From Phycicoccus sp. HDW14 (GTDB lineage: Bacteria > Actinomycetota > Actinomycetes > Actinomycetales > Dermatophilaceae): a stretch of DNA of 64,000 bases. This document shows, piece after piece, positions 1-64,000 of the stretch. Made by a program: the position numbers and the translations under genes. The notes below the pieces were generated by a model. The model saw only the letters and a list, made by a program, of their open reading frames with translations, did not search any database and had not been told where the DNA came from. Position 1 is the stretch's first letter. Each line of letters starts with the position of its first letter. The stretch is from NCBI RefSeq assembly GCF_011383005.1, contig NZ_CP049935.1, positions 248,001-312,000 of the forward strand. The letters run 5' to 3'.

Positions 1-198
1 CTCGTGCTCACCGGCATCCCGCCGGGGACCTACCAGTTCAAGATCGCCCAGGACCTGTCCTGGGACGTCAACTACGGCGACGGCGGGGTCCCGAACGGCG
101 CGAACATGAGCGTCACCGTCCCCGGGGCCGGCGCCCGGACGACGTTCCTCTACGACTCGCGGACCCACGAGACGACGGTGACGAGCGCCGTCGGCTGA
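1..198 (+). CDS. C-terminal end of a secreted alpha-glucan enzyme with an X25-type module (5' truncated)
   Basis: The window opens inside this gene and 65 codons remain before TGA. The residues show GTYQFKIA, a W-x-x-NYGDGG stretch and FLYDSRTHETTV. This is the pattern of the X25 (SusE/SusF-like) immunoglobulin-fold starch-binding module of pullulanases and some alpha-amylases. The catalytic part lies upstream, so the reaction cannot be read here. The next gene converges on it after 43 bp. It could belong to any multidomain glycosidase carrying this module. Confidence 0.6.
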   Translation, partial: LVLTGIPPGTYQFKIAQDLSWDVNYGDGGVPNGANMSVTVPGAGARTTFLYDSRTHETTVTSAVG

Positions 199-241
199 GG
201 TCGCGCCGGCGGGTGACGACCGGCCGCGGCGGGTCAGCGGG

Positions 242-904
242 TCAGCGGCCCAGGACCACGTCGGCGCCGTCGAGGCGCACGGCGAAGCCCGCGGGCGTCA
301 CGCGCACCTCGCGCAGCACCATGCCCTCCGGCACGGCGGGCACGTCCTGCCGGAGGGTGACCAGGCCGCGGGCGACGGCGCTCGCCGCGGCGTCGACGAA
401 CGACGGGCCACCGAGCTCGACGGTCTCGGGCTCGATGAGGAGGCCGCCGCCGTCGGCCACCACGCGGCCGGTCGCGCGCACGGTGACGTCGCGGCCGAGG
501 ACCGTCGCGGTGCGCTCGACGCCCGCCAGCCCTCCGGCCGCCGGGAAGAGGCGCACGCCCGCGCCCACCTGGGCGGCGACGACGTCGAAGGGAAGGGTCG
601 CCGTGAGGTCGAGGCGCTGGGCCCGCAGCCCGGCCGGGCCGAACCGCACGCCGGTGCCGCTCGCCCGGACGTCGGCGAGCGACCCCTCCTGCGCGAGCAC
701 GTCCTTGCTGTCGAGCGCGACGGTGCCCAGCCAGGTCTCGTCGGCGGCGAGGTCGGCCGGCCGCGACGGCGCCGTGGTGGGTCGTGGGGAGGCGGGGGCC
801 GCGGTCGTGGGGTCGACGCCCGAGCCCAGGGAGAGCAGGAGGGCGCCCGCGCCGAGGGCGAGGACGACGAGGGTGGTCAGGACGCCGAGGAGGAAGCGCT
901 TCAC
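242..904 (-). CDS. LmeA-like (DUF2993) membrane-anchored lipid-binding protein
   Basis: A 220-residue protein starting at GTG. Residues about 4-27 form one hydrophobic segment (FLLGVLTTLVVLALGAG), an uncleaved anchor or signal peptide. A Pro/Thr/Ala linker follows, then a DUF2993 domain to the end. Mycobacterial LmeA of this family binds phosphatidylinositol and supports lipomannan elongation in the periplasm; the same role here is inference. It begins 4 bp after the mftD stop and so is probably the last gene of the mycofactocin operon, although a functional link to the cofactor is not established. Confidence 0.75.
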   Translation of the reverse strand: MKRFLLGVLTTLVVLALGAGALLLSLGSGVDPTTAAPASPRPTTAPSRPADLAADETWLGTVALDSKDVLAQEGSLADVRASGTGVRFGPAGLRAQRLDLTATLPFDVVAAQVGAGVRLFPAAGGLAGVERTATVLGRDVTVRATGRVVADGGGLLIEPETVELGGPSFVDAAASAVARGLVTLRQDVPAVPEGMVLREVRVTPAGFAVRLDGADVVLGR

Positions 905-908
905 CCGG

Positions 909-2098
909 TCAGGGTGTCACGCGGGCACCACCGAGCGTCCGGGCGAAGCCGTCGGGCACGAGCACGTCGTCCGGGGTGAGGTCGTGCACCGACGCCTTCG
1001 CCAGCCCCAGGAGGGCCGAGGAGATGCCGCCGGACAGGATGTCGAGGACGTTCTCGACGCCGGCCTGCCCGTTGGCCGCGAGGCCCCACAGGTAGGCCCG
1101 GCCGATCATCACGGCCCGGGCGCCGAGGGCGAGGGCCTTGACGACGTCGCCGCCGCGGCGGATGCCCGAGTCGAAGACCACCTCGACGTCGTGGCCCACC
1201 GCCTCGGCGATGCCGGGCAGCATCCGGATCGCGCCGGGGATGCCGTCGAGGTTGTTGCCGCCGTGCGTCGAGACCGAGATGGCGGTGACGCCGGCGTCGA
1301 CGGCCCGGCGGGCGTCGTCGACCCGGCAGATGCCCTTGAGCATGAACGGGCCACCCCACACCTCGCGCATCCAGGCGATGTCCTCCCAGGAGGGTGGCGG
1401 CGTGGTCATCCACTCGCCGTAGGCGCCGAAGAACGTGGGGCCCTTCTGCCCGGGGCGGCCATGTTCGGGGTGGTGAGGTCGGGCAGCGCACCGGAGCGGA
1501 CGAAGTCGAGCAGCCAGCGCGGGCGGCGCAGCACCTCGGGGGCGAAGGACATCATCGCCCTCGGCGTCAGGGCTTCGGGGATGGTCGGGCTGCCCCAGTC
1601 GCGGCCGTGCGAGAAGGTCCAGTCGAGCGTGGCGATGATACCCTTGGCGCCGGCCGCCCGGGCCCGGTCGAAGCGCTGCTCGATGGTGTCGCGACCGCCG
1701 GACCAGTAGATCTGGAAGAAGGTCCGGTCGTTGACGGCCGTCACCTCCTCGATGCTGCTCGAGCCGAACGAGCTGAGGCCGATCGCCGTGCCCCGGGCCG
1801 CGGCCGCCCGGGCGACGGCCACCTCGCCCTCGGGGTGCACGGCCTGGACCCCGGTGGGGGAGATGATGACGGGCAGCGCGAGGTCGACCCCCATGACCGA
1901 CGTCGCGAGCGAGCGCTCCGCCGGACCGCCCGCCACGTGCGGTGCGAACCCGAGCTCGGAGAACGCGGCGATGTTGTCCTCGTAGGTCAGGCCGCGCTCG
2001 GAGCCGGCGAGCAGGGCCTTGTAGACCGAGCGGGGGAGCCGCCTCTCGGCACGGCGCTGGGCCTCGGCGACGGTCTCGAACCATCTGGTGCTGCTCAT
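909..2098 (-). CDS. mftD: Pre-mycofactocin synthase MftD (frameshifted in this sequence)
   Basis: An FMN-dependent enzyme of the alpha-hydroxyacid dehydrogenase family. MftD oxidatively deaminates the MftE product AHDP to the redox-active pre-mycofactocin. The N-terminal frame runs from MSSTRWFETVAEAQRRAERR to TTPNMAAPG. The C-terminal frame continues with QKGPTFFGAYGEW and holds the flavin-site signatures STHGGNNLDG and FDSGIRRGGD. The break is one missing C/G near 1449-1456; with one base restored the protein is 396 residues, normal for the family. Its ATG overlaps the mftF stop (ATGA), so the two are translationally coupled. Confidence 0.93.
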
Positions 2099-3543
2099 GG
2101 CGTGGCCTCTCGTGGGGTGTCGGTGCTGACGGTGCGTGGGGTCTGGTCGGCGGTGGTGCCGCGGGTGCGGAGCGCGGGCAGGAGGGCGCGGGTCGACCTC
2201 TCGCGCAGGCAGCCCCACCACAGGCCGGCGCCGTAGGCGAGGTCCTCGGCCCGGCGCAGGACCACGTAGCGGGAGAGGTCGAGGTCCGGGCGGACCCGCC
2301 GGTGGTCGAGGACCCCGTCGACGACGGCGGCCACGAGCGCGACACGACGGGCACGACGCGAGAACGGCACGAGGGCGGCGGTCACCGGCCAGTGGTGGCG
2401 CACGACGAGCCCCGTGGTCTGGGTGAGGGTGGCGTGCAGGCCGACGGCGAGGACGGCCAGCGCCGCGCGGTGGGGCCGGTCGCTGCCGCGCAGGCGGCGG
2501 GCTAGGGACAGCTCGGCGAACGCCGTGGCCCCCAGGGCGACGGGGACGCTCCAGCGGCGCTGGGCGAGGACGGCACCGGCGGCCACCGCGGCCCACGGGG
2601 CGAGGACGGCAGGGGCCACGGCCTCGCCGTGGCGGGTCGCGAGGAGGGCGGCGCCGCTGCCGTAGAAGGCCTTTCGGCGCAGCCAGGCCCCCGGGGTGGT
2701 GCGGTGCTCGTGTCGGACGACGACGGAGGGGTCGTAGCGCACGACGTGGTCGCGGGCCACGCGCCAGACGAGGTCGACGTCCTCGGCGACCTCGAGCGCC
2801 TCGTCGAAGCCCTCGCCCAAGGCCTCGCGGCGACCGAGGAGGACGGCGCTCGGCACGTACGAGACGCGCCCGTGCGGGTGGACCCGCGCGGGTGAGGGCC
2901 CGAGGTCGAGGGAGGAGCGGGCGGCCTCGTAGCGGGCCAGCACGCCGCGGCCCTCGTCGAGACCGAGGACCCGCGGCGCTACCAGGGCGACGGCGGGGTC
3001 CTCGAGGTGACGGCGCAGGGCGGCGAGCGCGGTGGTGTCGAGGACGACGTCGGAGTCGACGAAGGCCACGACGGCGGAGCGGACGGCTCGCAGGCCGGTG
3101 TTGCGGGCGGCAGCCGGCCCGCGACGCTCGGGGTGGCGGACGTAGCGCGCATCGTGGCGCCGGCACACGTCGACGAGGGCGGCCGGGTCCTGCGAGCCGT
3201 CGTCGACGACGACCGTCCGGACTCCCGGCAGCCCCGCGAGCAGGCGGTCGAGCGCGGCGGCCCGGTCGAGCACCGGCACCACGACGGTGACGTCGCTCGG
3301 ATGGGCCGGGGTGGACCCGTTCCACCAGGGGTGGGCCAGACCGCGGTCGAGGAGCATCCGGGCGACCCGCCGCGACGTGGGGTCGTCGACCACGAGGCCA
3401 CCCCGCTCGTCGAACCGCTGAAGGGCGGCAGGGCGCAGGTGCACGAGCCGGCCGGAGGAGCCACCGAAGATCGTCCGGCCGTCGTCGCAGCGGTGCGCGT
3501 CGTCGGCCAGGCGCACGCGGAAGCCGGAGGGCAGGTCAGGCAC
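2095..3543 (-). CDS. mftF: Mycofactocin glycosyltransferase MftF
   Basis: A GT2-family transferase that adds the beta-1,4-glucose chain to (pre)mycofactocin. It has 482 residues. A short N-terminal region (FRVRLADDAHR) precedes the GT2 core with TVVVPVLDR, VVVDDGSQD and the DxD-like AFVDSDVV. A VSYVPSAVLLGRREAL region and the acidic EVAEDVDLVWRV follow, and the C-terminal third is hydrophobic. The chosen GTG start overlaps the upstream dehydrogenase stop by 8 bp. The protein lies within the mft operon and probably works at the inner face of the membrane. Confidence 0.95.
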   Translation of the reverse strand: MPDLPSGFRVRLADDAHRCDDGRTIFGGSSGRLVHLRPAALQRFDERGGLVVDDPTSRRVARMLLDRGLAHPWWNGSTPAHPSDVTVVVPVLDRAAALDRLLAGLPGVRTVVVDDGSQDPAALVDVCRRHDARYVRHPERRGPAAARNTGLRAVRSAVVAFVDSDVVLDTTALAALRRHLEDPAVALVAPRVLGLDEGRGVLARYEAARSSLDLGPSPARVHPHGRVSYVPSAVLLGRREALGEGFDEALEVAEDVDLVWRVARDHVVRYDPSVVVRHEHRTTPGAWLRRKAFYGSGAALLATRHGEAVAPAVLAPWAAVAAGAVLAQRRWSVPVALGATAFAELSLARRLRGSDRPHRAALAVLAVGLHATLTQTTGLVVRHHWPVTAALVPFSRRARRVALVAAVVDGVLDHRRVRPDLDLSRYVVLRRAEDLAYGAGLWWGCLRERSTRALLPALRTRGTTADQTPRTVSTDTPREATP

Positions 3544-4309
3544 GACCGAACCCCCCGTCGGCGGGGAGGACGGCCCCGTGGACGACCGGCCCGGCCGTGC
3601 AGGCGAGCTCGACGACGGCCGCCACCTCGTCCGGGGAGAAGGGGCGCCGGGAGGCCTGGTGCTCGGCGAGCGCAGCGACGTCATCGAGGCCGTAGAGGCG
3701 AGCCGTGGCAGCCAGCATGTCGGTGTCGGTGGCCCCCGGCGCCACACCGACCGCCGTGACCGGGGTACCCGCGAGGTCGGCGGCGAGGGCGCGCACGACA
3801 CCTGTCGCGGCGTGCTTGGCGACGACGTACGCGGACAGCCCGTAGAGACCGCGCTCGCCGGCGACCGAGGTCGTGACGCACACGGTGGGCCGGTCGGCGG
3901 CCGGGCGGGCCAGGAGGTGCGGGACGGCGGCGGCCGCGAGGTTCCAGGCCGTCGCGGCGTCGGCGGCCAGCAGCCCGTCGCGCACCTCGACCGGCGTCTC
4001 CCACAGCGGTGCGCCACCCGCGACCACCGACGCCGTGCTCACGACGACGTCGAGCCGGCCGTGCCGCGCCACGACGTCGTCGACGGCCGACCGGGTCGCC
4101 CCGGGGTCGCGCAGGTCGACGGCGACGACCTCGATACCGTGCCCGCGAAGGCCCTCCGCACCCGCCCCGGTGGCGTGGTCGTAGCCGAGGGTTTCGCCGT
4201 CGAGGGCGTCGAGGACGACCACCGGTCCGCGGGCGGTGAGCCGGTGGGCGACGGCGGCGCCGATGCCGCGCGCGCCCCCGCCGACGAGCGCGACCGGGCC
4301 GGCGCTCAC
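3536..4309 (-). CDS. Short-chain dehydrogenase embedded in the mycofactocin operon (mycofactocin-coupled SDR type)
   Basis: A classical SDR of 257 residues. A glycine-rich nucleotide motif (VGGGARGIGAAV) lies at the N-terminus, TSVAGE carries the catalytic serine and YVVAK is the Tyr-Lys pair. The GTG start overlaps the mftE stop (GTGA) and the stop overlaps the mftF start, so it is fully inside the operon. SDRs encoded beside mft genes often hold a non-exchangeable NAD(P)H that is recycled by mycofactocin; I infer this role from position. The alcohol or ketone substrate cannot be told from the sequence. Confidence 0.82.
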   Translation of the reverse strand: MSAGPVALVGGGARGIGAAVAHRLTARGPVVVLDALDGETLGYDHATGAGAEGLRGHGIEVVAVDLRDPGATRSAVDDVVARHGRLDVVVSTASVVAGGAPLWETPVEVRDGLLAADAATAWNLAAAAVPHLLARPAADRPTVCVTTSVAGERGLYGLSAYVVAKHAATGVVRALAADLAGTPVTAVGVAPGATDTDMLAATARLYGLDDVAALAEHQASRRPFSPDEVAAVVELACTAGPVVHGAVLPADGGFGRA

Positions 4310-5027
4310 GCCGGGACCCCCGACGTGGTCGGACGCAGCAGCCGGCCGGCCTCGTCGACGAGCCCGGCCCACACCTGGCGGGTCACCCGGTCGACGAGCT
4401 GCTCGAGGAGGTCTTCGCCCTCCGCGGCCGAGGCGCCCCTCGGGTCGCCGAGCACACCGCCGGGCGAGACCGCGGCCACGCCCCGGCGCGCAGGCGGGGG
4501 AGGAGCGCGGAGACCGGCTCGACCGGCCCGGGAGCGGCGGCGTCCATCCGCACGGTGCCGGGGTCGAGGGCGAGCAGGAGGGAGGTCTCGGCCCGCCCGG
4601 CATGGGCATCCCACCCCGGCTCGGCGCACGAGGTCCACGCCACGTCGTGCGACTCGCGACGCAGCTGCGCCACGGCCCGGTCGAGCGCCTCGGCGTTGCC
4701 CCCGTGACCGGTGACGAGGACGACCGGCCCGGACCATCGTCGTGCCGAGCGGACGAGCTCGACGACGAGGTGGACGAGGGCCTCGGTGCCGATGGACACG
4801 GTGCCCGGGAAGTCCTCGTGCTCACCGCTCGCGCCGTAGGCGACGGTGGCCGCGACGAGCACCTGACGATCGGTCAGTCGCTCCGCCACCGTGTCGCACA
4901 CCGCGCGCGCGACCTCCGAGTCGGTGTGCAGCGGCAGGTGGGCGCCGTGCTGCTCGAGCGCGCCGAGCGGCACGAGCACGGTCGCGCCGCGCAGGTCGGC
5001 GCCGGAGGTGCGCGTGCCGAGGTCCAC
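4306..5027 (-). CDS. mftE: Mycofactocin precursor peptidase MftE (frameshifted in this sequence)
   Basis: A creatininase-family metallopeptidase. It releases the crosslinked Val-Tyr-derived C-terminal unit (AHDP) from modified MftA. Metal-site motifs are visible in LGALEQHGAHLPLHTDSE and TGHGGNAEAL, and the C-terminal part carries VSPGGVLGDPRGASA. The frame breaks at about 4481-4487 in a CCCCGG run; one restored base gives 240 residues. GTG at 5027 is preferred because it begins just inside the mftC stop region, and the first residues VDLGTRTS match the usual MftE start. Confidence 0.92.
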
Positions 5028-5032
5028 GCCCG

Positions 5033-6259
5033 TCAGCCCGTCGTGAGCGGGTCCCGGCCGGGGCCGACGGGGCTCTCGTCGCACGGCGAGGCCGGCGGGC
5101 GGCGGGCGATGGTCACGGGCACCGGGGCGTTGCGGACCGGCCCGCTGTGGCTGTGGTCCTGCGACGGGCTGGGGCGGGTGCCGCCGGCCACGGCGGCGAG
5201 GGCCTCGGTGGCGTTGCCCTTGACGCACTCGGGGTCGGGTCCGTCGAGCGGCAGACCGGTGAAGAACTTCGCGGCCATGCAGCCACCCCGGCAGGCGTCG
5301 TAGGCCGAGCAGCGGGTGCAGGCGCCACCGGTCTGCGGGGAGCGCAGCTCGCGGAACAGCGGGGCGTCGCGCCACACCGACCCGAACCCCTCGCCGCGGA
5401 CGTTGCCCGCGAGGAAGCGGTCGTGGATCGCGAAGGGGCAGGCGTAGACGTCGCCGACGGGGTCGACGAGGCAGACGACCCGCCCGGCACCGCAGAGGTT
5501 GAGGCCGGGGAGGGCATCGCCGTAGGCGGCGAGGTGGAAGAAGGAGTCCCCGGTGAGGACGCCCTCGCCGTGCGCGACGAGCCAGTCGTAGATCGTGCGC
5601 TGCTGGTCGGGCAGCGGGTGCAGGTCGTTCCAGACCTCGGCCCCGCGACCCGCCGGGCGCAGCCGGGTGAGCCGCAGCATCGCCCCGTGCTCGTCGGCGA
5701 TCTCCTTGAACCGGTCGAGCTGGGGGATGTTCTCGCGTGTGCAGACGACGGAGAGCTTGGTGTCCTGCATCCCGGCGTCGCGCAGGTGGCGCAGGGCCCG
5801 CAGGGCGGCGTCGAACGTGCCGGCACCGCGGACGCGGTCGTTGACCTCGGGGGTGGCGCCGTCGAGCGACACCTGGACGTCGACGTAGTCGGTGCGTGCC
5901 AGGCGCTCGGCGCGTTCGGGAGTGATGCGGAAACCGTTGGTGGAGAACTTGACCCCGACGTTGTGGGCCACCGCGTGGTCGACGATCTCCCAGAAGTCCG
6001 GCCGGACCGTGGGCTCGCCCCCGCCGATGTTCACGTAGAACACCTTCATCGACTCGAACTCCTCGATGAGCCCGAAGCACTCCTCCGTCGTCAGTTCGCG
6101 CGGGTCGCGCCGGCCGGAGGAGGAGAGGCAGTGCACGCACGCGAGGTTGCACGCGTACGTCAGCTCCCAGGTGAGGCAGATCGGGGCGTCGAGGCCGTGC
6201 TCGAAGTGGTCGACGAGCCGGGTGCCGGTGGCGGCGGGGCGTTCGGGGGCGAGGGTCAT
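5033..6259 (-). CDS. mftC: Mycofactocin radical SAM maturase MftC
   Basis: A radical SAM/SPASM enzyme of 408 residues. It decarboxylates the C-terminal tyrosine of MftA and crosslinks it to the neighbouring valine. The 4Fe-4S motif CNLACVHC lies near residue 38 and is followed by GGGEPTVRPD. The C-terminal SPASM region has CxxCxxYxxCRGGC (CTRCSAYDACRGGC) for auxiliary clusters. The tail after about residue 350 is Pro/Ser-rich and longer than needed. The ATG overlaps the mftB stop. Confidence 0.96.
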   Translation of the reverse strand: MTLAPERPAATGTRLVDHFEHGLDAPICLTWELTYACNLACVHCLSSSGRRDPRELTTEECFGLIEEFESMKVFYVNIGGGEPTVRPDFWEIVDHAVAHNVGVKFSTNGFRITPERAERLARTDYVDVQVSLDGATPEVNDRVRGAGTFDAALRALRHLRDAGMQDTKLSVVCTRENIPQLDRFKEIADEHGAMLRLTRLRPAGRGAEVWNDLHPLPDQQRTIYDWLVAHGEGVLTGDSFFHLAAYGDALPGLNLCGAGRVVCLVDPVGDVYACPFAIHDRFLAGNVRGEGFGSVWRDAPLFRELRSPQTGGACTRCSAYDACRGGCMAAKFFTGLPLDGPDPECVKGNATEALAAVAGGTRPSPSQDHSHSGPVRNAPVPVTIARRPPASPCDESPVGPGRDPLTTG

Positions 6260-6519
6260 GCGGTCCTCCTCGTGATCATCCGCTGCTCGGCGAGGCGGTG
6301 CAGCGCGGCGTCGAACCCGGCGCGCTCGGCGGCGGGCACGCCCGCCCGGTCGAGGGCCTCACCCACCGTGGGGGCCATGGCCAGGCCCTCGACGACCGCG
6401 ACGAGGCGCGGGTCCTTGAGGAAGGTGAGCCGGCGGGTCGTGAAGTCGTAGAGCAGGGCGCCGAACGGCTCGGGGCGGATGGCCACCGAGCCGTTCAGCT
6501 CCCACGGTTGCTCGAGCAC
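6256..6519 (-). CDS. mftB: Mycofactocin RiPP chaperone MftB
   Basis: A small RRE-type protein (PqqD-like) of 87 residues that binds the MftA leader and presents it to MftC. The sequence holds EQPWELN, RPEPFGALLYDF and LTFLKDPRLVAVVEGLA, all typical of MftB. A longer reading frame exists upstream but runs through mftA in another frame. The GTG 7 bp after the mftA stop is therefore chosen, and it begins VLEQPW like known homologues. Confidence 0.92.
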   Translation of the reverse strand: MLEQPWELNGSVAIRPEPFGALLYDFTTRRLTFLKDPRLVAVVEGLAMAPTVGEALDRAGVPAAERAGFDAALHRLAEQRMITRRTA

Positions 6520-6526
6520 GGCGGCC

Positions 6527-6643
6527 TCAGTAGACGCCGCACATGCCGTCGATGGACACGTCCTCGACGAGGGCGTCGGCGAGGAGCTCCTCACGCTCGG
6601 TGGCCTCGGTGGTGGTCTCGTCGACCGTCTCCTCAGGGGTCAT
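6527..6643 (-). CDS. mftA: Mycofactocin precursor peptide MftA
   Basis: A 38-residue ribosomal precursor. The acidic leader (MTPEETVDETTTEATEREEL) ends in the invariant core IDGMCGVY, whose last Val-Tyr pair becomes the cofactor. A strong ribosome site, GGAAGGAG, lies 5 bp before the ATG. It is the first gene of the minus-strand mft operon and diverges from the methanol dehydrogenase gene. Confidence 0.95.
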   Translation of the reverse strand: MTPEETVDETTTEATEREELLADALVEDVSIDGMCGVY

Positions 6644-6938
6644 GACGACTCCTTCCCAGCTGCGTCGGTGGTGGCCGGCCCCTCGGCGGGAACCGTCCCT
6701 CCACGCTAGGAACGCGGGTCGCGGGCCAGCACCCCTCGCCCGCACGGGCGCCGCCCCACCGTCCGGGCAGGGGCGGGGCGGCCCCCTGCCCGGACGGCGG
6801 GGCGCACCCACCCTCCGGAGAACGGGTCAGGCCCGGGGCGGGCGGGCGGTTTCCACGACCTCGTCTACCCAAGGCCGGGCGGCCGTCCCTAGCGTCGACG
6901 TCGCTGGTAGGCGACTGCCTCAACGAGGAGGATGTTCC
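6644..6938 (+). promoter_or_regulatory. Divergent control region between mftA and the methanol dehydrogenase gene
   Basis: A 295-bp gap without a gene. It contains a perfect 15-bp inverted repeat, CCGTCCGGGCAGGGG at 6759-6773 and its complement at 6783-6797, with a 9-base G/C loop. On the plus strand a TAGCGT hexamer at 6890-6895 is a possible -10 box, and GAGGAGG precedes the dehydrogenase ATG. The repeat may be an operator or an RNA hairpin; I cannot decide which. Confidence 0.6.
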
Positions 6939-8231
6939 ATGCAGGTCGACGAGCTACTGAAACCGTTCCCCATCAAGGAGTTCCACCCGTTCCCCCGCGC
7001 CCTCATGGGTCCCGGAGCGCACGAGATGATCGGGCCCGAGGCCCTCAAGCTGGGCTTCCGTAAGACCCTGGTGATGACCTCCGGCCTGCGGGGCACGGAC
7101 GTCGTCCACAAGATCGTGGAGTCGATGAAGTACCACGGCCTCGAGGTCGTCGTGTACGACAAGGTCGAGTCCAACCCCAAGGACTACAACGTCATGGACG
7201 CGGTCTCGCTCTACCAGGACAACGAGTGCGACTCGTTCGTGTCCATCGGTGGCGGCAGCTCGCACGACGCGTGTAAGGGCGCCCGCATCGCGGTGGCCCA
7301 CGACGGGCGCAACGTCAACGAGTTCGAGGGCTTCAACAAGTCCGAGAACCCGAAGAACCCGCCGCACATCGCCGTCTCGACGACGGCCGGCACGGGGTCG
7401 GAGACCTCGTGGGCGTACGTCATCACCGACACGACGACCGACCCGGACAACCCGCACAAGTACGTCGCGTTCGACGACGCCTCGGTGACGACGCTGGCCA
7501 TCGACGACCCGGTGCTCTACTACGACTGCCCGGTCGACTACACCGCCCAGTGCGGCTTCGACGTCCTCGCCCACGCGAGCGAGCCCTACGTCTCCCGGCT
7601 GAACTTCGAGCCCTCGCTCGGCAACGCGCTGCGGGCGATCAAGCTCACCGCCGAGAACCTGCGCCAGGCCGTCTGGAACGGCCAGGACCTCGCCGGCCGC
7701 CAGGGGATGATGTACGCCCAGTACATCGCCGCGCAGGCCTTCAACTCCGGCGGACTCGGCATCATCCACTCGATCAGCCACGCGGTGTCGGCGTTCTACG
7801 ACACCCACCACGGCCTGAACAACGCGATCGCGCTGCCCCGGGTCTGGGCCTTCAACATGCCGACCCAGTACAAGCGCTTCGCCGACATGGCCGACGCGAT
7901 GGGCGTCGACACCTACGGGATGACCGACGTGCAGGCCGCCGACGCCGCCCTCGAGGCCGCCATCCGGCTGCTGCGCGACGTGGGCATCACCGAGAAGTTC
8001 ACGGACGTGACGGCCGACTCGTACTCGAAGAACCGTCTGGGACAGGGCCCGACGAAGTTCTACGAGAACGCGAAGGTCATCACGGGTGACGACGCCGACG
8101 TCGACCGCATCACCAACCACGTCCTCGGCGACGCCTGCACCCCCGGCAACGCCAAGGAGTGCACGTTCGAGACGGTGCGGCCCGTGGTGGACCACTGCAT
8201 GAACGGTGACCTCGACGACCTGCTGAGCTGA
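6939..8231 (+). CDS. mno: NDMA-dependent methanol dehydrogenase (methanol:NDMA oxidoreductase)
   Basis: An iron-type (group III) alcohol dehydrogenase of 430 residues with tightly bound NADP(H). In actinobacteria it oxidises methanol and other primary alcohols and passes electrons to mycofactocin (NDMA in vitro). The start MQVDELLKPFPIKEFHPFPR is characteristic of this subgroup. GGGSSHD at 104-110 is the nucleotide site, followed by TTAGTGSE and the histidines of the metal site (HSISHAVSAFYDTHHG). It sits beside the mft genes that make its electron acceptor. It is probably highly expressed and controlled by the nearby two-component system. Confidence 0.95.
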   Translation: MQVDELLKPFPIKEFHPFPRALMGPGAHEMIGPEALKLGFRKTLVMTSGLRGTDVVHKIVESMKYHGLEVVVYDKVESNPKDYNVMDAVSLYQDNECDSFVSIGGGSSHDACKGARIAVAHDGRNVNEFEGFNKSENPKNPPHIAVSTTAGTGSETSWAYVITDTTTDPDNPHKYVAFDDASVTTLAIDDPVLYYDCPVDYTAQCGFDVLAHASEPYVSRLNFEPSLGNALRAIKLTAENLRQAVWNGQDLAGRQGMMYAQYIAAQAFNSGGLGIIHSISHAVSAFYDTHHGLNNAIALPRVWAFNMPTQYKRFADMADAMGVDTYGMTDVQAADAALEAAIRLLRDVGITEKFTDVTADSYSKNRLGQGPTKFYENAKVITGDDADVDRITNHVLGDACTPGNAKECTFETVRPVVDHCMNGDLDDLLS

Positions 8232-8236
8232 CGACC

Positions 8237-8280
8237 CCGGTGCCGCCCGGCGGCGGCTGCACGCCGCCGAGCGGCACCGG
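8237..8280 (+). terminator. Hairpin after the methanol dehydrogenase gene
   Basis: CCGGTGCCGC at 8237-8246 pairs with GCGGCACCGG at 8271-8280. An inner 7-bp GC stem is separated from it by one mismatch. There is no T run. It may be a partial terminator or RNA stabiliser that lets the dehydrogenase be made in excess over the MoxR and VWA genes downstream. Confidence 0.55.
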
Positions 8281-8314
8281 CACCACCCCATCCACCGAGG
8301 ACGCTGGAGGACCC

Positions 8315-9520
8315 GTGACGGACACCGAGGCAACACCCGGGGAGACGGCCGGCGCGACACCGACGACGTTCGCGGGCGTCGAGGACGCCCGGCAGCGGCT
8401 GCGCGAGGTCGGGTACCTCACCGACGACCGGCTCGCCACGACGGCCTTCCTCCAGTCGGCGCTCGGCAAGCCCCTCCTGCTCGAGGGCCCGGCGGGTGTC
8501 GGCAAGACCCAGCTCGCCCAGAGCGTCGCGGCCGCGACGGGGCGGCGGCTGCTGCGCCTCCAGTGCTACGAGGGCCAGGACGAGACCAAGGCCCTCTACG
8601 AGTGGGACTACGGGAAGCAGCTGCTCTACACCCAGATGCTCCGCGACAAGATCGGACAGGTCGTCGAGGACGCACCCGACATCGCCAGCGCCGTCGACCG
8701 GATCGCGGCCCAGGACAGCGTGTTCTTCTCCGAGCGCTTCCTCGTGGCGCGCCCACTGCTCGAGGCCATCACGTCCGAGGACCCCGTCGTCCTGCTCATC
8801 GACGAGGTGGACCGGGCCGACGAGGCCCTCGAGGCGGTCTTCCTCGAGCTGCTCGCCGAGTTCCAGGTCTCGGTGCCGGAGGTGGGCACGTTCGTCGCCG
8901 AGCAGACGCCGCTCGTCGTGCTCACGTCGAACAACACCCGCGACCTCTCGGCCGCCCTCAAGCGACGCTGCCTCCACCTCTTCCTCGACTACCCGGACGC
9001 CGAGCGCGAGCTGGAGATCATCCGGTCCAAGGACACCGGCCTCGCCGACGCGCTGGCCGCGCAGCTGGTGGGAGTGGTGCGCGGCCTCCGGGGGCTCGAG
9101 CTGCGCAAGGCCCCGAGCATCTCGGAGACGATCGACTGGGCCCGCACCCTGGCGGTCCTCGGCGTCACCGAGCTGTCGGCCCCGGTCCTCGCCGAGACGC
9201 TCAACGTCGTGACGAAGTACGAGCGCGACCTGGGCCTGGCCACCCGTGAGCTGCCGCGGCTCGTCGACCCGAACCGGACCGTGCCCGAGGACCGCGGCCA
9301 GGGACACGGCCACGGCCACGGGCACAGCCACGGCCACGGCCACGACGACGCCGACGGACCGGACGGACGCGACGTCCGCGCGGGCAAGGACCAACCTGGC
9401 CGGCACGACGAGGCGTACTACGGCTCACCGAGCGCCGGTGCGGCAGAACCGAAGCGGGTCGCGCCGGGACAGGGGCAGCGGTCGTTCCGCGGGGGCGGCG
9501 CCAAGCGACGGCCGGTCTAG
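8315..9520 (+). CDS. madB: MoxR-type AAA ATPase with histidine-rich tail (MadB family)
   Basis: A 401-residue AAA+ ATPase. Walker A is GPAGVGKT at 58-65, Walker B is VVLLIDEVD, and sensor-1 TSNN is present. After about residue 328 comes a tract of alternating Gly/His (GHGHGHGHSHGHGHDD), then a basic low-complexity tail. MoxR ATPases work with VWA proteins as chaperones that insert metals or cofactors into enzymes; the partner VWA gene follows by 8 bp. The His tract suggests zinc, nickel or cobalt handling for the adjacent dehydrogenase, which is inference. The GTG start has GGAGG 4 bp upstream. Confidence 0.85.
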   Translation: MTDTEATPGETAGATPTTFAGVEDARQRLREVGYLTDDRLATTAFLQSALGKPLLLEGPAGVGKTQLAQSVAAATGRRLLRLQCYEGQDETKALYEWDYGKQLLYTQMLRDKIGQVVEDAPDIASAVDRIAAQDSVFFSERFLVARPLLEAITSEDPVVLLIDEVDRADEALEAVFLELLAEFQVSVPEVGTFVAEQTPLVVLTSNNTRDLSAALKRRCLHLFLDYPDAERELEIIRSKDTGLADALAAQLVGVVRGLRGLELRKAPSISETIDWARTLAVLGVTELSAPVLAETLNVVTKYERDLGLATRELPRLVDPNRTVPEDRGQGHGHGHGHSHGHGHDDADGPDGRDVRAGKDQPGRHDEAYYGSPSAGAAEPKRVAPGQGQRSFRGGGAKRRPV

Positions 9521-9528
9521 GGCGACCG

Positions 9529-11054
9529 GTGGAGAGCTCGCTGCACCGCTTCATCCGGTTCCTGCGCCTGCACGGGATGCGGGTCAGCGTGGCCGAGGCG
9601 GTCGACGCGCTCGAGGCCGCGTCACAGCCCGGCATCATGGCCGAGCGCGAGGTGCTGCGCTCGGCCCTCGCGGTCACCCTCGTCAAGGACCGCCGCGACC
9701 AGCAGGTCTTCGACGAGGTCTTCGAGCGCTTCTTCCGGCTGCGCCGGGTGGTGCCGGAGGGCGAGGAGCACGGTCACGCCCACGACGACCTGTCGGACGA
9801 CGGCGAGCTGAGCGGGTTGACGATCTCGGACGAGCTCTCCGACACCCCGCAGCAGGGGCACAGCCACGGCAAGCCCCAGGACATCCGCGAGTTCTTCCGC
9901 CCGGAGGACCTGGCCCAGCAGTACAACCTCCACCAGGAGGCCAACAAGATCGACATGGCCTCGATGACCGACGAGGTGGTGCTGTCCAAGGACGGTGTGA
10001 CGCCCCAGGGCGAGGCCGCGCGGGTGCAGGTGTCGACCTCCCGGCTGCACAACCCCGGCACCCCGGGACGGCTCACCGAGGCGCGGGGCGCCGAGCTCGG
10101 CGTCGAGCTGACCGTCGCCGAGGAGCTGGCGCTGCTCAGCTGGCTCGGGGAGCCCGACGACGAGCTCGAGCGACTGCTCGACGACCCCGACGTCGCGGCC
10201 CTGCGCGACCAGCTCGCGCCCCTGCTCGCCGGGCTGCCGGAGCAGATCAAGCGCCACCTCGAGCAGCTGATGGCCGGGCAGGCCGAGGTCGAGGAGCGCG
10301 AGCTCGACGTCGCGCGCGCCGAGGTGCTCGCCGAACCCGACCGGCTGGCCTTCGAGGAGGCCGTGCGGCGGCTCCTGCGGGCGCTGCGGGGCGCGCCCCG
10401 GCCCGCCGGCACGTCGCCGGGCGCGGGGTCATCGACAGCCGTCGGACGATGCGCTCGAACATGCGGTACGACGGGGTGCCGTTCCGACCCGTGCTCGTGA
10501 GCAAGCGCGAGGACCGCCCGCAGCTGCTCGTCCTCTGCGACGTCTCGCTCTCGGTGCGGGCCACGTCGGGCTTCGCGCTGCACCTCGTCCACGGGCTGCA
10601 GTCGGTGGCCTCCAAGGTGCGGTCGTTCGCGTTCGTCGACGAGGTCGTCGAGGTGACCGACCTCTTCGCCGCCCACCACGTGCAGCAGGCGCTGGCCGCC
10701 GTGATGGCGGGTCGGGGTGACGGCGGGGTCGTCGACGTCGACGCCGACAGCGACTACGGCTCGGCACTGCGCCAGTTCCTCGAGGAGTTCGGCTCGGCGA
10801 TCACGCGCCGGACCACCGTCGTCGTCATCGGCGACGGTCGCGGCAACGGCAAGGACCCGGCGGTGGGTGCCTTCGAGGAGATCGCCCGGAGGGCGCGGCA
10901 CGTCGTGTGGCTGACGCCCGAGCCGCGGTACTCCTGGGGGCTGGGGCGCTGCGACCTCCCGCTCTACGAGCCGTCGTGCGACCACATCGAGGTCGTACGC
11001 AACCTCGGTGCCCTGGAGTCGTTCTCGCACCGGATGGGGGAGGTGCTGGTGTGA
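9529..11054 (+). CDS. madC: VWA-domain chaperone partner of the MoxR ATPase (MadC family; frameshifted)
   Basis: The N-terminal half (ESSLHRFIRFLRLHGMRVSV) is helical and contains a short His cluster (GEEHGHAHDD and QQGHSHGK). The C-terminal half is a CoxE-type von Willebrand A domain with the MIDAS start LCDVSLSVR (DxSxS) and VVVIGDGRGN. The frame is interrupted in the C4 run at 10396-10399; one restored base gives 508 residues. The stop overlaps the mftM GTG. With the MoxR protein it probably forms a maturation complex for the alcohol dehydrogenase. Confidence 0.83.
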
Positions 11055-11962
11055 CCGTCGCGCCGATCGACGCCCTCGCCCCCGCCGTCGGGGGCTGGTA
11101 CCGCGACGGGGTCGTCGTGGTGCGCCGGCGCGGGGTGGGGGCGAGGCGGCGTCTGGGGGTAGCCCGCACGCCGCACTTCGACCTCGGGCGGGCGGGCGGG
11201 GGAGACCTCGTCGTCGAGCACTCGCTGACCCTGGAGTCCATCGACGACGACCTCGCCGGGCTGCTGTCCGACGAGCTGTTCGAGCCCGGGTGGCTGCGCG
11301 GCTCCGAGGTGTTCGAGCGGGTGTTCACGGGGGTCGTGCTCACCTGCGCCGAGGACCCCGAGCTGGCGTGGGAGGCGTTCTACGCCAACACCCTCGCGGC
11401 GGTGGGCGCACTGGCCGGCGCCGGGGTGGAGCAGGCGGGCACGGCGTCCGGTCACGGCTGCGTGCGTGACTACGCACCGGTGTATGCGCACGCGGAGTCG
11501 CTCGTCGGGCCCGGCTCGGTGCTCGAGCTGGGCAGCTGCTTCGGGTTCCTCGCGCTGCGGCTCGCGGCATCCGGTCGCGCGGTCACCGCCTCCGACGTCT
11601 CGGGGGGCACCATGCGCCTCCTCGCCTCGATGGCCCCCCGCTTCGGGGTCGACGTCGCGACGCTCACCTGCGACGCGGCGCACGTCCCGGTGCCGGACGC
11701 CGGGGTCGAGAGCGTGCTCGCCGTGCACCTCCTCGAGCACCTCGAGCGGGACCACGCGGCCCGGGTCGTCGCCGAGGCTCGCCGGCTGGCCGCGCGTCGC
11801 GTCGTCGTCGCCGTCCCGCTCGAGGACGTCCCGAGCGAGCAGTTCGGTCACCTCTGGGCGGTCGCGCTGGACACCCTGCGGGAGTGGGGGCAGCAGGCGG
11901 TGGGGTGGCGCGCGGAGGTGCACGAGCACCACGGTGGCTGGCTGGTCCTCGACCGCGTCTGA
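11051..11962 (+). CDS. mftM: Mycofactocin oligosaccharide methyltransferase MftM
   Basis: A SAM-dependent methyltransferase of 303 residues. Known MftM enzymes methylate a glucose of the mycofactocin sugar chain. The N-terminal family region (ARTPHFDL, VEHSLTLESIDDDL, YANTLAAV) precedes a Rossmann core. That core has VLELGSCFGFLALRLAASG, an acidic residue after strand 2 (ASDVSG) and AVHLLEHLE. The GTG start overlaps the VWA stop (GTGA), tying cofactor modification to the dehydrogenase maturation genes. A generic class I methyltransferase is the alternative, but context and length favour MftM. Confidence 0.82.
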   Translation: MTVAPIDALAPAVGGWYRDGVVVVRRRGVGARRRLGVARTPHFDLGRAGGGDLVVEHSLTLESIDDDLAGLLSDELFEPGWLRGSEVFERVFTGVVLTCAEDPELAWEAFYANTLAAVGALAGAGVEQAGTASGHGCVRDYAPVYAHAESLVGPGSVLELGSCFGFLALRLAASGRAVTASDVSGGTMRLLASMAPRFGVDVATLTCDAAHVPVPDAGVESVLAVHLLEHLERDHAARVVAEARRLAARRVVVAVPLEDVPSEQFGHLWAVALDTLREWGQQAVGWRAEVHEHHGGWLVLDRV

Positions 11963-12054
11963 GGACGGCCGGCGAATCGTCCGGGTTTCTCCGTCGAATC
12001 GGGGCGCCCCGCGCGTCAGGGTGGTGTCGGACCCACCACCCGAGAGGACCCGCA

Positions 12055-12411
12055 ATGCCCCAGTACGTCGTGATGTTCCCCGCCGACGACGAGCGCGAGT
12101 GGAGCGCCGGCACCGAGGCGGATCACCAGCGCACCTACGACACCGATGCCGAGTTCGTCGCGGCGCTGCGGGCGCGCGGCGGGAGCGTCACCGGCGGGGC
12201 GGCCCTCGCGGACTCTGCCTCGGCGCGGACGCTGCGGCGGGGACCCGACGCCCGCGCGTTCGTCACCGACGGACCGTTCGCCGAGACCACCGAGCAGCTG
12301 TCCGGCTTCTACCTCGTCACCTGCGACCGGTACGACGACCTCGTGACCGCCGCCGAGGTCCTGGTCCGGGCGCACCCGGTCGTCGAGATCCGCCCGGTCG
12401 ACGAGGACTGA
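12055..12411 (+). CDS. YCII/DGPF-domain protein
   Basis: A 118-residue YCII-family protein. It begins MPQYVVMFPADDE and carries the DGPFAETTEQLSGFYLV segment that names the DGPF family. Its function is unknown; relatives often sit beside ECF sigma factor genes, but none is adjacent here. It has its own intergenic region of 92 bp after mftM, and the response regulator gene converges on it. Confidence 0.85.
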   Translation: MPQYVVMFPADDEREWSAGTEADHQRTYDTDAEFVAALRARGGSVTGGAALADSASARTLRRGPDARAFVTDGPFAETTEQLSGFYLVTCDRYDDLVTAAEVLVRAHPVVEIRPVDED

Positions 12412-12457
12412 GGTCCCGGGCGACGAGGTCGTCACCGGAGCAGCGGGTCGGACCGGG

Positions 12458-13141
12458 TCAGAGCATCCCGCGCTTGGTCGCCTCGTAGACCGCCTCGGCC
12501 CGTCCGGACACGTCGAGCTTGCGCAGGATGTTGCCGACGTGGAACTTCGCCGTGGTCTCCGAGATGTAGAGGCGCTTGCCGATCTCCTTGTTGGACAACC
12601 CTCGTGCCAGCAGCTGGAGCACCTCGTCCTCGCGCGCGGACAGCGTGGGCCGGGTCGGCGGCGGAGGCGCCTGCATCCCGCGCACCATGGCGGCGGCCGA
12701 GCGCGCGTCGAACGCCGACTCGCCCTGGCTGACGTCGTGGATGGCCCGCACGAGCGCGGCGGTGTCGACGTCCTTGACGACGTAGCCCTTGGCCCCTGCG
12801 CGGACCGCCTCGAGCACGAGGTGCTCGTCGAGGAAGGTCGTGAGCACGAGCACCGCCACCGAAGGGTGCCCGGTGCTGATCGCCTGGGCGAGCTCGAGCC
12901 CCTCGGTGTCCGACGACGTCGAGAGCTTGAGGTCGAGCAGCACGACGCGTGGTGTCACCCGCTCGAGCACGGCCAGCGCCTCACCGCGCGACGAGGCCTC
13001 GGCGACGACGGCGATGTCGGGCTCGCGCTCGAGCACCGAGCGCAGGCCCTGGCGGACGATCGCGTGGTCGTCGACGAGCATGACGCCGATGGGCTCCTGC
13101 TCGGTACGCGCGGGGGAACGGGAGTCGGTGGTGCTCAGCAC
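12458..13141 (-). CDS. madR: NarL/LuxR-type response regulator of the alcohol-oxidation locus (MadR/MnoR-like)
   Basis: A 227-residue regulator. The receiver domain has VDDHAIVRQGL and phospho-Asp in VVLLDLKL, with K in GYVVKDVD. The C-terminal LuxR helix-turn-helix reads LSAREDEVLQLLARGLSNKE. The GTG overlaps the kinase stop. A related pair, MnoSR, controls methanol oxidation in Mycobacterium smegmatis. By position this one most likely activates the methanol dehydrogenase and the adjacent alcohol dehydrogenase. Confidence 0.87.
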   Translation of the reverse strand: MLSTTDSRSPARTEQEPIGVMLVDDHAIVRQGLRSVLEREPDIAVVAEASSRGEALAVLERVTPRVVLLDLKLSTSSDTEGLELAQAISTGHPSVAVLVLTTFLDEHLVLEAVRAGAKGYVVKDVDTAALVRAIHDVSQGESAFDARSAAAMVRGMQAPPPPTRPTLSAREDEVLQLLARGLSNKEIGKRLYISETTAKFHVGNILRKLDVSGRAEAVYEATKRGML

Positions 13142-14507
13142 GGCGGTGCCTCCTCGGGGACGGGCAGGTCGAGCCCGGGACGGACGCGGACGACGGGGAG
13201 CGGGACGCGTGCCGTGACCCGGACGCCCCCGAGCCGAGAACGACGGAAGGTCAGGGCGCCGCCGAGGCCGCGGACCCGGCTGTCCATGTTGGCCAGGCCC
13301 TGGTGGCGCCCGTCGCGGATGGTCCGCCGCTCGAGCTGGAGCATCCGGCGCAGCGCGGCGGGTTCGCCGTCGCCGTCGTCGGACACCGAGACCACGAGGG
13401 CCTCGCCGAGCCAGCGGACGCGGACGACGGCGCGTCGGGCGGACGCGTGGGTGACGACGTTGAAGAGGGCCTCGCCGACGACCCGGGCGAGCTCGTGGTG
13501 GACGTCGTGGTCGAGGGCGACGCTCCGCCCCGCGACGCGGACCGTGATGTCGAGCAGCGAGCGGTGGTGGTGCACGACCTCCCGGAGCAGGTCCTCGAGC
13601 GAGGCGACGGACTCGCTGTGGGGCCGGGTCAGGGCGAAGATCGCCGAGCGCAGCTGCTCGACCGCCGTCTGCGTCAACGACTTCGCGGTCTCGAGCTGCC
13701 GTCCCAACGCCTCGGCACCGACCTCGACCGCCTCGCCCCGCGCCACCTCGACGGCCATGCCCGCCGAGAGCACGTACTGCGTGACGCTGTCGTGCAGCTC
13801 GCGGGCGATGCGGTGCCGTTCGGCGTCGACGAGCTCGCGCTGCTCGGCGACGGCCAGCCGGTGCTCGGCGGCCTCGAGCTCGGCGGTGCGGGTCGCGAGG
13901 TCGCGGGCCTGCGCCCGAGCCTCCTCGTGCAGGCGCTGCGCGCGCCGGTGCAGCGAGAGCCCGGCCTGGTACTGCTCGCTCGTGTGCAGCGACACGGCCG
14001 CCTGGTTGGCGAGGATGCGCAGCACGGCGAGGTCCTCGGGCTCCGGGTCCTCGGCGAGGCCGTGGCGCGCGGCCAGCCCCCGACCCGCCGGCCCTCCAGG
14101 TACATCGGCACCCGCACCCACACGTCGGTGCGCGCCGACGGCCCGGCGTACCCGGAGCGGATGGCCGACAACTCGAGGCGCACGTTCTCGGGGACCTCGG
14201 TGTGGTCGCCGACGCTGCGCCGGTCGGGTCCGATGACGACGAAGCGGGGCCGGGCCTTCTCGAGGTGGCTGTCGGCGAGGGCGAGCAGGGCCCAGTCGGC
14301 GTCGAGGTGGTCGGCGGCCGCCATCGCGACCTCCTCGAGCAACCCGCGCGGACCCTCGACGGTGCGGACGACGGCCCGGCTGATGGTGTCCATGGCCCGC
14401 ACGGCCCGCTGGGTGCGCTCGGTGGAGCGCAGGTACGCCGGGTAGTACGAGTTCTTCCCGGAGCGCACCCCGGTGAGCCGGGAGAGGTCGGTCGCGCCCT
14501 CGGTCAC
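13135..14507 (-). CDS. madS: Sensor histidine kinase with GAF-like sensor (MadS/MnoS-like; frameshifted)
   Basis: A cytosolic kinase with no membrane segment. The N-terminal half is GAF-like (residues about 40-200), followed by a coiled coil rich in Ala/Glu/Arg. The HisKA_3 box is ERHRIARELHDSVTQYVLS, and the HATPase region has VGEALFNVVTHA and VSVSDDGDG. The frame breaks in the C5 run at 14077-14081; repair gives 457 residues. GTG at 14507 overlaps the upstream dehydrogenase stop. The signal is unknown; an alcohol, an aldehyde or the redox state are candidates. Confidence 0.88.
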
Positions 14508-15707
14508 AGCGCCGCCCGGAAGATGCGCTCGATGTCCTCGGCGTCGGTGGGACGGGGGTTGGTCGTGAGGCACGCGTCCTCGAGGGAGTTCTGCGCGAGC
14601 ACGCCGAGGTGCTCCTCGGTGATGCCGAGCGAGCGCAGCGACCGGGGGACGCCCACCTCGTCGGCGAGGGCGCGCACCTGGTCGGCGAGGGCCTCGGCGA
14701 CCTCGTCGGCCGGCAGACCGTCGACCGGGATGCCCGCCGAGCGGGCCAGCGCGACGAACCGGTCGGGGGAGCTGGCGGCGTTGTAGCGGATGACGTGGGG
14801 CAGCAGGATGCCGTTGATGACGCCGTGGGGCGCGTCGAGCAGGCCGCCGACCTGGTGGCTCATCGCGTGCGTCGCCCCGAGGATCGCGTTGGTGAAGGCC
14901 AGGCCCGCGGCCAGCGCCGCCTCGGCCATCCCCGTGCGGGCCTCGGGGTCGTCGGGAGCGCGCATCGTCTGCACCAGGTGCTGGTTCACCAGCCCGACCG
15001 CGTTGAGCGCGTGCACGTCGGCGAGGGCGTTGTGGGCCCGTGACACGAACGCCTCGATGCCGTGGGTCAGGGCGTCGAGGCCGGTGGCGGCGTTGAGCCA
15101 CTCGGGCATCGTCACGAGGAGGCGGGGGTCGGTGATCGAGATGTCGGGGACGAGGGCGCGGCCCATGATCGTCACCTTCACGTGCCGCGTCGTGTCGGTG
15201 ATGATGCAGAACTGGCTGACGTCGGCGCCGGTGCCCGACGTCGACGGGATCATGAGCAGCGGGGGATCTCGCGGTGGACCTGGTCGACACCGCGGTAGTC
15301 GAGGATCGAGCCACCGTTGCCGGCGAGGACGGCCACGCCCTTGGCGGCGTCCATCGAGGACCCGCCGCCGATGCCGATGATGACGTCGCACTCGTTCGTG
15401 CGGTAGAGGTCGTGCGCGGCGGCGACCTCGAGGTCGCGGGGGTTCGGCGAGATGTCGCTGCAGACGACGGGGAGAGGCCGGCCTCACGCAGGTGGCCGAG
15501 CAGCTCGCGCACCCAGCCCGCTTCGACGATGCCGGGGTCGGTGACGACGAACGGACGGCGGGCCCCCAGCCGGCGGGCGGCGTAGCCGGCCTCGGCGAGG
15601 GCGCCGATGCCGAAGACGATCTCGGGGGCCTGGAACTTCACGAGCGCGGACGCGTCGACGGGCCACGTGGTGGCGGTCCCGGCACCGTTGCCGCGCGACC
15701 CCGTCAT
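14504..15707 (-). CDS. Iron-containing alcohol dehydrogenase (two frameshifts in this sequence)
   Basis: A group III alcohol dehydrogenase. The middle frame holds IIGIGGGSSMDAAKG, then PSTSGTGADVS, and metal-ligand regions are visible around DALTHGIEAFVSR and GATHAMSHQVGGLLDAPHG. Two bases are missing, one in the G run at 15469-15472 and one at 15261-15265; restoring both gives 401 residues. AGGAGG lies 6 bp before the ATG at 15707. It forms an operon with the kinase and regulator genes. It resembles 1,3-propanediol/lactaldehyde-type enzymes; the substrate is not readable. Confidence 0.9.
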
Positions 15708-15865
15708 CCGGCCTCCTGAGCCTCGGGTCCCGCAACGGTAACCCTCGGGTCGGCCGCGCGCACCCACCGATCCGGCGGATGCCCCGGCACGATGACACCT
15801 GTCCGACCGGGTAGGTCGCGTGGCGGCCCGGGCGTTCGTCGGTGCCGAGGGCCGGGTCGAGGGTG

Positions 15866-17146
15866 TCAGGGCGCGGGGACGGGCACCGGCTCGGCGTGGG
15901 CGCGCTCCTGGCGCAGCGCGGGCAGGTAGAACGCCGCGCCGAGGATGCTGAACGCGCCCGCGACGAGGATGGCCGTGGCGGTGCTGGCGGCCTCGGCGAG
16001 CGGGCCGAGCACGAGCAGCCCGAGGCTGTAGCAGCCGCCCCCGACCATCGAGTTCATCGACAGCACCGTCGTGCGGTTGTGGGCCTCGGCCTGCCGGTGC
16101 AGGAGGGTGCTGTGCACCGGCCCGGCCGTGCCGTGCAGCGTGTAGACGACGAAGAACGCCGTGACCAGCCCGACCGGCCCGGTCATCAGCGCCATGACGA
16201 CGACGAACGCGCCCTGGAGGACGCGCGAGGCGATGGCCGTCCAGGTGACCCCGACCCGCCGTGCGGCGAGCCCGGCCGCGGCCGAGCCGGCGGCGAAGAG
16301 CCCCCACGCGGCCGCCGAGACCGGGCCCATCAGCGCGCCGGCCCTGGCCTCCCCGCCGACGAGCTCGGAGAGGCGCACCGGCATGAGGGTCTCGAAGGCG
16401 ATCATCCCGATGCTCCAGAACACCTCGACCGCGACGAGCGCGAGCAGGACGCGGTTGGTGCCGAGCAGCCGGAGTCCCCGGGCCACGACGCGCGGGGCCT
16501 CGCGCGCGGAGTCGAGGGCGCGGCGCAGGCCGCCGGAGTCGACGTGGGTGACCGGCTCGCGCAGGAGGGCCGCCGTCGCGACGACGTTGAGGACGATGAA
16601 GACGATCGAGAGCCAGTAGGCGTTCTCGAGCGCGGTCAGCGACCGCACCGGGTGCCACGCGATGATCCCGCCCGAGAGGACCGCCCCTGCGGCGATGGCC
16701 GCCCCGAGCACGGTGCCGGCGCGCGCCAGCCCCTGCTCGACCTCGACGTCGGGGTCGTCGGCCTGGGCGGTGTCGACGTACCAGGACTCCAGGGGGCCGG
16801 AGTCCAGCGCGCGGAAGACGCCCTGGAGCAGCAGCGCGATGCAGAAGGCGACGAAGGTCTGGGCGACGACGTAGAGCAGGGCCGACCCGAGGGCCACGAC
16901 GGACGAGACGACGAGCAGCGGCCGGCGGCCGAGGGCGTCGGCGAAGCCGCCGGTCGGCAGCTCGAGGGCGAGGACGACGAAGCCCTGCATCGAGAGGATG
17001 ACGCCGAGCTGGGCCAGCGACATGCCGCGCTCGAGGGCCAGCAGGGTCGTGACCCCGATGACCAGGCCCACCGGGAACCAGCGGGTGAAGGTCAGGAGGA
17101 GCAGGACCCGGCGTGCCCGGCCGGCGGTCAGGGGAGCGGCGCTCAC
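15866..17146 (-). CDS. MFS transporter
   Basis: A 426-residue protein with about 12 hydrophobic segments. The family motif between helices 2 and 3 is present in the form GGFADALGRRPLLV. It is most like drug or multidrug exporters; the substrate is unknown. Its GTG overlaps the stop of the ArsR-like regulator gene upstream, so repressor and transporter form a two-gene operon, a common arrangement for efflux pumps induced by their substrate. Confidence 0.88.
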   Translation of the reverse strand: MSAAPLTAGRARRVLLLLTFTRWFPVGLVIGVTTLLALERGMSLAQLGVILSMQGFVVLALELPTGGFADALGRRPLLVVSSVVALGSALLYVVAQTFVAFCIALLLQGVFRALDSGPLESWYVDTAQADDPDVEVEQGLARAGTVLGAAIAAGAVLSGGIIAWHPVRSLTALENAYWLSIVFIVLNVVATAALLREPVTHVDSGGLRRALDSAREAPRVVARGLRLLGTNRVLLALVAVEVFWSIGMIAFETLMPVRLSELVGGEARAGALMGPVSAAAWGLFAAGSAAAGLAARRVGVTWTAIASRVLQGAFVVVMALMTGPVGLVTAFFVVYTLHGTAGPVHSTLLHRQAEAHNRTTVLSMNSMVGGGCYSLGLLVLGPLAEAASTATAILVAGAFSILGAAFYLPALRQERAHAEPVPVPAP

Positions 17147-17756
17147 CGCGCGCCACCGCCACGGGGGGCCCGGTCGAGGTCGACCGGGTACAGGACGGCG
17201 TACGTCGCCACGCGCCGCGCGGCGGGGTTGCCCTGGCCTACCCGGCGGTAGCGCGCGACGACGGCGTCGAGCTCGTCGCGCATCGCCCGGGCCTGCTCGG
17301 GCGTCGCGAGGACCCACGAGTCGTCCATCCCCATCGCGTCCCGCCACTCGACGGGCCATCCGGACTCGACGTCCAGCCACCGCTCGAAGCGCTCGCCGAG
17401 GTGGCGGGAGTAGTCGCGCTGGAGCCAGCCGAGGGCGGTCTCGGCGTCCTCGTCGCCGACGAAGTCGCTCGGCTCCCACTGGTGGCTCTCGGTGGCCGCC
17501 CGCCAGAGCCGGCGCTTGCCCTCGCCCTCGCCGGTGTCGGCGACGAGCCCGACGGACTCGAGGCGGCGCAGGTGGTAGGACGTCGCACCCGAGTTCGTGC
17601 CGAGCTGCGTCGCGAGGTCGGTGGCGGTCGCCGGGCCCCGACGCGCAGGGCCGAGAGCAGCCGGCTGCGCAGCGGGTGGGCGAGGGTCTTGAGGGACTGC
17701 GCGTCGAGCCGCAGGCCGGACAGGTGGCCGTCGGCGGAGACGTCGTTCGTGCTCAT
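17143..17756 (-). CDS. ArsR/winged-helix transcriptional regulator (frameshifted)
   Basis: The N-terminal winged helix starts LKTLAHPLRSRLLSALRV and continues in the other frame with TDLATQLGTNSGATSYHLRRLESVGLV, a typical ArsR-like DNA-binding fold. The C-terminal 100 residues form an effector domain of unknown ligand (GLVADTGEGEGKRRLWRA, then helices). One base is missing in the C4 run at 17636-17639; repair gives 204 residues. The ATG is placed at 17756, where a -10 box lies 6 bases upstream, suggesting a leaderless mRNA. Confidence 0.85.
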
Positions 17757-17762
17757 GCGTGC

Positions 17763-17792
17763 ATAATACCTTTGCACAGTTGCTTTGCACAA
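17763..17792 (-). promoter_or_regulatory. Promoter and direct-repeat operator of the ArsR/MFS operon
   Basis: On the minus strand TTGTGC (17787-17792) and TATTAT (17763-17768) are 18 bp apart. The start codon follows 6 bases after the -10 box, so transcription would begin at or next to the ATG. Two copies of TGTGCAAAG (plus strand CTTTGCACA at 17770-17778 and 17783-17791) occupy the spacer and the -35 box and are likely operator half-sites for the repressor. Confidence 0.65.
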
Positions 17793-17864
17793 GAGCCGTG
17801 CAGGCAGACTGTGCACGGGTGTCGTCGCAGGTCAGCACAGGTGCGCAGGGGTCCTGCGAGCGAT

Positions 17865-17989
17865 TTGGGGCGACCGTAGCCTCCCCGTAGCATTGAGGAC
17901 TGTTGTGCCGTGTGCCCTCGCGAGGGCTCCCCTCCCTCCCGGGAGCACTCGGCATCACGCCCCCGTCCACGACCCATGAGGAAGCCCCC
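17865..17989 (+). promoter_or_regulatory. rplM promoter and leader
   Basis: TTGGGG at 17865-17870 and TAGCAT at 17888-17893 are 17 bp apart, a good sigma-70 type promoter. The roughly 90-base leader contains the palindrome GCCCTCGCGAGGGC (17914-17927) and a C-rich stretch. This could be an autoregulatory ribosomal-protein leader, but no known class is recognised. Confidence 0.55.
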
Positions 17990-18433
17990 ATGCGTACCTA
18001 CACCCCGAAGGCGACCGAGGTGACCCGTGCCTGGCACGTCATCGACGCCTCCGACGTCGTCCTCGGCCGGCTCGCCAGCCAGACCGCGGTGCTCCTGCGC
18101 GGCAAGCACAAGCCGACCTTCGCCCCGCACGTCGACACCGGCGACTTCGTCATCATCATCAACGCCGAGAAGGTCGCGCTGACCGGCTCGAAGGCCGAGA
18201 AGAAGATGGCCTACCGCCACTCCGGCTTCCCGGGCGGCCTGCGCTCCACCTCCTACACCGAGCTGCTCGCCAAGAGCCCGGAGAAGGCCATCGAGAAGGC
18301 CGTGCGCGGCATGCTCCCCAAGACCTCCCTCGGCCGCCAGCAGCTGACCAAGCTCAAGGTCTACCGCGGCGCCGAGCACCCCCACGCTGCCCAGCAGCCC
18401 CAGCCCTTCGAGATCACCCAGGTGGCCCAGTGA
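17990..18433 (+). CDS. rplM: 50S ribosomal protein L13
   Basis: Ribosomal protein L13 of the large subunit, 147 residues, full length. It begins [20 protein letters not shown] and includes [31 protein letters not shown] and [13 protein letters not shown]. It is the first gene of the conserved rplM-rpsI operon. Its stop overlaps the rpsI ATG (TGATG). Confidence 0.98.
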
Positions 18434-18948
18434 TGTCCGAGAACGCCCAGATCGACGAGTCCGCCGGCACCGACGCCAACGACGCCCCGGTCACCGAGTA
18501 CACCTCCGAGTCCGACGGCACCGCCGTCGCCGGCGAGGCCGTCCGCCGCCCGAGCGCCTCGGCGCCCGGCGCCGCCACGGGCCGCCGCAAGCAGGCCGTC
18601 GCCCGCGTGCGCATCGTCCCCGGCACCGGCGAGTGGAAGATCAACGGTCGCACCCTCGCGGAGTACTTCCCGAACAAGGTGCACCAGCAGATCGTCGCCG
18701 AGCCGCTGACCATCCTCGAGCTCGACGGTGCCTACGACGTGCTCGTGCGCGTCCACGGCGGTGGCCCCTCCGGCCAGGCCGGTGCGGTGCGCCTCGGCGT
18801 GGCCCGCTCGCTCAACGGCGTCGACGAGGAGCTGAACCGTCCGGCGCTCAAGAAGGCCGGGCTGCTCACCCGCGACGCCCGCGTCCCCGAGCGCAAGAAG
18901 GCCGGCCTCAAGAAGGCCCGCAAGGCCCCGCAGTACAGCAAGCGCTGA
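18433..18948 (+). CDS. rpsI: 30S ribosomal protein S9
   Basis: Ribosomal protein S9 of 171 residues. The first 50 residues are an acidic, Ala/Thr-rich extension typical of actinobacteria. The conserved core begins [18 protein letters not shown] and the C-terminus is the invariant [12 protein letters not shown], which reaches the P-site tRNA. ATG at 18433 overlaps the rplM stop; an in-frame GTG one codon earlier is less likely. Confidence 0.98.
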
Positions 18949-18978
18949 TCCGGCGCCGCAGCCGCGGCGTCCCGCAGC

Positions 18979-19011
18979 CCGGAGGCGGCACCATCACGGT
19001 GCCGCCTCCGG
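18979..19011 (+). terminator. Terminator of the rplM-rpsI operon
   Basis: A perfect 14-bp stem, CCGGAGGCGGCACC at 18979-18992 and its complement at 18998-19011, with loop ATCAC, 31 bp after rpsI. There is no U run, as is usual in high-GC actinobacteria. Confidence 0.8.
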
Positions 19012-19055
19012 CGCGTGCGGAGTAGGTTCGTCCCGATCGACGCGAAAGGCTGACC

Positions 19056-20405
19056 ATGTCCCGACTCTTCGGTACCGACGGTGTGCGGGGGCTCGCCAAC
19101 GGCCCCGTCATCACCGCGGAGCTGGCCCTCGACCTGAGCATCGCCGCGGCCCACGTGCTCGGCGAGCCGGACCGGCGGCACGGGCGGCGGCCGCGGGCCG
19201 TCGTCGGCCGCGACCCGCGCGCCAGCGGCGAGTTCCTCTCCGCCGCGGTCTGCGCCGGGCTGGCCTCGGCCGGCGTCGACGTCCACAACGTCGGGGTCCT
19301 CCCCACGCCGGCCGTCGCCTACCTCACCGCCGACATGGGAGCCACCTTCGGGGTGATGCTCTCGGCGTCGCACAACGCGATGCCCGACAACGGCATCAAG
19401 TTCTTCGCCGAGGGCGGCCACAAGCTCCCCGACCGGGTCGAGGACGAGATCGCCGAGCGGATGGGCCAGGAGTGGGAGCGGCCGGTGGGCGCCGAGGTCG
19501 GGCGCATCCACGAGAACCGCGCGGGGCAGGCCCGGTACGTCGCCCACCTGCTGCGGACCCTGCCGAACCGGCTCGACGGCCTCACCGTCGTCATCGACGG
19601 TGCGCACGGGGCGGCCAGCGCCGTCTCGCCCGAGGTCTTCCGGCTCGCCGGCGCCGACGTCGTCGAGATCGGTACCGACCCCGACGGGCTGAACATCAAC
19701 GACGGCTACGGCTCGACCCACCTCGACCGGCTGCGCGCAGCCGTCATCGAGCGCGGCGCGCACCTCGGCATCGCCCATGACGGCGACGCCGACCGCTGCC
19801 TCGCGGTCGACCACACCGGCACCGAGGTCGACGGCGACCAGATCATGGGCATCCTCGCGCTGGCCCTCAAGGACCGCGGCGCCCTGACGCACGACACCCT
19901 CGTCGCCACGGTCATGAGCAACCTCGGGCTGCTCCAGGCCATGGAGCGCCACGGGATCTCGGTCGTGCAGACCGGGGTCGGCGACCGCTACGTCCTCGAG
20001 GAGATGCGCCGCTCGGGCCACTCGCTCGGCGGCGAGCAGTCCGGCCACGTCATCATGCTCGACCACGGCACCACCGGCGACGGCGTGCTCACCGGGCTGA
20101 TGCTCGCCGCCCGCGTCGCCGAGACCGGCCGCCCGCTCGCCGAGCTCGCGACCGTGATGACCCGCCTCCCGCAGGTGCTCGTCAACGTCAAGGGCGTCGA
20201 CACCAGCCGGGTCGACGGCGACGCCGGTGTGCAGGAGGCGGTCCGGGAGGCCACGAGCGTCCTCGACGGCTCCGGGCGCGTCCTGCTGCGCAAGTCCGGC
20301 ACCGAGCCGGTCGTGCGGGTCATGGTCGAGGCCGGCACCCACGACGAGGCGGAGGACACCGCCACCCGCCTCGCCGCTGTCGTCAAGGAGCGCCTGGCGC
20401 TCTGA
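19056..20405 (+). CDS. glmM: Phosphoglucosamine mutase
   Basis: Converts glucosamine-6-phosphate to glucosamine-1-phosphate for peptidoglycan precursor synthesis. It has 449 residues with the start [15 protein letters not shown]. The catalytic serine is in [15 protein letters not shown] (S105), the metal loop is [13 protein letters not shown], the sugar loop is GGEQSGHV, and the phosphate site is [13 protein letters not shown] possible -10 box TAGGTT lies at 19023-19028. It follows rpsI, as in many actinobacteria. Confidence 0.98.
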
Positions 20406-20418
20406 GCGCCCGCCCGGG

Positions 20419-22133
20419 TCAGTCGTCGTCCGGCTCGCGGGTGAAGCGCTCGCCGGTCACCGGGTCGAGCGCCTGCACCCCCTCGGGGAGGTTGGAGAGG
20501 TCCTCGGCGATGACGATCTCGGGCAGGCCCGAGTCGGGCATCCGGGCGGCGGTGGCGTCGACGTACGGACCGGCGAGGACGAGGTCGCGCGACGTGCGCA
20601 TCGAGAGCGTCCGGCCCATGAAGAACTCCTCGTCGACCCCCCACCAGAGGAACATCAGGACGACGCCGAGGCCGAGCGCGAGCAGCCCGGTGACGCCCAC
20701 CGCGCCGTAGCCGAAGATCGTGATCGGCGTCCCGGCGTCGTCGGTGAGCCACTGGGGTCGAGGAACTGCTTGAGGCCGTAGGCGAACGTCGCGAGCATGA
20801 TGACGCCGCCGAGCAGCGGGATGATGCCCTGCATGAGCAGGTCGCGAGGGGTGTGCCACAACGTCTTCCGGTAGTACCAGACGCAGACGAACCCGGTGAG
20901 CCCGTAGTAGAAGGCGATCATCAGGCCGATCGAGCCGATGAGGGCCGTGAGCAGGTTGGTGCCGAGCGCGGTGAAGGCGAGGTAGAAGACCGCCGACACC
21001 AGGCCCATCCCCACGGTCGCCACGGTGGGCGTGAGGTTCTTCGGGTGCACCCGGGCGAACGCGCGCGGCAGGGCGCGGAAGACACCCATCGAGAGGGCCG
21101 TGCGCGCGGTCGGCAGGATGGTCGTCTGGGTCGACGCCGAGGCCGAGGTGAGGATCGAGGCCGCGAGCAGGGCCATGAAGATCTTGCCCATGACGCTGTC
21201 CCCGAACAGGGCCGGCCCGATGGCGTGGAAGACGTCGGCCGCGTTCTCGGGGTTGCCGAGCCCGATGCCGTCGGTGCCGGTCCCGGCGAAGGCGACGGTG
21301 GCCACGGCCACGACCGCGTAGGTGAGCAGCAGGAGGACGGTGGAGATGATGGCCGCCCGGCCGGGGGTGCGCCCGGGGTCGTCGGTCTCCTCGTTGCACG
21401 CGACGGCGGTGTCCCAGCCCCAGTAGATGAAGAACGCCGTGAGCAGCGCGGGGGCGACCACGTCACCGAAGGACAGCCCGCCCGGCCACAGCCAGGACAG
21501 CGACGGCGTCAGGGAGTAGCTCTCGGCGTGGCCGGTCCACACCTTGGCCAGCGCGACGACCGAGAACGCGATCAGGATGACCACCTCGATGCCGAGCAGC
21601 GCGTACTGGAGGCGGGCGCTGACCTCGATGCCCTTGTAGCAGATCCAGGTCATCACGGCGATCCACACGAGGCCGGCCACGGTCGACCACAGCGTGCTGT
21701 CGGCGAGGTCGGTGAGCCCGACGAGGGTGTAGGAGTAGGACCCCGCGACCTGCGCGAGGTTGGCCATGACGATGACGTCGGCGGCGATGATGCCCCACCC
21801 GCCGAGCCAGCCGACCATCGGCCCGAAGGCGCGCGAGGCCCAGGTGAACGTCGTGCCGCAGTCCGGCTCGGCCTTGTTCAGCTCCTGGTAGGAGACGGCG
21901 ATGAAGTACATGGGGATGAACGCGAGCACGAGGATGGCCGGCGCCTTGACGCCGGCGAGCAGTGCGCCGCCGGACGCGACGACGAGGCCGAGGCTGGCCG
22001 CGAGCGAGTAGGCGGGGGCCGTGGAGGCCATCCCCACGACGACGCTCGAGACCAGCCCGAGGGCGCCGCCCTTGAGGCCCTTCTCCGAGGCCTCGGGGTA
22101 CCCGATCGGGGCCTCGTCGGTGGGTGCGGTCAT
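20419..22133 (-). CDS. APC-family amino acid permease (frameshifted)
   Basis: A 571-residue permease with about 12 membrane helices. It has the APC N-terminal signature GALGLVSSVVVGMASTAPAY and the region ELNKAEPDCGTTFTWASRAF. A cytoplasmic tail of about 90 residues (RTLSMRTSRDLVLAGPYVDA) follows the last helix. The frame breaks in the G/C4 run at 20754-20757, between FLDP and QWLTDDAG. The substrate is probably an amino acid or a polyamine. GGAGGAGC lies just before the ATG. It is convergent with glmM. Confidence 0.88.
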
Positions 22134-22310
22134 CTGCTCCTCCTGCTCCCTGCGTGCGGACGTCCGGCGAGCGAACAGTAGGGCCGCGGGAGGCTGCACC
22201 GGAAGGGGTGTTCCCCGGGGGAGTGCCGGGCTTCCACGGCCCGGGAATGGCCCGGCGGTGGCGGGGGTTGGCCCTGAGGACCACCCTGTCGACATCGAAG
22301 GAGAGCCTCC

Positions 22311-22736
22311 GTGCCCCACGAGTCCGTGACCAAGAAGTTCTACAGCATCGCCGCCACCTCCACCGGCGGCCGCGACGGCCACACGAAGAGCGCCGACGGC
22401 ACCGTCGACGTGCGCCTCGGCAAGCCGAGCACCTCGAACCCGGTCGCCAACCCGGAGACGCTCTTCGCCGCGGGCTACGCGGCCTGCTACAACGGCGCGC
22501 TCGCCCACGTGGCCCAGCGCGACGGCATCGACGTCACCGGCGCCGAGACCACCGCCGACGTGACGCTCGGCGAGACGGCCACCGGTGTCGGCCTCGCGGT
22601 CGAGATCGTCACGACGATCCCCGGGGTCGACGCCGAGACCGCGCAGGCCCTCGCCGACAAGGCGCACGAGTTCTGCCCCTACAGCAAGGCCACCCGCGGC
22701 AACATCGACGTCACCGTCGTGGGCAAGCCCGCCTGA
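22311..22736 (+). CDS. ohr: Organic hydroperoxide resistance protein (Ohr)
   Basis: A thiol peroxidase of the OsmC/Ohr family, 141 residues. It reduces organic hydroperoxides with lipoyl or thiol donors. The two redox cysteines are C59 in AAGYAACYNGALAHV and C122 in HEFCPYSKATRGN, both in the canonical places for Ohr. GTG start, with GAAGGAGAGCC upstream. No OhrR regulator is adjacent. Confidence 0.96.
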   Translation: MPHESVTKKFYSIAATSTGGRDGHTKSADGTVDVRLGKPSTSNPVANPETLFAAGYAACYNGALAHVAQRDGIDVTGAETTADVTLGETATGVGLAVEIVTTIPGVDAETAQALADKAHEFCPYSKATRGNIDVTVVGKPA

Positions 22737-22752
22737 CCCGCCGCAGCACCCC

Positions 22753-22787
22753 GTCGGCCTCCTCCCGTGTCACGGGAGGAGGCCGAC
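22753..22787. terminator. Bidirectional terminator between ohr and lhgO
   Basis: A perfect inverted repeat with 17-bp arms (GTCGGCCTCCTCCCGTG at 22753-22769 and its complement at 22771-22787) around a single T. The right arm codes for the last residues and stop of lhgO, so the structure is shared by the two convergent genes. Confidence 0.85.
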
Positions 22788-23953
22788 GACGTGTCGGGCG
22801 ATCTGGAAGCACGCGGTGGCCGCCGGGGAGGGTGCGTTGAGGACGTGGACGCAGCGCCCCGAGCGCTCGACGAGGAAGTCGTCCACGAGGCCGCCGTCCG
22901 GGCGCACGGCCTGGGCACGCACGCCGGCGTCGGCCGGGCGCAGGTCCTCGTCCTGCAGGGCGGGGACGAGCCGCCGGAGGCTGTCGCCGAACCGCCGCTC
23001 GCTGAGCGAGCGCGCGACCTCCTGGGCGCCGGTGCGCACCTGGTGGCGGGCCAGCCGCCAGAACCCGGGGTAGGCGAGGGTGCCGGCGAGGTCGCGCGGC
23101 GCGACGTCCCGCCACCGGTAGCCCTCCCGGGCCAGCGCGAGGACGGCGTTGGGTCCGGCGTGCACGTGGCCGTCGATGCCGCGCGTCAGGTGCACACCGA
23201 GGAACGGCAGCTCGGGGTCGGGGACCGGGTAGACGAGGCCGCGGACGAGGTGGGTCGCCCCGGGGGCCAGCTCGCGGTACTCGCCGCGGAACGGGACGAT
23301 GCGCACCGACGGGTCGTGGCCGAGGCGACGGGCGACGACGTCGGTGTGCAGGCCCGCGCAGTTGACGACGAGGTCGGCCGGCACGGGGCCACCGCTCGTC
23401 TCGACCGTCACCTCGGTCGCGCCCTCACGGGCGCCGAGCACCTCGGCGCCGAGCCGGAGGTCCGCGCCGGCCGCCGCGAGCCGCTCGACGAGGGCGGCAC
23501 ACACCGCGGGGTAGTCGATGATCCCCGTCTCCGGCACGTGCAGCGCGGCGAGGGCCGCCACGTGCGGCTCGTGCTCGCGGGCTTCGTCGGCGTCGATCTC
23601 GCGCACCGCGAGGCCGTTGGCCAGGCCGCGCTGGCGCAGGGCCTCGAGGCGCGGGAGCTCGGCGCGGTCGGTGGCGACGACGAGCTTGCCGGTGACGGCG
23701 TGGGGGATGTCGGCTTCCTCGGCGAAGGCGAGCAGCTCGGCGACGCCCGCGCGGCACCAGCGCGCCTTCGCGCTGCCGGGGGCGTAGTAGAGACCGGAGT
23801 GGACGACCCCGCTGTTGCGTCCGGTCTGGTGCTTCGACCAGCCGGTCTCCTTCTCCAGCACCGTGACCCGTACGGAGGGGTCGTCGGTGACCAGCCGGTG
23901 GGCCACGGCCAGCCCGACGATGCCACCCCCACGACCACGACCCGACGCGTCAT
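22770..23953 (-). CDS. lhgO: L-2-hydroxyglutarate oxidase (frameshifted near the start)
   Basis: An FAD-dependent oxidoreductase of the DAO family that oxidises L-2-hydroxyglutarate to 2-oxoglutarate. Residues GGGIVGLAVAHRL form the FAD-binding Rossmann motif. The LhgO signature is ETGWSKHQTGRNSGVVHSGLY, followed by CRAGVAELLAF and FRGEYREL. One G is missing in the C5 run at 23926-23930, between VVVVG and GGIVG; repair gives 394 residues. The ATG overlaps the stop of the glycosidase gene. Confidence 0.93.
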
Positions 23954-25338
23954 GACCGGCCCCCGTCGCCCTGGGCGGCGATGATGCGCGCGTACTCCCG
24001 TCCCGAGTCCTTGACGGTGCGGACCTGGGTGTCGTAGTCGACGTGGACGATGCCGAAGCGCTGGTCGTACCCGTAGGCCCACTCGAAGTTGTCGAGCAGG
24101 CTCCAGGCGAAGTAGCCCCGGACGTCCGTGCCGGCGGCGACGGAGTCGGCGAGGGCCCCGAGGTGCGCCGTGAGGTAGCCGACCCGCTCGGGGTCGTGGA
24201 CGCCGCCGTCGGGGGAGACGGTGTCGTGCCAGGCGGAGCCGTTCTCGGTGACGTAGACCGGCAGGCCGCTCTCGCGCGCCGAGCGCTCGACGATCGCCCG
24301 GTGCGACTCCGGCGACTGCTCCCATCCCATCGAGGTGAGCGGGGGCCGCGGCGGGAGCTCGTCGACGCGCTCGCACCCCGGGAGGAGGTGGGTGTCGCCG
24401 GTGGGGTCGGCGCCGTCGAACGTGGCCCGCACGCGGGTCGGGAAGTAGTTGTTGACACCGAGGTTGTCGAGCGGGGCCGCGATGGTCGCGAGGTCGCCGT
24501 CGTGGACGAACGAGCCGTCGGTGAGGTGCGCGACGTCGTCGAGCATCCCCTCGGGGTAGGCACCGTGGAACAGCGGACCGAAGAAGACGCCGTTGAGGGC
24601 GTTGTCGGCCCGGCGCACGGCATCGAGGTCGGCCTCGGTGGCGTCCTCGGGGCCGTGGACCTGGGTGGGGTTGAGGGTGATCGAGACCTCGGCATCGGCG
24701 CAGTGCGCGCGGATGACGGGCACGGCCGTGCCGTGGGCGAGCATCAGGTGGTGGGCGGTCAGCAGGCCCTCCATCGGGTCGCGGTGCCCGGGGGCGTGCG
24801 CGCCGATGGCGTGGCTGAGCATCGAGGAGCACCACGGCTCGTTGAGCGTCGTCCAGTTCCGGACCCGGTCACCGAGCGCGCCGACGACGACCTCGGCGTA
24901 GTCGGCGAACCACCCGGCGACGTCGCGCGAGCGCCAGCCCCCGCGGTCCTCGAGGGCCTGCGGGAGATCCCAGTGGTAGAGCGTGACGACCGGGCGGATG
25001 CCGGCGCCGAGCAGCTCGTCGACGAGCCGGTCGTAGAACGCGACCCCGAGCGGGTTGGGGGTGCCGACGCCCTCGGGCAGGATGCGCGGCCACGCGACGG
25101 AGAAGCGGTAGGCCTCCAGGCCGAGGTCGCGCATCAGGGCGACGTCCTCGGGAACCCGGTGGTAGTGGTCGCAGGCGACCGCGCCGGTGTCACCGTTCGC
25201 GACCTTGCCCGGCGTGGCCGAGAAGGTGTCCCAGATCGACGGCCCCCGCCCGTCCTCCGTCGTCGCGCCCTCGATCTGGTAGCTGGCCGTGGCCGCTCCC
25301 CAGAGGAAGCCGGCCGGGAAGGTGGGGGTGCTCGTCAT
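23950..25338 (-). CDS. GH1 family beta-glucosidase
   Basis: A 462-residue family 1 glycosidase with FLWGAATASYQIEGA at the N-terminus. The acid/base glutamate is in TLNEPW (E167) and the nucleophile in YVTENG (E365). The aglycone-region motif GYFAWSLLDNFEWAYGY is also present. There is no signal peptide, so it is cytosolic and acts on imported beta-glucosides. No sugar transporter is adjacent. It is coupled to lhgO by ATGA, with no obvious metabolic reason. Confidence 0.95.
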   Translation of the reverse strand: MTSTPTFPAGFLWGAATASYQIEGATTEDGRGPSIWDTFSATPGKVANGDTGAVACDHYHRVPEDVALMRDLGLEAYRFSVAWPRILPEGVGTPNPLGVAFYDRLVDELLGAGIRPVVTLYHWDLPQALEDRGGWRSRDVAGWFADYAEVVVGALGDRVRNWTTLNEPWCSSMLSHAIGAHAPGHRDPMEGLLTAHHLMLAHGTAVPVIRAHCADAEVSITLNPTQVHGPEDATEADLDAVRRADNALNGVFFGPLFHGAYPEGMLDDVAHLTDGSFVHDGDLATIAAPLDNLGVNNYFPTRVRATFDGADPTGDTHLLPGCERVDELPPRPPLTSMGWEQSPESHRAIVERSARESGLPVYVTENGSAWHDTVSPDGGVHDPERVGYLTAHLGALADSVAAGTDVRGYFAWSLLDNFEWAYGYDQRFGIVHVDYDTQVRTVKDSGREYARIIAAQGDGGRS

Positions 25339-25347
25339 GGCGGCAAC

Positions 25348-26187
25348 CTACCGGGCGGGCCGTACCTCGTCGCCGAGGCGGACCTCGCCCGTGACCTCGG
25401 GGACGAGCTGGACCGCGAACCAGGTGCTGCCGTCCCACCGGCGGTGCCGGGCGAGGGTGCGGATGGGCTCGTGGCCGCCGGCGAGCGTCGCGGGGTCGAT
25501 GGTCGTCATGACGCAGCGGTCGACGGGCTTGACGACCCGGAAGGTGACCGCGCCGACGGTGACGGTGCGCCAGTGGTCCTCCGCGAAGGGCTCGAGGTCC
25601 CCGTCGACGACGAGGTTGGGACGGAACCGGGCCATCGGGATCTCGACCGGCTCCTCCCCGCGCTCCAGCGCCGTCTCGGTCACCCAGTCCTGGAGTCGGC
25701 GAAGGGACGCGGCCGAGGCGAGCGTCACGGGGTAGCCGTCGGCGAAGGCCGTGGCCTCACCCGGCCGGGCGTGGGCGGGATTGAGCGCGCGCGGCTCGGC
25801 GACGTGGACGAGCCGCACGTCGTCGTGCCCCAGGGCGGACCGCAGCCAGGCGGCGGCCTCCGGGCCGGCGTCCCGACCGCTGAGCGGGCGCGCGTGGACG
25901 GTGACCGGGTGCGCGTCCCCGCGTGGCTCGTCGACGAGGAGCGGGTCGTGACCGGATGCGGTGAGCCGCAACGCGTTCGACACGGACGGGTCGGTGTCGG
26001 GGGTGTCGGCCGTCAGGGCGAACATCGCGTGGTGCTCGCGCGCGGTGAGGCACTCGCCGGCCGCGTCGACGACCATCCAGCGCCGGTCGTCGCGCAGGCC
26101 CCAGGCCTCGACGGCCGCCCGGCGGACGGGCCGGATGGCCGTGCTCTTGACCGGGTGGAGGGCGAGGGCCTCGAGCGTGCCGCTCAC
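25348..26187 (-). CDS. MOSC-domain protein (YcbX/MTARC-like)
   Basis: 279 residues. The N-terminal MOSC_N beta-barrel begins [20 protein letters not shown]. The C-terminal MOSC domain contains [10 protein letters not shown] and the conserved cysteine in [13 protein letters not shown], which binds the molybdenum in this family. Relatives reduce N-hydroxylated compounds. Its GTG overlaps the carbonic anhydrase stop, placing it at the end of a four-gene coupled operon. Confidence 0.88.
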
Positions 26188-26699
26188 GCGACCGGGCTGA
26201 TCCGGCCCGTGTCGACGTCGTACATGAAGCCGCCGACGAGGGCACGCCGGCCGATGAGCGGGTGCGAGCGCAGGACGTGGACGTCGTGCTCGAGAGCGGC
26301 CTGCTGGTCGGTGACGACGTTGAAGTCGTGCCAGGAGGCGTCGACGCCGGCGGACTCGCCGACGCGCTGCTGCAGCTCCTCCTCGGTGTTCGAGGCGACG
26401 GCGCAGCGGGTGTGCGGGACGACGAGGATGCGGTCGACGTTGAGCAGGTGCACCCCGAGGACGAGGGCCTCGAGGGCCTGCGGGGTGACCCGGCCGCCGG
26501 GGTTGCGGAAGATCTTGGCGTCGCCGGGGTGCAGCCCGAGCATCGCCAGCGGGGCGATGCGCGAGTCCATGCAGGTGACGATGGCGACCCCGGCCCGCGC
26601 CACGCCGTCGAAGCCGGCGAGGTCGAAGGAGTCGGCGAAGGCCTTGTTGGCGGCGAGCAGGTCGTCGAAGTCGGTGGGTACGCGCGGGGTCTCGGTCAC
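26184..26699 (-). CDS. Beta-type carbonic anhydrase
   Basis: A 171-residue zinc enzyme converting CO2 and bicarbonate. Zinc ligands are C43 (VTCMDSR, with the D45/R47 dyad), H96 and C99 (VVPHTRC). FRNPGGRVT is the usual conserved turn. GTG overlaps the fumarase stop, so the two are translationally coupled. Confidence 0.93.
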
Positions 26700-28398
26700 A
26701 GCAGTCCGGTCCTCTTCTCGATGGTGAACGCCACGGGCTTGGTGACGGCGGCGAAGAAGTCCTCGCCCTTGTCGTCGACGACGACGAACGCCGGGAAGTC
26801 CTCGACCTCGATCTTCCAGACCGCCTCCATGCCGAGTTCCGGGTACTCGAGCACCTCGACGCTGCGGATGCAGTCCTGGGCGAGGCGGGCGGCCGGGCCG
26901 CCGATCGAGCCGAGGTAGAAGCCGCCGTGGGCCTTGCACGCGTCGGTGACCTGCTGGCTGCGGTTGCCCTTGGCGAGCATGACCATCGAGCCACCGGCGG
27001 CCTGGAACTGGTCGACGTAGGAGTCCATCCGGCCGGCCGTCGTCGGGCCGAACGAGCCCGACGGCATCCCCTCGGGGTCTTGGCCGGGCCGGCGTAGTAG
27101 ACGGGGTGGTCCTTGAGGTACTGCGGCATCTCCTCGCCGGCGTCGAGCCGTTCCTTGATCTTGGCGTGCGCGATGTCGCGGGCCACGACGAGCGGGCCGG
27201 TGAGGCTGAGCCGGGTCTTGACCGGATGCTTCGTCAGCTCGGCGAGGATCTCGGCCATCGGCCGGTTGAGGTCGATGGGCACGACCGCGCCGGCGCCGGT
27301 ACCACTGACGCCCTCGGCGTCCTCGAGGCCGTCGTGGGTCTGCTCGGGGAGGAAGCGGGCGGGGTCGGTCTCGAGCTGCTCGATGAACACGCCCTCGGGA
27401 GTGATCTTCCCGAGCACCTGGCGGTCGGCGGAGCAGGACACGGCGATGGCCACGGGGAGGCTGGCGCCGTGGCGGGGGAGGCGGACGACCCGCACGTCGT
27501 GGCAGAAGTACTTGCCGCCGAACTGCGCGCCGATGCCGAACTCGCGGGTCAGCTCGAGGACGCGCTCCTCGAGCTCGGTGTCGCGGAAGCCGTGGCCGGT
27601 GGCGGGGTCGCCCTGCTTGGGGAGGTGGTCGAGGTACTTCGCGCTGGCGTACTTGGCTGTCTTGAGGGCGAACTCGGCGCTCGTGCCGCCGATGACGATG
27701 GCGAGGTGGTACGGCGGGCAGGCGGCGGTGCCGAGGCCACGGAGCTTCTCGTCGAGGAAGCGGAGCATCCCCTCGGGGTTGAGGATCGCCTTGGTCTCCT
27801 GGAACAGGAAGGACTTGTTGGCGCTGCCGCCACCCTTGGCCATGAAGAGGAACTTGTAGGTGGTCTCGTGGCCCGGAGCGGTGTCGGCGTAGAGCTCGAC
27901 CTGTGCGGGGAGGTTGGAGCCGGTGTTGCGCTCCTCCCAGGTCGTGACCGGTGCCATCTGGCTGTAGCGGAGGTTGAGGCGCGTGTAGGCGTCGTAGACA
28001 CCGCGGCTCAGCGCCTCCTCGTCGGTGCCCTCGGTGAGCACGTGCTGGCCGCGCTTGCCCATGACGATGGCCGTACCGGTGTCCTGGCACATCGGGAGGA
28101 TGCCGCCGGCCGCGATGTTCGCGTTCTTCAGGAGGTCGAGGGCGACGAACTGGTCGTTGTTGCTGGCCTCGGGGTCGGCGAGGATGTTCGCGAGCTGCTG
28201 GAGGTGGGCCGGCCGCAGGTAGTGGGCGATGTCGTGCATCGCGGTCTCGGTGAGCAGGCGCAGCGCCTCGGGGGAGACCTGGAGGAAGCGGCGGCCGCCC
28301 GGGCCGTCGACGACCTCCACGCCCTCGGTGGTCAGGAGCCGGTACGGCGTCTCGTCGGCGCCGACGGGCAGGAGGTCCTCGTAGGCGAAGTCGGTCAT
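26696..28398 (-). CDS. fumA: Class I fumarate hydratase (frameshifted)
   Basis: A 4Fe-4S-dependent fumarase of the citric acid cycle. The N-terminal domain carries a cluster cysteine in [17 protein letters not shown] (C104) and further cysteines in AACPPYHLA and VSCSADRQ. The C-terminal domain has [18 protein letters not shown] and [19 protein letters not shown]. The frame is broken in the G4 run at 27074-27077 between AKTP and EGMPSG; repair gives 567 residues, normal for the single-chain type. The ATG overlaps the kinase stop. Confidence 0.95.
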
Positions 28399-29323
28399 CG
28401 GATCTCCTCCCGCGTGGGGGCGTAGGCGCCGGCGCGGCGCACGGTGACACCGCTGGTGGCCAGGGCGCGGTCGACGGCCGGCTGCACGTCGGCGAGCGTC
28501 GCGGCCGCGAGCCGGGCGCGGGCGGCGGTGCTGCCGAGCAGGCCGTCGTCGAGCAGGCCGGACACGAGCCCTGCCATGAACGAGTCGCCGGCGCCGACGG
28601 TGTCGACGACGTCCTTGATGCGGGCGGCGGCACGGCCCTCCTCACCGGACGCCGCCCGCCAGACGACGCCGTCGCCGCCGAGGGTGACCACGGTGAGCGA
28701 GGCGCCGAGGGCGGCCCAGCGGGCCATCACGGTGGAGGCGTCGTCGCCGGGGTAGAGCCAGTCGATGTCGTCCTCGGAGCACTTGACGACGTCGGCGAGG
28801 GCCACGAGCTCCTCGACGCGGGGGCGCACGTCGTCGACGTCGCCCATGATCGTCGGGCGCACGTTGGGGTCGTACGAGACGGTGCCGTGCTCGCGCGCGC
28901 GACGGACGGCCGCGGTGACCTCGGCCTCGCCGGGGCGCAGCGTCGTGGCGATCGAGCCGGTGTGCAGGTGGCCGGTGCCGTCGGGCAGCTGCACCGGCGG
29001 CAGGTCCCAGTGCAGGTCGAAGACGTAGGACGCGGCGCCGGCGTCGTCGATGGTGGCCAGCGCGGTGGAGGTGGGGTGCTCGGCGCTCCGGCTGCCGGGC
29101 AGGAGGTGCACCCCCCCGACTCGACGTGCTCGGCGCAGCGGTGGCCGCGGGCGTCCTCGCCGACGAGGCAGGCGAAGTGCGTGTCGTGCCCGAGGCGGGC
29201 CAGCCCGAGGGCGACGTTGGCGGGCGAACCCCCGACGTGCTCGGCGCTGCTCCCGTCGGGGTAGCTGACGATGTCGACGAGCAGCTCGCCGACGACGACG
29301 ACCGGTGGCGCGGTGGCGCTCAC
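28395..29323 (-). CDS. PfkB-family carbohydrate kinase, probably fructokinase (frameshifted)
   Basis: A ribokinase-family sugar kinase of 309 residues after repair. Signature 1 is [17 protein letters not shown]. Signature 2 with the catalytic Asp is [30 protein letters not shown] and KCSEDDI fit bacterial fructokinases, but the sugar cannot be fixed from sequence. One G is missing in the run of seven at 29111-29117. The start is GTG. It is first in the PfkB-fumarase-carbonic anhydrase-MOSC operon. Confidence 0.88.
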
Positions 29324-29449
29324 GGCATCCCAACCTCTCTGCAGGGCGGTGCGCCGCTCGGCACGGCCGGGAACGGTCGCGGGCGGCGGTCAAACCTTAT
29401 CGCCGCCGCCGATTGGGAGTCTGCGGGGTCCGTCGGCGACGATGGGGCG

Positions 29450-30033
29450 GTGACCACGCCCAGCGCGCCCCCGTCGGGTTCCCCGGCGCCCGCGCCGACC
29501 AGCCGCTACTCGATGGGGTCGACGAAGAATCTCGTCCTGTCGCTGCTCGCGGTGCTCGGCATGGTCCTGCTCCTCGTCCTCCTCGTGCCCCGGGTCGACT
29601 CGGTCGGGGGCCGCCGGTCGACGTCCACGCGAAGGCGCTCGAGGTCAAGCAGCAGTCCGGCTGGCCGATCGTCGAGCCGGGCCGCCTGCCGTCGGGGTGG
29701 AAGCCCACGTCGGTGCGCTACGTCGGGGTCACCGACGGGTTCATGACGTGGCACGTCGGCTACGAGACGCCGTCCGGCACGTTCCTCGCGGTCGAGCAGA
29801 CGAAGGACCCGAGCCGAGCCTGGATCGCCGCGCAGACCAACCGGGCTCCGCGCGAGGGCAGCCTGTCCGTCGCGGGGAGGACCTGGGAGAAGTACGTACG
29901 GGACAACAAGGTCCAGAACAGCCTCCTGACCGTGCCGCCCTCCGGGTCCGGCGAGCTCGCGACGCTCGTCACCGGGACGGCGAGCTTCGAGGACATGACG
30001 ACCTACATCGAGTCGCTCCAGCCGGTCCGGTGA
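29450..30033 (+). CDS. DUF4245 membrane-anchored protein (frameshifted)
   Basis: The N-terminal Pro/Ser-rich cytosolic part is followed by one membrane helix (NLVLSLLAVLGMVLLLVLLVP). An extracytoplasmic DUF4245 domain comes next (GWPIVEPGRLPSGWKPTSVRY), with the ending TASFEDMTTYIESL. One G is missing in the run at 29608-29612; repair gives 194 residues. The family is widespread in actinobacteria next to fumarase/fructose bisphosphatase genes, and its function is unknown. Confidence 0.85.
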
Positions 30034-30575
30034 CCGGGCGGGTCGAGGTCCTCGCCACGGAGCGCGCCGCGGCCCTGGCGTCCGCGCCGTTCACGTACGG
30101 GCCGCCCGGAGGGTTCGCGGGCACCTCGCGGCCGGGGTTCCACGTGCTGTCGCGCTCGCTGGTGATGGAGGGGGCGTCGCTCGAGGCGTGCGCCGAGGTG
30201 GTGCTCGGCTGGGGCGTCCAGACCGGTGTCGGCATCGGGGTGCGGGCCTCCTCGCCGCGGGTCGAGCCGGGGGTGGTGGCCGACCTGCGCCTCGGGGTGG
30301 GGCCCCTCGCCCTCGTGGCCCCGGTCCGCGTCGTCGACGTCGTCGACGAGCCGGGTCGTCGGGGGTTCGCGTACGGCACCCTCGTCGGTCACCCGGAGAT
30401 CGGGGAGGAGAGCTTCGTGCTGTCCGTCGGGCCCGACGGGCGGGTGGTGTTCACCGTCGCGGCGACGTCGCGACCCGGGTCCCGCGCGGCCCGGGTGGGC
30501 GGGCCCGTGACGCGCGGGCTGCAGGCGTGGATGGCCGGCCGCTACCTGCGCGCCTGCCTGGCCGCCGCCCGCTGA
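30030..30575 (+). CDS. DUF1990 family protein
   Basis: A 181-residue soluble protein with the DUF1990 pattern. It includes FTYGPPGGF near the N-terminus, then GWGVQTGVGI, RRGFAYGTLVGHPEIGEESF and a C-terminal helix YLRACLAAAR. Function unknown. The GTG overlaps the DUF4245 stop (GTGA), so both are expected in one transcript. Confidence 0.82.
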   Translation: MTGRVEVLATERAAALASAPFTYGPPGGFAGTSRPGFHVLSRSLVMEGASLEACAEVVLGWGVQTGVGIGVRASSPRVEPGVVADLRLGVGPLALVAPVRVVDVVDEPGRRGFAYGTLVGHPEIGEESFVLSVGPDGRVVFTVAATSRPGSRAARVGGPVTRGLQAWMAGRYLRACLAAAR

Positions 30576-30641
30576 CGCCGCCGCCCGCTTCGGAGCGGTT
30601 CCCGGGTGGCCCGGTCCGGCCGCGTCCGGGAGGATCGGACC

Positions 30642-30807
30642 ATGTCGCGGGGGAGCAGCTGGCGCGAGGTCGAGGCGTTCCTCGACGGGCTGGAGGGGGT
30701 GCGGCGGCACGAGGACCCACGAGAAGGTCCTGGCCGACGTCGGGTCGGGGGACGTGGCGGTCGTCTGCGCGGCCCTGCGCGACGCGTGGGAGATGCAGCG
30801 CGGCTGA
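30642..30807 (+). pseudogene. Possible broken small gene in the 30576-30880 gap
   Basis: The 305-bp gap holds an ATG-led stretch MSRGSSWREVEAFLDGLEG and, two bases out of phase, HEKVLADVGSGDVAVVCAAL ending in DAWEMQRG and TGA. Restoring one G in the G5 run near 30700 and one C near 30717 would join them into about 55 residues. No family is recognised. It may be chance. Confidence 0.3.
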
Positions 30808-30880
30808 GCGACCGATGAGTTCGCGTCGTGGGCCGGGTCCATGCTGGGGACAACCATCCGCACCACGGCAGGAGCACCCC

Positions 30881-31432
30881 ATGGCACGCCAGGTCACCGC
30901 CCACCTCTTCAGCTCGGTCAACGGGGTCGTCGAGTCACCGAACGAGTGGCAGTTCGACGCCTTCGGTCCCGAGGAGGGCGAGCTGATGGGCCGGGTCATC
31001 GGGCCCGTCACCGACATGGTCCTCGGCCGCACCCTGTGGCAGGAGTGGTCCGAGTACTGGCCCTCCGCGCCGGCCGACGACTTCTTCGCCCAGTTCATCA
31101 ACCCGCTGCGCAAGCACGTCGTCACGAGCACCCTCGACGGCGAGCTCGGCTGGAACAGCACCCGCATCGAGGGCGACCCCATCGAGTACGTGCGGACGCT
31201 CAAGGCCGGCGAGGGTGGAGACATCTCGGTCGGTGGCGGCATCGAGACCGTGCGCTCGCTCTTCCTCGGCGGCGTGGTCGACCGACTCATCCTCACGACC
31301 CACCCGGTGGTGGGCGTGGGCCGCAGGCTGTTCGACGAGTCCGTGCCGGTCACCCGGCTGGAGCTGCTCGAGACGACGCAGACCGGGGTCGGCAACGTCA
31401 TCATGACGTACGCCCTGCGGCCCGCCGACTGA
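30881..31432 (+). CDS. RibD/dihydrofolate-reductase-like family protein
   Basis: A 183-residue member of the RibD C-terminal/DHFR-like family. Features are HLFSSVNGVVESPNEWQF at the N-terminus, MVLGRTLWQEWSEYWP, and ISVGGGIETVRSLFLGGVVD in the nucleotide-binding part. It probably reduces a small substrate with NADPH. Most relatives are uncharacterised and are not needed for riboflavin synthesis. It ends 2 bp before the convergent xseB stop. Confidence 0.87.
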   Translation: MARQVTAHLFSSVNGVVESPNEWQFDAFGPEEGELMGRVIGPVTDMVLGRTLWQEWSEYWPSAPADDFFAQFINPLRKHVVTSTLDGELGWNSTRIEGDPIEYVRTLKAGEGGDISVGGGIETVRSLFLGGVVDRLILTTHPVVGVGRRLFDESVPVTRLELLETTQTGVGNVIMTYALRPAD

Positions 31433-31434
31433 GG

Positions 31435-31677
31435 TCACTCGCCGTCGGCGGTGATGCGCTCCTCGGCCTCGTCGAGCCACTGGCGGCAGTGCGCGGCCAG
31501 GGCCTCGCCCCGCTCCCAGAGCACCATGCTCTCCTCGATGCCGACCTGCCCGCTCTCGAGGCGGGCGACGAGGTCGACGAGCTCGTCGCGCGCCTGCTCG
31601 TACCCGAGCGTGGCGACGTCGGCGTTCGGCTCCTCGGCCGGTGTGGTCCCTTCGGCCCGGGCGGCGTCCTTCGGCAT
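31435..31677 (-). CDS. xseB: Exodeoxyribonuclease VII small subunit
   Basis: 80 residues: an Ala/Glu-rich N-terminus, then the family core LGYEQARDELVDLVARLESG and ESMVLWERGEALAAHCRQWL. XseB forms helical hairpins that wrap the coiled-coil stalk of XseA, and the complex degrades single-stranded DNA. It is separated from xseA by two unrelated genes; normally the two are adjacent. Confidence 0.94.
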   Translation of the reverse strand: MPKDAARAEGTTPAEEPNADVATLGYEQARDELVDLVARLESGQVGIEESMVLWERGEALAAHCRQWLDEAEERITADGE

Positions 31678-31686
31678 GCGGCGAGC

Positions 31687-32235
31687 CTACCGACGGGCAC
31701 CGACCTCGGTGGGACGCGGGCGCACCGTGTAGCTGAGGCTGACGAGGGCGTCGACGGCGACGACGAGCCCCCACAGCCGCAGCATCTGCGTCAGCGCCCC
31801 CGTGCGCGACGGGTCGCCGATGACGAGCACGGCCAGGCCGAGCAGGCCGGCCCCGACGGCGAACGCGACGAGGTGGCGGGCGAGCCCGCGTCGTTCACGG
31901 GCCGCGTGGGCCCGACCCGTCCTCGGGGCCCGCTCGGGCGCCGGGCCGCCGGCGTACCGGTGGGCGAAACGGGCGTCGGCCCAGCGGACCATCGAGTGCC
32001 CGAACCCCACGGAGACGCCGAGGTAGACCGCGGCCAGGGCGTGCGCGGTGGTCGCCGTCGCGCCACCGCGCAGGTCGAGCACGGTCGCGGCGAGGAGCAC
32101 GAGGTCGACGAGGGGTGCCGCGACGAGCAGCCATCCGCCGAGGCGCGGGCGCCGCAGCAGGTAGCGGGTGGCCAGCCCGGCGAGGACGAGGACCCAGAAC
32201 AGGACCTCGCAGGTGATGATGACGGCGATGAGCAC
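31687..32235 (-). CDS. Actinobacterial multi-pass membrane protein of unknown function
   Basis: A 182-residue protein with two hydrophobic segments at the N-terminus (AVIITCEVLFWVLVLAGLATR and WLLVAAPLVDLVLLAATV). A third lies around AHALAAVYLGVSVGFGHSM and two more in the C-terminal part. A polar Arg-rich loop (DARFAHRYAGGPAPERAPRT) lies between them. GTG at 32235 is preceded by GGAGGGA. It diverges from a TetR regulator, which probably controls it. Function unknown. Confidence 0.75.
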   Translation of the reverse strand: MLIAVIITCEVLFWVLVLAGLATRYLLRRPRLGGWLLVAAPLVDLVLLAATVLDLRGGATATTAHALAAVYLGVSVGFGHSMVRWADARFAHRYAGGPAPERAPRTGRAHAARERRGLARHLVAFAVGAGLLGLAVLVIGDPSRTGALTQMLRLWGLVVAVDALVSLSYTVRPRPTEVGARR

Positions 32236-32310
32236 GGTGGTCCCTCCCTTGATTTGATACGACTGTACCAAAACGTCCCACGCGCGCGACCCGGCTGGTA
32301 GACAGGGGAG
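32236..32310. promoter_or_regulatory. Divergent promoter region of the membrane protein and TetR genes
   Basis: This 75-bp gap is locally AT-rich (TTGATTTGATACGACTGTACC around 32249-32269), in sharp contrast to its surroundings. It has an imperfect dyad around GATACGACTGTACC. It is the likely TetR operator overlapping both promoters. Confidence 0.5.
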
Positions 32311-32910
32311 GTGCCCAAGGTCGTCGACCACGTCGCGCGTCGCGAGCAGATCGCCGAGGCGCTGCTCGCCGTCGTCCGGCGCGACGGCGTCGGGGCCGTG
32401 TCGGTGCGGTCGGTCGCCGCGCAGGCCGGGCTGTCGGTCGGGTCGATGCGGCACACGGCGACCAGCCAGTCCGACCTCGTCGCCTTCGCGATGGAGGCCG
32501 TCGCCGAGCGGGTCGCGTCGCGCATCGGGGCCAGGGTGTCGGGCTGGTCCACCGCGGGGCCTCCTGACGTCGGGGACCTCGTGGAGCTCTGCGGCGAGGT
32601 GTTGCCGCTCGACGACGAGCGCCGCGCCGAGGCCGCCGTCTGGCTCGAGCTCGTCACGCTGGCCCGCACCGACCCGACCCTCGCGGACGTCTCGGACGCG
32701 GCCCACGCCGGCTTGCGCCGGGTCGCCGACCGGGTCGTCTCCGTGCTCCTGCCGGGCGCCGACCGCCGGACCCTCGCCCGGGAGGCGCTGCGCCTCCACG
32801 CGCTGCTCGACGGCCTGGCGCTGCACGGGGTGCTCCACCCGCGCGCCGCCGGCCCCGCGCAGGTGCGGGCCGTCGTGGCCCACCACCTCGCGGCGCTGCG
32901 CCGGCCCTAG
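32311..32910 (+). CDS. TetR-family transcriptional regulator
   Basis: A 199-residue regulator. The N-terminal helix-turn-helix begins ARREQIAEALLAVVRRDG and includes VSVRSVAAQAGLSVGSMRH. The C-terminal helical ligand domain ends in a conserved-looking LRLHALLDGLALHGVLHPR. GTG start. It is divergent from the membrane protein gene and convergent with xseA: the last bases CCTAGG carry the stop of this gene and, on the other strand, the probable stop of xseA. Confidence 0.9.
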   Translation: MPKVVDHVARREQIAEALLAVVRRDGVGAVSVRSVAAQAGLSVGSMRHTATSQSDLVAFAMEAVAERVASRIGARVSGWSTAGPPDVGDLVELCGEVLPLDDERRAEAAVWLELVTLARTDPTLADVSDAAHAGLRRVADRVVSVLLPGADRRTLAREALRLHALLDGLALHGVLHPRAAGPAQVRAVVAHHLAALRRP

Positions 32911-34153
32911 GGGACCCGACGACGCGGACCCCGAAGTCGCCACGGGCCACCCGCACGCGCAGCAGCTCGTCGGGCTCGAGGTCGGCGGGGTCGGAGACGA
33001 CGGCGCCGGCGGCCCGCTGCACGACGGCGTAGCCGCGATCCAGGGTCGACTGCGGCGACAGCGTGCGGGCCTGCACGCGCAGGTGGTCGACGCGGTCGCG
33101 TTGCCGGTGCAGGACCGCCTCGACCCGCTGGTGGGCTCGCGACGCGAGGGCGTCGACGACCGCGTGCTGCCCCCGGACGAAGGCGCCCTTGTCGGCGAGC
33201 ACCGGACGGCTGGCGAGCTCGGTGACACGGCGCCGCTCGTGGTGCAGCCGCCCGGCGAGGGCCCGCCGACCCCGGGCGGTGGCCGCCTCGACCCCGCGGT
33301 GCTCCGCCTCGGCGTCGGGGACGATCGCCTTCGCGGCGTCGGTGGGGGTGGAGGCGCGGTGGTCGGCGACGAGGTCGAGCAGCGGGGTGTCGACGTCGTG
33401 CCCGATGGCGCTGACGACGGGGGTGGTGGCCGCAGCGACCGCCCGCAGGAGCGCCTCGTTCGAGAACGGCAGGAGGTCCTCGACACCGCCGCCGCCCCGC
33501 GCGATGACGACGACGTCGACCTCCGGATTCGCGTCGAGCTCGGCGAGCGCCGCCGTGACCTCCGTGACGGCGGCCGCGCCCTGCACGGCGACCGGGCGGA
33601 TCTCGAAGACCGCGCTCGGCCAGCGGCGCAGCGTGTTCTCGACGACGTCCTTCTCGGCGGCGCTGGCCCGCCCGCAGACCAGCCCGATGCGCCGGGGGAG
33701 GAAGGGCAGGGGACGTTTGCGCTCGCGGTCGAAGAGCCCCTCCTGCGCGAGGTGGCGCTTGAGGTACTCGAGCCGCGCGAGCAGCTCGCCGACGCCGACC
33801 GGACGGATCTGCCGGGCGTCGAGGACGAGCGAACCGCGCTGGGTCCAGAACGCGGGCTTGGCCTGGAGCACGACGCGGGCGCCCTCGGTGAGCGGACCGG
33901 GCATCGCGTCGAGGGCGTTGACGTGGACCGAGCACGACAGGCTCATGTCGACGTCGGGGTCACGCAGGGTGAGGTAGGCGGTGCGGGCGCCCGGCCGGCG
34001 GGTCAGCTGGACGACCTGCCCCTCGACCCAGAGCACCGACATCTTCTCGACGTACTCGCCGATCTTCATCGAGAGCAGCCGCACCGGCCACGGGTGCTCG
34101 GCGGAGGTGTCGGCGGCCCGCTCAGGGAGCGGAGGGCGCGCCGGGGTGCTCAT
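32907..34153 (-). CDS. xseA: Exodeoxyribonuclease VII large subunit (frameshift near the C-terminus)
   Basis: The catalytic subunit of exonuclease VII. An N-terminal OB fold ([21 protein letters not shown]) is followed by the nuclease domain with [34 protein letters not shown] and [20 protein letters not shown] coiled-coil stalk rich in Arg/His/Ala and the end [12 protein letters not shown] complete it. As read, the frame runs on through the antisense of tetR. One restored base in the G4 run at 32911-32914 gives a TAG at 32907 and 415 residues, the expected size. Confidence 0.92.
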
Positions 34154-34203
34154 GGCACCGCACTCTAGGCGTGGGCGCCCACGGGCCCCGCGCGTCCGGG
34201 CGA

Positions 34204-34240
34204 TTCGGGTCGGCGCGGGGACCGACCTACGATGGACGGC
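34204..34240 (+). promoter_or_regulatory. Predicted leaderless promoter of ispH
   Basis: TACGAT at 34228-34233 matches the actinobacterial -10 TANNNT. The ATG at 34241 begins 7 bases later, the distance expected for a transcript starting at the start codon. A weak -35 (TTCGGG, 34204-34209) is 18 bp upstream. No ribosome site is present. Confidence 0.55.
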
Positions 34241-35252
34241 ATGGCTGACCCCACCAAGCGCGTCCTGCTCGCCGCCCCCGCGGGTACTGCGCGGGCGTCG
34301 ACCGGGCGGTCGTCACCGTCGAGAAGGCCCTCGGCCTCTACGGCGCCCCGTCTACGTGCGCAAGGAGATCGTGCACAACAAGCACGTCGTCACGACCCTG
34401 CAGCAGCGCGGCGCGATCTTCGTCGACGAGACCGACGAGGTGCCCGAGGGCGCCACGGTCGTCTTCTCCGCCCACGGGGTCGCCCCCGTCGTCCACGAGG
34501 AGGCGCGGGCGCTGAGCCTGCGCACGATCGACGCCACCTGCCCGCTCGTCACCAAGGTGCACCGCGAGGCCGTGCGCTTCGCCGACTCCGACTTCGACAT
34601 CCTGCTCATCGGCCACGAGGGCCACGAGGAGGTCGTCGGCACCGCCGGCGAGGCGCCCGAGCACATCCAGCTCGTCGACGGCCCCGACGACGTCGTCAAC
34701 GTCACCGTCCGCGACCCCGAGAAGGTCGTCTGGCTCTCGCAGACCACGCTGTCGGTCGACGAGACGATGGAGACCGTGCGCCGGCTGCGCGAGCGCTTCC
34801 CCTCGCTGCAGGACCCGCCGAGCGACGACATCTGCTACGCCACCCAGAACCGCCAGCTCGCCGTCAAGCAGATGGCCGCCGACTGCGACCTGATGATCGT
34901 CGTCGGCTCGCGCAACTCCTCGAACTCGGTGCGCCTCGTCGAGGTCGCGCTCGAGCACGGCACGCGCGCCGGACACCTCGTCGACTACGCGGAGGAGATC
35001 GACGAGGCGTGGCTCGAGGGTGTGTCGACGGTCGGGGTGACCTCCGGTGCCTCGGTGCCCGAGATCCTCGTCCGCGGGGTGCTCGACTACCTCGCGGCCC
35101 GCGGGTACGAGGACGTCGCGCCGGTCGTGGCCGCCGAGGAGTCGCTGATGTTCGCGCTGCCGAACGAGATCCGCCGCGACCTCAAGGCCGCCGGGCTCTC
35201 GGACAAGATGCGCCACGACGCGAGCTTCGCCGAGACCGGCTCGCTGCACTGA
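34241..35252 (+). CDS. ispH: 4-hydroxy-3-methylbut-2-enyl diphosphate reductase (two frameshifts)
   Basis: The last enzyme of the MEP isoprenoid pathway, a 4Fe-4S protein. Its three cluster cysteines are in [20 protein letters not shown] and [25 protein letters not shown] and [10 protein letters not shown] are also conserved. Two bases are missing early in the gene, in the C5 run at 34275-34279 and the C4 run at 34346-34349; restoring both gives 337 residues. The pathway is essential, so these are surely sequence errors. ATG 34241 is preferred over 34232 because of the promoter spacing. Confidence 0.95.
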
Positions 35253-35268
35253 CGCCCGGGAGGTCGTG

Positions 35269-35724
35269 ATGGACGCCCGCGTCACCCTCGCGACGACGCC
35301 GGGCGCCCTCGCGCTCGCCGGCCGGCTGCTGCACGAGTTCAACACCGCCTACGACGACCCGACGCCGGGCGCGGACGCGCTCGCGTCCCGGCTCGGCGAC
35401 CTCGTGGCGTCCGGTGACACCGACGTGCTCGTCGGCGACGAGCACGGGGTGGCCGTCGTCCGGTACCGGGCGTCGCTGTGGAGCGATGCCGACGAGGCCT
35501 ACCTCGCCGAGCTGTGGGTGGACCCCTCGGTGCGGCGTACGGGGCTCGGACGGGCGCTGCTGCGGGCGGCCCTGGAGCGGGCGCGCGGGCGAGGCTGCGA
35601 CCTGCTCGACCTCGCGACGAGCGGGGACGACCCGGAGGCGCGGGCCCTCTACGAGAGCGAAGGGCTGCACGCGACCGAGGGCGTCGGCGGGCCCCTCTCG
35701 TTCCACTACGAGATCGACCTCTGA
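35269..35724 (+). CDS. GNAT-family N-acetyltransferase
   Basis: A 151-residue acetyltransferase. The acetyl-CoA site is LWVDPSVRRTGLGRALL, with AELWV as the central strand and DDPEARALYESEG in motif B. The substrate is unknown. It begins 14 bp after ispH and may be cotranscribed with it. Its 3' end overlaps the convergent rmuC gene by 19 bp. Confidence 0.9.
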   Translation: MDARVTLATTPGALALAGRLLHEFNTAYDDPTPGADALASRLGDLVASGDTDVLVGDEHGVAVVRYRASLWSDADEAYLAELWVDPSVRRTGLGRALLRAALERARGRGCDLLDLATSGDDPEARALYESEGLHATEGVGGPLSFHYEIDL

Positions 35725-36896
35725 CCCTCCGGCCCCGGCTCGGGCAGATCGTCGAGGAGCTGCGGGCGGGCGTCCGGTGCCGTGACGGCGTCGATGAGCT
35801 CCTGGGCGGTGAGCGGGCGCGGCCCGGAGCGCACCGGCTCGAGGACGTCGAGGTCGTCGGTGACGACGTCGAGCTCGCGCATCCGCCGGGCGGTGACCAG
35901 GACCCTCGACTCGAGCGCCCCGACCATCGCGTTGTACGCCTCGACGCTGCCCTGGAGGCTGCGACCGAGCTTGGCGGTGTGGCCGCCGAGGGTGGCCAGC
36001 CGGGCGTGCAGCTCGCGGCCGAGGTCGAGCAGCTCGCGGGCGCTGCTGGAGAGGGCGTCCTGCTGCCAGGTGAAGGCCACCGTGCGCAGGAGGGCCAGCA
36101 GCGCGCCCGGGCCGACGAGGACGACGCGCTGGGCGAGCGCGCGCTCGTGGAGGGAGGGCTGGGCGGCGAGCGCGGCACCGAGCATCGCGTCGCTGGGGAC
36201 GAAGCACACGACGACCTCGGGGCCGTCGCGGAAGGCCGACCAGTACTCCTTGCCCGAGAGCGCGGCGACGTGGGAGGCGAGCCCGTCGGCGTGCCGGCGC
36301 AGCAGGGCCGCGCGCTCGTCGTCGGCCAGGTCCTCGGCCTGGGCGTCGAGGAAGTGGGTCATCGGGGCCTTGGCGTCGACGACGAGGGACTTGCCGCCGG
36401 GCAGCCGGACGACGACGTCTGGGCGGACCCGCCGGTCGTGGGCGCTCAGAGCGGTGACCTGCTCGTCGAAGTCGCAGCGGGCGAGCATCCCGGACGCCTC
36501 GAGGACGCGGCGCAGCTGCACCTCGCCCCAGGCGCCGCGCACCGACGAGGAGCGCAGCGAGCCGGCGAGCGAGGCCGTGGCGCGCCCCAGGCCCTGGGTC
36601 TCGGACTCGACGCGCCCGAGGAGGGAACGCAGCGAGCCGAACTGCTCGACCCGGTCGCGCTCGAGCACGCCGACGTGCTGCTCGACCCGCACGAGGGCGT
36701 CCTTGAGCGGGGCGAGCAGGGCGGCGGTCTCCATGTCCTCGGCGAGCGAGGTCTCGAGGTCGAGCACCCGCTCGCGCAGCAGGTCGCGCTCGGTCTCGAC
36801 CGAGGCGACCCGGGCCGCGAACACCAGCCGCGCCACGGCGGCCGCCCCGAGCGCACCGAGGACCACCCCGAGGAGAACCCACACCCATCCGTCCAT
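35706..36896 (-). CDS. rmuC: DNA recombination protein RmuC
   Basis: A 396-residue protein with one N-terminal membrane helix (VWVLLGVVLGALGAAAVARL) and a coiled coil (about residues 35-110). The RmuC nuclease-like domain has RGAWGEVQLRRVLEASGM, VRPDVVVRLPGGKSLVVDAKAP and VVVCFVPSDAMLGAAL. In E. coli RmuC limits inversions at short inverted repeats. The start is chosen at MDGWVW to include the membrane anchor. Confidence 0.94.
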   Translation of the reverse strand: MDGWVWVLLGVVLGALGAAAVARLVFAARVASVETERDLLRERVLDLETSLAEDMETAALLAPLKDALVRVEQHVGVLERDRVEQFGSLRSLLGRVESETQGLGRATASLAGSLRSSSVRGAWGEVQLRRVLEASGMLARCDFDEQVTALSAHDRRVRPDVVVRLPGGKSLVVDAKAPMTHFLDAQAEDLADDERAALLRRHADGLASHVAALSGKEYWSAFRDGPEVVVCFVPSDAMLGAALAAQPSLHERALAQRVVLVGPGALLALLRTVAFTWQQDALSSSARELLDLGRELHARLATLGGHTAKLGRSLQGSVEAYNAMVGALESRVLVTARRMRELDVVTDDLDVLEPVRSGPRPLTAQELIDAVTAPDARPQLLDDLPEPGPEGQRSIS

Positions 36897-37008
36897 GCCG
36901 TGATGCTCGCAGCGACCACCGACAGGCGCGGCAATCCACGCCGGGCGGGGGGTCCGAACCACGCACGACCCTCGCGGCAGCCTGCCGCCACACCGGAAGG
37001 ACGCCCCC

Positions 37009-37494
<486 letters not shown>

Positions 37495-37517
37495 GGCGTC
37501 CGGCGGGCGGTCCCGGA

Positions 37518-37555
37518 CGGAGGATCGTCCCCGCCATGACGGGGGCGATCCTCCG
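37518..37555 (+). terminator. Terminator after the glutathione peroxidase gene
   Basis: CGGAGGATCGTCCCCG (37518-37533) pairs with CGGGGGCGATCCTCCG (37540-37555) through 16 positions, with one G-U pair and the loop CCATGA. Confidence 0.8.
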
Positions 37556-37590
37556 ATCGGCGCGGCCTCCGGGCGGCCCGGGCTCTCGCG

Positions 37591-37603
37591 TAGCCTCGGG
37601 TCC
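37591..37603 (+). promoter_or_regulatory. Predicted leaderless -10 box of the NUDIX gene
   Basis: TAGCCT at 37591-37596 is followed after 7 bases by the ATG at 37604, with no Shine-Dalgarno sequence. The geometry is the same as at ispH. Confidence 0.5.
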
Positions 37604-38119
37604 ATGGCCAGACGCGAGGAGACCGAGGCCGAGCGCCTGCGCCGCATCGCCATCCTCAACAACCGGTTGCCGAAGAAGCGCAACATCGCCCAGGGCCTGC
37701 TGCGCAACCCGGCCGGCCTCGTCCTCCTGTGCGAGCTGTCCTACAAGCAGGAGTGGGACCTGCCGGGTGGCGTCGTCGACCCCGGCGAGCCGCCCGCCAC
37801 CACCGTGTCGCGCGAGATCGACGAAGAGCTGGGGCTCGAGGTCGCGGTCGGCGGGCTCGTCGCCGTCAACTGGCTGCCCCCGTGGCGCGGCTGGGACGAC
37901 GCACACCTCTTCCTCTTCGACCTCGGGGTCTTCGACGGCGAGCTCGACCCGGCCCGCTTCCTTCCGCGCGAGATCGCCGGCGCCCACTGGGTCGACCCGG
38001 CGGCCGCCGCCGACCACGTGGCCCCGTACACGGCCCGGATGCTCACCGCCGTCGCCTCGTGGTCGCCGGGGGAGACCCTGTACCTCGAGGACGGCGCGCT
38101 GCCCGGCGGCGCCGCGTGA
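37604..38119 (+). CDS. NUDIX hydrolase
   Basis: A 171-residue hydrolase. The Nudix box is GGVVDPGEPPATTVSREIDEELG (G-x5-E-x7-REhxEE-x-G pattern). The N-terminus is basic and helical (RREETEAERLRRIAILNNRL). It probably cleaves a nucleoside diphosphate derivative; the substrate cannot be named. Confidence 0.92.
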   Translation: MARREETEAERLRRIAILNNRLPKKRNIAQGLLRNPAGLVLLCELSYKQEWDLPGGVVDPGEPPATTVSREIDEELGLEVAVGGLVAVNWLPPWRGWDDAHLFLFDLGVFDGELDPARFLPREIAGAHWVDPAAAADHVAPYTARMLTAVASWSPGETLYLEDGALPGGAA

Positions 38120-38126
38120 TCGCGGC

Positions 38127-38228
38127 ATGAAGGACGAGAACCGCCTCGCGCTCGTGCTGCTCGGGGCGCTGGCGCTCGTGAGCGTCGGCATTGTCGGCTA
38201 CATCGTCGTCTCCGCGCTCACCGCCTGA
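38127..38228 (+). CDS. 33-residue single-helix membrane miniprotein
   Basis: An ATG 7 bp after the NUDIX stop opens a 33-residue frame with a charged start (MKDENR) and one hydrophobic helix (LALVLLGALALVSVGIVGYI), ending in VVSALTA and TGA. No family is recognised. The tight coupling, charge pattern and fit to one membrane helix support a real small protein, but comparison with relatives would be needed. Confidence 0.5.
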   Translation: MKDENRLALVLLGALALVSVGIVGYIVVSALTA

Positions 38229-38350
38229 CCCATCTCTCGGGCACGGGCCGCCCACGCGACGATTTCGGCCCGCCGGGGCCGGTGCGGCACGATGGGTGGT
38301 CGCGCCCGCCCGTCCGGCCGGCGCGCGCACGAACCCCAGGAGGACGCGCC

Positions 38351-39436
38351 GTGGCGCTCACCATCGGAATCGTCGGGCTGCCGAACGTCGGCAAGTCGAC
38401 GATGTTCAACGCCCTCACGAAGAACAACGTGCTGGCGGCGAACTACCCGTTCGCGACCATCGACCCCAACGTCGGTGTCGTCCCGCTCCCCGACGAGCGG
38501 CTGGCCCGCCTCGCCGAGATCTTCGGCAGCGAGAAGATCCTCCCGGCCACCGTCTCCTTCGTCGACATCGCCGGCATCGTGCGCGGCGCGTCCGAGGGGG
38601 AGGGCCTGGGCAACAAGTTCCTCGCGAACATCCGTGAGGCGGACGCCATCTGCCAGGTCGTGCGGGCCTTCGAGGACGGCGACGTCGTCCACGTCGACGG
38701 CGCGGTCTCGCCCGAGTCGGACATGGAGACCATCCACACGGAGCTCGTCCTCGCCGACCTCCAGACCCTCGAGAAGGCCGTCGCGCGGCTCGAGAAGGAG
38801 GCGCGGATCAAGAAGGAGTCCAAGCCGCTCCTCGACAACGCCCTGGCCGCGCAGAAGGTGCTCGAGGCGGGTCACACGCTGTACGCGCACGGTGCCGCCG
38901 CCGGGGTCGACCTCGCGATGGCCGCCGGGCTCGGCCTGCTGACCACCAAGCCCTTCATCTACGTCTTCAACCTCGACGAGGACCAGCTCGCCGACACCGA
39001 CCTGCACGCCCGCCTCGCCGCTCTCGTCGCGCCGGCCGACGCGGTGTTCCTCAACGCCAAGCTCGAGATGGACCTCATGGAGATGTCCGAGGAGGACGCC
39101 CTCGAGATGCTCCAGTCCTTCGGCGCGGAGGAGTCGGGCCTCGACCAGCTGGCGCGCGTCGGGTTCCACACCCTCGGGCTGCAGACCTACCTCACGGCCG
39201 GCCCCAAGGAGTCGCGGGCCTGGACGATCCGGCAGGGCTGGACCGCCCCGCAGGCCGCCGGCGTCATCCACACCGACTTCCAGCGTGGCTTCATCAAGGC
39301 GGAGATCGTCTCGTTCTCCGACCTCGACGAGCTCGGCTCGATGGCCGCCGCCAAGGCCGCCGGCAAGGCGCGCATGGAGGGCAAGGACTACGTCATGCAG
39401 GACGGCGACGTCGTGGAGTTCCGCTTCAACGTCTGA
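38351..39436 (+). CDS. ychF: Redox-regulated ATPase/GTPase YchF (Obg family)
   Basis: A 361-residue TRAFAC P-loop protein. G1 is GLPNVGKST (9-17), G3 is [20 protein letters not shown], and NLDEDQ stands where GTPases have NKxD, which explains the ATP preference of YchF. The C-terminal TGS domain ends in [17 protein letters not shown]. It binds the ribosome and affects translation fidelity and the oxidative stress response. GTG start with AGGAGG about 8 bp upstream. Confidence 0.97.
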
Positions 39437-39455
39437 CGCGCACCGTCGCCGATGA

Positions 39456-39485
39456 CGACCCTACCCTCACGTGAGGGTAGGGTCG
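39456..39485. promoter_or_regulatory. 30-bp perfect palindrome upstream of the MerR/SulP genes
   Basis: The 15-bp arms CGACCCTACCCTCAC and GTGAGGGTAGGGTCG meet without a spacer. The site lies 76 bp before the MerR start and 19 bp after ychF. MerR proteins bind long dyads in promoter spacers, so this is the best operator candidate. As RNA it would also form a strong hairpin and could terminate ychF. Confidence 0.65.
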
Positions 39486-39560
39486 GGCGTGGCCCGGATG
39501 ACGCCGTGCGCGGGCCGAGCCACTCCCACCCCGCGCGGCCCGATGACGAGAGCGGTGTGC

Positions 39561-39958
39561 ATGGGTCCCGACGCGCAGGTCGCCACGATGCAGATCGGCG
39601 ACGTCGCCGAGCGCACCGGGCTGAGCCTGCGCACCATCCGCCACTACGAGGAGGTCGGGCTCCTGCCGGAGGCCCGGCGCAGCAGCGGCGGGTTCCGCCT
39701 CTACGGCGAGGAGGCCGTGGCCCGGTTGCTGCTCATCAAGCGGATGAAGCCGCTGGACTTCACCCTCGAGGAGATGCGCGACCTCATCGACCTGCGTGAC
39801 CGGCTGGCCGCCCTCGCCTGTCGGCGGCGACGCGCGCCACCCTCACCGAACGGCTCGCCACGTACCAGAGCCTCGTCGAGCACCAGCTCGCCGTCCTGCG
39901 CGAGCGGGTCGACAGCGCCCAGGCCTTCGCCGACCAGCTGCGCGACGAGCTGCACTAG
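39561..39958 (+). CDS. MerR-family transcriptional regulator (frameshifted)
   Basis: The N-terminal MerR helix-turn-helix is [20 protein letters not shown] with the wing [20 protein letters not shown]. The C-terminal coiled coil ([25 protein letters not shown]-like) dimerises the protein. There is no cysteine in the effector end, so it is not a thiol-metal sensor of the usual kind. One C is missing near 39817; repair gives 132 residues. ATG 39561 is used; the in-frame ATG at 39588 is also possible. Confidence 0.85.
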
Positions 39959-40047
39959 AGCCCGCCCCGCCCCAGACCTCGCCCGCGCACGACGTCGTGC
40001 CGGCACCGGCCCGTGTGGCCGTCCGCACGTCACCCAGGAGCAGCACC

Positions 40048-41579
40048 GTGTCCGAGACCCCGCCCAGCCCCGCGCTGGACCAGACGACGACGTTCCCGCA
40101 CGAACGGGACGTCACCTCCGTGCGCGCCGCCCTGCGCTCGCCGAAGCGGCTGCGCACCGAGGTGCTCGCCGGCCTCGTCGTCGCCCTCGCCCTGATCCCC
40201 GAGGCCATCTCGTTCTCGATCATCGCCGGCGTCGACCCCCGCGTCGGGCTGTTCGCGTCGTTCACGATGGCGGTCTCGATTGCCTTCCTCGGCGGCCGTC
40301 CGGCGATGATCTCGGCGGCGACCGGCGCCGTGGCCCTCGTCATCGCGCCGGTGATGCGCCAGTACGGTATGGACCACCTCATCGCCACCGTCATCCTCGG
40401 TGGGCTGATCCAGGTCGTCCTCGGGGTGTTCGGGGTGGCCCGGCTGATGCGCTTCGTGCCCCGCTCGGTCATGGTCGGCTTCGTCAACGCCCTGGCCATC
40501 CTCATCTTCATGGCCCAGGTCCCGCACCTCGTCGGGGTCCCGTGGGCGGTCTACCCCTCGTCGCGGTGGGCATCGTCGTCATGGTGCTCCTGCCCCGGGT
40601 GACGACCGCGGTGCCCGCGCCCCTGGTCGCCATCGTCGGGCTCACCGTGGTCACCGTCGGCGCCGCGATCGCCGTGCCGACCGTCGGCGACGAGGGCCGG
40701 CTCCCCGACAGCCTGCCCGGCCTGTTCGTCCCCGACGTTCCGCTGACCCTCGAGACCCTCAGGATCATCGGCCCCTACGCGCTGGCCATGGCGCTGGTCG
40801 GGCTCATGGAGTCGCTGATGACGGCCAAGCTCGTCGACGACGTCACCGACACCCACTCGCACAAGACCCGCGAGGCCTGGGGTCAGGGCGCCGCCAACAT
40901 CATCACCGGCTTCTTCGGCGGCATGGGCGGCTGCGCCATGATCGGCCAGACGATGATCAACGTGAAGGCCTCCGGCGCCCGGACCCGCATCTCCACGTTC
41001 CTCGCAGGCACCTTCCTGCTCGTCCTCGTCGTCGGGCTCGGCGACCTCGTCGGGATGATCCCGATGGCCGCCCTGGTCGCGGTGATGGTCATGGTCTCGG
41101 TCGGCACCTTCGACTGGCACAGCATCAGGCCGGCCACCCTGCGCCGGATGCCCCGGAGCGAGACGCTCGTCATGGTCTCGACCGTGGTGGTCGTCGTCGT
41201 CACCCACAACCTCGCCATCGGGGTCATCGTCGGTGTCGTCGTCGCGATGGTCCTGTTCGCCCGACGCGTCGCCCACTTCACCCAGGTCGTCGACGTCGCC
41301 CACCCCGACGAGGACACGCGCGTGTACGCCGTCGTGGGTGAGCTGTTCTTCGCCTCCAGCAACGACCTGGTCCACCAGTTCGACTACGTGGGCGACCCCC
41401 CGAACGTCGTGATCGACCTGTCCCGCAGCCACATCTGGGACGCCTCGTCGGTCGCCACGCTCGACGCCATCCGGACCAGGTACGCGGCCAAGGGCAAGGA
41501 GGTCACCGTCGTGGGTCTGAACGACGCGAGCCAGGAGCGGCACGAGCGGCTCGCCGGGCACGTCACCGGGGCGCACTGA
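40048..41579 (+). CDS. SulP-family anion transporter with STAS domain (frameshifted)
   Basis: A 510-residue permease after repair. The SulP core begins [20 protein letters not shown] and includes [36 protein letters not shown] and [19 protein letters not shown]. The C-terminal STAS domain has [20 protein letters not shown]. One C is missing in the C4 run at 40554-40557. Substrates of the family are sulfate or bicarbonate; the sulfur genes that follow favour sulfate or a related anion, by inference. It follows the MerR gene by 89 bp and overlaps the convergent TauE-like gene by 17 bp. Confidence 0.9.
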
Positions 41580-42390
41580 CCCCCGGCGCGTCGTGCACCC
41601 GCGCGAGGGCGGTGCTGTGGGGTGGCTCGAGGAGCTGGCTCCCGGCACGCACGCCGACGTAGCCGGCGACGAGCACCAGCATGACGGCGAACGCCCGCGT
41701 GAGTGTCGTCCCGGAGACGTTCTCGGAGAGGCGCTTTCCGAGGAGTGAGGCAGCGACGGCCGCTGCTGCGAAGGGGAGGACGACCGCCCAGGGGATGCCG
41801 CCGTGACCGATCCGCTCCACGAAGGCGGCGAGGCTGGTGAGGGAGATGACGACGAGCGACGTGCCGACCGCCGTGGGCATCCCGAAGCCGAGCGCGAGGA
41901 CCAGCGCGGGCACGATGAGGAACCCGCCGCCCACCCCGAGGAAGCCGGTCAGGAAGCCGACGACGAGGGCCACGCAGACGACCCGGGCCAGGTGGTTCCC
42001 ACCGGCGCCGGTGCGCGCCGGAACGGGGGAGGCGGCCCGTGACCGCCGGTACATCGCGACCGCCGCGACGAGCATCAGCCCGGCGAAGGCGAGCAGCAGC
42101 ACCTGCGGGTCGACCGCGCGGTTGAGCAGCGTGCCGCCGACCGATGCCGGGACGCCCAGTGCCCCGACGACGAGCGCGGCCCGCCAGTCGACGCGGCCGG
42201 CGCGGGCGTGGCTGACCGCGGCCACGATCGCCGTCACCCCGACGATGACGAGCGACGCGGTGGTGGCCTCCCGGGGGTCGAGGAGGAGCGCGTAGACGAG
42301 CACCGGGACGGCGAGGATCGAGCCCCCGCCGCCGAGGGCCCCCATCGACAGGCCGATGACGGCCCCGGCGACGATCGTGACGACGAGCAC
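41563..42390 (-). CDS. TSUP/TauE-SafE family anion exporter
   Basis: A 275-residue membrane protein with two homologous halves. Each carries the family glycine motif: GLSMGALGGGGSILAVPVLV near the N-terminus and GFLTGFLGVGGGFLIVPALV in the middle. TSUP proteins move sulfite, thiosulfate or sulfoacetate. It starts 2 bp after the CstB-like gene and so is cotranscribed with it. The tauE gene of the staphylococcal cst operon is the closest parallel. Confidence 0.88.
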   Translation of the reverse strand: MLVVTIVAGAVIGLSMGALGGGGSILAVPVLVYALLLDPREATTASLVIVGVTAIVAAVSHARAGRVDWRAALVVGALGVPASVGGTLLNRAVDPQVLLLAFAGLMLVAAVAMYRRSRAASPVPARTGAGGNHLARVVCVALVVGFLTGFLGVGGGFLIVPALVLALGFGMPTAVGTSLVVISLTSLAAFVERIGHGGIPWAVVLPFAAAAVAASLLGKRLSENVSGTTLTRAFAVMLVLVAGYVGVRAGSQLLEPPHSTALARVHDAPGVSAPR

Positions 42391-42392
42391 CG

Positions 42393-43772
42393 TCAGGCGC
42401 TCCGGCGGTGCGCCTGGTCCCAGGCGCCGTAGCCGCCGAGGATGTCGGACACGTCGGCAAGACCCTTGGCGCGCAACAGGCTCGCAGCGACGCTGCTGCG
42501 CCAGCCGCCGGCGCAGTAGACCAGCACGGGGCGCCCGGCATCGAGCTCGCCCGCACGGTCGGCCAGCTCGGCCAGCGGGATGTGACGGGCTCCGGGGACC
42601 ATCCCGGCGGCGACCTCCCCGGCGTTGCGGATGTCGACGACCTGTACGTCGGGGTCGGCCACCGCGTCGTCCGCGGCGGACGCACCGAGCCGGCTGGCCC
42701 GCTCGACGTCGTCCTGGTGCGACAGGAAGTAGACCTCGGGGTCCGGGAGGTAGCCCAGGACGTGGTCGAAACCGATGCGGGCGAAGCGCGTCGCAACCTC
42801 CTGCTCGACGCCCTCGGGGGCGATGACGACGACCGGCTGCCCGGGCGCGAACACCATCCCCACCGTCTCGGCCATCCGACCGTCGGCAGGCACGTTGACC
42901 GAGCCGCGCAGGTGCCCGGCGGCGAACTCCTGCACGTCGCGGGCGTCGTGCAGGACGGCCCCGGACGCCAGCGCCTGCTCGACCTCGGCGTCGGTGAGGG
43001 CGGGGACGGTCGCATCGGTCTCACGCACGGTCCGCTCCTGCTTGTTGAGCGTCGCGTTGTAGACGAAGTAGCCGGGAGCGGCCGGCTGGCCCTCCGTGAC
43101 GACGGCGAGGAACTGCTCCTCGGACATCGGCTGGCACGCGTAGTTGAAGGCCCGCTGGGCGCCGATCGTCGACTGCCGCTCCGTGGACAGGTTCTTGCCG
43201 CAGGCCGACCCTGCGCCGTGGGCGGGGAAGACCCGCACCGCGTCGGGGAGGCCCATCAGCCTGTGCTGCACCGAGTCGTAGAGCATCCGGCCCAGCTCGT
43301 CGGCGCTGACGCCGACCGAGGCGAGGAGGTCGGGGCGGCCGACGTCGCCGATGAACAGGGCGTCGCCGGTGAGCACGCCGTAGGGGACCTCGTCGCCCGG
43401 GTGCTCGAGGACGAGGACGCTGATCGACTCCGGCGTGTGACCGGGGGTCGCCATCACCTCGAGGGTGACCTCGCCGAGGCTGATCCGCTCGCCGTCCGCG
43501 AGGTGGCGGACCGGGAAGTCGGCGGACGCGGCCTCGCCGTAGCCGATCCAGGCGCCGGTCTCCCGGGCGAGCTCGAGGTGGCCGGAGACGAAGTCCGCGT
43601 GGAAGTGGGTGTTGACGACCCCCATGATCGTCAGGCCCCTGGCCGCGGCGTCGTCGAGGTACTCCTCGACGTCCCGTCGGGGGTCGACGACGACGGCCTT
43701 CCCGGTCGACTCGTCGCCGACGAGATAGGACGCCTGGGACAGGCACTCGAGGTAGTACTGGGTGAAGATCAT
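42393..43772 (-). CDS. CstB-like persulfide dioxygenase/rhodanese fusion
   Basis: 459 residues in three parts. The metallo-beta-lactamase domain has THFHADFVSGH (H56, H58, D60), GHTPESIS and GDALFIGDVGRPDLL, as in ETHE1-type persulfide dioxygenases. A middle rhodanese-like domain (about 265-350) has no catalytic cysteine (VVVIAPEGVEQ). The C-terminal rhodanese has VYCAGGWRSS with C420. This order matches S. aureus CstB, which oxidises thiol persulfides and makes thiosulfate. Position 61 is Phe where many relatives have His. It diverges from the rhodanese/CstR operon across an operator at 43818. Confidence 0.88.
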   Translation of the reverse strand: MIFTQYYLECLSQASYLVGDESTGKAVVVDPRRDVEEYLDDAAARGLTIMGVVNTHFHADFVSGHLELARETGAWIGYGEAASADFPVRHLADGERISLGEVTLEVMATPGHTPESISVLVLEHPGDEVPYGVLTGDALFIGDVGRPDLLASVGVSADELGRMLYDSVQHRLMGLPDAVRVFPAHGAGSACGKNLSTERQSTIGAQRAFNYACQPMSEEQFLAVVTEGQPAAPGYFVYNATLNKQERTVRETDATVPALTDAEVEQALASGAVLHDARDVQEFAAGHLRGSVNVPADGRMAETVGMVFAPGQPVVVIAPEGVEQEVATRFARIGFDHVLGYLPDPEVYFLSHQDDVERASRLGASAADDAVADPDVQVVDIRNAGEVAAGMVPGARHIPLAELADRAGELDAGRPVLVYCAGGWRSSVAASLLRAKGLADVSDILGGYGAWDQAHRRSA

Positions 43773-43817
43773 GGGTTCCTCCCGGTGGTCGTCGTGGCGT
43801 GGTCGTTGCGGAACACT

Positions 43818-43833
43818 ATACCCCAGGGGGTAT
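43818..43833. promoter_or_regulatory. CstR-type operator 1 (CstB-like/rhodanese divergent promoter)
   Basis: ATACCCCAGGGGGTAT, one of six related 16-bp palindromes, 10 bp before the rhodanese ATG and 45 bp before the CstB-like ATG. It is well placed to control both directions. Confidence 0.8.
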
Positions 43834-43843
43834 GCTTGTCGGT

Positions 43844-44164
43844 ATGACCCAGCTCGTCGACATCCCCACGCTCCGCGCCCGGCACGCCGACGGCGCCTTC
43901 GTCCTCGACGTCCGCGAACCGGCCGAGTACCTGTCCGGCCACGTGCCCGGTGCGGTGCTCGCCCCCATGAGCCGCATCACCTCGGCGCTGGGACCCGTGC
44001 CCCGCGACCGGGTCGTGCACGTCATCTGCCAGAGCGGCAACCGCAGCCGCTCGATGACCGGCCTGCTCACCTCGCTCGGCTACGACGCCGTGTCCGTCGA
44101 GGGCGGGACGTCCGCCTGGGTCGCGGCGGGTGGTCCGCTCGTCCGCGGTCCGCTGGCCGCGTGA
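43844..44164 (+). CDS. Single-domain rhodanese
   Basis: A 106-residue sulfurtransferase. The active-site loop is CQSGNRSRS with C62, preceded by VLDVREPAEYLSGHVPGAV. Such proteins carry persulfide sulfur between low-molecular thiols, sulfite and enzymes. It is the first gene of the plus-strand operon containing the cstR-like repressor. Confidence 0.92.
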   Translation: MTQLVDIPTLRARHADGAFVLDVREPAEYLSGHVPGAVLAPMSRITSALGPVPRDRVVHVICQSGNRSRSMTGLLTSLGYDAVSVEGGTSAWVAAGGPLVRGPLAA

Positions 44165-44177
44165 TGGTGGACCCGCG

Positions 44178-44465
44178 ATGACGACGCGAGCGCCCGGACC
44201 GGGTGCACCGCTCGACGCCGACGAGATGCAGGCCGTCGTCGCCCGGCTCAACCGCGCCCGGGGCCAGCTGGGCGGCATCGTGAAGATGATCGAGGAGGGC
44301 CGCGCGTGCCGCGACATCGTCACCCAGCTGTCGGCGGTCTCCACGGCGGTCGACCGGGCCGGTTTCGCCGTCATCGCCCTCGGCCTGCGCCAGTGCCTCC
44401 TCGACCCGACCTCACGGCAGGTCGACGTCGACGCGATGGAGAAGCTCTTCCTCTCCCTCGCCTGA
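44178..44465 (+). CDS. cstR: CsoR-family repressor of the CstR (persulfide-sensing) type
   Basis: A 95-residue all-helical DUF156 protein. C44 (GRACRDIV) and C73 (LRQCLLD) are spaced 29 residues apart, as are C36 and C65 of M. tuberculosis CsoR. The copper histidine, four residues before the second cysteine, is replaced by G69. Cys-Cys without His is the mark of CstR, which forms di- and trisulfide bridges with persulfides and leaves DNA. Together with the sulfur genes around it this argues against copper sensing. It probably binds the six ATACCC-N4-GGGTAT sites described here. Confidence 0.85.
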   Translation: MTTRAPGPGAPLDADEMQAVVARLNRARGQLGGIVKMIEEGRACRDIVTQLSAVSTAVDRAGFAVIALGLRQCLLDPTSRQVDVDAMEKLFLSLA

Positions 44466-44571
44466 GGGCGGCGACCGCGGCGGATCGATGTATCCCTGCG
44501 GACCGCTCGGCCGTCCAAGGAGGTGACCGGTCCCACCCGGGACCGGCCCGACCAGAAGGAGAACACCCGCC

Positions 44572-44778
44572 ATGACCGCCAACGTCGGCTCCACCGACAA
44601 GATCGTCCGCCTCGTCCTCGCCCTCGTGGCGCTCGGCGTCGCGTTGCTCACCGGGCTGGGGTCCGTCCTCGGCATCGTGCTGCTCGTCGTGGCTGCCGTG
44701 CTGGCCGTCACGGCGTTCACCGGCTTCTGCCCGCTCTACCGGGTGTTCGGCCTGAGCACCTGCCCGGTCCGCCGCTGA
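44572..44778 (+). CDS. DUF2892 (YgaP-like) inner-membrane protein
   Basis: A 68-residue protein with two hydrophobic helices (IVRLVLALVALGVALLTGLG and VLGIVLLVVAAVLAVTAFTG). The conserved DUF2892 end GFCPLYRVFGLSTC carries two cysteines. In YgaP this domain anchors a rhodanese to the membrane; here the rhodanese is a separate gene in the same operon. Confidence 0.9.
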   Translation: MTANVGSTDKIVRLVLALVALGVALLTGLGSVLGIVLLVVAAVLAVTAFTGFCPLYRVFGLSTCPVRR

Positions 44779-44799
44779 GCCCCCGGCCCGGGTCCGCCC

Positions 44800-45552
44800 A
44801 TGCCCCTCGACCCCGACGTCCTCGCGGAGGAGCTCCCCGGTCTGGTGCGCTACGCCGTGTACCTGACGCGGAACCGGGCCGATGCGGACGACCTGGTGCA
44901 GGACACCCTCGAGCGCGCCGTGGCCCGGGGTGGCACGTTCCGGGGCGACAGCTCCCCCACCACGTGGCTGCACCGGGTCATGCACCGGCGCTTCCTCGAC
45001 ACCCGACGGCGGCGCACCCCGGAACCGACCGCCGACGAGGAGCTGATGGCCCGTGTCGAGGCGGCCTGGCGGGACGACGCGTACACCGTCGACCCCGAGG
45101 TGGTGCTCGCGAGGGCGGAGGAGCGCGCCGACCTGCGGGATGCGTTGGAGCACCTGCCGGTCATCCTGCGCTCGGCGGTCGTCCTGCACGACATGCAGGG
45201 ACTGACCTCTGCGGAGGTGGCGACGGTGCACGGCATCGGCGTACCGGCCGCGAAGCAACGGCTGCGGCGTGGGAGGGCCCTGCTCGTCACCCTGCTCGCC
45301 GACGACGCGGACCGTCACCTGGCCATGGAGGGAGTACCCATGCGCTGCTCGGAGGCCCGCTCGCTCGTCGGCGACTACCTCGACGACGAGCTGGGAGCTC
45401 GCGAGCGGTCCCTCCTCGAGGGGCACCTCGCGTCCTGCCCGACCTGCCCCGGCCTCTACGCGAGCATCGTCGGGGTGTCGGCGGCGGTCGGCCGGCTGCG
45501 CGACCCCGACTCGGTGGTGCCCCCGGCCATCGCCGAGCGGCTCAGCCTGTGA
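44800..45552 (+). CDS. ECF sigma factor with fused C-terminal zinc-finger anti-sigma domain
   Basis: 250 residues. Region 2 is RYAVYLTRNRADADDLVQDT with TWLHRVMHRRFLD, and region 4 is LEHLPVILRSAVVLHDMQG then SAEVATVHGIGVPAAKQRLRR. After about residue 180 comes a zf-HC2 anti-sigma domain (CSEARSLVGDYLDDELG, then HLASCPTC). An internal ATG at 45340 follows GGAGGGAG by 5 bp and would give the zinc-finger domain alone. It lies 21 bp after DUF2892 in the rhodanese/cstR operon. Its target promoters are unknown. Confidence 0.88.
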   Translation: MPLDPDVLAEELPGLVRYAVYLTRNRADADDLVQDTLERAVARGGTFRGDSSPTTWLHRVMHRRFLDTRRRRTPEPTADEELMARVEAAWRDDAYTVDPEVVLARAEERADLRDALEHLPVILRSAVVLHDMQGLTSAEVATVHGIGVPAAKQRLRRGRALLVTLLADDADRHLAMEGVPMRCSEARSLVGDYLDDELGARERSLLEGHLASCPTCPGLYASIVGVSAAVGRLRDPDSVVPPAIAERLSL

Positions 45553-45994
45553 CGACCTCGCCTCCGGCCTCCTGCCAGGCGCCGATGCCGCCGGCCAGGT
45601 GGTACGCGCCGGTGAAGCCCAGCTGCGCCATCGAGGCCACGGCCGCACCGGAGCGGTTGCCCGAGTGGCAGTAGACGGCGTACGGCGCGCCCGGGTCGAG
45701 GGCGGAGAGCCGGGCCGCGAAGTCGGGGGAGGAGACGTCGATGTTCACGGCGCCGGCCAGGTGGCCCTGCGCGAACTCCTGAGGGGTGCGCACGTCGACG
45801 ATCGTGGTGCCGGGGCGGTGCAGCGCCGCCGCGAAGTCGGCCGCGCCGAGCGCGCTGCCGGCCGCGGGGGCTGCGGAGGCCGTGGGTCCTCCGGACACGG
45901 CGACGGACGGCTCGGAGGAACCGCACCCCGAGGTGGCGAGGGTCCCGCCGAGGGCGAGCGCCAGGACGAGTGCGGTGGTCGTGCGACGGGTCAC
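45542..45994 (-). CDS. Rhodanese-like lipoprotein
   Basis: 150 residues from GTG 45994, giving a signal peptide (TTTALVLALALGGTLA) and a lipobox-like TSGC with C24. After a Ser/Ala/Pro linker, the rhodanese domain has VDVRTPQEFAQGHLAGAVNI and an active loop VYCHSGNRSG. It would act on the outer face of the membrane. The GTG overlaps the stop of the PIG-L gene. It converges with the sigma factor gene, overlapping it by 11 bp. Confidence 0.88.
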   Translation of the reverse strand: MTRRTTTALVLALALGGTLATSGCGSSEPSVAVSGGPTASAAPAAGSALGAADFAAALHRPGTTIVDVRTPQEFAQGHLAGAVNIDVSSPDFAARLSALDPGAPYAVYCHSGNRSGAAVASMAQLGFTGAYHLAGGIGAWQEAGGEVVTG

Positions 45995-46713
45995 GAGGAT
46001 GCTCCTGGGATGGTGGGTGCGGCGGGTGCGGTGGGCGTCGAGGGGGCGGCACCGGGGGTGCGCAGGTACTCGCGGTCGCCGAGCAGCTCGAGGCGGCGCC
46101 ACAGCACGCTGCCCGGCACGGCCTGGCTCGCGTGGCAGGCGATGGCCATCCGCTGACGCCGCCGTTCGACGGTGACCTCACGCAGGCCATCGGGCGGGTA
46201 CCCGGCGAACGCGGCCCCGTACTCGGCGTTCAGGCTGTCGGCGACGGACTGCGGCAGGGCCCACCCGAGCACCGGCAGGTCGGCGCGACCGGCGGCGCCC
46301 ATCGCGGCGACCGACGCCGCCGCGTGGTCGGGGTGTCCGGTGACGCCGGCGACGGGGTCGAAGACGAGGAGGCCGTCGGGCCGCGTCCGCTCGATGCTGC
46401 GGTCGACGTCCGCAGCGAGCAGGTCGGGGTCGACATTCGCGAGGGTCCCGTCCGGGTGGGCCATCGCGATCGTGGAGGCCATGCCGAGGACCTGCCCGGC
46501 AGAGGCGAGCTCGGCCGCCCGCACCGTGGCGAGGTCGACGGATCCGGCGCCCAGCGTCGAGGCCTCTCCTCGGGTCAGGCAGAGCACGTGGACCTCGGCG
46601 CCGCCCTCCGCGAACCGGTCGAGGAGGGCTCCGAGCGCGAACGACTCGTCGTCCGGGTGTGCCACGACGACGAGGACGCGCTGCCAGTCCGGGGGCCAGT
46701 GCACGGCACTCAC
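45991..46713 (-). CDS. PIG-L family deacetylase
   Basis: A 240-residue zinc hydrolase. The N-terminal metal motif is VVAHPDDESFALGALL and the second is VTGHPDHAAAS. The family includes MshB and Mca of mycothiol metabolism. Its place among persulfide genes suggests action on a mycothiol-derived or sugar-thiol adduct, which is inference. The GTG and stop overlap both neighbours. Confidence 0.85.
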   Translation of the reverse strand: MSAVHWPPDWQRVLVVVAHPDDESFALGALLDRFAEGGAEVHVLCLTRGEASTLGAGSVDLATVRAAELASAGQVLGMASTIAMAHPDGTLANVDPDLLAADVDRSIERTRPDGLLVFDPVAGVTGHPDHAAASVAAMGAAGRADLPVLGWALPQSVADSLNAEYGAAFAGYPPDGLREVTVERRRQRMAIACHASQAVPGSVLWRRLELLGDREYLRTPGAAPSTPTAPAAPTIPGASS

Positions 46714-47730
46714 TCCGCCACGCAGATGAGCCGACGGGCGGCCGCCCGCAGGGTGAGCGCGGCGACCGCCAACACGAGCAGCGTGGCGCCACCGAGGAGC
46801 AGGACGGCGACGACGTCGTAGGCCGCCTGCGGGCGGACGGCGGCCATCGAGACGGCGGCCGCGGACGCCGCCGCCAGGGAAAGGTGTAGGCCCACGCCGG
46901 CAGCCCGAACGGCAGCCGGCGCAGCTCGGGCACCTGGGCCAGGAGGAGCACGACGAAGACCATCGAGGCGTCGTAGAGGAGACGGACGGCCACGCCGTCG
47001 GCCGCACCGGTGAGCGCCTGCCAGGAGAGCATGGCCACGGCCGGCGGCGCCACGAAGATCGCGATGGTCGGCAGCAATCTCGGGGGAGCGGGGGGTCGTG
47101 CAGGAGGACCCGGTGCAGGAGCAGCGGGAGCAGCCCCATCCAGAAGACGAGGCCGACGCCGAACGCGAACCAGGCCAGCTCGACCGACCCCAACCGCGCG
47201 GCGGCCAGCGGCGTGACGACGTTGCCGACCACCGGGATGAACCATGCCGGGGTCACCTGGCCGAGGCCGATGTCCGGGCGGGAGAACCACGCGCTGAGCA
47301 CGGCCACCGTGACGGCGAGGTGGCCGACGGCACCGACCCACCACAGGGCCGACGCGAGCGCGGGCGCCACGTCCTGGCCTGCGGTGGCCAGCACGAGGAG
47401 CGAGATCGTCACGGTGGGCGCGAAGGTCATCCGCACCGGATGGCGCAGCTCGGCGCGCGCGGCGGCGGGGTGCCGGACCCACTTGAGCGTGTACAGGGCT
47501 GCGACGACGAGGAACGAGGCGCTCGCGAGGCCGAGGAGGGACAGGGCAGGCCATCGCGGCAGGTCCCACACCACGGCGGCGCGGCGCCAGGCCAGGGAGA
47601 GCCCGCCCAGCCCCATGACCGAGGCGAACAGGGTCACCGGTAGGTGTGCCAGGGAGTGCTCGGGGTCGTTCACGGCCGCTGTGGTCTGCGTGCCCGCCCC
47701 GGTCGGAGCAGTGTCGGTGTCAGTCACCAC
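46710..47730 (-). CDS. TDT/SLAC1-type channel or sulfite exporter-like protein (two frameshifts)
   Basis: Three frames join into a 340-residue protein with about 10 hydrophobic segments. Examples are HLPVTLFASVMGLGGLSLAW, MTFAPTVTISLLVLATAG, PAWFIPVVGNVVTPLAAARLG and AWFAFGVGLVFWMGLLPLLL. This is the tellurite-resistance/dicarboxylate transporter fold, which includes fungal sulfite pump Ssu1 and plant SLAC1. Bases are missing in the G5 run at 47082-47086 and near 46879. The GTG is chosen at 47730 because GAGGGA precedes it. Sulfite efflux fits the context but is not shown. Confidence 0.8.
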
Positions 47731-47752
47731 GGTGTCCCTCACGCGCCGAGTA

Positions 47753-47770
47753 TATACCCCTAGGGGTATA
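47753..47770. promoter_or_regulatory. CstR-type operator 2 (upstream of the TDT gene)
   Basis: TATACCCCTAGGGGTATA, a perfect 18-bp palindrome 23 bp before the chosen TDT start and 5 bp after the repaired stop of the RCK-type gene. It could give the downstream three genes their own promoter. Confidence 0.8.
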
Positions 47771-47774
47771 ACAG

Positions 47775-49074
47775 TCACAGCGGACCGGGGTGCTCCGGCG
47801 GCGGTCTCCCCGGTCGGTGAGCACTCCGACGAGACCGGCGTGGGCGTAGGCGACGACCGGGCGCCGGCCCCGCACGGACGCGCAGACCCAGGCGGCGGTC
47901 AGTGCCGAGACGTCCGTGACCCGACCGATCCGGAACAGCGACGTGGTCTCCTGCACGGCCGGGTCCTCGCCGGCCCGCAGCACCGTCTGCACGTCCGGAG
48001 CCAGGGCCAGGGCGCTGATGACGACCGCGACGTTGTCGAGGTCGTCGGACCCGAGCGCCGCCAGCGCGCGGGCCCGTACCAGTCCCACGCGCTCCAGCAC
48101 GGCACGCTCGGCCGCGTCGCCGATGACGACGGGCAGCCGGCTCGCCCGCGCGTGGGGGAGGTTGCGCGCCGCCGCCGTGCGCTCGACGAGGACGCACGGC
48201 ACGTCCACCTCCCGCAGGAGCTGGCCGACGCGCAGGCCGACCTGGCCGAGGCCGGACAGGATGACGTGGTCGCGCCGCGGGAGGCTGCGCGGCCCCACCA
48301 GTGAGGTCGTGCGGGTCCCGACGATCCAGTCGACGAGGCCCGCGACGAGAGCCCCGGTGAAGCCGATGCCGGCCAGCATGAGCAGTGCGGAGACCACCAG
48401 GTACCACCCGGGTGCGTCGTGGGCGGAGGCATCGGCCGGGCCGACGGTGGCGACCAGCCGTCCGGCCGCGTAGAAGGCGTCGGGGACGCCCTCGTGGAGC
48501 ACCGCCACGGCGAGGAGCCACTCGGTCGCGATGATCCCGGACAACCCCGCCAGCCCTGCGGCGAGCAGGCCCGGTGTGCCCCGTGCCGGCGGGGGAGCCA
48601 CCGGCCCAGTCGCTCGGCGGGGCCCGGGCGTCTCGGGTGGTACGGCCGCTGCACGGCGGTGCCGTCGTCGTCGACGACCACCCTGCTGGCGCCGCGACCG
48701 CCGAGCACGGCGAGGGCGCCCGGCTCGGTGCAGGCCGCCACCACCGAGGGTGCCGCGACGTCCGCCGGCGAGGTGACGGTGCAGTGCGGCGCCACGGAGG
48801 CGAGCTGGGCTCCGATGGTTCGGTCGAAGACGGTGACCACCATGGCGACCGAGGGCTGGAGGCTCTCGGCGAGCAGGGCGTAGCGCAGGGCGGCGACGTC
48901 GCCGCGCACGACGACTGCGACGCCGTCGACACCGCCGGCGAAGGCCGACCGGAGGGACGTCTCGTCCGGAGCGAGGAGGTGCAGGGTCGTGACGCCCTCG
49001 TCGGTGAGGAGGGTGCAGAGCAGCCGGGTCGCCTCGAGGTCGCCGATGACGACGACGCGTGGGGGAGTGGACAT
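47775..49074 (-). CDS. TrkA-N/RCK-type nucleotide-binding membrane protein (two frameshifts)
   Basis: The N-terminal Rossmann-like domain begins RVVVIGDLEATRLLCTLLTD. A middle region has two or three hydrophobic helices (LLAAGLAGLSGIIATEWLLA and VSALLMLAGIGFTGALVAGL). A second RCK domain is HVILSGLGQVGLRVGQLLRE with LPVVIGDAAERAVLERVG. It resembles potassium channel or ion-transport regulators but lacks a clear TVGYGD filter. Bases are missing in the G5 run at 48591-48595 and the G4 run at 47787-47790; repair gives 433 residues ending before operator 2. Confidence 0.75.
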
Positions 49075-49112
49075 CCGGTGCCTCGTCTCGGGTCGACCGA
49101 TGCCGGAACCAT

Positions 49113-49128
49113 ATACCCATGGGGGTAA
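49113..49128. promoter_or_regulatory. CstR-type operator 3 (upstream of the RCK-type gene)
   Basis: ATACCCATGGGGGTAA, the least perfect of the six sites, 38 bp before the minus-strand ATG at 49074. Confidence 0.7.
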
Positions 49129-49158
49129 GGATGGATGTGCCGTCGATCACGCGTGATG

Positions 49159-49174
49159 ATACCCCCAAGGGTAT
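49159..49174. promoter_or_regulatory. CstR-type operator 4 (upstream of the sulfide:quinone oxidoreductase gene)
   Basis: ATACCCCCAAGGGTAT, 35 bp before the plus-strand ATG at 49210. Its centre is 46 bp from that of operator 3, so each of the two divergent genes has its own site. Confidence 0.78.
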
Positions 49175-49209
49175 ATGGTGAGACCACCACCCACGTCGAA
49201 GGAGACGCC

Positions 49210-50667
49210 ATGGCTGACGTCGTCATCCTCGGGGCCGGAGTCGCCGGGCACACCGCCGCGCTCCACCTGAGCCGCCTGCTACCCCGGGGAAGCGCGGTCA
49301 CCGTCGTCTCCCCGAACTCGCAGTGGAACTGGATCCCCAGCAACATCTGGGTCGGCGTCGGGAGGATGCCCAAGGAGGCCGTCGTCTTCCCCCTCGCCCC
49401 CGTGTACGCGAAGAAGGGCATCGGCTACCGGCAGGCAAAGGCGGTCGCCATCCGCCCCGAGGGAGACCTGGACGACGAGCGGGGGGCCGTCGACGTCGTG
49501 TACACCAGCCCGGACCGGGCGGGGGAGTCCGAACGGATCCGGTACGACTACCTCGTCAACGCCACCGGGCCGCAGCTGAAGTTCGGGATGACGCCCGGGC
49601 TCGGTCCGGACGCCGGGCACACGGTCTCCGTCTGCACGGCCGACCACGCGGTGCACGCCGCCACCGAGCTGCGGGCGACGATCGAGCGCCTCCGGGCCGG
49701 TGAGCCGCAGACCCTCGTCGTCGGGATGGGCCACGGCACCTGCACCTGCGAGGGCGCCGCGTTCGAGTACGTCTTCAACGTCGACCACGAGCTGCGCGAA
49801 GCCGGTGTGCGCGACCGCGCCCGCCTCGTGTACCTGACCAACGAGGCGCACCTCGGCGACTTCGGAGTCGACGGGATGACGTTCGACGACCACGGCTTCG
49901 AGACGACGTCGGAGCTGTGGACCTCCAGCCTGTACCGCGAGCGGGGCGTCGAGGCGATCCTCGGCGCACACGTCCACCGGGTCGAGCCCGGCGTCGTCCA
50001 CTACGAGACCCTCGACGGCGAGATGCACGAGCTCGCCTTCGACTTCGGGATGCTCCTGCCGCCCTTCGGCGGGGTGGCGCTCGAGGCCTTCGACCGCGAG
50101 GGCGCCGACATCACGTCCGAGCTCTTCGCCCCCAGCGGCTTCATGAAGGTCGACGCCGACTACACCGCCAAGCCGTACGAGGAGTGGCGCGGCAGCGACT
50201 GGCCGAAGACCTACCAGGCGGTGGGCCACCCGAACGTCTTCGCAGTCGGCATCGCCTTCGCGCCACCGCACCAGATCTCCCGGCCGCGCAAGAGTCCCAA
50301 CGGCACCCTCATCGCCCCCTCGCCGCCGCGCACCGGGATGCCGTCCGGCGTCATGGGCAAGACGGCTGCGCTCACCATCGTCGACCGCATCAAGCACGGC
50401 GACGACCGCCCCGCCCACGAGGCGTCGATGGCCCACATGGGTGCGGCCTGCGTCGCCTCGGCCGGGGCCGGAATGCGTCGCGGGTCCGCCGCGGCGATGA
50501 CGATGATGCCCGTCGTTCCCGACTACTCCGTCCACCCGACCGGCCGCGACCTGGCCGACACCCGCGGGGAGATCGGGCTCAGCGGCCACTGGGCGAAGCT
50601 GATGATGCACCACCTCTTCATCCACAAGGCCAAGGGTCGCCTCGGCTGGCAGCTGATCCCGGAGTGA
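49210..50667 (+). CDS. sqr: Sulfide:quinone oxidoreductase-type FAD protein
   Basis: A 485-residue two-dinucleotide-domain flavoprotein. The FAD motif is VVILGAGVAGHTAALHL, with YDYLVNATGPQLKF as the second FAD contact. Cysteines suited to sulfide chemistry are C142, C178 and C180 (GHGTCTCEG) and about C414 (GAACVASAG). The C-terminal part (SGHWAKLMMHHLFIHKAKGR) is amphipathic, for membrane and quinone contact. It oxidises sulfide to a thiol persulfide or polysulfide and feeds quinone. It resembles large actinobacterial SQR relatives; the exact class is unsure. Confidence 0.85.
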   Translation: MADVVILGAGVAGHTAALHLSRLLPRGSAVTVVSPNSQWNWIPSNIWVGVGRMPKEAVVFPLAPVYAKKGIGYRQAKAVAIRPEGDLDDERGAVDVVYTSPDRAGESERIRYDYLVNATGPQLKFGMTPGLGPDAGHTVSVCTADHAVHAATELRATIERLRAGEPQTLVVGMGHGTCTCEGAAFEYVFNVDHELREAGVRDRARLVYLTNEAHLGDFGVDGMTFDDHGFETTSELWTSSLYRERGVEAILGAHVHRVEPGVVHYETLDGEMHELAFDFGMLLPPFGGVALEAFDREGADITSELFAPSGFMKVDADYTAKPYEEWRGSDWPKTYQAVGHPNVFAVGIAFAPPHQISRPRKSPNGTLIAPSPPRTGMPSGVMGKTAALTIVDRIKHGDDRPAHEASMAHMGAACVASAGAGMRRGSAAAMTMMPVVPDYSVHPTGRDLADTRGEIGLSGHWAKLMMHHLFIHKAKGRLGWQLIPE

Positions 50668-50672
50668 GCGAC

Positions 50673-50831
50673 ATGACGGACAAAACCCTCAGTTCCACCC
50701 CCGACCTGCGCAGCGCGCCGCTGCCCACGGCCCGGACCCTGCGGATGCGGCGGAACCTGCCCTACCAGGCGTACCGGTTCGCGGCGTTCAACCTGCGCAT
50801 CGTGCGGATGGTGCTCAAGGGTCATCACTGA
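50673..50831 (+). CDS. 52-residue basic small protein following sqr
   Basis: ATG 5 bp after the sqr stop. The sequence is Ser/Thr-rich at first, then strongly basic and aromatic (RMRRNLPYQAYRFAAFNLRI, ending VRMVLKGHH). No known domain. The codon use and tight spacing argue for a real gene cotranscribed with sqr. An amphipathic helix that docks SQR to the membrane is one guess. Confidence 0.6.
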   Translation: MTDKTLSSTPDLRSAPLPTARTLRMRRNLPYQAYRFAAFNLRIVRMVLKGHH

Positions 50832-50852
50832 CCCCACGCGCACCCCGGACGC

Positions 50853-50895
50853 ACGAGCGCGCCGGGCCCGACTCGATCGGGTCCGGCGCGCTCGT
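50853..50895. terminator. Bidirectional terminator after the sqr operon
   Basis: A 19-bp stem (ACGAGCGCGCCGGGCCCGA at 50853-50871, partner 50877-50895) with one G-U position and the loop CTCGA. It lies between two convergent genes. Confidence 0.82.
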
Positions 50896-50911
50896 CGGTG
50901 GTGTCAGGCGC

Positions 50912-51073
50912 TCAGCGGCCGAACATCTTGGCCAGGAAGCCGGTGCTCGGCTCGTCCTCGTGGCCCTGGCAGCGGTCGCTCGCGCGCACGCCGCGCATCA
51001 CGCTGTCGACGTGCTGGCCGCAGCCGGCCCAGGTCGTCTTGCCGCACTTGCGGCAGGTCACTGCTCGGCACAT
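50912..51073 (-). CDS. Cysteine-rich miniprotein (zinc-ribbon-like, 53 residues)
   Basis: Starts MCRAVTCRKCGKTTWAGCGQ and ends GFLAKMFGR. Five cysteines (C2, C7, C10, C18 and C35, in DRCQGHE) and nearby histidines could bind zinc or carry persulfides. GAGGAG lies before the ATG, and operator 5 lies 39 bp upstream, so it belongs to the sulfur regulon. Similar small proteins occur in actinobacteria, but I know of no function. Confidence 0.72.
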   Translation of the reverse strand: MCRAVTCRKCGKTTWAGCGQHVDSVMRGVRASDRCQGHEDEPSTGFLAKMFGR

Positions 51074-51111
51074 GCCGGTCTCCTCGAAGGTCGGGGTCGT
51101 GATTGGCAAGC

Positions 51112-51127
51112 ATACCCTAGGGGGTAT
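51112..51127. promoter_or_regulatory. CstR-type operator 5 (upstream of the cysteine-rich miniprotein)
   Basis: ATACCCTAGGGGGTAT, in the promoter region of the minus-strand miniprotein gene. It lies 152 bp from the divergent DUF2202 start and so may not control that gene. Confidence 0.78.
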
Positions 51128-51180
51128 CAATCGCGCGAACTCGGGTCGAGTCGTCGAGTCGCCGGTCGTGCGGTGTGGAC

Positions 51181-51198
51181 CTTCACGAAGGCTTCACG
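51181..51198 (+). promoter_or_regulatory. 11-bp-spaced direct repeat upstream of DUF2202 gene
   Basis: CTTCACG occurs at 51181-51187 and again at 51192-51198. An 11-bp period of direct half-sites is typical for OmpR-type response regulators, and such a regulator is encoded at 53121-53843. The assignment is a proposal. Confidence 0.4.
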
Positions 51199-51278
51199 GT
51201 CGGGACGGGAGTCCCTTCATCCGTTCGCGGTTCCCTGCGAGTGGACACCCCACGAACCGACCCACCGAGGAGAACACC

Positions 51279-52030
51279 ATGAGCACGACGATTCGCCGGA
51301 CGGCAGCGGGCCTGGGCATCGGCGCCCTCCTGGCCGCAGGCCTGGCCGTGGGCCAGGCGGCGGCCGGGACCGCGACGACGTCCTCGGCAGGCACCCCGAC
51401 GACGGCCCCGCCACGGACGCGGGTGCCCTGGCCGGCGCCCTGGCCTTCTCTCGCGAGGAGGAGCGGATGGCCCGCGACCTGTACGCCGCCCTGGCCGCCA
51501 CGTACGACGGTGCCCGGCCCTTCGGCATGATCACGACGAGCGAGGACCGGCACCTCGAGGCCGTGGGGGCCCTCCTCGAGCGCTACGACGTCGCCGACCC
51601 GTCCGTCGGCCTGGCCGCCGGGACCTATGCCGTCCCGGCCGTGCAGGACCTCTACGACGGCTGGCTCGCCGAGGGCCGGTCCTCACTCGCGGATGCCTAC
51701 CGCGTCGGTGTCGAGCTCGAGCAGCGCGACATCGCCGACCTCGAGAAGAGCATCGCGGCCGATCTCCCGGCGGACGTCGATGCCGTCCTAGGGCGCCTCC
51801 TCGACGGGTCCCGGAACCACCTGGCGGCCTTCGAGCGCGCCGTCTCCGGCGACCTCGGCACCGGCACCGGCACGGCTATGCCGGGCGAGCGCTCCCGCCG
51901 TGCCACCACCTCCGGCGGGATGATGGGCCCCGGTCGCCGCGGGGGCAACGGCCTCGGCAACGGCGCTCGCAACGGTTCGGGAAGCGGGGCGGGCGGGGGT
52001 TGCCCCTACGCCGACGTCGACCCCACCTGA
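51279..52030 (+). CDS. Secreted DUF2202 (ferritin-like) protein (frameshifted)
   Basis: A signal peptide (TIRRTAAGLGIGALLAAGLAVGQAAAG) leads to a DUF2202 domain. That domain has FSREEERMARDLYAALAATY, FGMITTSEDRHLEAVGALLE and QRDIADLEKSIA, the four-helix pattern with Glu/His residues for a dimetal site. The C-terminus is Gly/Asn/Arg-rich. One C is missing in the C4 run at 51406-51409; repair gives 250 residues. It overlaps the convergent kinase gene by 25 bp. Function unknown. Confidence 0.85.
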
Positions 52031-53124
52031 CCAGCCGGCACGAGCGGGAGCCGAGCCGTGAAGGTCGCCCCACGACCACGGCCCGGCGAGCGCGCGTCGA
52101 GGGTGCCGCCGTGCGCGGCGACAATGCCGCGCGCGATGGTGAGGCCGATGCCCGAGCCGGTGTCGGTGCCGCTGCGGCGCCGCTCGGGCACCCGGACGAA
52201 CCGTTCGAAGACGCGCTCGACGTCCTCGGGTGCCAGGCCCTCCCCGGTGTCGGTGACGGTCACCGAGGCCGTGCTGCCGGCGGAGGAGACCTCCACGTCG
52301 ATCCGCCCGCCGGAGCCCGTGGCCCGCAGGGCGTTGCCGACGAGGTTGGTCACCACCTGCCCGAGCCGGTCGCCATCGACGGCCACGACGACCGGGTCGT
52401 CCGGGACGCCGACCCCCAGGGCCACCCCGGCGTCCTCCGCCTGGGGGCGCAGCCGCTCGGCAGCGGTGGCGACCACGGTGCGCAGGTCCGCCGGCGCGAG
52501 CACCATCCCCAGGCGGCCCTCCTCCGAGCGGGAGAGGGCCGACAGGTCGTCGGAGAGCCGGCGGAGGCGGCGCACCTCGTCACTCACGAGGCCGAGGCGC
52601 TCCGGGCCCACGGCCAGCACGCCGTCGATCATCCCCTCCACGGACCCCTCGATGACGGTCAACGGGGTTCGCATCTCGTGGGCGACCTCGCCGAGGAGGC
52701 GCACGCGCCGCGACTCGGTCTCGGCGAGCGTGCGGCCGAGGGTGTTGACGTCGTCGGCGAGGAGGGCGAGCTCGTCCTCGCGGGGGCGGCCCACGTGCAC
52801 GTCGTAGCGACCGGCGGCGATCTCGCGGGTCGTGTCGCTGAGCTGGCGCAGCGGCCTGACGAGCCGTCGGGCCGCGACCGCGCCGAAGGCGGTGGCGGCC
52901 ACGACGCCGACGAGGACCCCGACGAGCAGCGCCTGGGTCACCGCGTCGGCCACCTGGCCCCGCAGCGTGCCACCCCGGCCCTGGCCCATCATCGAGCCCT
53001 GGCCGCCCATCATCCGGTCGAAGAGCGCCGGGGTGAGGGTGCGGACCACGAGGAAGGTGGCGAGCCCACCGAGCACGGCGACGAGGACGTGGGACAGGAC
53101 GAGTCGCACCGCGAGCCGGTTCAC
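52006..53124 (-). CDS. Membrane sensor histidine kinase
   Basis: 372 residues. Two membrane helices (about 7-28 and 65-86) flank a short extracytoplasmic loop rich in Met and Gly (DRMMGGQGSMMGQGRGG). A HAMP domain follows, then HisKA with VAHEMRTPLTVIEG, an N box (LVGNALRATG) and G boxes (DTGEGL and GSGIGL). The Met-rich loop could bind a soft metal or react with an oxidant. GTG overlaps the regulator stop. Confidence 0.92.
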   Translation of the reverse strand: MNRLAVRLVLSHVLVAVLGGLATFLVVRTLTPALFDRMMGGQGSMMGQGRGGTLRGQVADAVTQALLVGVLVGVVAATAFGAVAARRLVRPLRQLSDTTREIAAGRYDVHVGRPREDELALLADDVNTLGRTLAETESRRVRLLGEVAHEMRTPLTVIEGSVEGMIDGVLAVGPERLGLVSDEVRRLRRLSDDLSALSRSEEGRLGMVLAPADLRTVVATAAERLRPQAEDAGVALGVGVPDDPVVVAVDGDRLGQVVTNLVGNALRATGSGGRIDVEVSSAGSTASVTVTDTGEGLAPEDVERVFERFVRVPERRRSGTDTGSGIGLTIARGIVAAHGGTLDARSPGRGRGATFTARLPLVPAGQVGSTSA

Positions 53125-53843
53125 GACGCCGCCCCGGCCCGGGGTAGGAGGAACTTGTAGCCGACCCCTCGCACGGTACCGATGACGCGGGGGTCGGCGG
53201 CGTCGTCGCCGAGGGCCCGACGCACGCTGCGCACGTGGACGTCGACGACCCGCTCGTCCCCGTAGAAGTCGTAGCCCCAGACCTTCTCGAGCAGCTGGGC
53301 ACGAGAGAACACGCGCCCCGGCGACGCGGCGAGGGCGTGCAGCAGGTCGAACTCGAGGGTGGAGAGGCGCACCTCACCGTCGTCGACGGTCAGCTCGCGG
53401 CGCCGCTCGTCGAGGGTCAGCCGCTCGAAGCGCAGCACGCGCTCGTCCGGGACGTGCGGTGCCGCCCGGTCGGCCGAGCGGCGCAGCACGGTCCCGACCC
53501 GCGCGACCACCTCGCGGGGGCTGAACGGCTTGGTGACGTAGTCGTCGGCGCCGGCCCCGAGGCCCACGAGGGTGTCGACCTCGTCGGCGCGGGCGGTGAC
53601 GAGCAGCACGTAGACGTCGGACGAGCGACGGATGGTGCGCAGGACGTCGAGGCCGCCCAGGTCGGGAAGACCGATGTCGAGGAGGACGACGTCGGGCGCG
53701 GTGCCGTCGGTGGCGAGGCTGCGGCGGAGCGCCTCGGCTCCCGTGCCGGCCTCGGCGACGTCGAAGCCCTCGTGCTCGAGGTAGGCGCGCAGGACCGTCC
53801 GGATCTCCTGCTCGTCGTCGACGACGAGCACACGTCGGGCCAC
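53121..53843 (-). CDS. OmpR-family response regulator
   Basis: 240 residues. The receiver domain has VVDDEQEIRTVLRAYL and phospho-Asp in VVLLDIGLPDLGG, with K in DYVTKPFSPRE. The winged-helix output domain has LTVDDGEVRLSTLEFDLLHAL and VWGYDFYGDERVVDVHVRSV. GTG start. Operator 6 lies 39 bp upstream, so the two-component system itself appears to be under the sulfur repressor. Confidence 0.93.
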   Translation of the reverse strand: MARRVLVVDDEQEIRTVLRAYLEHEGFDVAEAGTGAEALRRSLATDGTAPDVVLLDIGLPDLGGLDVLRTIRRSSDVYVLLVTARADEVDTLVGLGAGADDYVTKPFSPREVVARVGTVLRRSADRAAPHVPDERVLRFERLTLDERRRELTVDDGEVRLSTLEFDLLHALAASPGRVFSRAQLLEKVWGYDFYGDERVVDVHVRSVRRALGDDAADPRVIGTVRGVGYKFLLPRAGAAS

Positions 53844-53882
53844 GGGACGACCTCCTCGTGGTCGGGGTCGGGCAGCACCATC

Positions 53883-53898
53883 ATACCCTTAGGGGTAT
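53883..53898. promoter_or_regulatory. CstR-type operator 6 (upstream of the two-component system)
   Basis: ATACCCTTAGGGGTAT, between the response regulator start (53843) and the aminotransferase stop (53932). It can only serve the minus-strand regulator and kinase genes. Confidence 0.78.
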
Positions 53899-53931
53899 GC
53901 GACCCGCCCACCGTCCGGCGGTCGCTCCCGG

Positions 53932-55119
53932 TCAACCGAGGGCGTCGGCCAGCAACGAGCCCATCGCGCGCAGGCCGGCGACCATCCGGTCGTCCGGCAC
54001 GCCGGAGAAGCTCATCCGGGCGTGGTGGGCCTCCGGCCGCTCGGCGAAGAACGGTGTACCCGGCACGATGATGACGCCGGCCCGGGGGATGAGGACGTCG
54101 CGCTGGAACGCGGCGAGGTCGAGCCCCTCGGGGAAGGTGACCCACGTGAAGAGGCCGCCCTCGGCCCGGGTCCAGGAGATGCCGGGCGGGAAGTGCTCGG
54201 CCATCGTCGCGAGCATGAGGTCGCGCTGGTGCCGGTACACCGGGAGCATCGAGGCGATGTGCGCCTCGACGTCGTGACCGCCGAGGTACGCGGCGGCCGC
54301 CCGCATGTTCAGGGTGCCGTTCTGCGTGTCGGCGGCCAGCTTGAGCAGGGCCAGCTTCTCGCGGACCTCCGGCGTCGCCAGCGCCCACCCCAGCCGCAGG
54401 CCGGGCGCGAGGATCTTCGAGAACGAACCGAGGTGCACGACAAGGTTGTTCGGGTCGAGGTTGCGGATGGTCGGCAACCGCTCGCCCTCGTAGCGCAGCT
54501 CGCGGTAGGGCGTGTCCTCGAGGATCATCACGTCGTACCGTTCGGCGAGCTCGACGAGGTGCCGGCGCCGGGCGAGGCTCATCGTCCGGCCGGTCGGGTT
54601 CTGGAAGTCGGGCACCGTGTACACGAGCTTGACCCGGTCGGTCGTGCGCAGGACCTCTTCCAGCGCAACGGTGTCCATCCCCTCGTCGTCCATCGGCACC
54701 GAGCGGTACGACGGCTCGCACGGGTTGAAGGCGATGAGCGCCCCGAGGAACGTGGGCCGCTCGGTGACGACGACGTCGCCGGCGTCGACGAAGAGCTTGG
54801 CCGTCAGGTCGAGTCCCTGCTGGCCGCCCTGGGTGATGAGCACGTCGTCGGCGGTGCAGGGCATCCCGTCGGCGGTGAGGCGGGCGGCGACGAGGGCGCG
54901 CAGCTCGGGCAGCCCCTCGGACGCGGTGTACTGCAGCGCCGAGGCGTTGTCGGCCGTCAGCAGCGAGGCGTAGATCTCGTGCAGCTCCTCCACCGGGAAG
55001 AGCGTCGGGTCCGGGTAGCCCCCGGCGAACGACGTGATGCGCGGGTCGGTTGCGAGGGAGAGGAACTCGCGGATGGCCGAGGGCTGCACGCGCTCGGCGC
55101 GTCGGGCGAAGGCGGTCAT
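53932..55119 (-). CDS. PLP-dependent aminotransferase (class I/II, 2-aminoadipate/LysN-like)
   Basis: A 395-residue fold-type I aminotransferase. Features are ITSFAGGYPDPTLFP near the N-terminus, YTASEGLPELRALVAARL, ITQGGQQGLDLTAKLF and VPDFQNPTGRTMSL. The lysine that binds PLP is in GSFSKILAPGLRLGW. The ATG overlaps the RraA-like stop, so the two genes are coupled. The amino donor is unknown. Confidence 0.9.
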   Translation of the reverse strand: MTAFARRAERVQPSAIREFLSLATDPRITSFAGGYPDPTLFPVEELHEIYASLLTADNASALQYTASEGLPELRALVAARLTADGMPCTADDVLITQGGQQGLDLTAKLFVDAGDVVVTERPTFLGALIAFNPCEPSYRSVPMDDEGMDTVALEEVLRTTDRVKLVYTVPDFQNPTGRTMSLARRRHLVELAERYDVMILEDTPYRELRYEGERLPTIRNLDPNNLVVHLGSFSKILAPGLRLGWALATPEVREKLALLKLAADTQNGTLNMRAAAAYLGGHDVEAHIASMLPVYRHQRDLMLATMAEHFPPGISWTRAEGGLFTWVTFPEGLDLAAFQRDVLIPRAGVIIVPGTPFFAERPEAHHARMSFSGVPDDRMVAGLRAMGSLLADALG

Positions 55120-55772
55120 CCGAAGGCCAGCCCGCCCGGCCGGCCCTCGCGCAGGGCGGCCAGGTGCTCGTCGTAGGTCATGACGTCGAACAGCGAGGTG
55201 CCGGCGAGGATGCGGGCCTGCAGGTCCTTCTCCCGCGTCTCGATGGCCTCGGCCCCGGCGAGCGCGGCCGCCATCTCCTCCTCGGACCCGACGACGAGGC
55301 CGTCGTCGTCACCCACGAGCACCTCACCCGGGCGCACCTCGACCCCGTCGAGCGACAGCGGAACCCCGGTCTCCGGCAACGCCGATGCGCCGAAGGCGTT
55401 GGGCGCGAACCCGACCGACCACACGGGCATCGTCAACCTCGAGAGGGCGGCCGTGTCGCGAGTCCGCCCGAGCACCACGAGCCCGGCCAGGCCGCGACGC
55501 TGGGCCTCGGTGCCGAACAGCTCGCCGGCCACCGCCCGGTCACCGCCCCCGGCGTCGACGACGAGGACGTCACCGTGCCCGCAGTCCCGCAGCGCGTGGA
55601 TGACCGACACCAGGTCGCGGTTCGCCCGGGCCGTGACCACGCGGCCCACGAGGTGCCCCCCGGGCACGACCGGGCGCAGCCGGTGCGGCAGCACGCGCAG
55701 GACGGACGAGGCGTCGACGAGGCTCGTCGTCGAGAGTGCCGCCAGCCGGTCCTGCAGTCCCTGCTCGGTCAT
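55116..55772 (-). CDS. RraA-like family protein (aldolase or regulator fold)
   Basis: 218 residues. It has the RraA/HMG aldolase signatures GDVLVVDAGGGDRAVAGELF and AQRRGLAGLVVLGRTRDT, with VGDDDGLVV near the C-terminus. Members are 4-hydroxy-4-methyl-2-oxoglutarate/4-carboxy-4-hydroxy-2-oxoadipate aldolases or RNase E regulators. The coupled aminotransferase makes a keto-acid aldolase role more likely; this is inference. Confidence 0.85.
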   Translation of the reverse strand: MTEQGLQDRLAALSTTSLVDASSVLRVLPHRLRPVVPGGHLVGRVVTARANRDLVSVIHALRDCGHGDVLVVDAGGGDRAVAGELFGTEAQRRGLAGLVVLGRTRDTAALSRLTMPVWSVGFAPNAFGASALPETGVPLSLDGVEVRPGEVLVGDDDGLVVGSEEEMAAALAGAEAIETREKDLQARILAGTSLFDVMTYDEHLAALREGRPGGLAFG

Positions 55773-55890
55773 GGGGTGTCCTCTCCTCGTGCGGCGTCCC
55801 GTCGGTCCGAGCAGTCTCCGGGCCGTCCCCCGTCCGCGGCAACCGGCGTCCATCCCCCGTCTGCCGCACCCGGCGTGCGTTCCCACGTCT

Positions 55891-55914
55891 GCGGGGTCAC
55901 ACCCCGCGTGTGAC
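55891..55914. repeat. Overlapping inverted repeats upstream of the universal stress gene
   Basis: GCGGGGT-CAC-ACCCCGC (55891-55907) overlaps TCACAC-CCCGC-GTGTGA (55897-55913). The two dyads cannot form together, and the second looks like an operator. The region separates divergent rraA-like and universal stress genes. Confidence 0.5.
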
Positions 55915-55957
55915 GCACGAGACGGCACCCCGGTGGGCGGCGGAGGAGAGTGGGGGC

Positions 55958-56884
55958 ATGGCCGAGAACGAGCTCTCCAGGCAGTCGGGCCAGCCCCGTG
56001 AAGGGACCGGCCCCCGACCGGTCGTCGCCGCGCTCGACGGGTCCTCGCACGAGGACGCCGTGCTCGCGTGGGCGGCGGCCCTCGCCGTCCGGGAGGGGGT
56101 GCGCCTCGACCTCGTCCACGTGGTCGAGCTGGGGATCGCGATGACCCCGTACTCGGTCTTCGCGGCCGAGACCCCGTGGTACGGGGAGCAGCTCGAGACC
56201 GACGCCCGGGCCCGGCTCGAGGTGGCCGCCGGCCGGCTCACGGCCCGCCACCCCGGGCTCGAGGTCCGGGTCCACGTGCCGTTCGGCTCGCCGTCCGCCG
56301 TCCTCGTCGGGCTCTCGGAGCGGGCCACGGTCGTCGTCGGGGCCTCCGCGCACGACCGGCTCGAGCGGTTGGTCCTCGGCTCGGTGGCCCTGGCCGTCGT
56401 GGCCCACGGGCACGGCACGGTGGTCGTCGTGCCCGAGTCCCTGCCGCCGGTCGAGCCGCACCGGGTCGTCGTCGGCGCCGACGGGAGCGAGGCGGGGGCG
56501 CGGGCGGTCGCGTACGCCGTGGCACAGGCCGCGTCGGTCGGTGGCCGGGTCACGGCCGTCACCGCGTGGACCGTCGAGATCGAGGACGGCGTCGTCGTCA
56601 CCGAGCCCGGCAGCGACCGCTGGTCGCGCACGGAGTCGCGGCTCGTCGGGTCGGCCCGCGCCGCCCTCGCCGGTGCGCACGCCGCACACCCCGAGGTGCC
56701 GTTCGAGGTCGTCGTCCGCCACGGCAAGCCGGCGGCGGCGCTCCTCGAGGTCGCCCGGCAGGAGGAGGCCGACCTGCTCGTCGTCGGGCGGCGGGGCCGA
56801 GGCGGCTTCGCGGGGCTGCTCATGGGCAGCGTCAGCCGGGCCGTCGCCCAGCGCGCGCCCGTCCCCGTGGCCGTCGTCCACTGA
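55958..56884 (+). CDS. Universal stress protein, tandem UspA domains
   Basis: 308 residues with two UspA domains. Domain 1 begins VVAALDGSSHEDAVLAWAAA; domain 2 begins RVVVGADGSEAGARAVAYAV. Only domain 2 keeps the ATP-binding G-x2-G-x9-G-S/T ending, in GRRGRGGFAGLLMGSVSRAV; in domain 1 it is changed to VGASAHDRLERLVLGSVALA. GAGGAGAG precedes the ATG. The family acts in dormancy, hypoxia and general stress. Confidence 0.93.
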   Translation: MAENELSRQSGQPREGTGPRPVVAALDGSSHEDAVLAWAAALAVREGVRLDLVHVVELGIAMTPYSVFAAETPWYGEQLETDARARLEVAAGRLTARHPGLEVRVHVPFGSPSAVLVGLSERATVVVGASAHDRLERLVLGSVALAVVAHGHGTVVVVPESLPPVEPHRVVVGADGSEAGARAVAYAVAQAASVGGRVTAVTAWTVEIEDGVVVTEPGSDRWSRTESRLVGSARAALAGAHAAHPEVPFEVVVRHGKPAAALLEVARQEEADLLVVGRRGRGGFAGLLMGSVSRAVAQRAPVPVAVVH

Positions 56885-56901
56885 CGTCCGGCGACCCGAC
56901 G

Positions 56902-56945
56902 GACGACACCGACCGACCGCAGGGCTGCGGCCGGTCGGTGTCGTC
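56902..56945. terminator. Terminator between the universal stress gene and the GDSL esterase gene
   Basis: A stem of 21 bp with one A-C mismatch (GACGACACCGACCGACCGC at its left start, 56902-56922; partner 56925-56945). It lies between convergent genes, so it probably serves both. Confidence 0.85.
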
Positions 56946-56957
56946 GGTGCGGGTGGC

Positions 56958-57770
56958 TCAGCCCATCGCCGCGCGCACGAGCGGAGCGAACCCGTCGCGG
57001 TAGCCGGCCTTGGTGGGGTGGTAGATGTCGAGGAGGCCGGTCGCCTTGCCCCAGACGTACGGGGTCGAGGCGCAGACGTCGTGGCCGGTGAACGACGGCA
57101 CCGGGTCGAGGTAGGTGAAGCCCGCGGCGGCCGCCCGGGCCGCGACGACGCGGTCGAGGTGCGCGGCGACCCCGTTGAGCAGCACCGACTCCCGGCTGTT
57201 GACCCCGCTCGCCTGCGTGCACGACACCGAGGCGCCGAACGGCTTCGGGTAGCCGACGACCATCACCTTGGCTCCGGGCGCACGGGTGCGGATGTCGGCG
57301 TACGTCGCGTCGAGCTTCGCGGGCAGCTGCGCGTCGATGCGAGAGTCGACCTTGGCGACCGTGGAGCGGCACAGCAGCTCGTCCCAGCTGCTGAAGCAGG
57401 ACAGGATGAGATCGGTGAAGCCGACGTCGTTGCCGCCGATGCTGATGGTCACGAAGTCCGTCGAGGCCGACAGCGCGGCGGTCTGGCCGCCGGTCACGTC
57501 CCCGGTCTCGGCCCCCGAGCAGGCCTTGAACGACAGGCTGGTGTTCGGGCGGGCCTTCGCGACGAGCGGGGCGTAGGCGAGGCTGCTGCGGTAGCAGGAC
57601 AGGCTGAGGTCGGGCCACCCGGTGCCGTTGCCGGCGGCGTAGGAGTCACCGAGGGCGACGTACTGGTCGGGCTCGGCGGCGGCCGCCGACGGCAGCAGCG
57701 TCGCGGCGAGGAGCAGGGGGAGGGCCGCGACGGCGGCGGCCAGGGACCTCAGGCGGGGGCGAGCGGACAA
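56958..57770 (-). CDS. Secreted SGNH/GDSL-family lipase/esterase
   Basis: 270 residues with a signal peptide (SLAAAVAALPLLLAATLLPSAAAA). Block I is YVALGDSYAAGNGTG with the catalytic serine, block III is ISIGGNDVGF and block V is DIYHPTKAGY with the Asp-x-x-His pair. Six cysteines probably form three disulfides, as in Streptomyces scabies-type esterases. TTG at 57770 is chosen because GGAG lies 6 bp upstream and it gives a complete signal peptide. Confidence 0.92.
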   Translation of the reverse strand: MSARPRLRSLAAAVAALPLLLAATLLPSAAAAEPDQYVALGDSYAAGNGTGWPDLSLSCYRSSLAYAPLVAKARPNTSLSFKACSGAETGDVTGGQTAALSASTDFVTISIGGNDVGFTDLILSCFSSWDELLCRSTVAKVDSRIDAQLPAKLDATYADIRTRAPGAKVMVVGYPKPFGASVSCTQASGVNSRESVLLNGVAAHLDRVVAARAAAAGFTYLDPVPSFTGHDVCASTPYVWGKATGLLDIYHPTKAGYRDGFAPLVRAAMG

Positions 57771-57840
57771 CGGGCACTCCTTCGTGCGGCGTCACGGGCG
57801 ACGACGCGCCCCGGGTGCGCTCACTCTCACCCGGGTCGGC

Positions 57841-58644
57841 TCACCCCGCAACCGGGGCGAACGGCCAGGCCTCGACCATCCCCTCGGGGCGCCCGGGCTC
57901 GATGAAGTGCTCAAAGCCGAAGACGGTGGTGAAGACCTCGGGCGGCATCGCGAGCATCATCCCGACATCGCTGGTCTGGCTGGCGTGGGAGGCCAGGGCG
58001 GCCCGCTTGCGCTCGATTCGGTCGCGGACGTCGACCCGCCAGTGCAGCTCTGCCGCAGGGGTGCCCATCGGGTTGCCGTCGTCCATCGGCGCGTCGGGGT
58101 CCCAGTCGCCGTCCATGCCGGCGGCTCGGGCGGCCTCGAACATCCCGCGCATCGCGTCGCGGTTCATCGTCGACTCCAGGACGCGCGGGCGACGGGCGGC
58201 GAGCTCGACGCCCCGGTGCAGCACCCGGTGCACCTGCACGTGGTCGGGATGCCCGTAGCCGCCGTGCCAGTCGTAGCCGACCGCGACGTCGGCGTCCTCC
58301 TCGTCGAGGACGTCGGCGAACCGCCGGCCCGCCTCCTCGAGGTCGGCGGAGGTGAACGCACCGTCGTGGGCGTTCTGCTCCCAGCCGGTCATGCCGGAGT
58401 CGCTGTAGCCCAGCCACACGACGCGGTGGACGCCGATGGCCCGGGCCGAGGCCTCGAGCTCGCGACGGCGCCGGTCGACGAGGGTCTCGCCGGGTGCGAG
58501 GTCGTCGGGGGAGGTGCCGTGCTCGCCTCCGGTGGAGACGACGAGCACCACCCGGTGCCCCTCGTCGACGGCGCGGGCCATCGTCCCGGAGGTCTGGGAG
58601 GCCTCGTCGTCGGGGTGGGCGTGGAGGAAGACGATGGTCGGCAC
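57841..58644 (-). CDS. PIG-L family hydrolase (Mca/MshB-like)
   Basis: 267 residues. Zinc motifs are LHAHPDDEASQTSGTMA and YGHPDHVQVHRV. GYSDSGMTGWEQN and HASQTSDVGMML resemble mycothiol S-conjugate amidase and GlcNAc-Ins deacetylase. It lacks some of the length of Mca. A role in mycothiol conjugate breakdown is plausible but unproven. GTG start. Confidence 0.87.
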   Translation of the reverse strand: MPTIVFLHAHPDDEASQTSGTMARAVDEGHRVVLVVSTGGEHGTSPDDLAPGETLVDRRRRELEASARAIGVHRVVWLGYSDSGMTGWEQNAHDGAFTSADLEEAGRRFADVLDEEDADVAVGYDWHGGYGHPDHVQVHRVLHRGVELAARRPRVLESTMNRDAMRGMFEAARAAGMDGDWDPDAPMDDGNPMGTPAAELHWRVDVRDRIERKRAALASHASQTSDVGMMLAMPPEVFTTVFGFEHFIEPGRPEGMVEAWPFAPVAG

Positions 58645-58654
58645 CCGCCCATCA

Positions 58655-58687
58655 TGCCGACCGCCCCCGACACGGGGACGGTCGGCA
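58655..58687 (-). terminator. Hairpin after the HEAT-repeat operon
   Basis: TGCCGACCGCCCCC (58655-58668) pairs with GGGGACGGTCGGCA (58674-58687) with one mismatch and the loop GACAC. It lies downstream of the HEAT-repeat gene on the minus strand and just before the PIG-L start. Confidence 0.7.
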
Positions 58688-58738
58688 CCCCGGAGGGGTG
58701 GGTCCGGGATGGGTGCGGGGTGGGTCGGAAGGCGTCGG

Positions 58739-59725
58739 TCAGCCGACCGGACGCAGCGCCGGTGGGGTGGCGCGCACGGCCCGGGTCGACGGCGAGGCGA
58801 CGAGCGCCTCGTCGACCACCAGCCGGCCCGTGCCCGTGTCGTAGCGGCCCGTGACGCGCACCGGCGAGCCGTAGGGCGCCCTCGACCCGTCGACGACGAA
58901 GGAGACGACCGGGCCGTCGACCGACGTCGTGCCGGAGTGCACGAGCGTGCCGTCCGGTCGCACGAGCCAGACCCGGCCGCCGTCCCGCTGGTCGGCGAGG
59001 AGGTAGGCGTCCAGGCTGTAGCGCTCGGAGCAGACCCGCTCGCGCAGGATCGCCCCGAGCAACCGGGGTGCACCGAGCACGGTCTCCGGCGCGCTGCCCC
59101 GCAGGCCGGCGTCGAGGGCCAGTGCGCCCGGGTGCCCCGAGCACACGTACGGGTGCACCGACGACGTCGCGACGGCGAGACCGGGCAGCTCGCGCTCGGC
59201 CGAGGCGACGATGGCCCGCTTGGGCATCGAGCCGCCGCGCGCCCACTCGATGGTGCGCCCGCGCTCGGCCGCGTACGAGGTCGTCGGCAGCGGCTCGACG
59301 AGGGCGGCCTCGAGGCCGTGCCGGTACGACAGCAGCGTGCGGGCCATCCGCAGGTCCCGCCCGACCGGTGTCGCGGGGTCGAGTGGCAGCCGGTCGAGGG
59401 CCTCGAGGGCGCCGGCGTCGCCGACCCGGCCGAGGGCGCCGACGACGCGCCGCAGCACGGCCGGGCTGTCGGTGCCGAGGGCGGCCTCGAGGGCGTCCTG
59501 GGTGGCCCGGCCGGGGATCCGGCCGAGGACGACGGCGGCCCGGGCGCGGACCCGTTCGTCCGCGTGGCCGAGGACGAGGTCACGGCTGAGGGCCGGCAGC
59601 GTGCCGGCGTCGCGGCGCGCGAGCACCGCGAGGCTCTCGCGCGCGACGTCGGGCCGGGTGGCCCGGGCCAGCCGGGCGAGCGCCGCGTCGGAGCGGTGGT
59701 CGAGGGGTGTGGGGTCGGTGGGCAT
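58739..59725 (-). CDS. HEAT-repeat-containing protein
   Basis: 328 residues. The first 130 form HEAT-like helical repeats (ARESLAVLARRDAGTLPALS, VRARAAVVLGRIPGRATQDA, VLRRVVGALGRVGDAGALEA). The rest has no recognised domain and contains Cys and His (YVCSGHPGALALDAG, RERVCSERYSLDAYL). No signal peptide. It starts 12 bp after the metallopeptidase gene and is surely in its operon. Confidence 0.75.
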   Translation of the reverse strand: MPTDPTPLDHRSDAALARLARATRPDVARESLAVLARRDAGTLPALSRDLVLGHADERVRARAAVVLGRIPGRATQDALEAALGTDSPAVLRRVVGALGRVGDAGALEALDRLPLDPATPVGRDLRMARTLLSYRHGLEAALVEPLPTTSYAAERGRTIEWARGGSMPKRAIVASAERELPGLAVATSSVHPYVCSGHPGALALDAGLRGSAPETVLGAPRLLGAILRERVCSERYSLDAYLLADQRDGGRVWLVRPDGTLVHSGTTSVDGPVVSFVVDGSRAPYGSPVRVTGRYDTGTGRLVVDEALVASPSTRAVRATPPALRPVG

Positions 59726-59737
59726 GGTGTTCCTTCC

Positions 59738-60496
59738 TCAGCAGCCGCCGCGGACCTGGCAGCGGCCGCGCATCGTCGAGCCCTGGGAGGAGGTGAGCAG
59801 CACCGAGCTTCGGGTGCTCACCGCGCACCGGGTCTGGGCCATGAGGTTCTCCCGGGCGCTCGTGGCGGTGGGGCAGTCCTCACCGTGGTTGTGGGACAGG
59901 TTGAGGAAGTGGCCGAGCTCGTGGGCGACGGTGCGGGAGAACCCTTCCGCGTCGCGTCCGATCTCGCCGCCGATCAGCCCGTCGTCCTTGTCGCCCTTGT
60001 CGCAGTCGCCCGGCACCGGCGAGATCCCGACGAAGTCGGTGTCGCTGATGTTGCGGACGATGAACATGTCGACCCCGTCGTTGCGGACGCTCCACTCGTC
60101 GGAGAGGCTGTCCGCCTCCGACTCGCTACCGAGGTCGTCGCGGCCGTTCGATGCCGCCGCCGTCACCCAGAAGTACTGCACCCGACCGAGGCCGAGCTGG
60201 CGGGTCGCGTAGATCTGCCGGGTGCGGTGCACGGCGTAGTCGACCTTGTCGTCGGCGGCGGCCATGTCGGACGAGGAGAGCAGGTCGAGGCCGACCTCGA
60301 TGAGGTTGAGGTTGACGTGGCCGCGCGACAGGCCGTCGAAGGCCTGCCCGAGCGAGACCGCGACCGGCGCGGAGGTGTCGGGGTCGGTGGGTGGTGTGCC
60401 GCGCCAGAAGCCGAGCACCTCGCGCATCACCGAGAGGTTCCCCGTGCCGCCGAGGCCCATGCAGGACATCGCCTGCCGCACGGACGCGACGGTCAC
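59738..60496 (-). CDS. Metzincin-like zinc metallopeptidase without signal peptide
   Basis: 252 residues. The zinc motif HELGHFLNLSHNHGEDC (H192, E193, H196, H202) has HExxHxxxxxH as in metzincins, but Asn takes the place of the usual Gly. Cysteines near the C-terminus (CPTATSARENLMAQTRC, then CQVRGGC) could form disulfides. No secretion signal is visible from GTG 60496, the only start that fits the coupling with the upstream gene. The substrate is unknown. Confidence 0.78.
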   Translation of the reverse strand: MTVASVRQAMSCMGLGGTGNLSVMREVLGFWRGTPPTDPDTSAPVAVSLGQAFDGLSRGHVNLNLIEVGLDLLSSSDMAAADDKVDYAVHRTRQIYATRQLGLGRVQYFWVTAAASNGRDDLGSESEADSLSDEWSVRNDGVDMFIVRNISDTDFVGISPVPGDCDKGDKDDGLIGGEIGRDAEGFSRTVAHELGHFLNLSHNHGEDCPTATSARENLMAQTRCAVSTRSSVLLTSSQGSTMRGRCQVRGGC

Positions 60497-61056
60497 GGCC
60501 CGACCCGTCCCTCGAGCTCGGTGACCCGGGCGGTGAGCGCGGTGACCTGGCTCTGCAGCGACGCGAGCACGGTCGCGACGTCCTGGCCGCCGACGTTCAG
60601 CTGCCCCGGCACGCTGACCGCGCCCTCGATGACCACCCCGCCGACGTAGTCGCGGTTGAAGTTCACGACGAGGGTGTCCTCCCACGCGTGGACCAGCGCC
60701 CGGCGGTAGGGGTTGCCGCGCCGGGGACGGAAGATCGTCGTCACGGCCCGGCGCTCCTTGCCGCCGTCGAGCATGAGGTCGGTGCCGAACTGCTGCACGA
60801 TGCGCGAGCGGACGACCAGCCAGTCGCCGTTCGTCGCGCCGTGCACGGTCTTCAGGTCGTTGATCGTCACGCCGCCGGGGTAGTCGCGGTCCCAGTTGAG
60901 GGTCAGGCCGTCGTCGAAGTCGTGGACGAGCGCGCGCCGGAACGGGGTGTTGGTCTTGCGGCGGCCGGGGGTGTCGAGCATGAAGTCGCTCGTCGCGGAC
61001 TTGGTGACGGCGGCCTCCAGGTGGATCCAGTCGCCGTCGAACCTGATGTCGGTCAT
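60493..61056 (-). CDS. Protein of two internal repeats plus a coiled coil, unknown family
   Basis: 187 residues. Units at about 7-64 and 77-143 are clearly related: GDW, then a stretch ending DFMLD/DLMLD, RRALVHDFDDGLTLNWDRDY against RRALVHAWEDTLVVNFNRDY, and GGV-I. Residues 158-184 form a short coiled coil (LASLQSQVTALTARVTELEG) that could trimerise it. No signal peptide. It is the first gene of an operon with the metallopeptidase and HEAT-repeat genes. It looks like a structural or binding protein. Confidence 0.7.
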   Translation of the reverse strand: MTDIRFDGDWIHLEAAVTKSATSDFMLDTPGRRKTNTPFRRALVHDFDDGLTLNWDRDYPGGVTINDLKTVHGATNGDWLVVRSRIVQQFGTDLMLDGGKERRAVTTIFRPRRGNPYRRALVHAWEDTLVVNFNRDYVGGVVIEGAVSVPGQLNVGGQDVATVLASLQSQVTALTARVTELEGRVGP

Positions 61057-61240
61057 CGTCTCGCCTCTCCTCGTGCGGTCGGTCGGGGGTGAGGAGGGTG
61101 GCCCGGGGGTGCTGATACACGCGGCGTCCCGAGGGGCCGCGATCAGGCCCGCACGCAACCCCCACACCGGGGGGCGGAGTCCCTACGGTGGCTCGTGGTC
61201 CGGCGACCGCCGGACGTCCCGGGGGAACGAGGAGGTTCCT

Positions 61241-61582
61241 GTGACCACCACAGACCAGGCCGACGCCGGCGGAGGACGCCGCGACGAGGTCGACCACGAC
61301 ACCGTCCCACCCGCCCGCACGGGCCTGCTCGTCGTCGCCGGCGTGCTGCTCGCGGTCCCGGTCGTGGCGCTGCTGTGGGTGAGCAGCTACAGCCGGGTCG
61401 AGCCGAGGCTCTGGGGCTTCCCGTTCTTCATCTGGTACCAGTTCCTCTGGGTCTTCCTCTGCTCCGCGTTCACCTACACCGCGTACCGCATCGTCCTCGT
61501 CGCCCGGCCGCACCGGCCGATGGTCGACGGCTCGGGCGACGCCTCGGGTGACGCCACGAACCGGACGGGGGAGCGGTCGTGA
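61241..61582 (+). CDS. DUF3311 small membrane subunit
   Basis: 113 residues with two membrane helices (GLLVVAGVLLAVPVVALLWV and FFIWYQFLWVFLCSAFTYTA) joined by the conserved RVEPRLWGFPFFIWYQ. DUF3311 proteins are encoded directly before MctP-type symporters and are thought to be needed for them. GAGGAGG precedes the GTG, and the stop overlaps the mctP GTG. Confidence 0.92.
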   Translation: MTTTDQADAGGGRRDEVDHDTVPPARTGLLVVAGVLLAVPVVALLWVSSYSRVEPRLWGFPFFIWYQFLWVFLCSAFTYTAYRIVLVARPHRPMVDGSGDASGDATNRTGERS

Positions 61583-63228
61583 GCGGCATCGACGGCACCG
61601 CGCTCGTCGTCCTCGTCGTCCTGTTCCTCCTCGTCACCGTCATGGGCTTCCTCGCCACCCGGTGGCGGCGGCCGACGTCGATGGAGTCGCTCGACGAGTG
61701 GGGCCTCGGCGGACGCTCGTTCGGCACCTGGGTGACGTGGTTCCTGCTCGGCGGCGACCTCTACACGGCGTACACGTTCGTCGCCGTCCCCGCCGCGATG
61801 TTCGGCGCGGGTGCGGTCTCGGGCTTCTTCGCGGTGCCCTACACGATCGTGCTGTACCCGATCATCTTCGTCTTCATGGGGCGGCTCTGGTCGGTCAGCC
61901 ACCGGCACGGCTACGTGACGACCGCGGACTTCGTGCGCGGCCGGTTCGGTTCTCGCGGACTGTCGCTCGCCGTCGCGGTCACCGGTTTCCTCGCGACGAT
62001 GCCGTACATCGCGCTGCAGCTCGTCGGCATCCAGGCGGTGCTCGAGGTCATCGGGCTCGGCGGCGGCAGCAACGTCATCGCCAAGGACCTGCCGCTGTTC
62101 ATCGCGTTCGCGCTGCTGGCGGCGTACACGTACTCGAGCGGCCTGCGCGCGCCGGCGGTCATCGCCTTCGTCAAGGACACGCTCATCTACCTCGTGATCA
62201 TCATCGCGATCGTCTACCTGCCGAGCAAGGTCGGTGGGTGGGACGCCGTGTTCTCGGCGGCCGAGCAGAAGATGGCGAAGCCGAACCCGGTGGACGGCAA
62301 GCCCACCGGCGCGTTCATCCCCGGTGCCCAGGCGCAGTGGGCGTACGCGACGCTCGGGCTCGGGTCGGCGCTCGCGCTCTTCATGTACCCGCACTCGATC
62401 ACGGCCAGCCTCTCGGCGAGCTCGCGGAACACCATCCGGCGCAACGCCGCCATCCTTCCGGCGTACTCGTTCGTCCTCGGGCTGCTGGCGCTCCTCGGCT
62501 GGGTGGCGATCGCCGCCGGCACCAGGCCGATCGGGCTCGACGGCAAGCCGAACGCGCAGCTGGTCATCCCGCAGCTCTTCGAGGACTCGTTCCCGTCGTG
62601 GTTCGCGGGAGTCGCGTTCGCGGCCATCGCGATCGGCGCACTCGTGCCTGCGGCCATCATGTCCATCGCGGCCGCGAACACCTTCACACGCAACATCTAC
62701 AAGGAGTGGCTGAAGCCCGACGCGACGCCCAAGCAGGAGGCCAAGGTCTCCAAGCTCGTCTCCCTCGTCGTCAAGGCCTTCGCGCTGGTGTTCGTGCTCG
62801 CGCTCGACAAGCAGAACGCGATCAACTTCCAGCTGCTCGGCGGCATCTGGATCCTCCAGACCTTCCCCGCCGTCGTCCTCGGGCTCTACACCCGCTGGCT
62901 GCACCGCTGGGCCCTCACCGCCGGCTGGGCCGTCGGGATGGTCTACGGCACGTGGCAGGCGTGGAGCGTCGCGAACCCGCGAGCCGGCATCAACCACTTC
63001 GGCGGCTCGCTCGACACGATCCCGATCATCGGGCAGATGGGCTACATCGCGATGACGGCGTTCGTCATCAACCTGCTCGTGGCCGTCGTCGGCACGCTGG
63101 TGCTGCGGCTCGCGAAGGCGCCGGAGGGCGAGGACGAGACGATCCGGGGCGACTACTTCGCTGACGCGGGAGACCCCCGGGTCGAGAAGGTCGCCCAGCC
63201 CATCCACCAGGAGGCGCCCAACCCCTGA
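61579..63228 (+). CDS. mctP: Monocarboxylate uptake permease MctP (sodium:solute symporter family)
   Basis: A 549-residue SSS-family transporter with about 13 helices. It includes LGGRSFGTWVTWFLLGGDLY, DFVRGRFGSRGLSLAVAVTG, MYPHSITASLSASSRNTIRR and PAAIMSIAAANTFTRNIYKE, matching MctP transporters of lactate, pyruvate and related acids. GTG overlaps the DUF3311 stop. It may import overflow acids or keto acids. Confidence 0.92.
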   Translation: MSGIDGTALVVLVVLFLLVTVMGFLATRWRRPTSMESLDEWGLGGRSFGTWVTWFLLGGDLYTAYTFVAVPAAMFGAGAVSGFFAVPYTIVLYPIIFVFMGRLWSVSHRHGYVTTADFVRGRFGSRGLSLAVAVTGFLATMPYIALQLVGIQAVLEVIGLGGGSNVIAKDLPLFIAFALLAAYTYSSGLRAPAVIAFVKDTLIYLVIIIAIVYLPSKVGGWDAVFSAAEQKMAKPNPVDGKPTGAFIPGAQAQWAYATLGLGSALALFMYPHSITASLSASSRNTIRRNAAILPAYSFVLGLLALLGWVAIAAGTRPIGLDGKPNAQLVIPQLFEDSFPSWFAGVAFAAIAIGALVPAAIMSIAAANTFTRNIYKEWLKPDATPKQEAKVSKLVSLVVKAFALVFVLALDKQNAINFQLLGGIWILQTFPAVVLGLYTRWLHRWALTAGWAVGMVYGTWQAWSVANPRAGINHFGGSLDTIPIIGQMGYIAMTAFVINLLVAVVGTLVLRLAKAPEGEDETIRGDYFADAGDPRVEKVAQPIHQEAPNP

Positions 63229-63305
63229 CCCCTGTGCCGGGCGGGCGGCGGGCCGTGGTGTGAGCCGTGGTCTTCGCCCGCCCGGGCAGTTGGCAGGATG
63301 GGGCC

Positions 63306-64000
63306 ATGCCTCCCACCCCCTCACCCCGGCTCGTCGAGCTCGCCCAGGCCCACGGGGTCGCGACGGAGTACTGGGACTGGCTGGGGCAGCACGTCGCGGT
63401 GTCGGCGCCCTCCATCCGCGCGGTGCTCGCAGCCCTCGGGGTGGCCGCGGCCGACGACGCCGAGGTCGAGGCCGCCCTCGCCGAGCACGCCGACGCCCCG
63501 TGGCGCCGGACCCTCCAGGCCACGGTCGTCGCCCGCGCCGGGCGCTCGCGCGAGGTCCTCGTGCACGTGCCCGCCGGGTCGGGGGTGAGCCTGCATGCCG
63601 AGCTCGAGGACGGCGGCCGGCGCTCGTTCACCCAGCTCGACCGGTGGGTCCCCGACCGCGTCGTCGACGGCGTGCCGGTGGGGCAGGCGACCTTCGAGGT
63701 GCCGGCCGACCTGCCGCTCGGGTGGCACCGCCTCGTCGCCGACGTCGACGCCACGCCGCTCGACCCCACGACGCTCACCAGCACCCTCGTCGTCACCCCC
63801 CAGCGCCTCGAGCTGCCCGAGCCGGTGGCCTCGCAGCGGGTCGTCGGGCTGATGGCCCAGCTCTACCAGGTGCGCTCGCCCGGCTCGTGGGGCGTCGGCG
63901 ACCTGCGCGACCTCGCCGACCTCGCGTCGTGGGCCGCGGCCGCGCACGACGCCGACTTCGTCCTCGTCAACCCGCTGCACGCCGCCGAGCCGGTCAGCCC
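63306..64000 (+). CDS. malQ: 4-alpha-glucanotransferase (amylomaltase), 3' truncated by the window
   Basis: 231 codons are present and the frame is open at the window end. The N-terminal region (RLVELAQAHGVATEYWDWLG and SAPSIRAVLAALGV) and the beginning of the GH77 barrel (GLMAQLYQVRSPGSWGVGDL, then FVLVNPLHAAEPVS) identify the actinobacterial, long-form MalQ. It transfers maltodextrin units in glycogen and maltose metabolism. The ATG has no ribosome site, and GGAT at 63296-63299 may belong to a weak -10. Confidence 0.93.
   Translation, partial: MPPTPSPRLVELAQAHGVATEYWDWLGQHVAVSAPSIRAVLAALGVAAADDAEVEAALAEHADAPWRRTLQATVVARAGRSREVLVHVPAGSGVSLHAELEDGGRRSFTQLDRWVPDRVVDGVPVGQATFEVPADLPLGWHRLVADVDATPLDPTTLTSTLVVTPQRLELPEPVASQRVVGLMAQLYQVRSPGSWGVGDLRDLADLASWAAAAHDADFVLVNPLHAAEPVS

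Follow-up and report, generated by a model that had tools for sequence, protein, structure and literature searches.

The cst operon of Staphylococcus aureus consists of tauE, cstR, cstA, cstB and sqr. A related circuit has been worked out by experiment in S. coelicolor where, in the excerpts available of PMC7533328, the two-cysteine repressor ScCsoR controls PDO-TauE, a rhodanese and itself from a 16-bp operator, ATACC-N6-GGTAT, with one site at -9, and is released by polysulfide; this circuit holds four genes and is set apart by its authors from circuits with SQR. The available part of PMC9918477 describes, for YrkD/NreBC of B. licheniformis, a CstR-like repressor over sqr, pdo, rhodanese-like, tauE-like and thioredoxin-like genes and a two-component system with a PAS-type NreB sensor, in a co-transcribed cluster of 11 genes. 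The cst-like operon of E. faecalis places a CoA persulfide reductase (CoAPR) and rhodaneses under CstR, and the excerpts of PMC9405070 do not name SQR, PDO or a miniprotein.

The window analyzed here, a 64-kb stretch of Phycicoccus DNA (Table 1), resembles the S. aureus operon in its CstB-like persulfide dioxygenase (PDO), TauE, sulfide:quinone reductase-like flavoprotein (SQR), rhodanese and CstR-type repressor, and differs from it in having several dispersed operons and extra genes. It is like the excerpted ScCsoR circuit (PMC7533328) in the two-cysteine CsoR-family repressor, the compatible operator and the apparent control of PDO-TauE, rhodanese and the repressor itself, whereas in Phycicoccus up to nine promoters carry a site, including those of SQR, thioredoxin, a CoA-disulfide reductase-rhodanese (CoADR), a miniprotein, the TDT operon, the RCK protein and a second repressor. 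Unlike the B. licheniformis cluster, as far as the excerpt of PMC9918477 describes it, it has operators that stand apart, and its two-component pair is of the OmpR/HAMP type, with an operator that orthologues do not share. A previous sequence-only reading of this DNA had proposed a persulfide-type (CstR) regulon that adds several operons to the S. aureus set, a proposal which the sequence evidence supports; its statement that the system is far larger than known cst operons was an overstatement, because the S. coelicolor operator and core circuit and the 11-gene B. licheniformis CstR cluster had already been described. Neither the miniprotein nor a Phycicoccus regulon, nor an RCK or TDT protein in a CstR regulon, came up in the open-licence literature, and what appears to be new is the miniprotein with its operator and, in Phycicoccus, the TDT-PIG-L-rhodanese operon and the RCK channel-like protein.

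Table 1. Operators and genes of the Phycicoccus locus, in window coordinates
Feature	Position	Strand	Remarks
TauE/SafE sulfite exporter	41563..42390	-	PF01925, 3e-48; immediately after dioxygenase gene
CstB-like persulfide dioxygenase (PDO)	42393..43772	-	Pfam metallo-beta-lactamase and rhodanese domains; PDB 3tp9, 3r2u
Operator 1	43818..43833	.	Exact; bidirectional: PDO-TauE leftwards (-10 TATAGT), rhodanese-CstR1 rightwards (-10 TATGCT)
Single-domain rhodanese	43844..44164	+	PF00581
CstR1, CsoR-family repressor	44178..44465	+	PF02583; Cys44 and Cys73, copper His absent; best PDB 7mq1/7mq2
YgaP-like membrane protein	44572..44778	+	PF11127; 106-bp gap after CstR1
ECF sigma factor with zf-HC2 domain	44800..45552	+	Pfam; YgaP-ECF pair also near SQR in L087
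Lipoprotein-type rhodanese	45542..46102	-	PF00581; downstream of PIG-L
PIG-L family deacetylase	45991..46680	-	PF02585; downstream of TDT
TDT/SLAC1 family transporter	46710..47740	-	PF03595; two frameshifts in assembly; start approximate; intact orthologue L048
RCK/K+-channel-like membrane protein	47720..49074	-	TrkA_N; one frameshift; pore motif TVGPA, C-terminal CxC
Operator 2	47754..47769	-	Exact; inside sigma70-like promoter (between hexamers) of TDT operon
Operator 3	49113..49128	-	One mismatch; RCK gene 38 bp away
Operator 4	49159..49174	+	Exact; SQR gene 35 bp away
SQR-like flavoprotein	49210..50667	+	Best PDB matches are SQRs, 8.9e-37
52-residue protein	50673..50831	+	Kept behind SQR in L048, L051, L061, L087
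53-residue Cys/His-rich miniprotein	50912..51073	-	Operator 5 upstream
Operator 5	51112..51127	-	Exact; miniprotein 38 bp away; TATGCT that side, TATCAA DUF2202 side
DUF2202 gene, frameshifted	51279..52030	+	PF09968; neighbour
Sensor kinase HAMP-HisKA-HATPase	52006..53124	-	Met-rich sensor loop
OmpR-type response regulator	53121..53843	-	Domain search
Operator 6	53883..53898	-	Exact; response regulator 39 bp away (TATGAT); absent from 3 orthologues

A scan of the window for ATACCC-N4-GGGTAT at up to two mismatches returned six matches in total, all at positions that the sequence-only reading had listed and with no further palindromes, as it had stated; its description of six sites of one form has to be amended to five exact copies and one near-copy, operator 3, which reads ATACCCATGGGGGTAA and has one mismatch. 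The chance expectation in the window is 0.28 sites (sd 0.49; maximum 2 in 100 shuffles), and six sites were reached by none of the 100 shuffles. On the 4.07-Mb Phycicoccus chromosome the motif occurs seven times exactly and three times with one mismatch, base composition alone predicting 0.054 exact copies and the reversed-pattern control occurring zero times. Regulon genes lie downstream of eight of these ten sites, so the motif is not equally common away from sulfur genes in its own genome. The remaining two were set aside: the exact copy at 666267 shares bases with the 5' end of a tRNA-Gln gene, and in 3 of 3 sister loci checked (L034, L036, L043) the same string also overlaps tRNA-Gln, and the one-mismatch site at 2019156, before PPDK (named by eye; no sulfur gene), has TACTAC in the -10 position and is probably there by chance. 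Outside the window, one site precedes a thioredoxin gene plus a second CstR-type repressor (CstR2) and another precedes the CoADR gene (158790). The CoADR product reached 415 bits against the NCBIfam CoA-disulfide reductase cut-off of 579 in a match that covers the full model and is followed by a rhodanese domain; judged by these matches, it would work like a CoA-disulfide/persulfide reductase, not being filed as one.

CstR1 matches DUF156/PF02583 at 2.8e-21 (76.1 bits, cut-off 22.8) and its best PDB match has an E-value of 1.1e-10; 7MQ2 is a CstR structure according to the available part of PMC9774590. It has the two sensing cysteines and, at the position of the copper-binding His that both copper paralogues carry, a Gly, and its gene neighbours those for rhodanese, PDO, TauE and SQR, which is the gene context of the CstR subgroup. 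Among 30 CstR-type homologues read, the two cysteines are 29 residues apart in 28, and none of the 30 has a His at the position four residues ahead of the second cysteine (for two of them the reading was made at an additional cysteine). CstR1 and CstR2 are two CstR-type paralogues with one operator type between them. Very probably the sites, which make up one family, serve as operators through which a CstR-type repressor system responds to sulfane sulfur. What looked like a local repeat would then be an operator open to testing, one that follows CstR-type repressors and has a tendency to fuse with the -10 element.

The promoter position given to the sites in the sequence-only reading was confirmed: the gaps to the start codon are 45 bases for PDO, 10 for rhodanese and those in Table 1 for RCK, SQR, miniprotein and response regulator, operator 2 lies directly before TDT, and the site-to-gene distance in the own genome ranges over 10-47 bp. 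In the typical arrangement the last three operator bases (TAT) open a -10 hexamer TATNNT, the T at +3 being found at 36 of 41 miniprotein-directed sites and at the mirror position on the other side in 12 of 41. Five of the nine own promoters have TATNNT at this fixed offset (PDO, rhodanese, miniprotein, regulator, thioredoxin), and the others read TATATA (TDT, with TATACT two bases beyond the offset), TATATG (RCK and SQR) and TATAGC (CoADR). In the genus set, whose loci were picked for holding sites, T at +3 occurs at 11/15 miniprotein, 8/13 PDO, 8/13 Trx, 7/7 Rhd1, 2/6 SQR and 1/4 CoADR sites; even in such site-selected loci, 3/16 PDO, 5/12 rhodanese, 2/15 Trx and 4/19 miniprotein genes are without a site within 100 bp. 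Only two sigma70-like promoters were found in 43.6-54.0 kb (0.2 expected), each overlapping an operator. Given this tendency of operator and -10 element to be fused, repression by promoter occlusion is likely.

The PDO, in which rhodanese domains follow the metallo-beta-lactamase domain as in CstB, aligns over residues 3-452 with 3tp9 and over residues 1-448, of 459, with 3r2u, which we take to be S. aureus CstB, and reaches no NCBIfam cut-off; the SQR-like flavoprotein obtains 45 bits against the NCBIfam SQR cut-off of 525, its best PDB matches being SQRs. The same gene families stand behind the site in sister genomes, where fractions are footprints, not rates, and are biased because the loci were chosen by site. 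Reduced CstR1 and CstR2 would bind the operators and exclude RNA polymerase until persulfides or polysulfides cross-link Cys44 and Cys73 of CstR1 and the repressor leaves the DNA. The derepressed SQR would then convert H2S to persulfide and the dioxygenase persulfide to sulfite, with sulfur transfer by the rhodaneses, sulfite export by TauE and perhaps also TDT, and persulfide reduction by thioredoxin and CoADR, the miniprotein also being made. One switch in Phycicoccus would in this way command sulfide oxidation, sulfite export, thioredoxin and CoA persulfide reduction.

The operator also offers a route to unrecognized sulfide-defence genes in actinobacteria, and the miniprotein stands out first. 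It matches no family in Pfam or NCBIfam and follows the pattern MC-x4-C-x2-C-GKTTWAGCGQH, then C, and C-x2-H in most homologues. Among 80 homologues found blind to the site, which are the best-scoring 80 of at least 583 and for that reason lean to close relatives, 41 have an operator (at most one mismatch, within 150 bp); with the same limits, so do 24 of 30 loci fetched from 40 matches of a second set. The operators upstream of site-blind homologues support membership of the miniprotein in the regulon. It often stands apart with an operator to itself: in 17 of the 41 site-bearing loci the fetched flank holds none of the other searched proteins. The predicted structure (mean pLDDT 76.8) is a hairpin and a short helix, for which Foldseek found nothing in the PDB at E <= 0.001, and a profile search of PDB sequences gave at best E 0.2 and 6.7. 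We tentatively propose, with rather less than even confidence, that it is an undescribed, widespread actinobacterial part of persulfide defence, a CstR-induced thiol or zinc protein accepting, carrying or buffering sulfane sulfur, and that in Phycicoccus the same switch drives the RCK protein, perhaps persulfide-gated. If this is true, the RCK channel-like protein, with its altered pore motif and C-terminal CxC, links sulfide stress to ion flux.

Not all genes that the sequence-only reading had placed behind the sites are equally secure. The ECF gene lacks its own site and is separated from the repressor by the 106-bp gap and a small gene; shuffled copies of the CstR1-YgaP intergenic stretch fold almost as well as the stretch itself (z -1.51, 20/200 at least as good), and membership of the YgaP-like protein and of the ECF factor in the regulon is uncertain. 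As a target of operator 5, DUF2202 was rejected (about 151 bp distant, TATCAA on its side), and regulon membership of ECF and DUF2202 is unsupported. The two-component system is a weak member, the site preceding 0 of 3 response-regulator orthologues, and its sensor kinase has no PAS domain at E <= 0.01, which speaks against an NreBC-type partner.

These same observations favor a narrower regulon made of the core only (PDO-TauE, rhodanese-CstR, SQR, thioredoxin, CoADR and miniprotein), with RCK, the TDT operon, the two-component system, ECF and DUF2202 as carried-along neighbours. RCK is rare (found in 4 of 297 genomes sampled from the order, with 5 candidates per genome scored), starts 86-176 bp from the SQR-shared site in L048, L051 and L061, lacks its own site in L064 and has none in L075, and L051 has no nearby TDT site. 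However, in the window RCK carries a site to itself, the RCK-SQR gap holds two sites also in L051 and L061 (no more than one mismatch each), and in L064 RCK comes immediately after a site-bearing miniprotein gene. An exact site stands right before TDT in the own genome, L048 and L061, and a TDT-type gene (by eye) in a member of another family (L023) starts 104 bp from a site. We regard the restriction to the core as unlikely. TDT reaches the SLAC1 Pfam cut-off, its intact orthologue in L048 remaining below the NCBIfam cut-offs (tdt 152.7 vs 237, TehA 150.4 vs 342 bits). Behind it stand PIG-L and lipoprotein-rhodanese genes that had previously been left unnamed; the order TDT, PIG-L, rhodanese is retained in L048, and in L067 an exact site lies 45 bp upstream of the PIG-L orthologue itself. 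The selectivity filter of K+ channels is TVGYG; the RCK protein, with TrkA_N present, and its orthologues read TVGPA, TTGPA or TVGFV. Intact RCK and TDT orthologues exist in sister genomes.

It is very unlikely that the sites are instead copper operators of the copper-type CsoR paralogues, the sulfur genes answering to copper. CsoR-family operators do resemble one another, and the genome has two copper-type CsoR genes beside P-type ATPase-like genes (named by eye), but the palindrome near the second copper csoR is a variant, GTACCCCTAGGGGCAT. In 39 genomes, with a repressor called CstR-type when its bit score to P0002 exceeded that to P0004 (a criterion chosen with scores known; lowest accepted 59.1 bits), a CstR-type repressor was present in 28 of 28 motif-bearing genomes and absent in 9 of 11 motif-free ones (Fisher p 2.6e-7; by genus 17/0/2/9, p 8e-6). 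The two exceptions, G018 and G038, have CstR without an exact motif; in G018 a site with one mismatch precedes the miniprotein gene. Copper CsoR has matches in 37 of the 39 and does not track the motif: G026 and G033 have the motif without a copper-type match, G034 has only a cross-match at its CstR gene, and nine genomes with copper-type CsoR have neither motif nor CstR. The motif follows CstR-type repressors, not copper CsoR.

The sequence-only reading had confined the wider system to this lineage; operator and miniprotein in fact occur in many actinobacterial genera. The motif was found in 102 of 298 genomes of the phylum survey, in which single sites can be chance because the reversed control occurs once in 11 of the 298. 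Site count across the phylum was discarded as a measure of regulon size: in contrast to the own genome, three distant actinobacterial genomes (G106, G158, G075) hold 33, 20 and 15 copies of the same string. A non-regulatory nature of the palindromes, as a dispersed repeat or a terminator-like element, which these copies and the one overlapping the tRNA gene might suggest, is extremely improbable given the eight own sites before regulon genes, the co-occurrence with CstR and the -10 fusion. Of 15 loci fetched from the three genomes (two pairs overlapping, genes called roughly with the window's codon statistics), 14 had no match to regulon proteins other than CstR, and only L204 matched queries at E <= 1e-10, with CoADR and a kinase.

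The six operators proposed for the window (16-bp palindromes, ATACCC-N4-GGGTAT) were recovered at 43818, 47754, 49113, 49159, 51112 and 53883, and no further match appeared in the window with up to two mismatches. The form is exact in five of them, while the site at 49113 carries one mismatch. By chance 0.28 matches would be expected in the window, and six were reached in 0 of 100 shuffles. The chromosome (one contig of 4,071,256 bases, of which the window covers 248001-312000) holds seven exact copies, where base composition predicts 0.054, and three with one mismatch; the reversed control pattern has no copy in the exact or one-mismatch scan. At two mismatches there are 28 chromosomal places versus 9 for the control, and therefore the site cut-off was set to zero or one mismatch. 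In this whole-genome scan 8 of the 10 sites precede regulon genes. The PPDK copy is probably due to chance. The copy at 666267 was rejected as an operator: the string overlaps the 5' end of tRNA-Gln, and the same overlap was found in all three sister loci checked. Together with the bases upstream of it, the start of tRNA-Gln(CTG) forms a perfect operator copy (locus L015, 6267-6350), a look-alike that is a trap for genome-wide scans.

The genome of Phycicoccus sp. HDW14 contains four CsoR-family genes. In two of them the copper His is retained, and both adjoin genes that by eye resemble P-type ATPase genes. CstR1, the window repressor, and CstR2, its paralogue outside the window, have a cysteine pair 29 residues apart and Gly at the copper-His position; among PDB entries CstR1 matches 7mq1/7mq2 best, and 7MQ2 is CstR according to a review (PMC9774590). 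Of the 39 genomes compared (own included), 28 carry the exact motif and none the reversed control. A CstR-type gene, defined as one scoring better against CstR2 than against the copper paralogue, occurs in 30 of the 39, that is, in 28/28 motif-bearing and 2/11 motif-free genomes (Fisher p 2.6e-7; counted by genus 17, 0, 2, 9, p 8e-6), and kinship of the genomes weakens these p-values and leaves the pattern unaffected. Copper CsoR matches were found in 37 of the 39 genomes, two motif-bearing genomes being without one. Between a sensor-kinase gene and the P-type ATPase-like/copper CsoR genes of the own genome lies GTACCCCTAGGGGCAT (2764142-2764157; locus L020, 1643-1658), which differs at both ends from ATACCC-N4-GGGTAT and is a possible copper-CsoR operator.

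That the motif might be equally common away from sulfur genes does not hold in the own genome, with most sites before regulon genes, but three genomes of a distant actinobacterial family (G106, G158 and G075) have 15-33 exact copies each. There, 14 of the 15 fetched loci (L203-L217) gave no match to regulon proteins, the sole match being L204 (a CoA-disulfide reductase-like protein, CoADR, and a kinase), and therefore the motif alone is no proof outside CstR-bearing genomes.

Read on the gene strand, the operator ends in TAT. Among 41 distinct sites directed at the gene of a 53-residue Cys/His-rich miniprotein (window 50912..51073, minus strand), the third base past the operator is T in 36, which gives TATNNT, a -10 element; at the two positions preceding that base T occurs in only 4/41 and 7/41, and the mirror position on the opposite side fits TATNNT in 12/41. 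In the own genome TATNNT is found at the fixed offset in 5 of 9 promoters (see table). In the genus set, whose loci were selected by site, T at +3 was seen for the miniprotein (11/15), persulfide dioxygenase (PDO; 8/13), thioredoxin (8/13), rhodanese (7/7), the sulfide:quinone reductase-like gene (SQR; 2/6) and CoADR (1/4). Only two sigma70-like promoters were found in 43.6-54.0 kb (0.2 expected), both overlapping an operator. One operator site of S. coelicolor is placed at -9 relative to the transcription start (PMC7533328). Given this operator/-10 overlap, the repressor would likely act by promoter occlusion, and sulfane sulfur would release it, by analogy with the S. coelicolor work (PMC7533328) and with CstR.

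Operator copies outside the window, promoter hexamers of the own genome and frameshifted frames
Feature	Position	Sequence or context	TATNNT
Exact copy	3608697	47 bases before thioredoxin gene, then second CsoR-family gene (CstR2)	
One-mismatch copy	158762	11 bases before CoADR gene with rhodanese domain	
Exact copy	666267	overlaps 5' end of tRNA-Gln	
One-mismatch copy	2019156	before PPDK	
PDO promoter		TATAGT	fits
Rhodanese promoter		TATGCT	fits
Miniprotein promoter		TATGCT	fits
Response regulator promoter		TATGAT	fits
Thioredoxin promoter		TATGCT	fits
TDT promoter		TATATA, with TATACT two bases on	no fit
RCK and SQR promoters		TATATG	no fit
CoADR promoter		TATAGC	no fit
Frameshifted frame	window 39471-41579		
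Frameshifted frame (TDT)	window 46710-47778		
Frameshifted frame (RCK)	window 47720-49074		
Frameshifted frame (DUF2202)	window 51279-52030		
Frameshifted frame	L015 9161-10578		

The miniprotein alignment was scanned against genomes blind to the site, which gave at least 583 relatives. The 80 best were kept; they come from a wide range of actinobacterial genera, plus a single record that bears the label Acidobacteria. Among these best 80 a site lies within 150 bp in 39 (exact) or 41 (up to one mismatch), against about 1.5 predicted from the overall density of 119 sites in 913,052 bases of these loci; 39 of the 41 sites lie 26-57 bp before the start and the others at 69 and 131. In the same best 80, a CstR gene was found within the fetched flank in 30 of the 39 site-free loci, and 17 of the 41 site-bearing loci have no other searched protein within that flank. 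Upstream of four further miniprotein genes (L145, L162, L178, L187) the palindrome has N3 (ATACCC-N3-GGGTAT); in these loci the repressor may tolerate, or have come to use, another spacing. Miniprotein and CstR are concordant in 36 of the 39 genomes (28 both, 8 neither; p 6e-6, by genus 1e-4), the discordant ones being G037 (miniprotein only) and G019 and G038 (CstR only). From the 40 miniprotein matches in this set 30 loci were fetched, partly overlapping the earlier loci, and in 24 of them a site lies within 150 bp (exact in 20). Across 21 and across 48 sequences, Cys2, Cys7, Cys10, Cys18, His21 and Cys35 never vary. Pfam and NCBIfam yielded no family and a fold search no significant match; our guess is a zinc or persulfide-carrying thiol protein.

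Because the sister loci were picked for holding sites, member counts from them are biased. Behind a site they carry the CstB-like dioxygenase, rhodanese with CstR, thioredoxin, SQR, CoADR, the TDT/SLAC1 transporter (TDT) and the miniprotein, as well as a second dioxygenase class (33-36% identical), TauE, PIG-L and lipoprotein rhodanese. TDT, PIG-L and lipoprotein-rhodanese stand in one row in the window and in the same order in L048. The RCK/K+-channel-like gene (RCK) has its own site 38 bp away in the window. It lies opposite SQR in L048, L051 and L061, with 1-2 sites in the gap at 86-176 bp from the RCK start; in L064 it comes after the miniprotein gene, and in L075 it has no site. RCK is rare, with 4 of 297 sampled genomes of the order carrying it (E <= 1e-30, own included, 5 candidates scored per genome). 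For the three that belong to another bacterial family, the 4 kb fetched contain no site even with two mismatches allowed. The two-component system is a weak candidate member, the response-regulator site being missing in 3/3 orthologues, and neither ECF nor DUF2202 has support of its own as a member.

Published work describes the core circuit and operator in S. coelicolor (PMC7533328), a CstR-like repressor that controls a thioredoxin-like gene along with a two-component system in B. licheniformis (PMC9918477), CstR control of a CoA persulfide reductase in E. faecalis (PMC9405070) and a CsoR-type sulfur regulator with dispersed sites in Thermus (PMC10318464). The kind of system is therefore known; as far as searches of open-licence literature show, the new parts are the operon set, the operator/-10 fusion and the miniprotein.

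A SulP-type transporter and LeuC (both named by eye), TDT, RCK and DUF2202 are single-gene frames split by frameshifts; since sister genomes have unbroken copies of TDT and RCK, assembly indels look likelier than decay. Met is abundant in both the DUF2202 protein and the sensor loop of the kinase (GGMMG, MMGRG), and the DUF2202-kinase-regulator trio, kept together beside the regulon (window 51279-53124; L049, L061, L073), is possibly a metal-sensing envelope system. In sister genomes (the L041, L052, L072, L068 set) an exact operator lies 154-162 bp upstream of a thioredoxin reductase-like gene and 23 bp upstream of an AhpD-like gene (both named by eye). A class I methyltransferase gene stands directly 3' of the CstR2-type gene in two genomes (L016 7541-8182; L075 6723-7346); thiol or sulfide methylation is a possible role, and the L016 protein has a weak TehB match under the NCBIfam cut-off.
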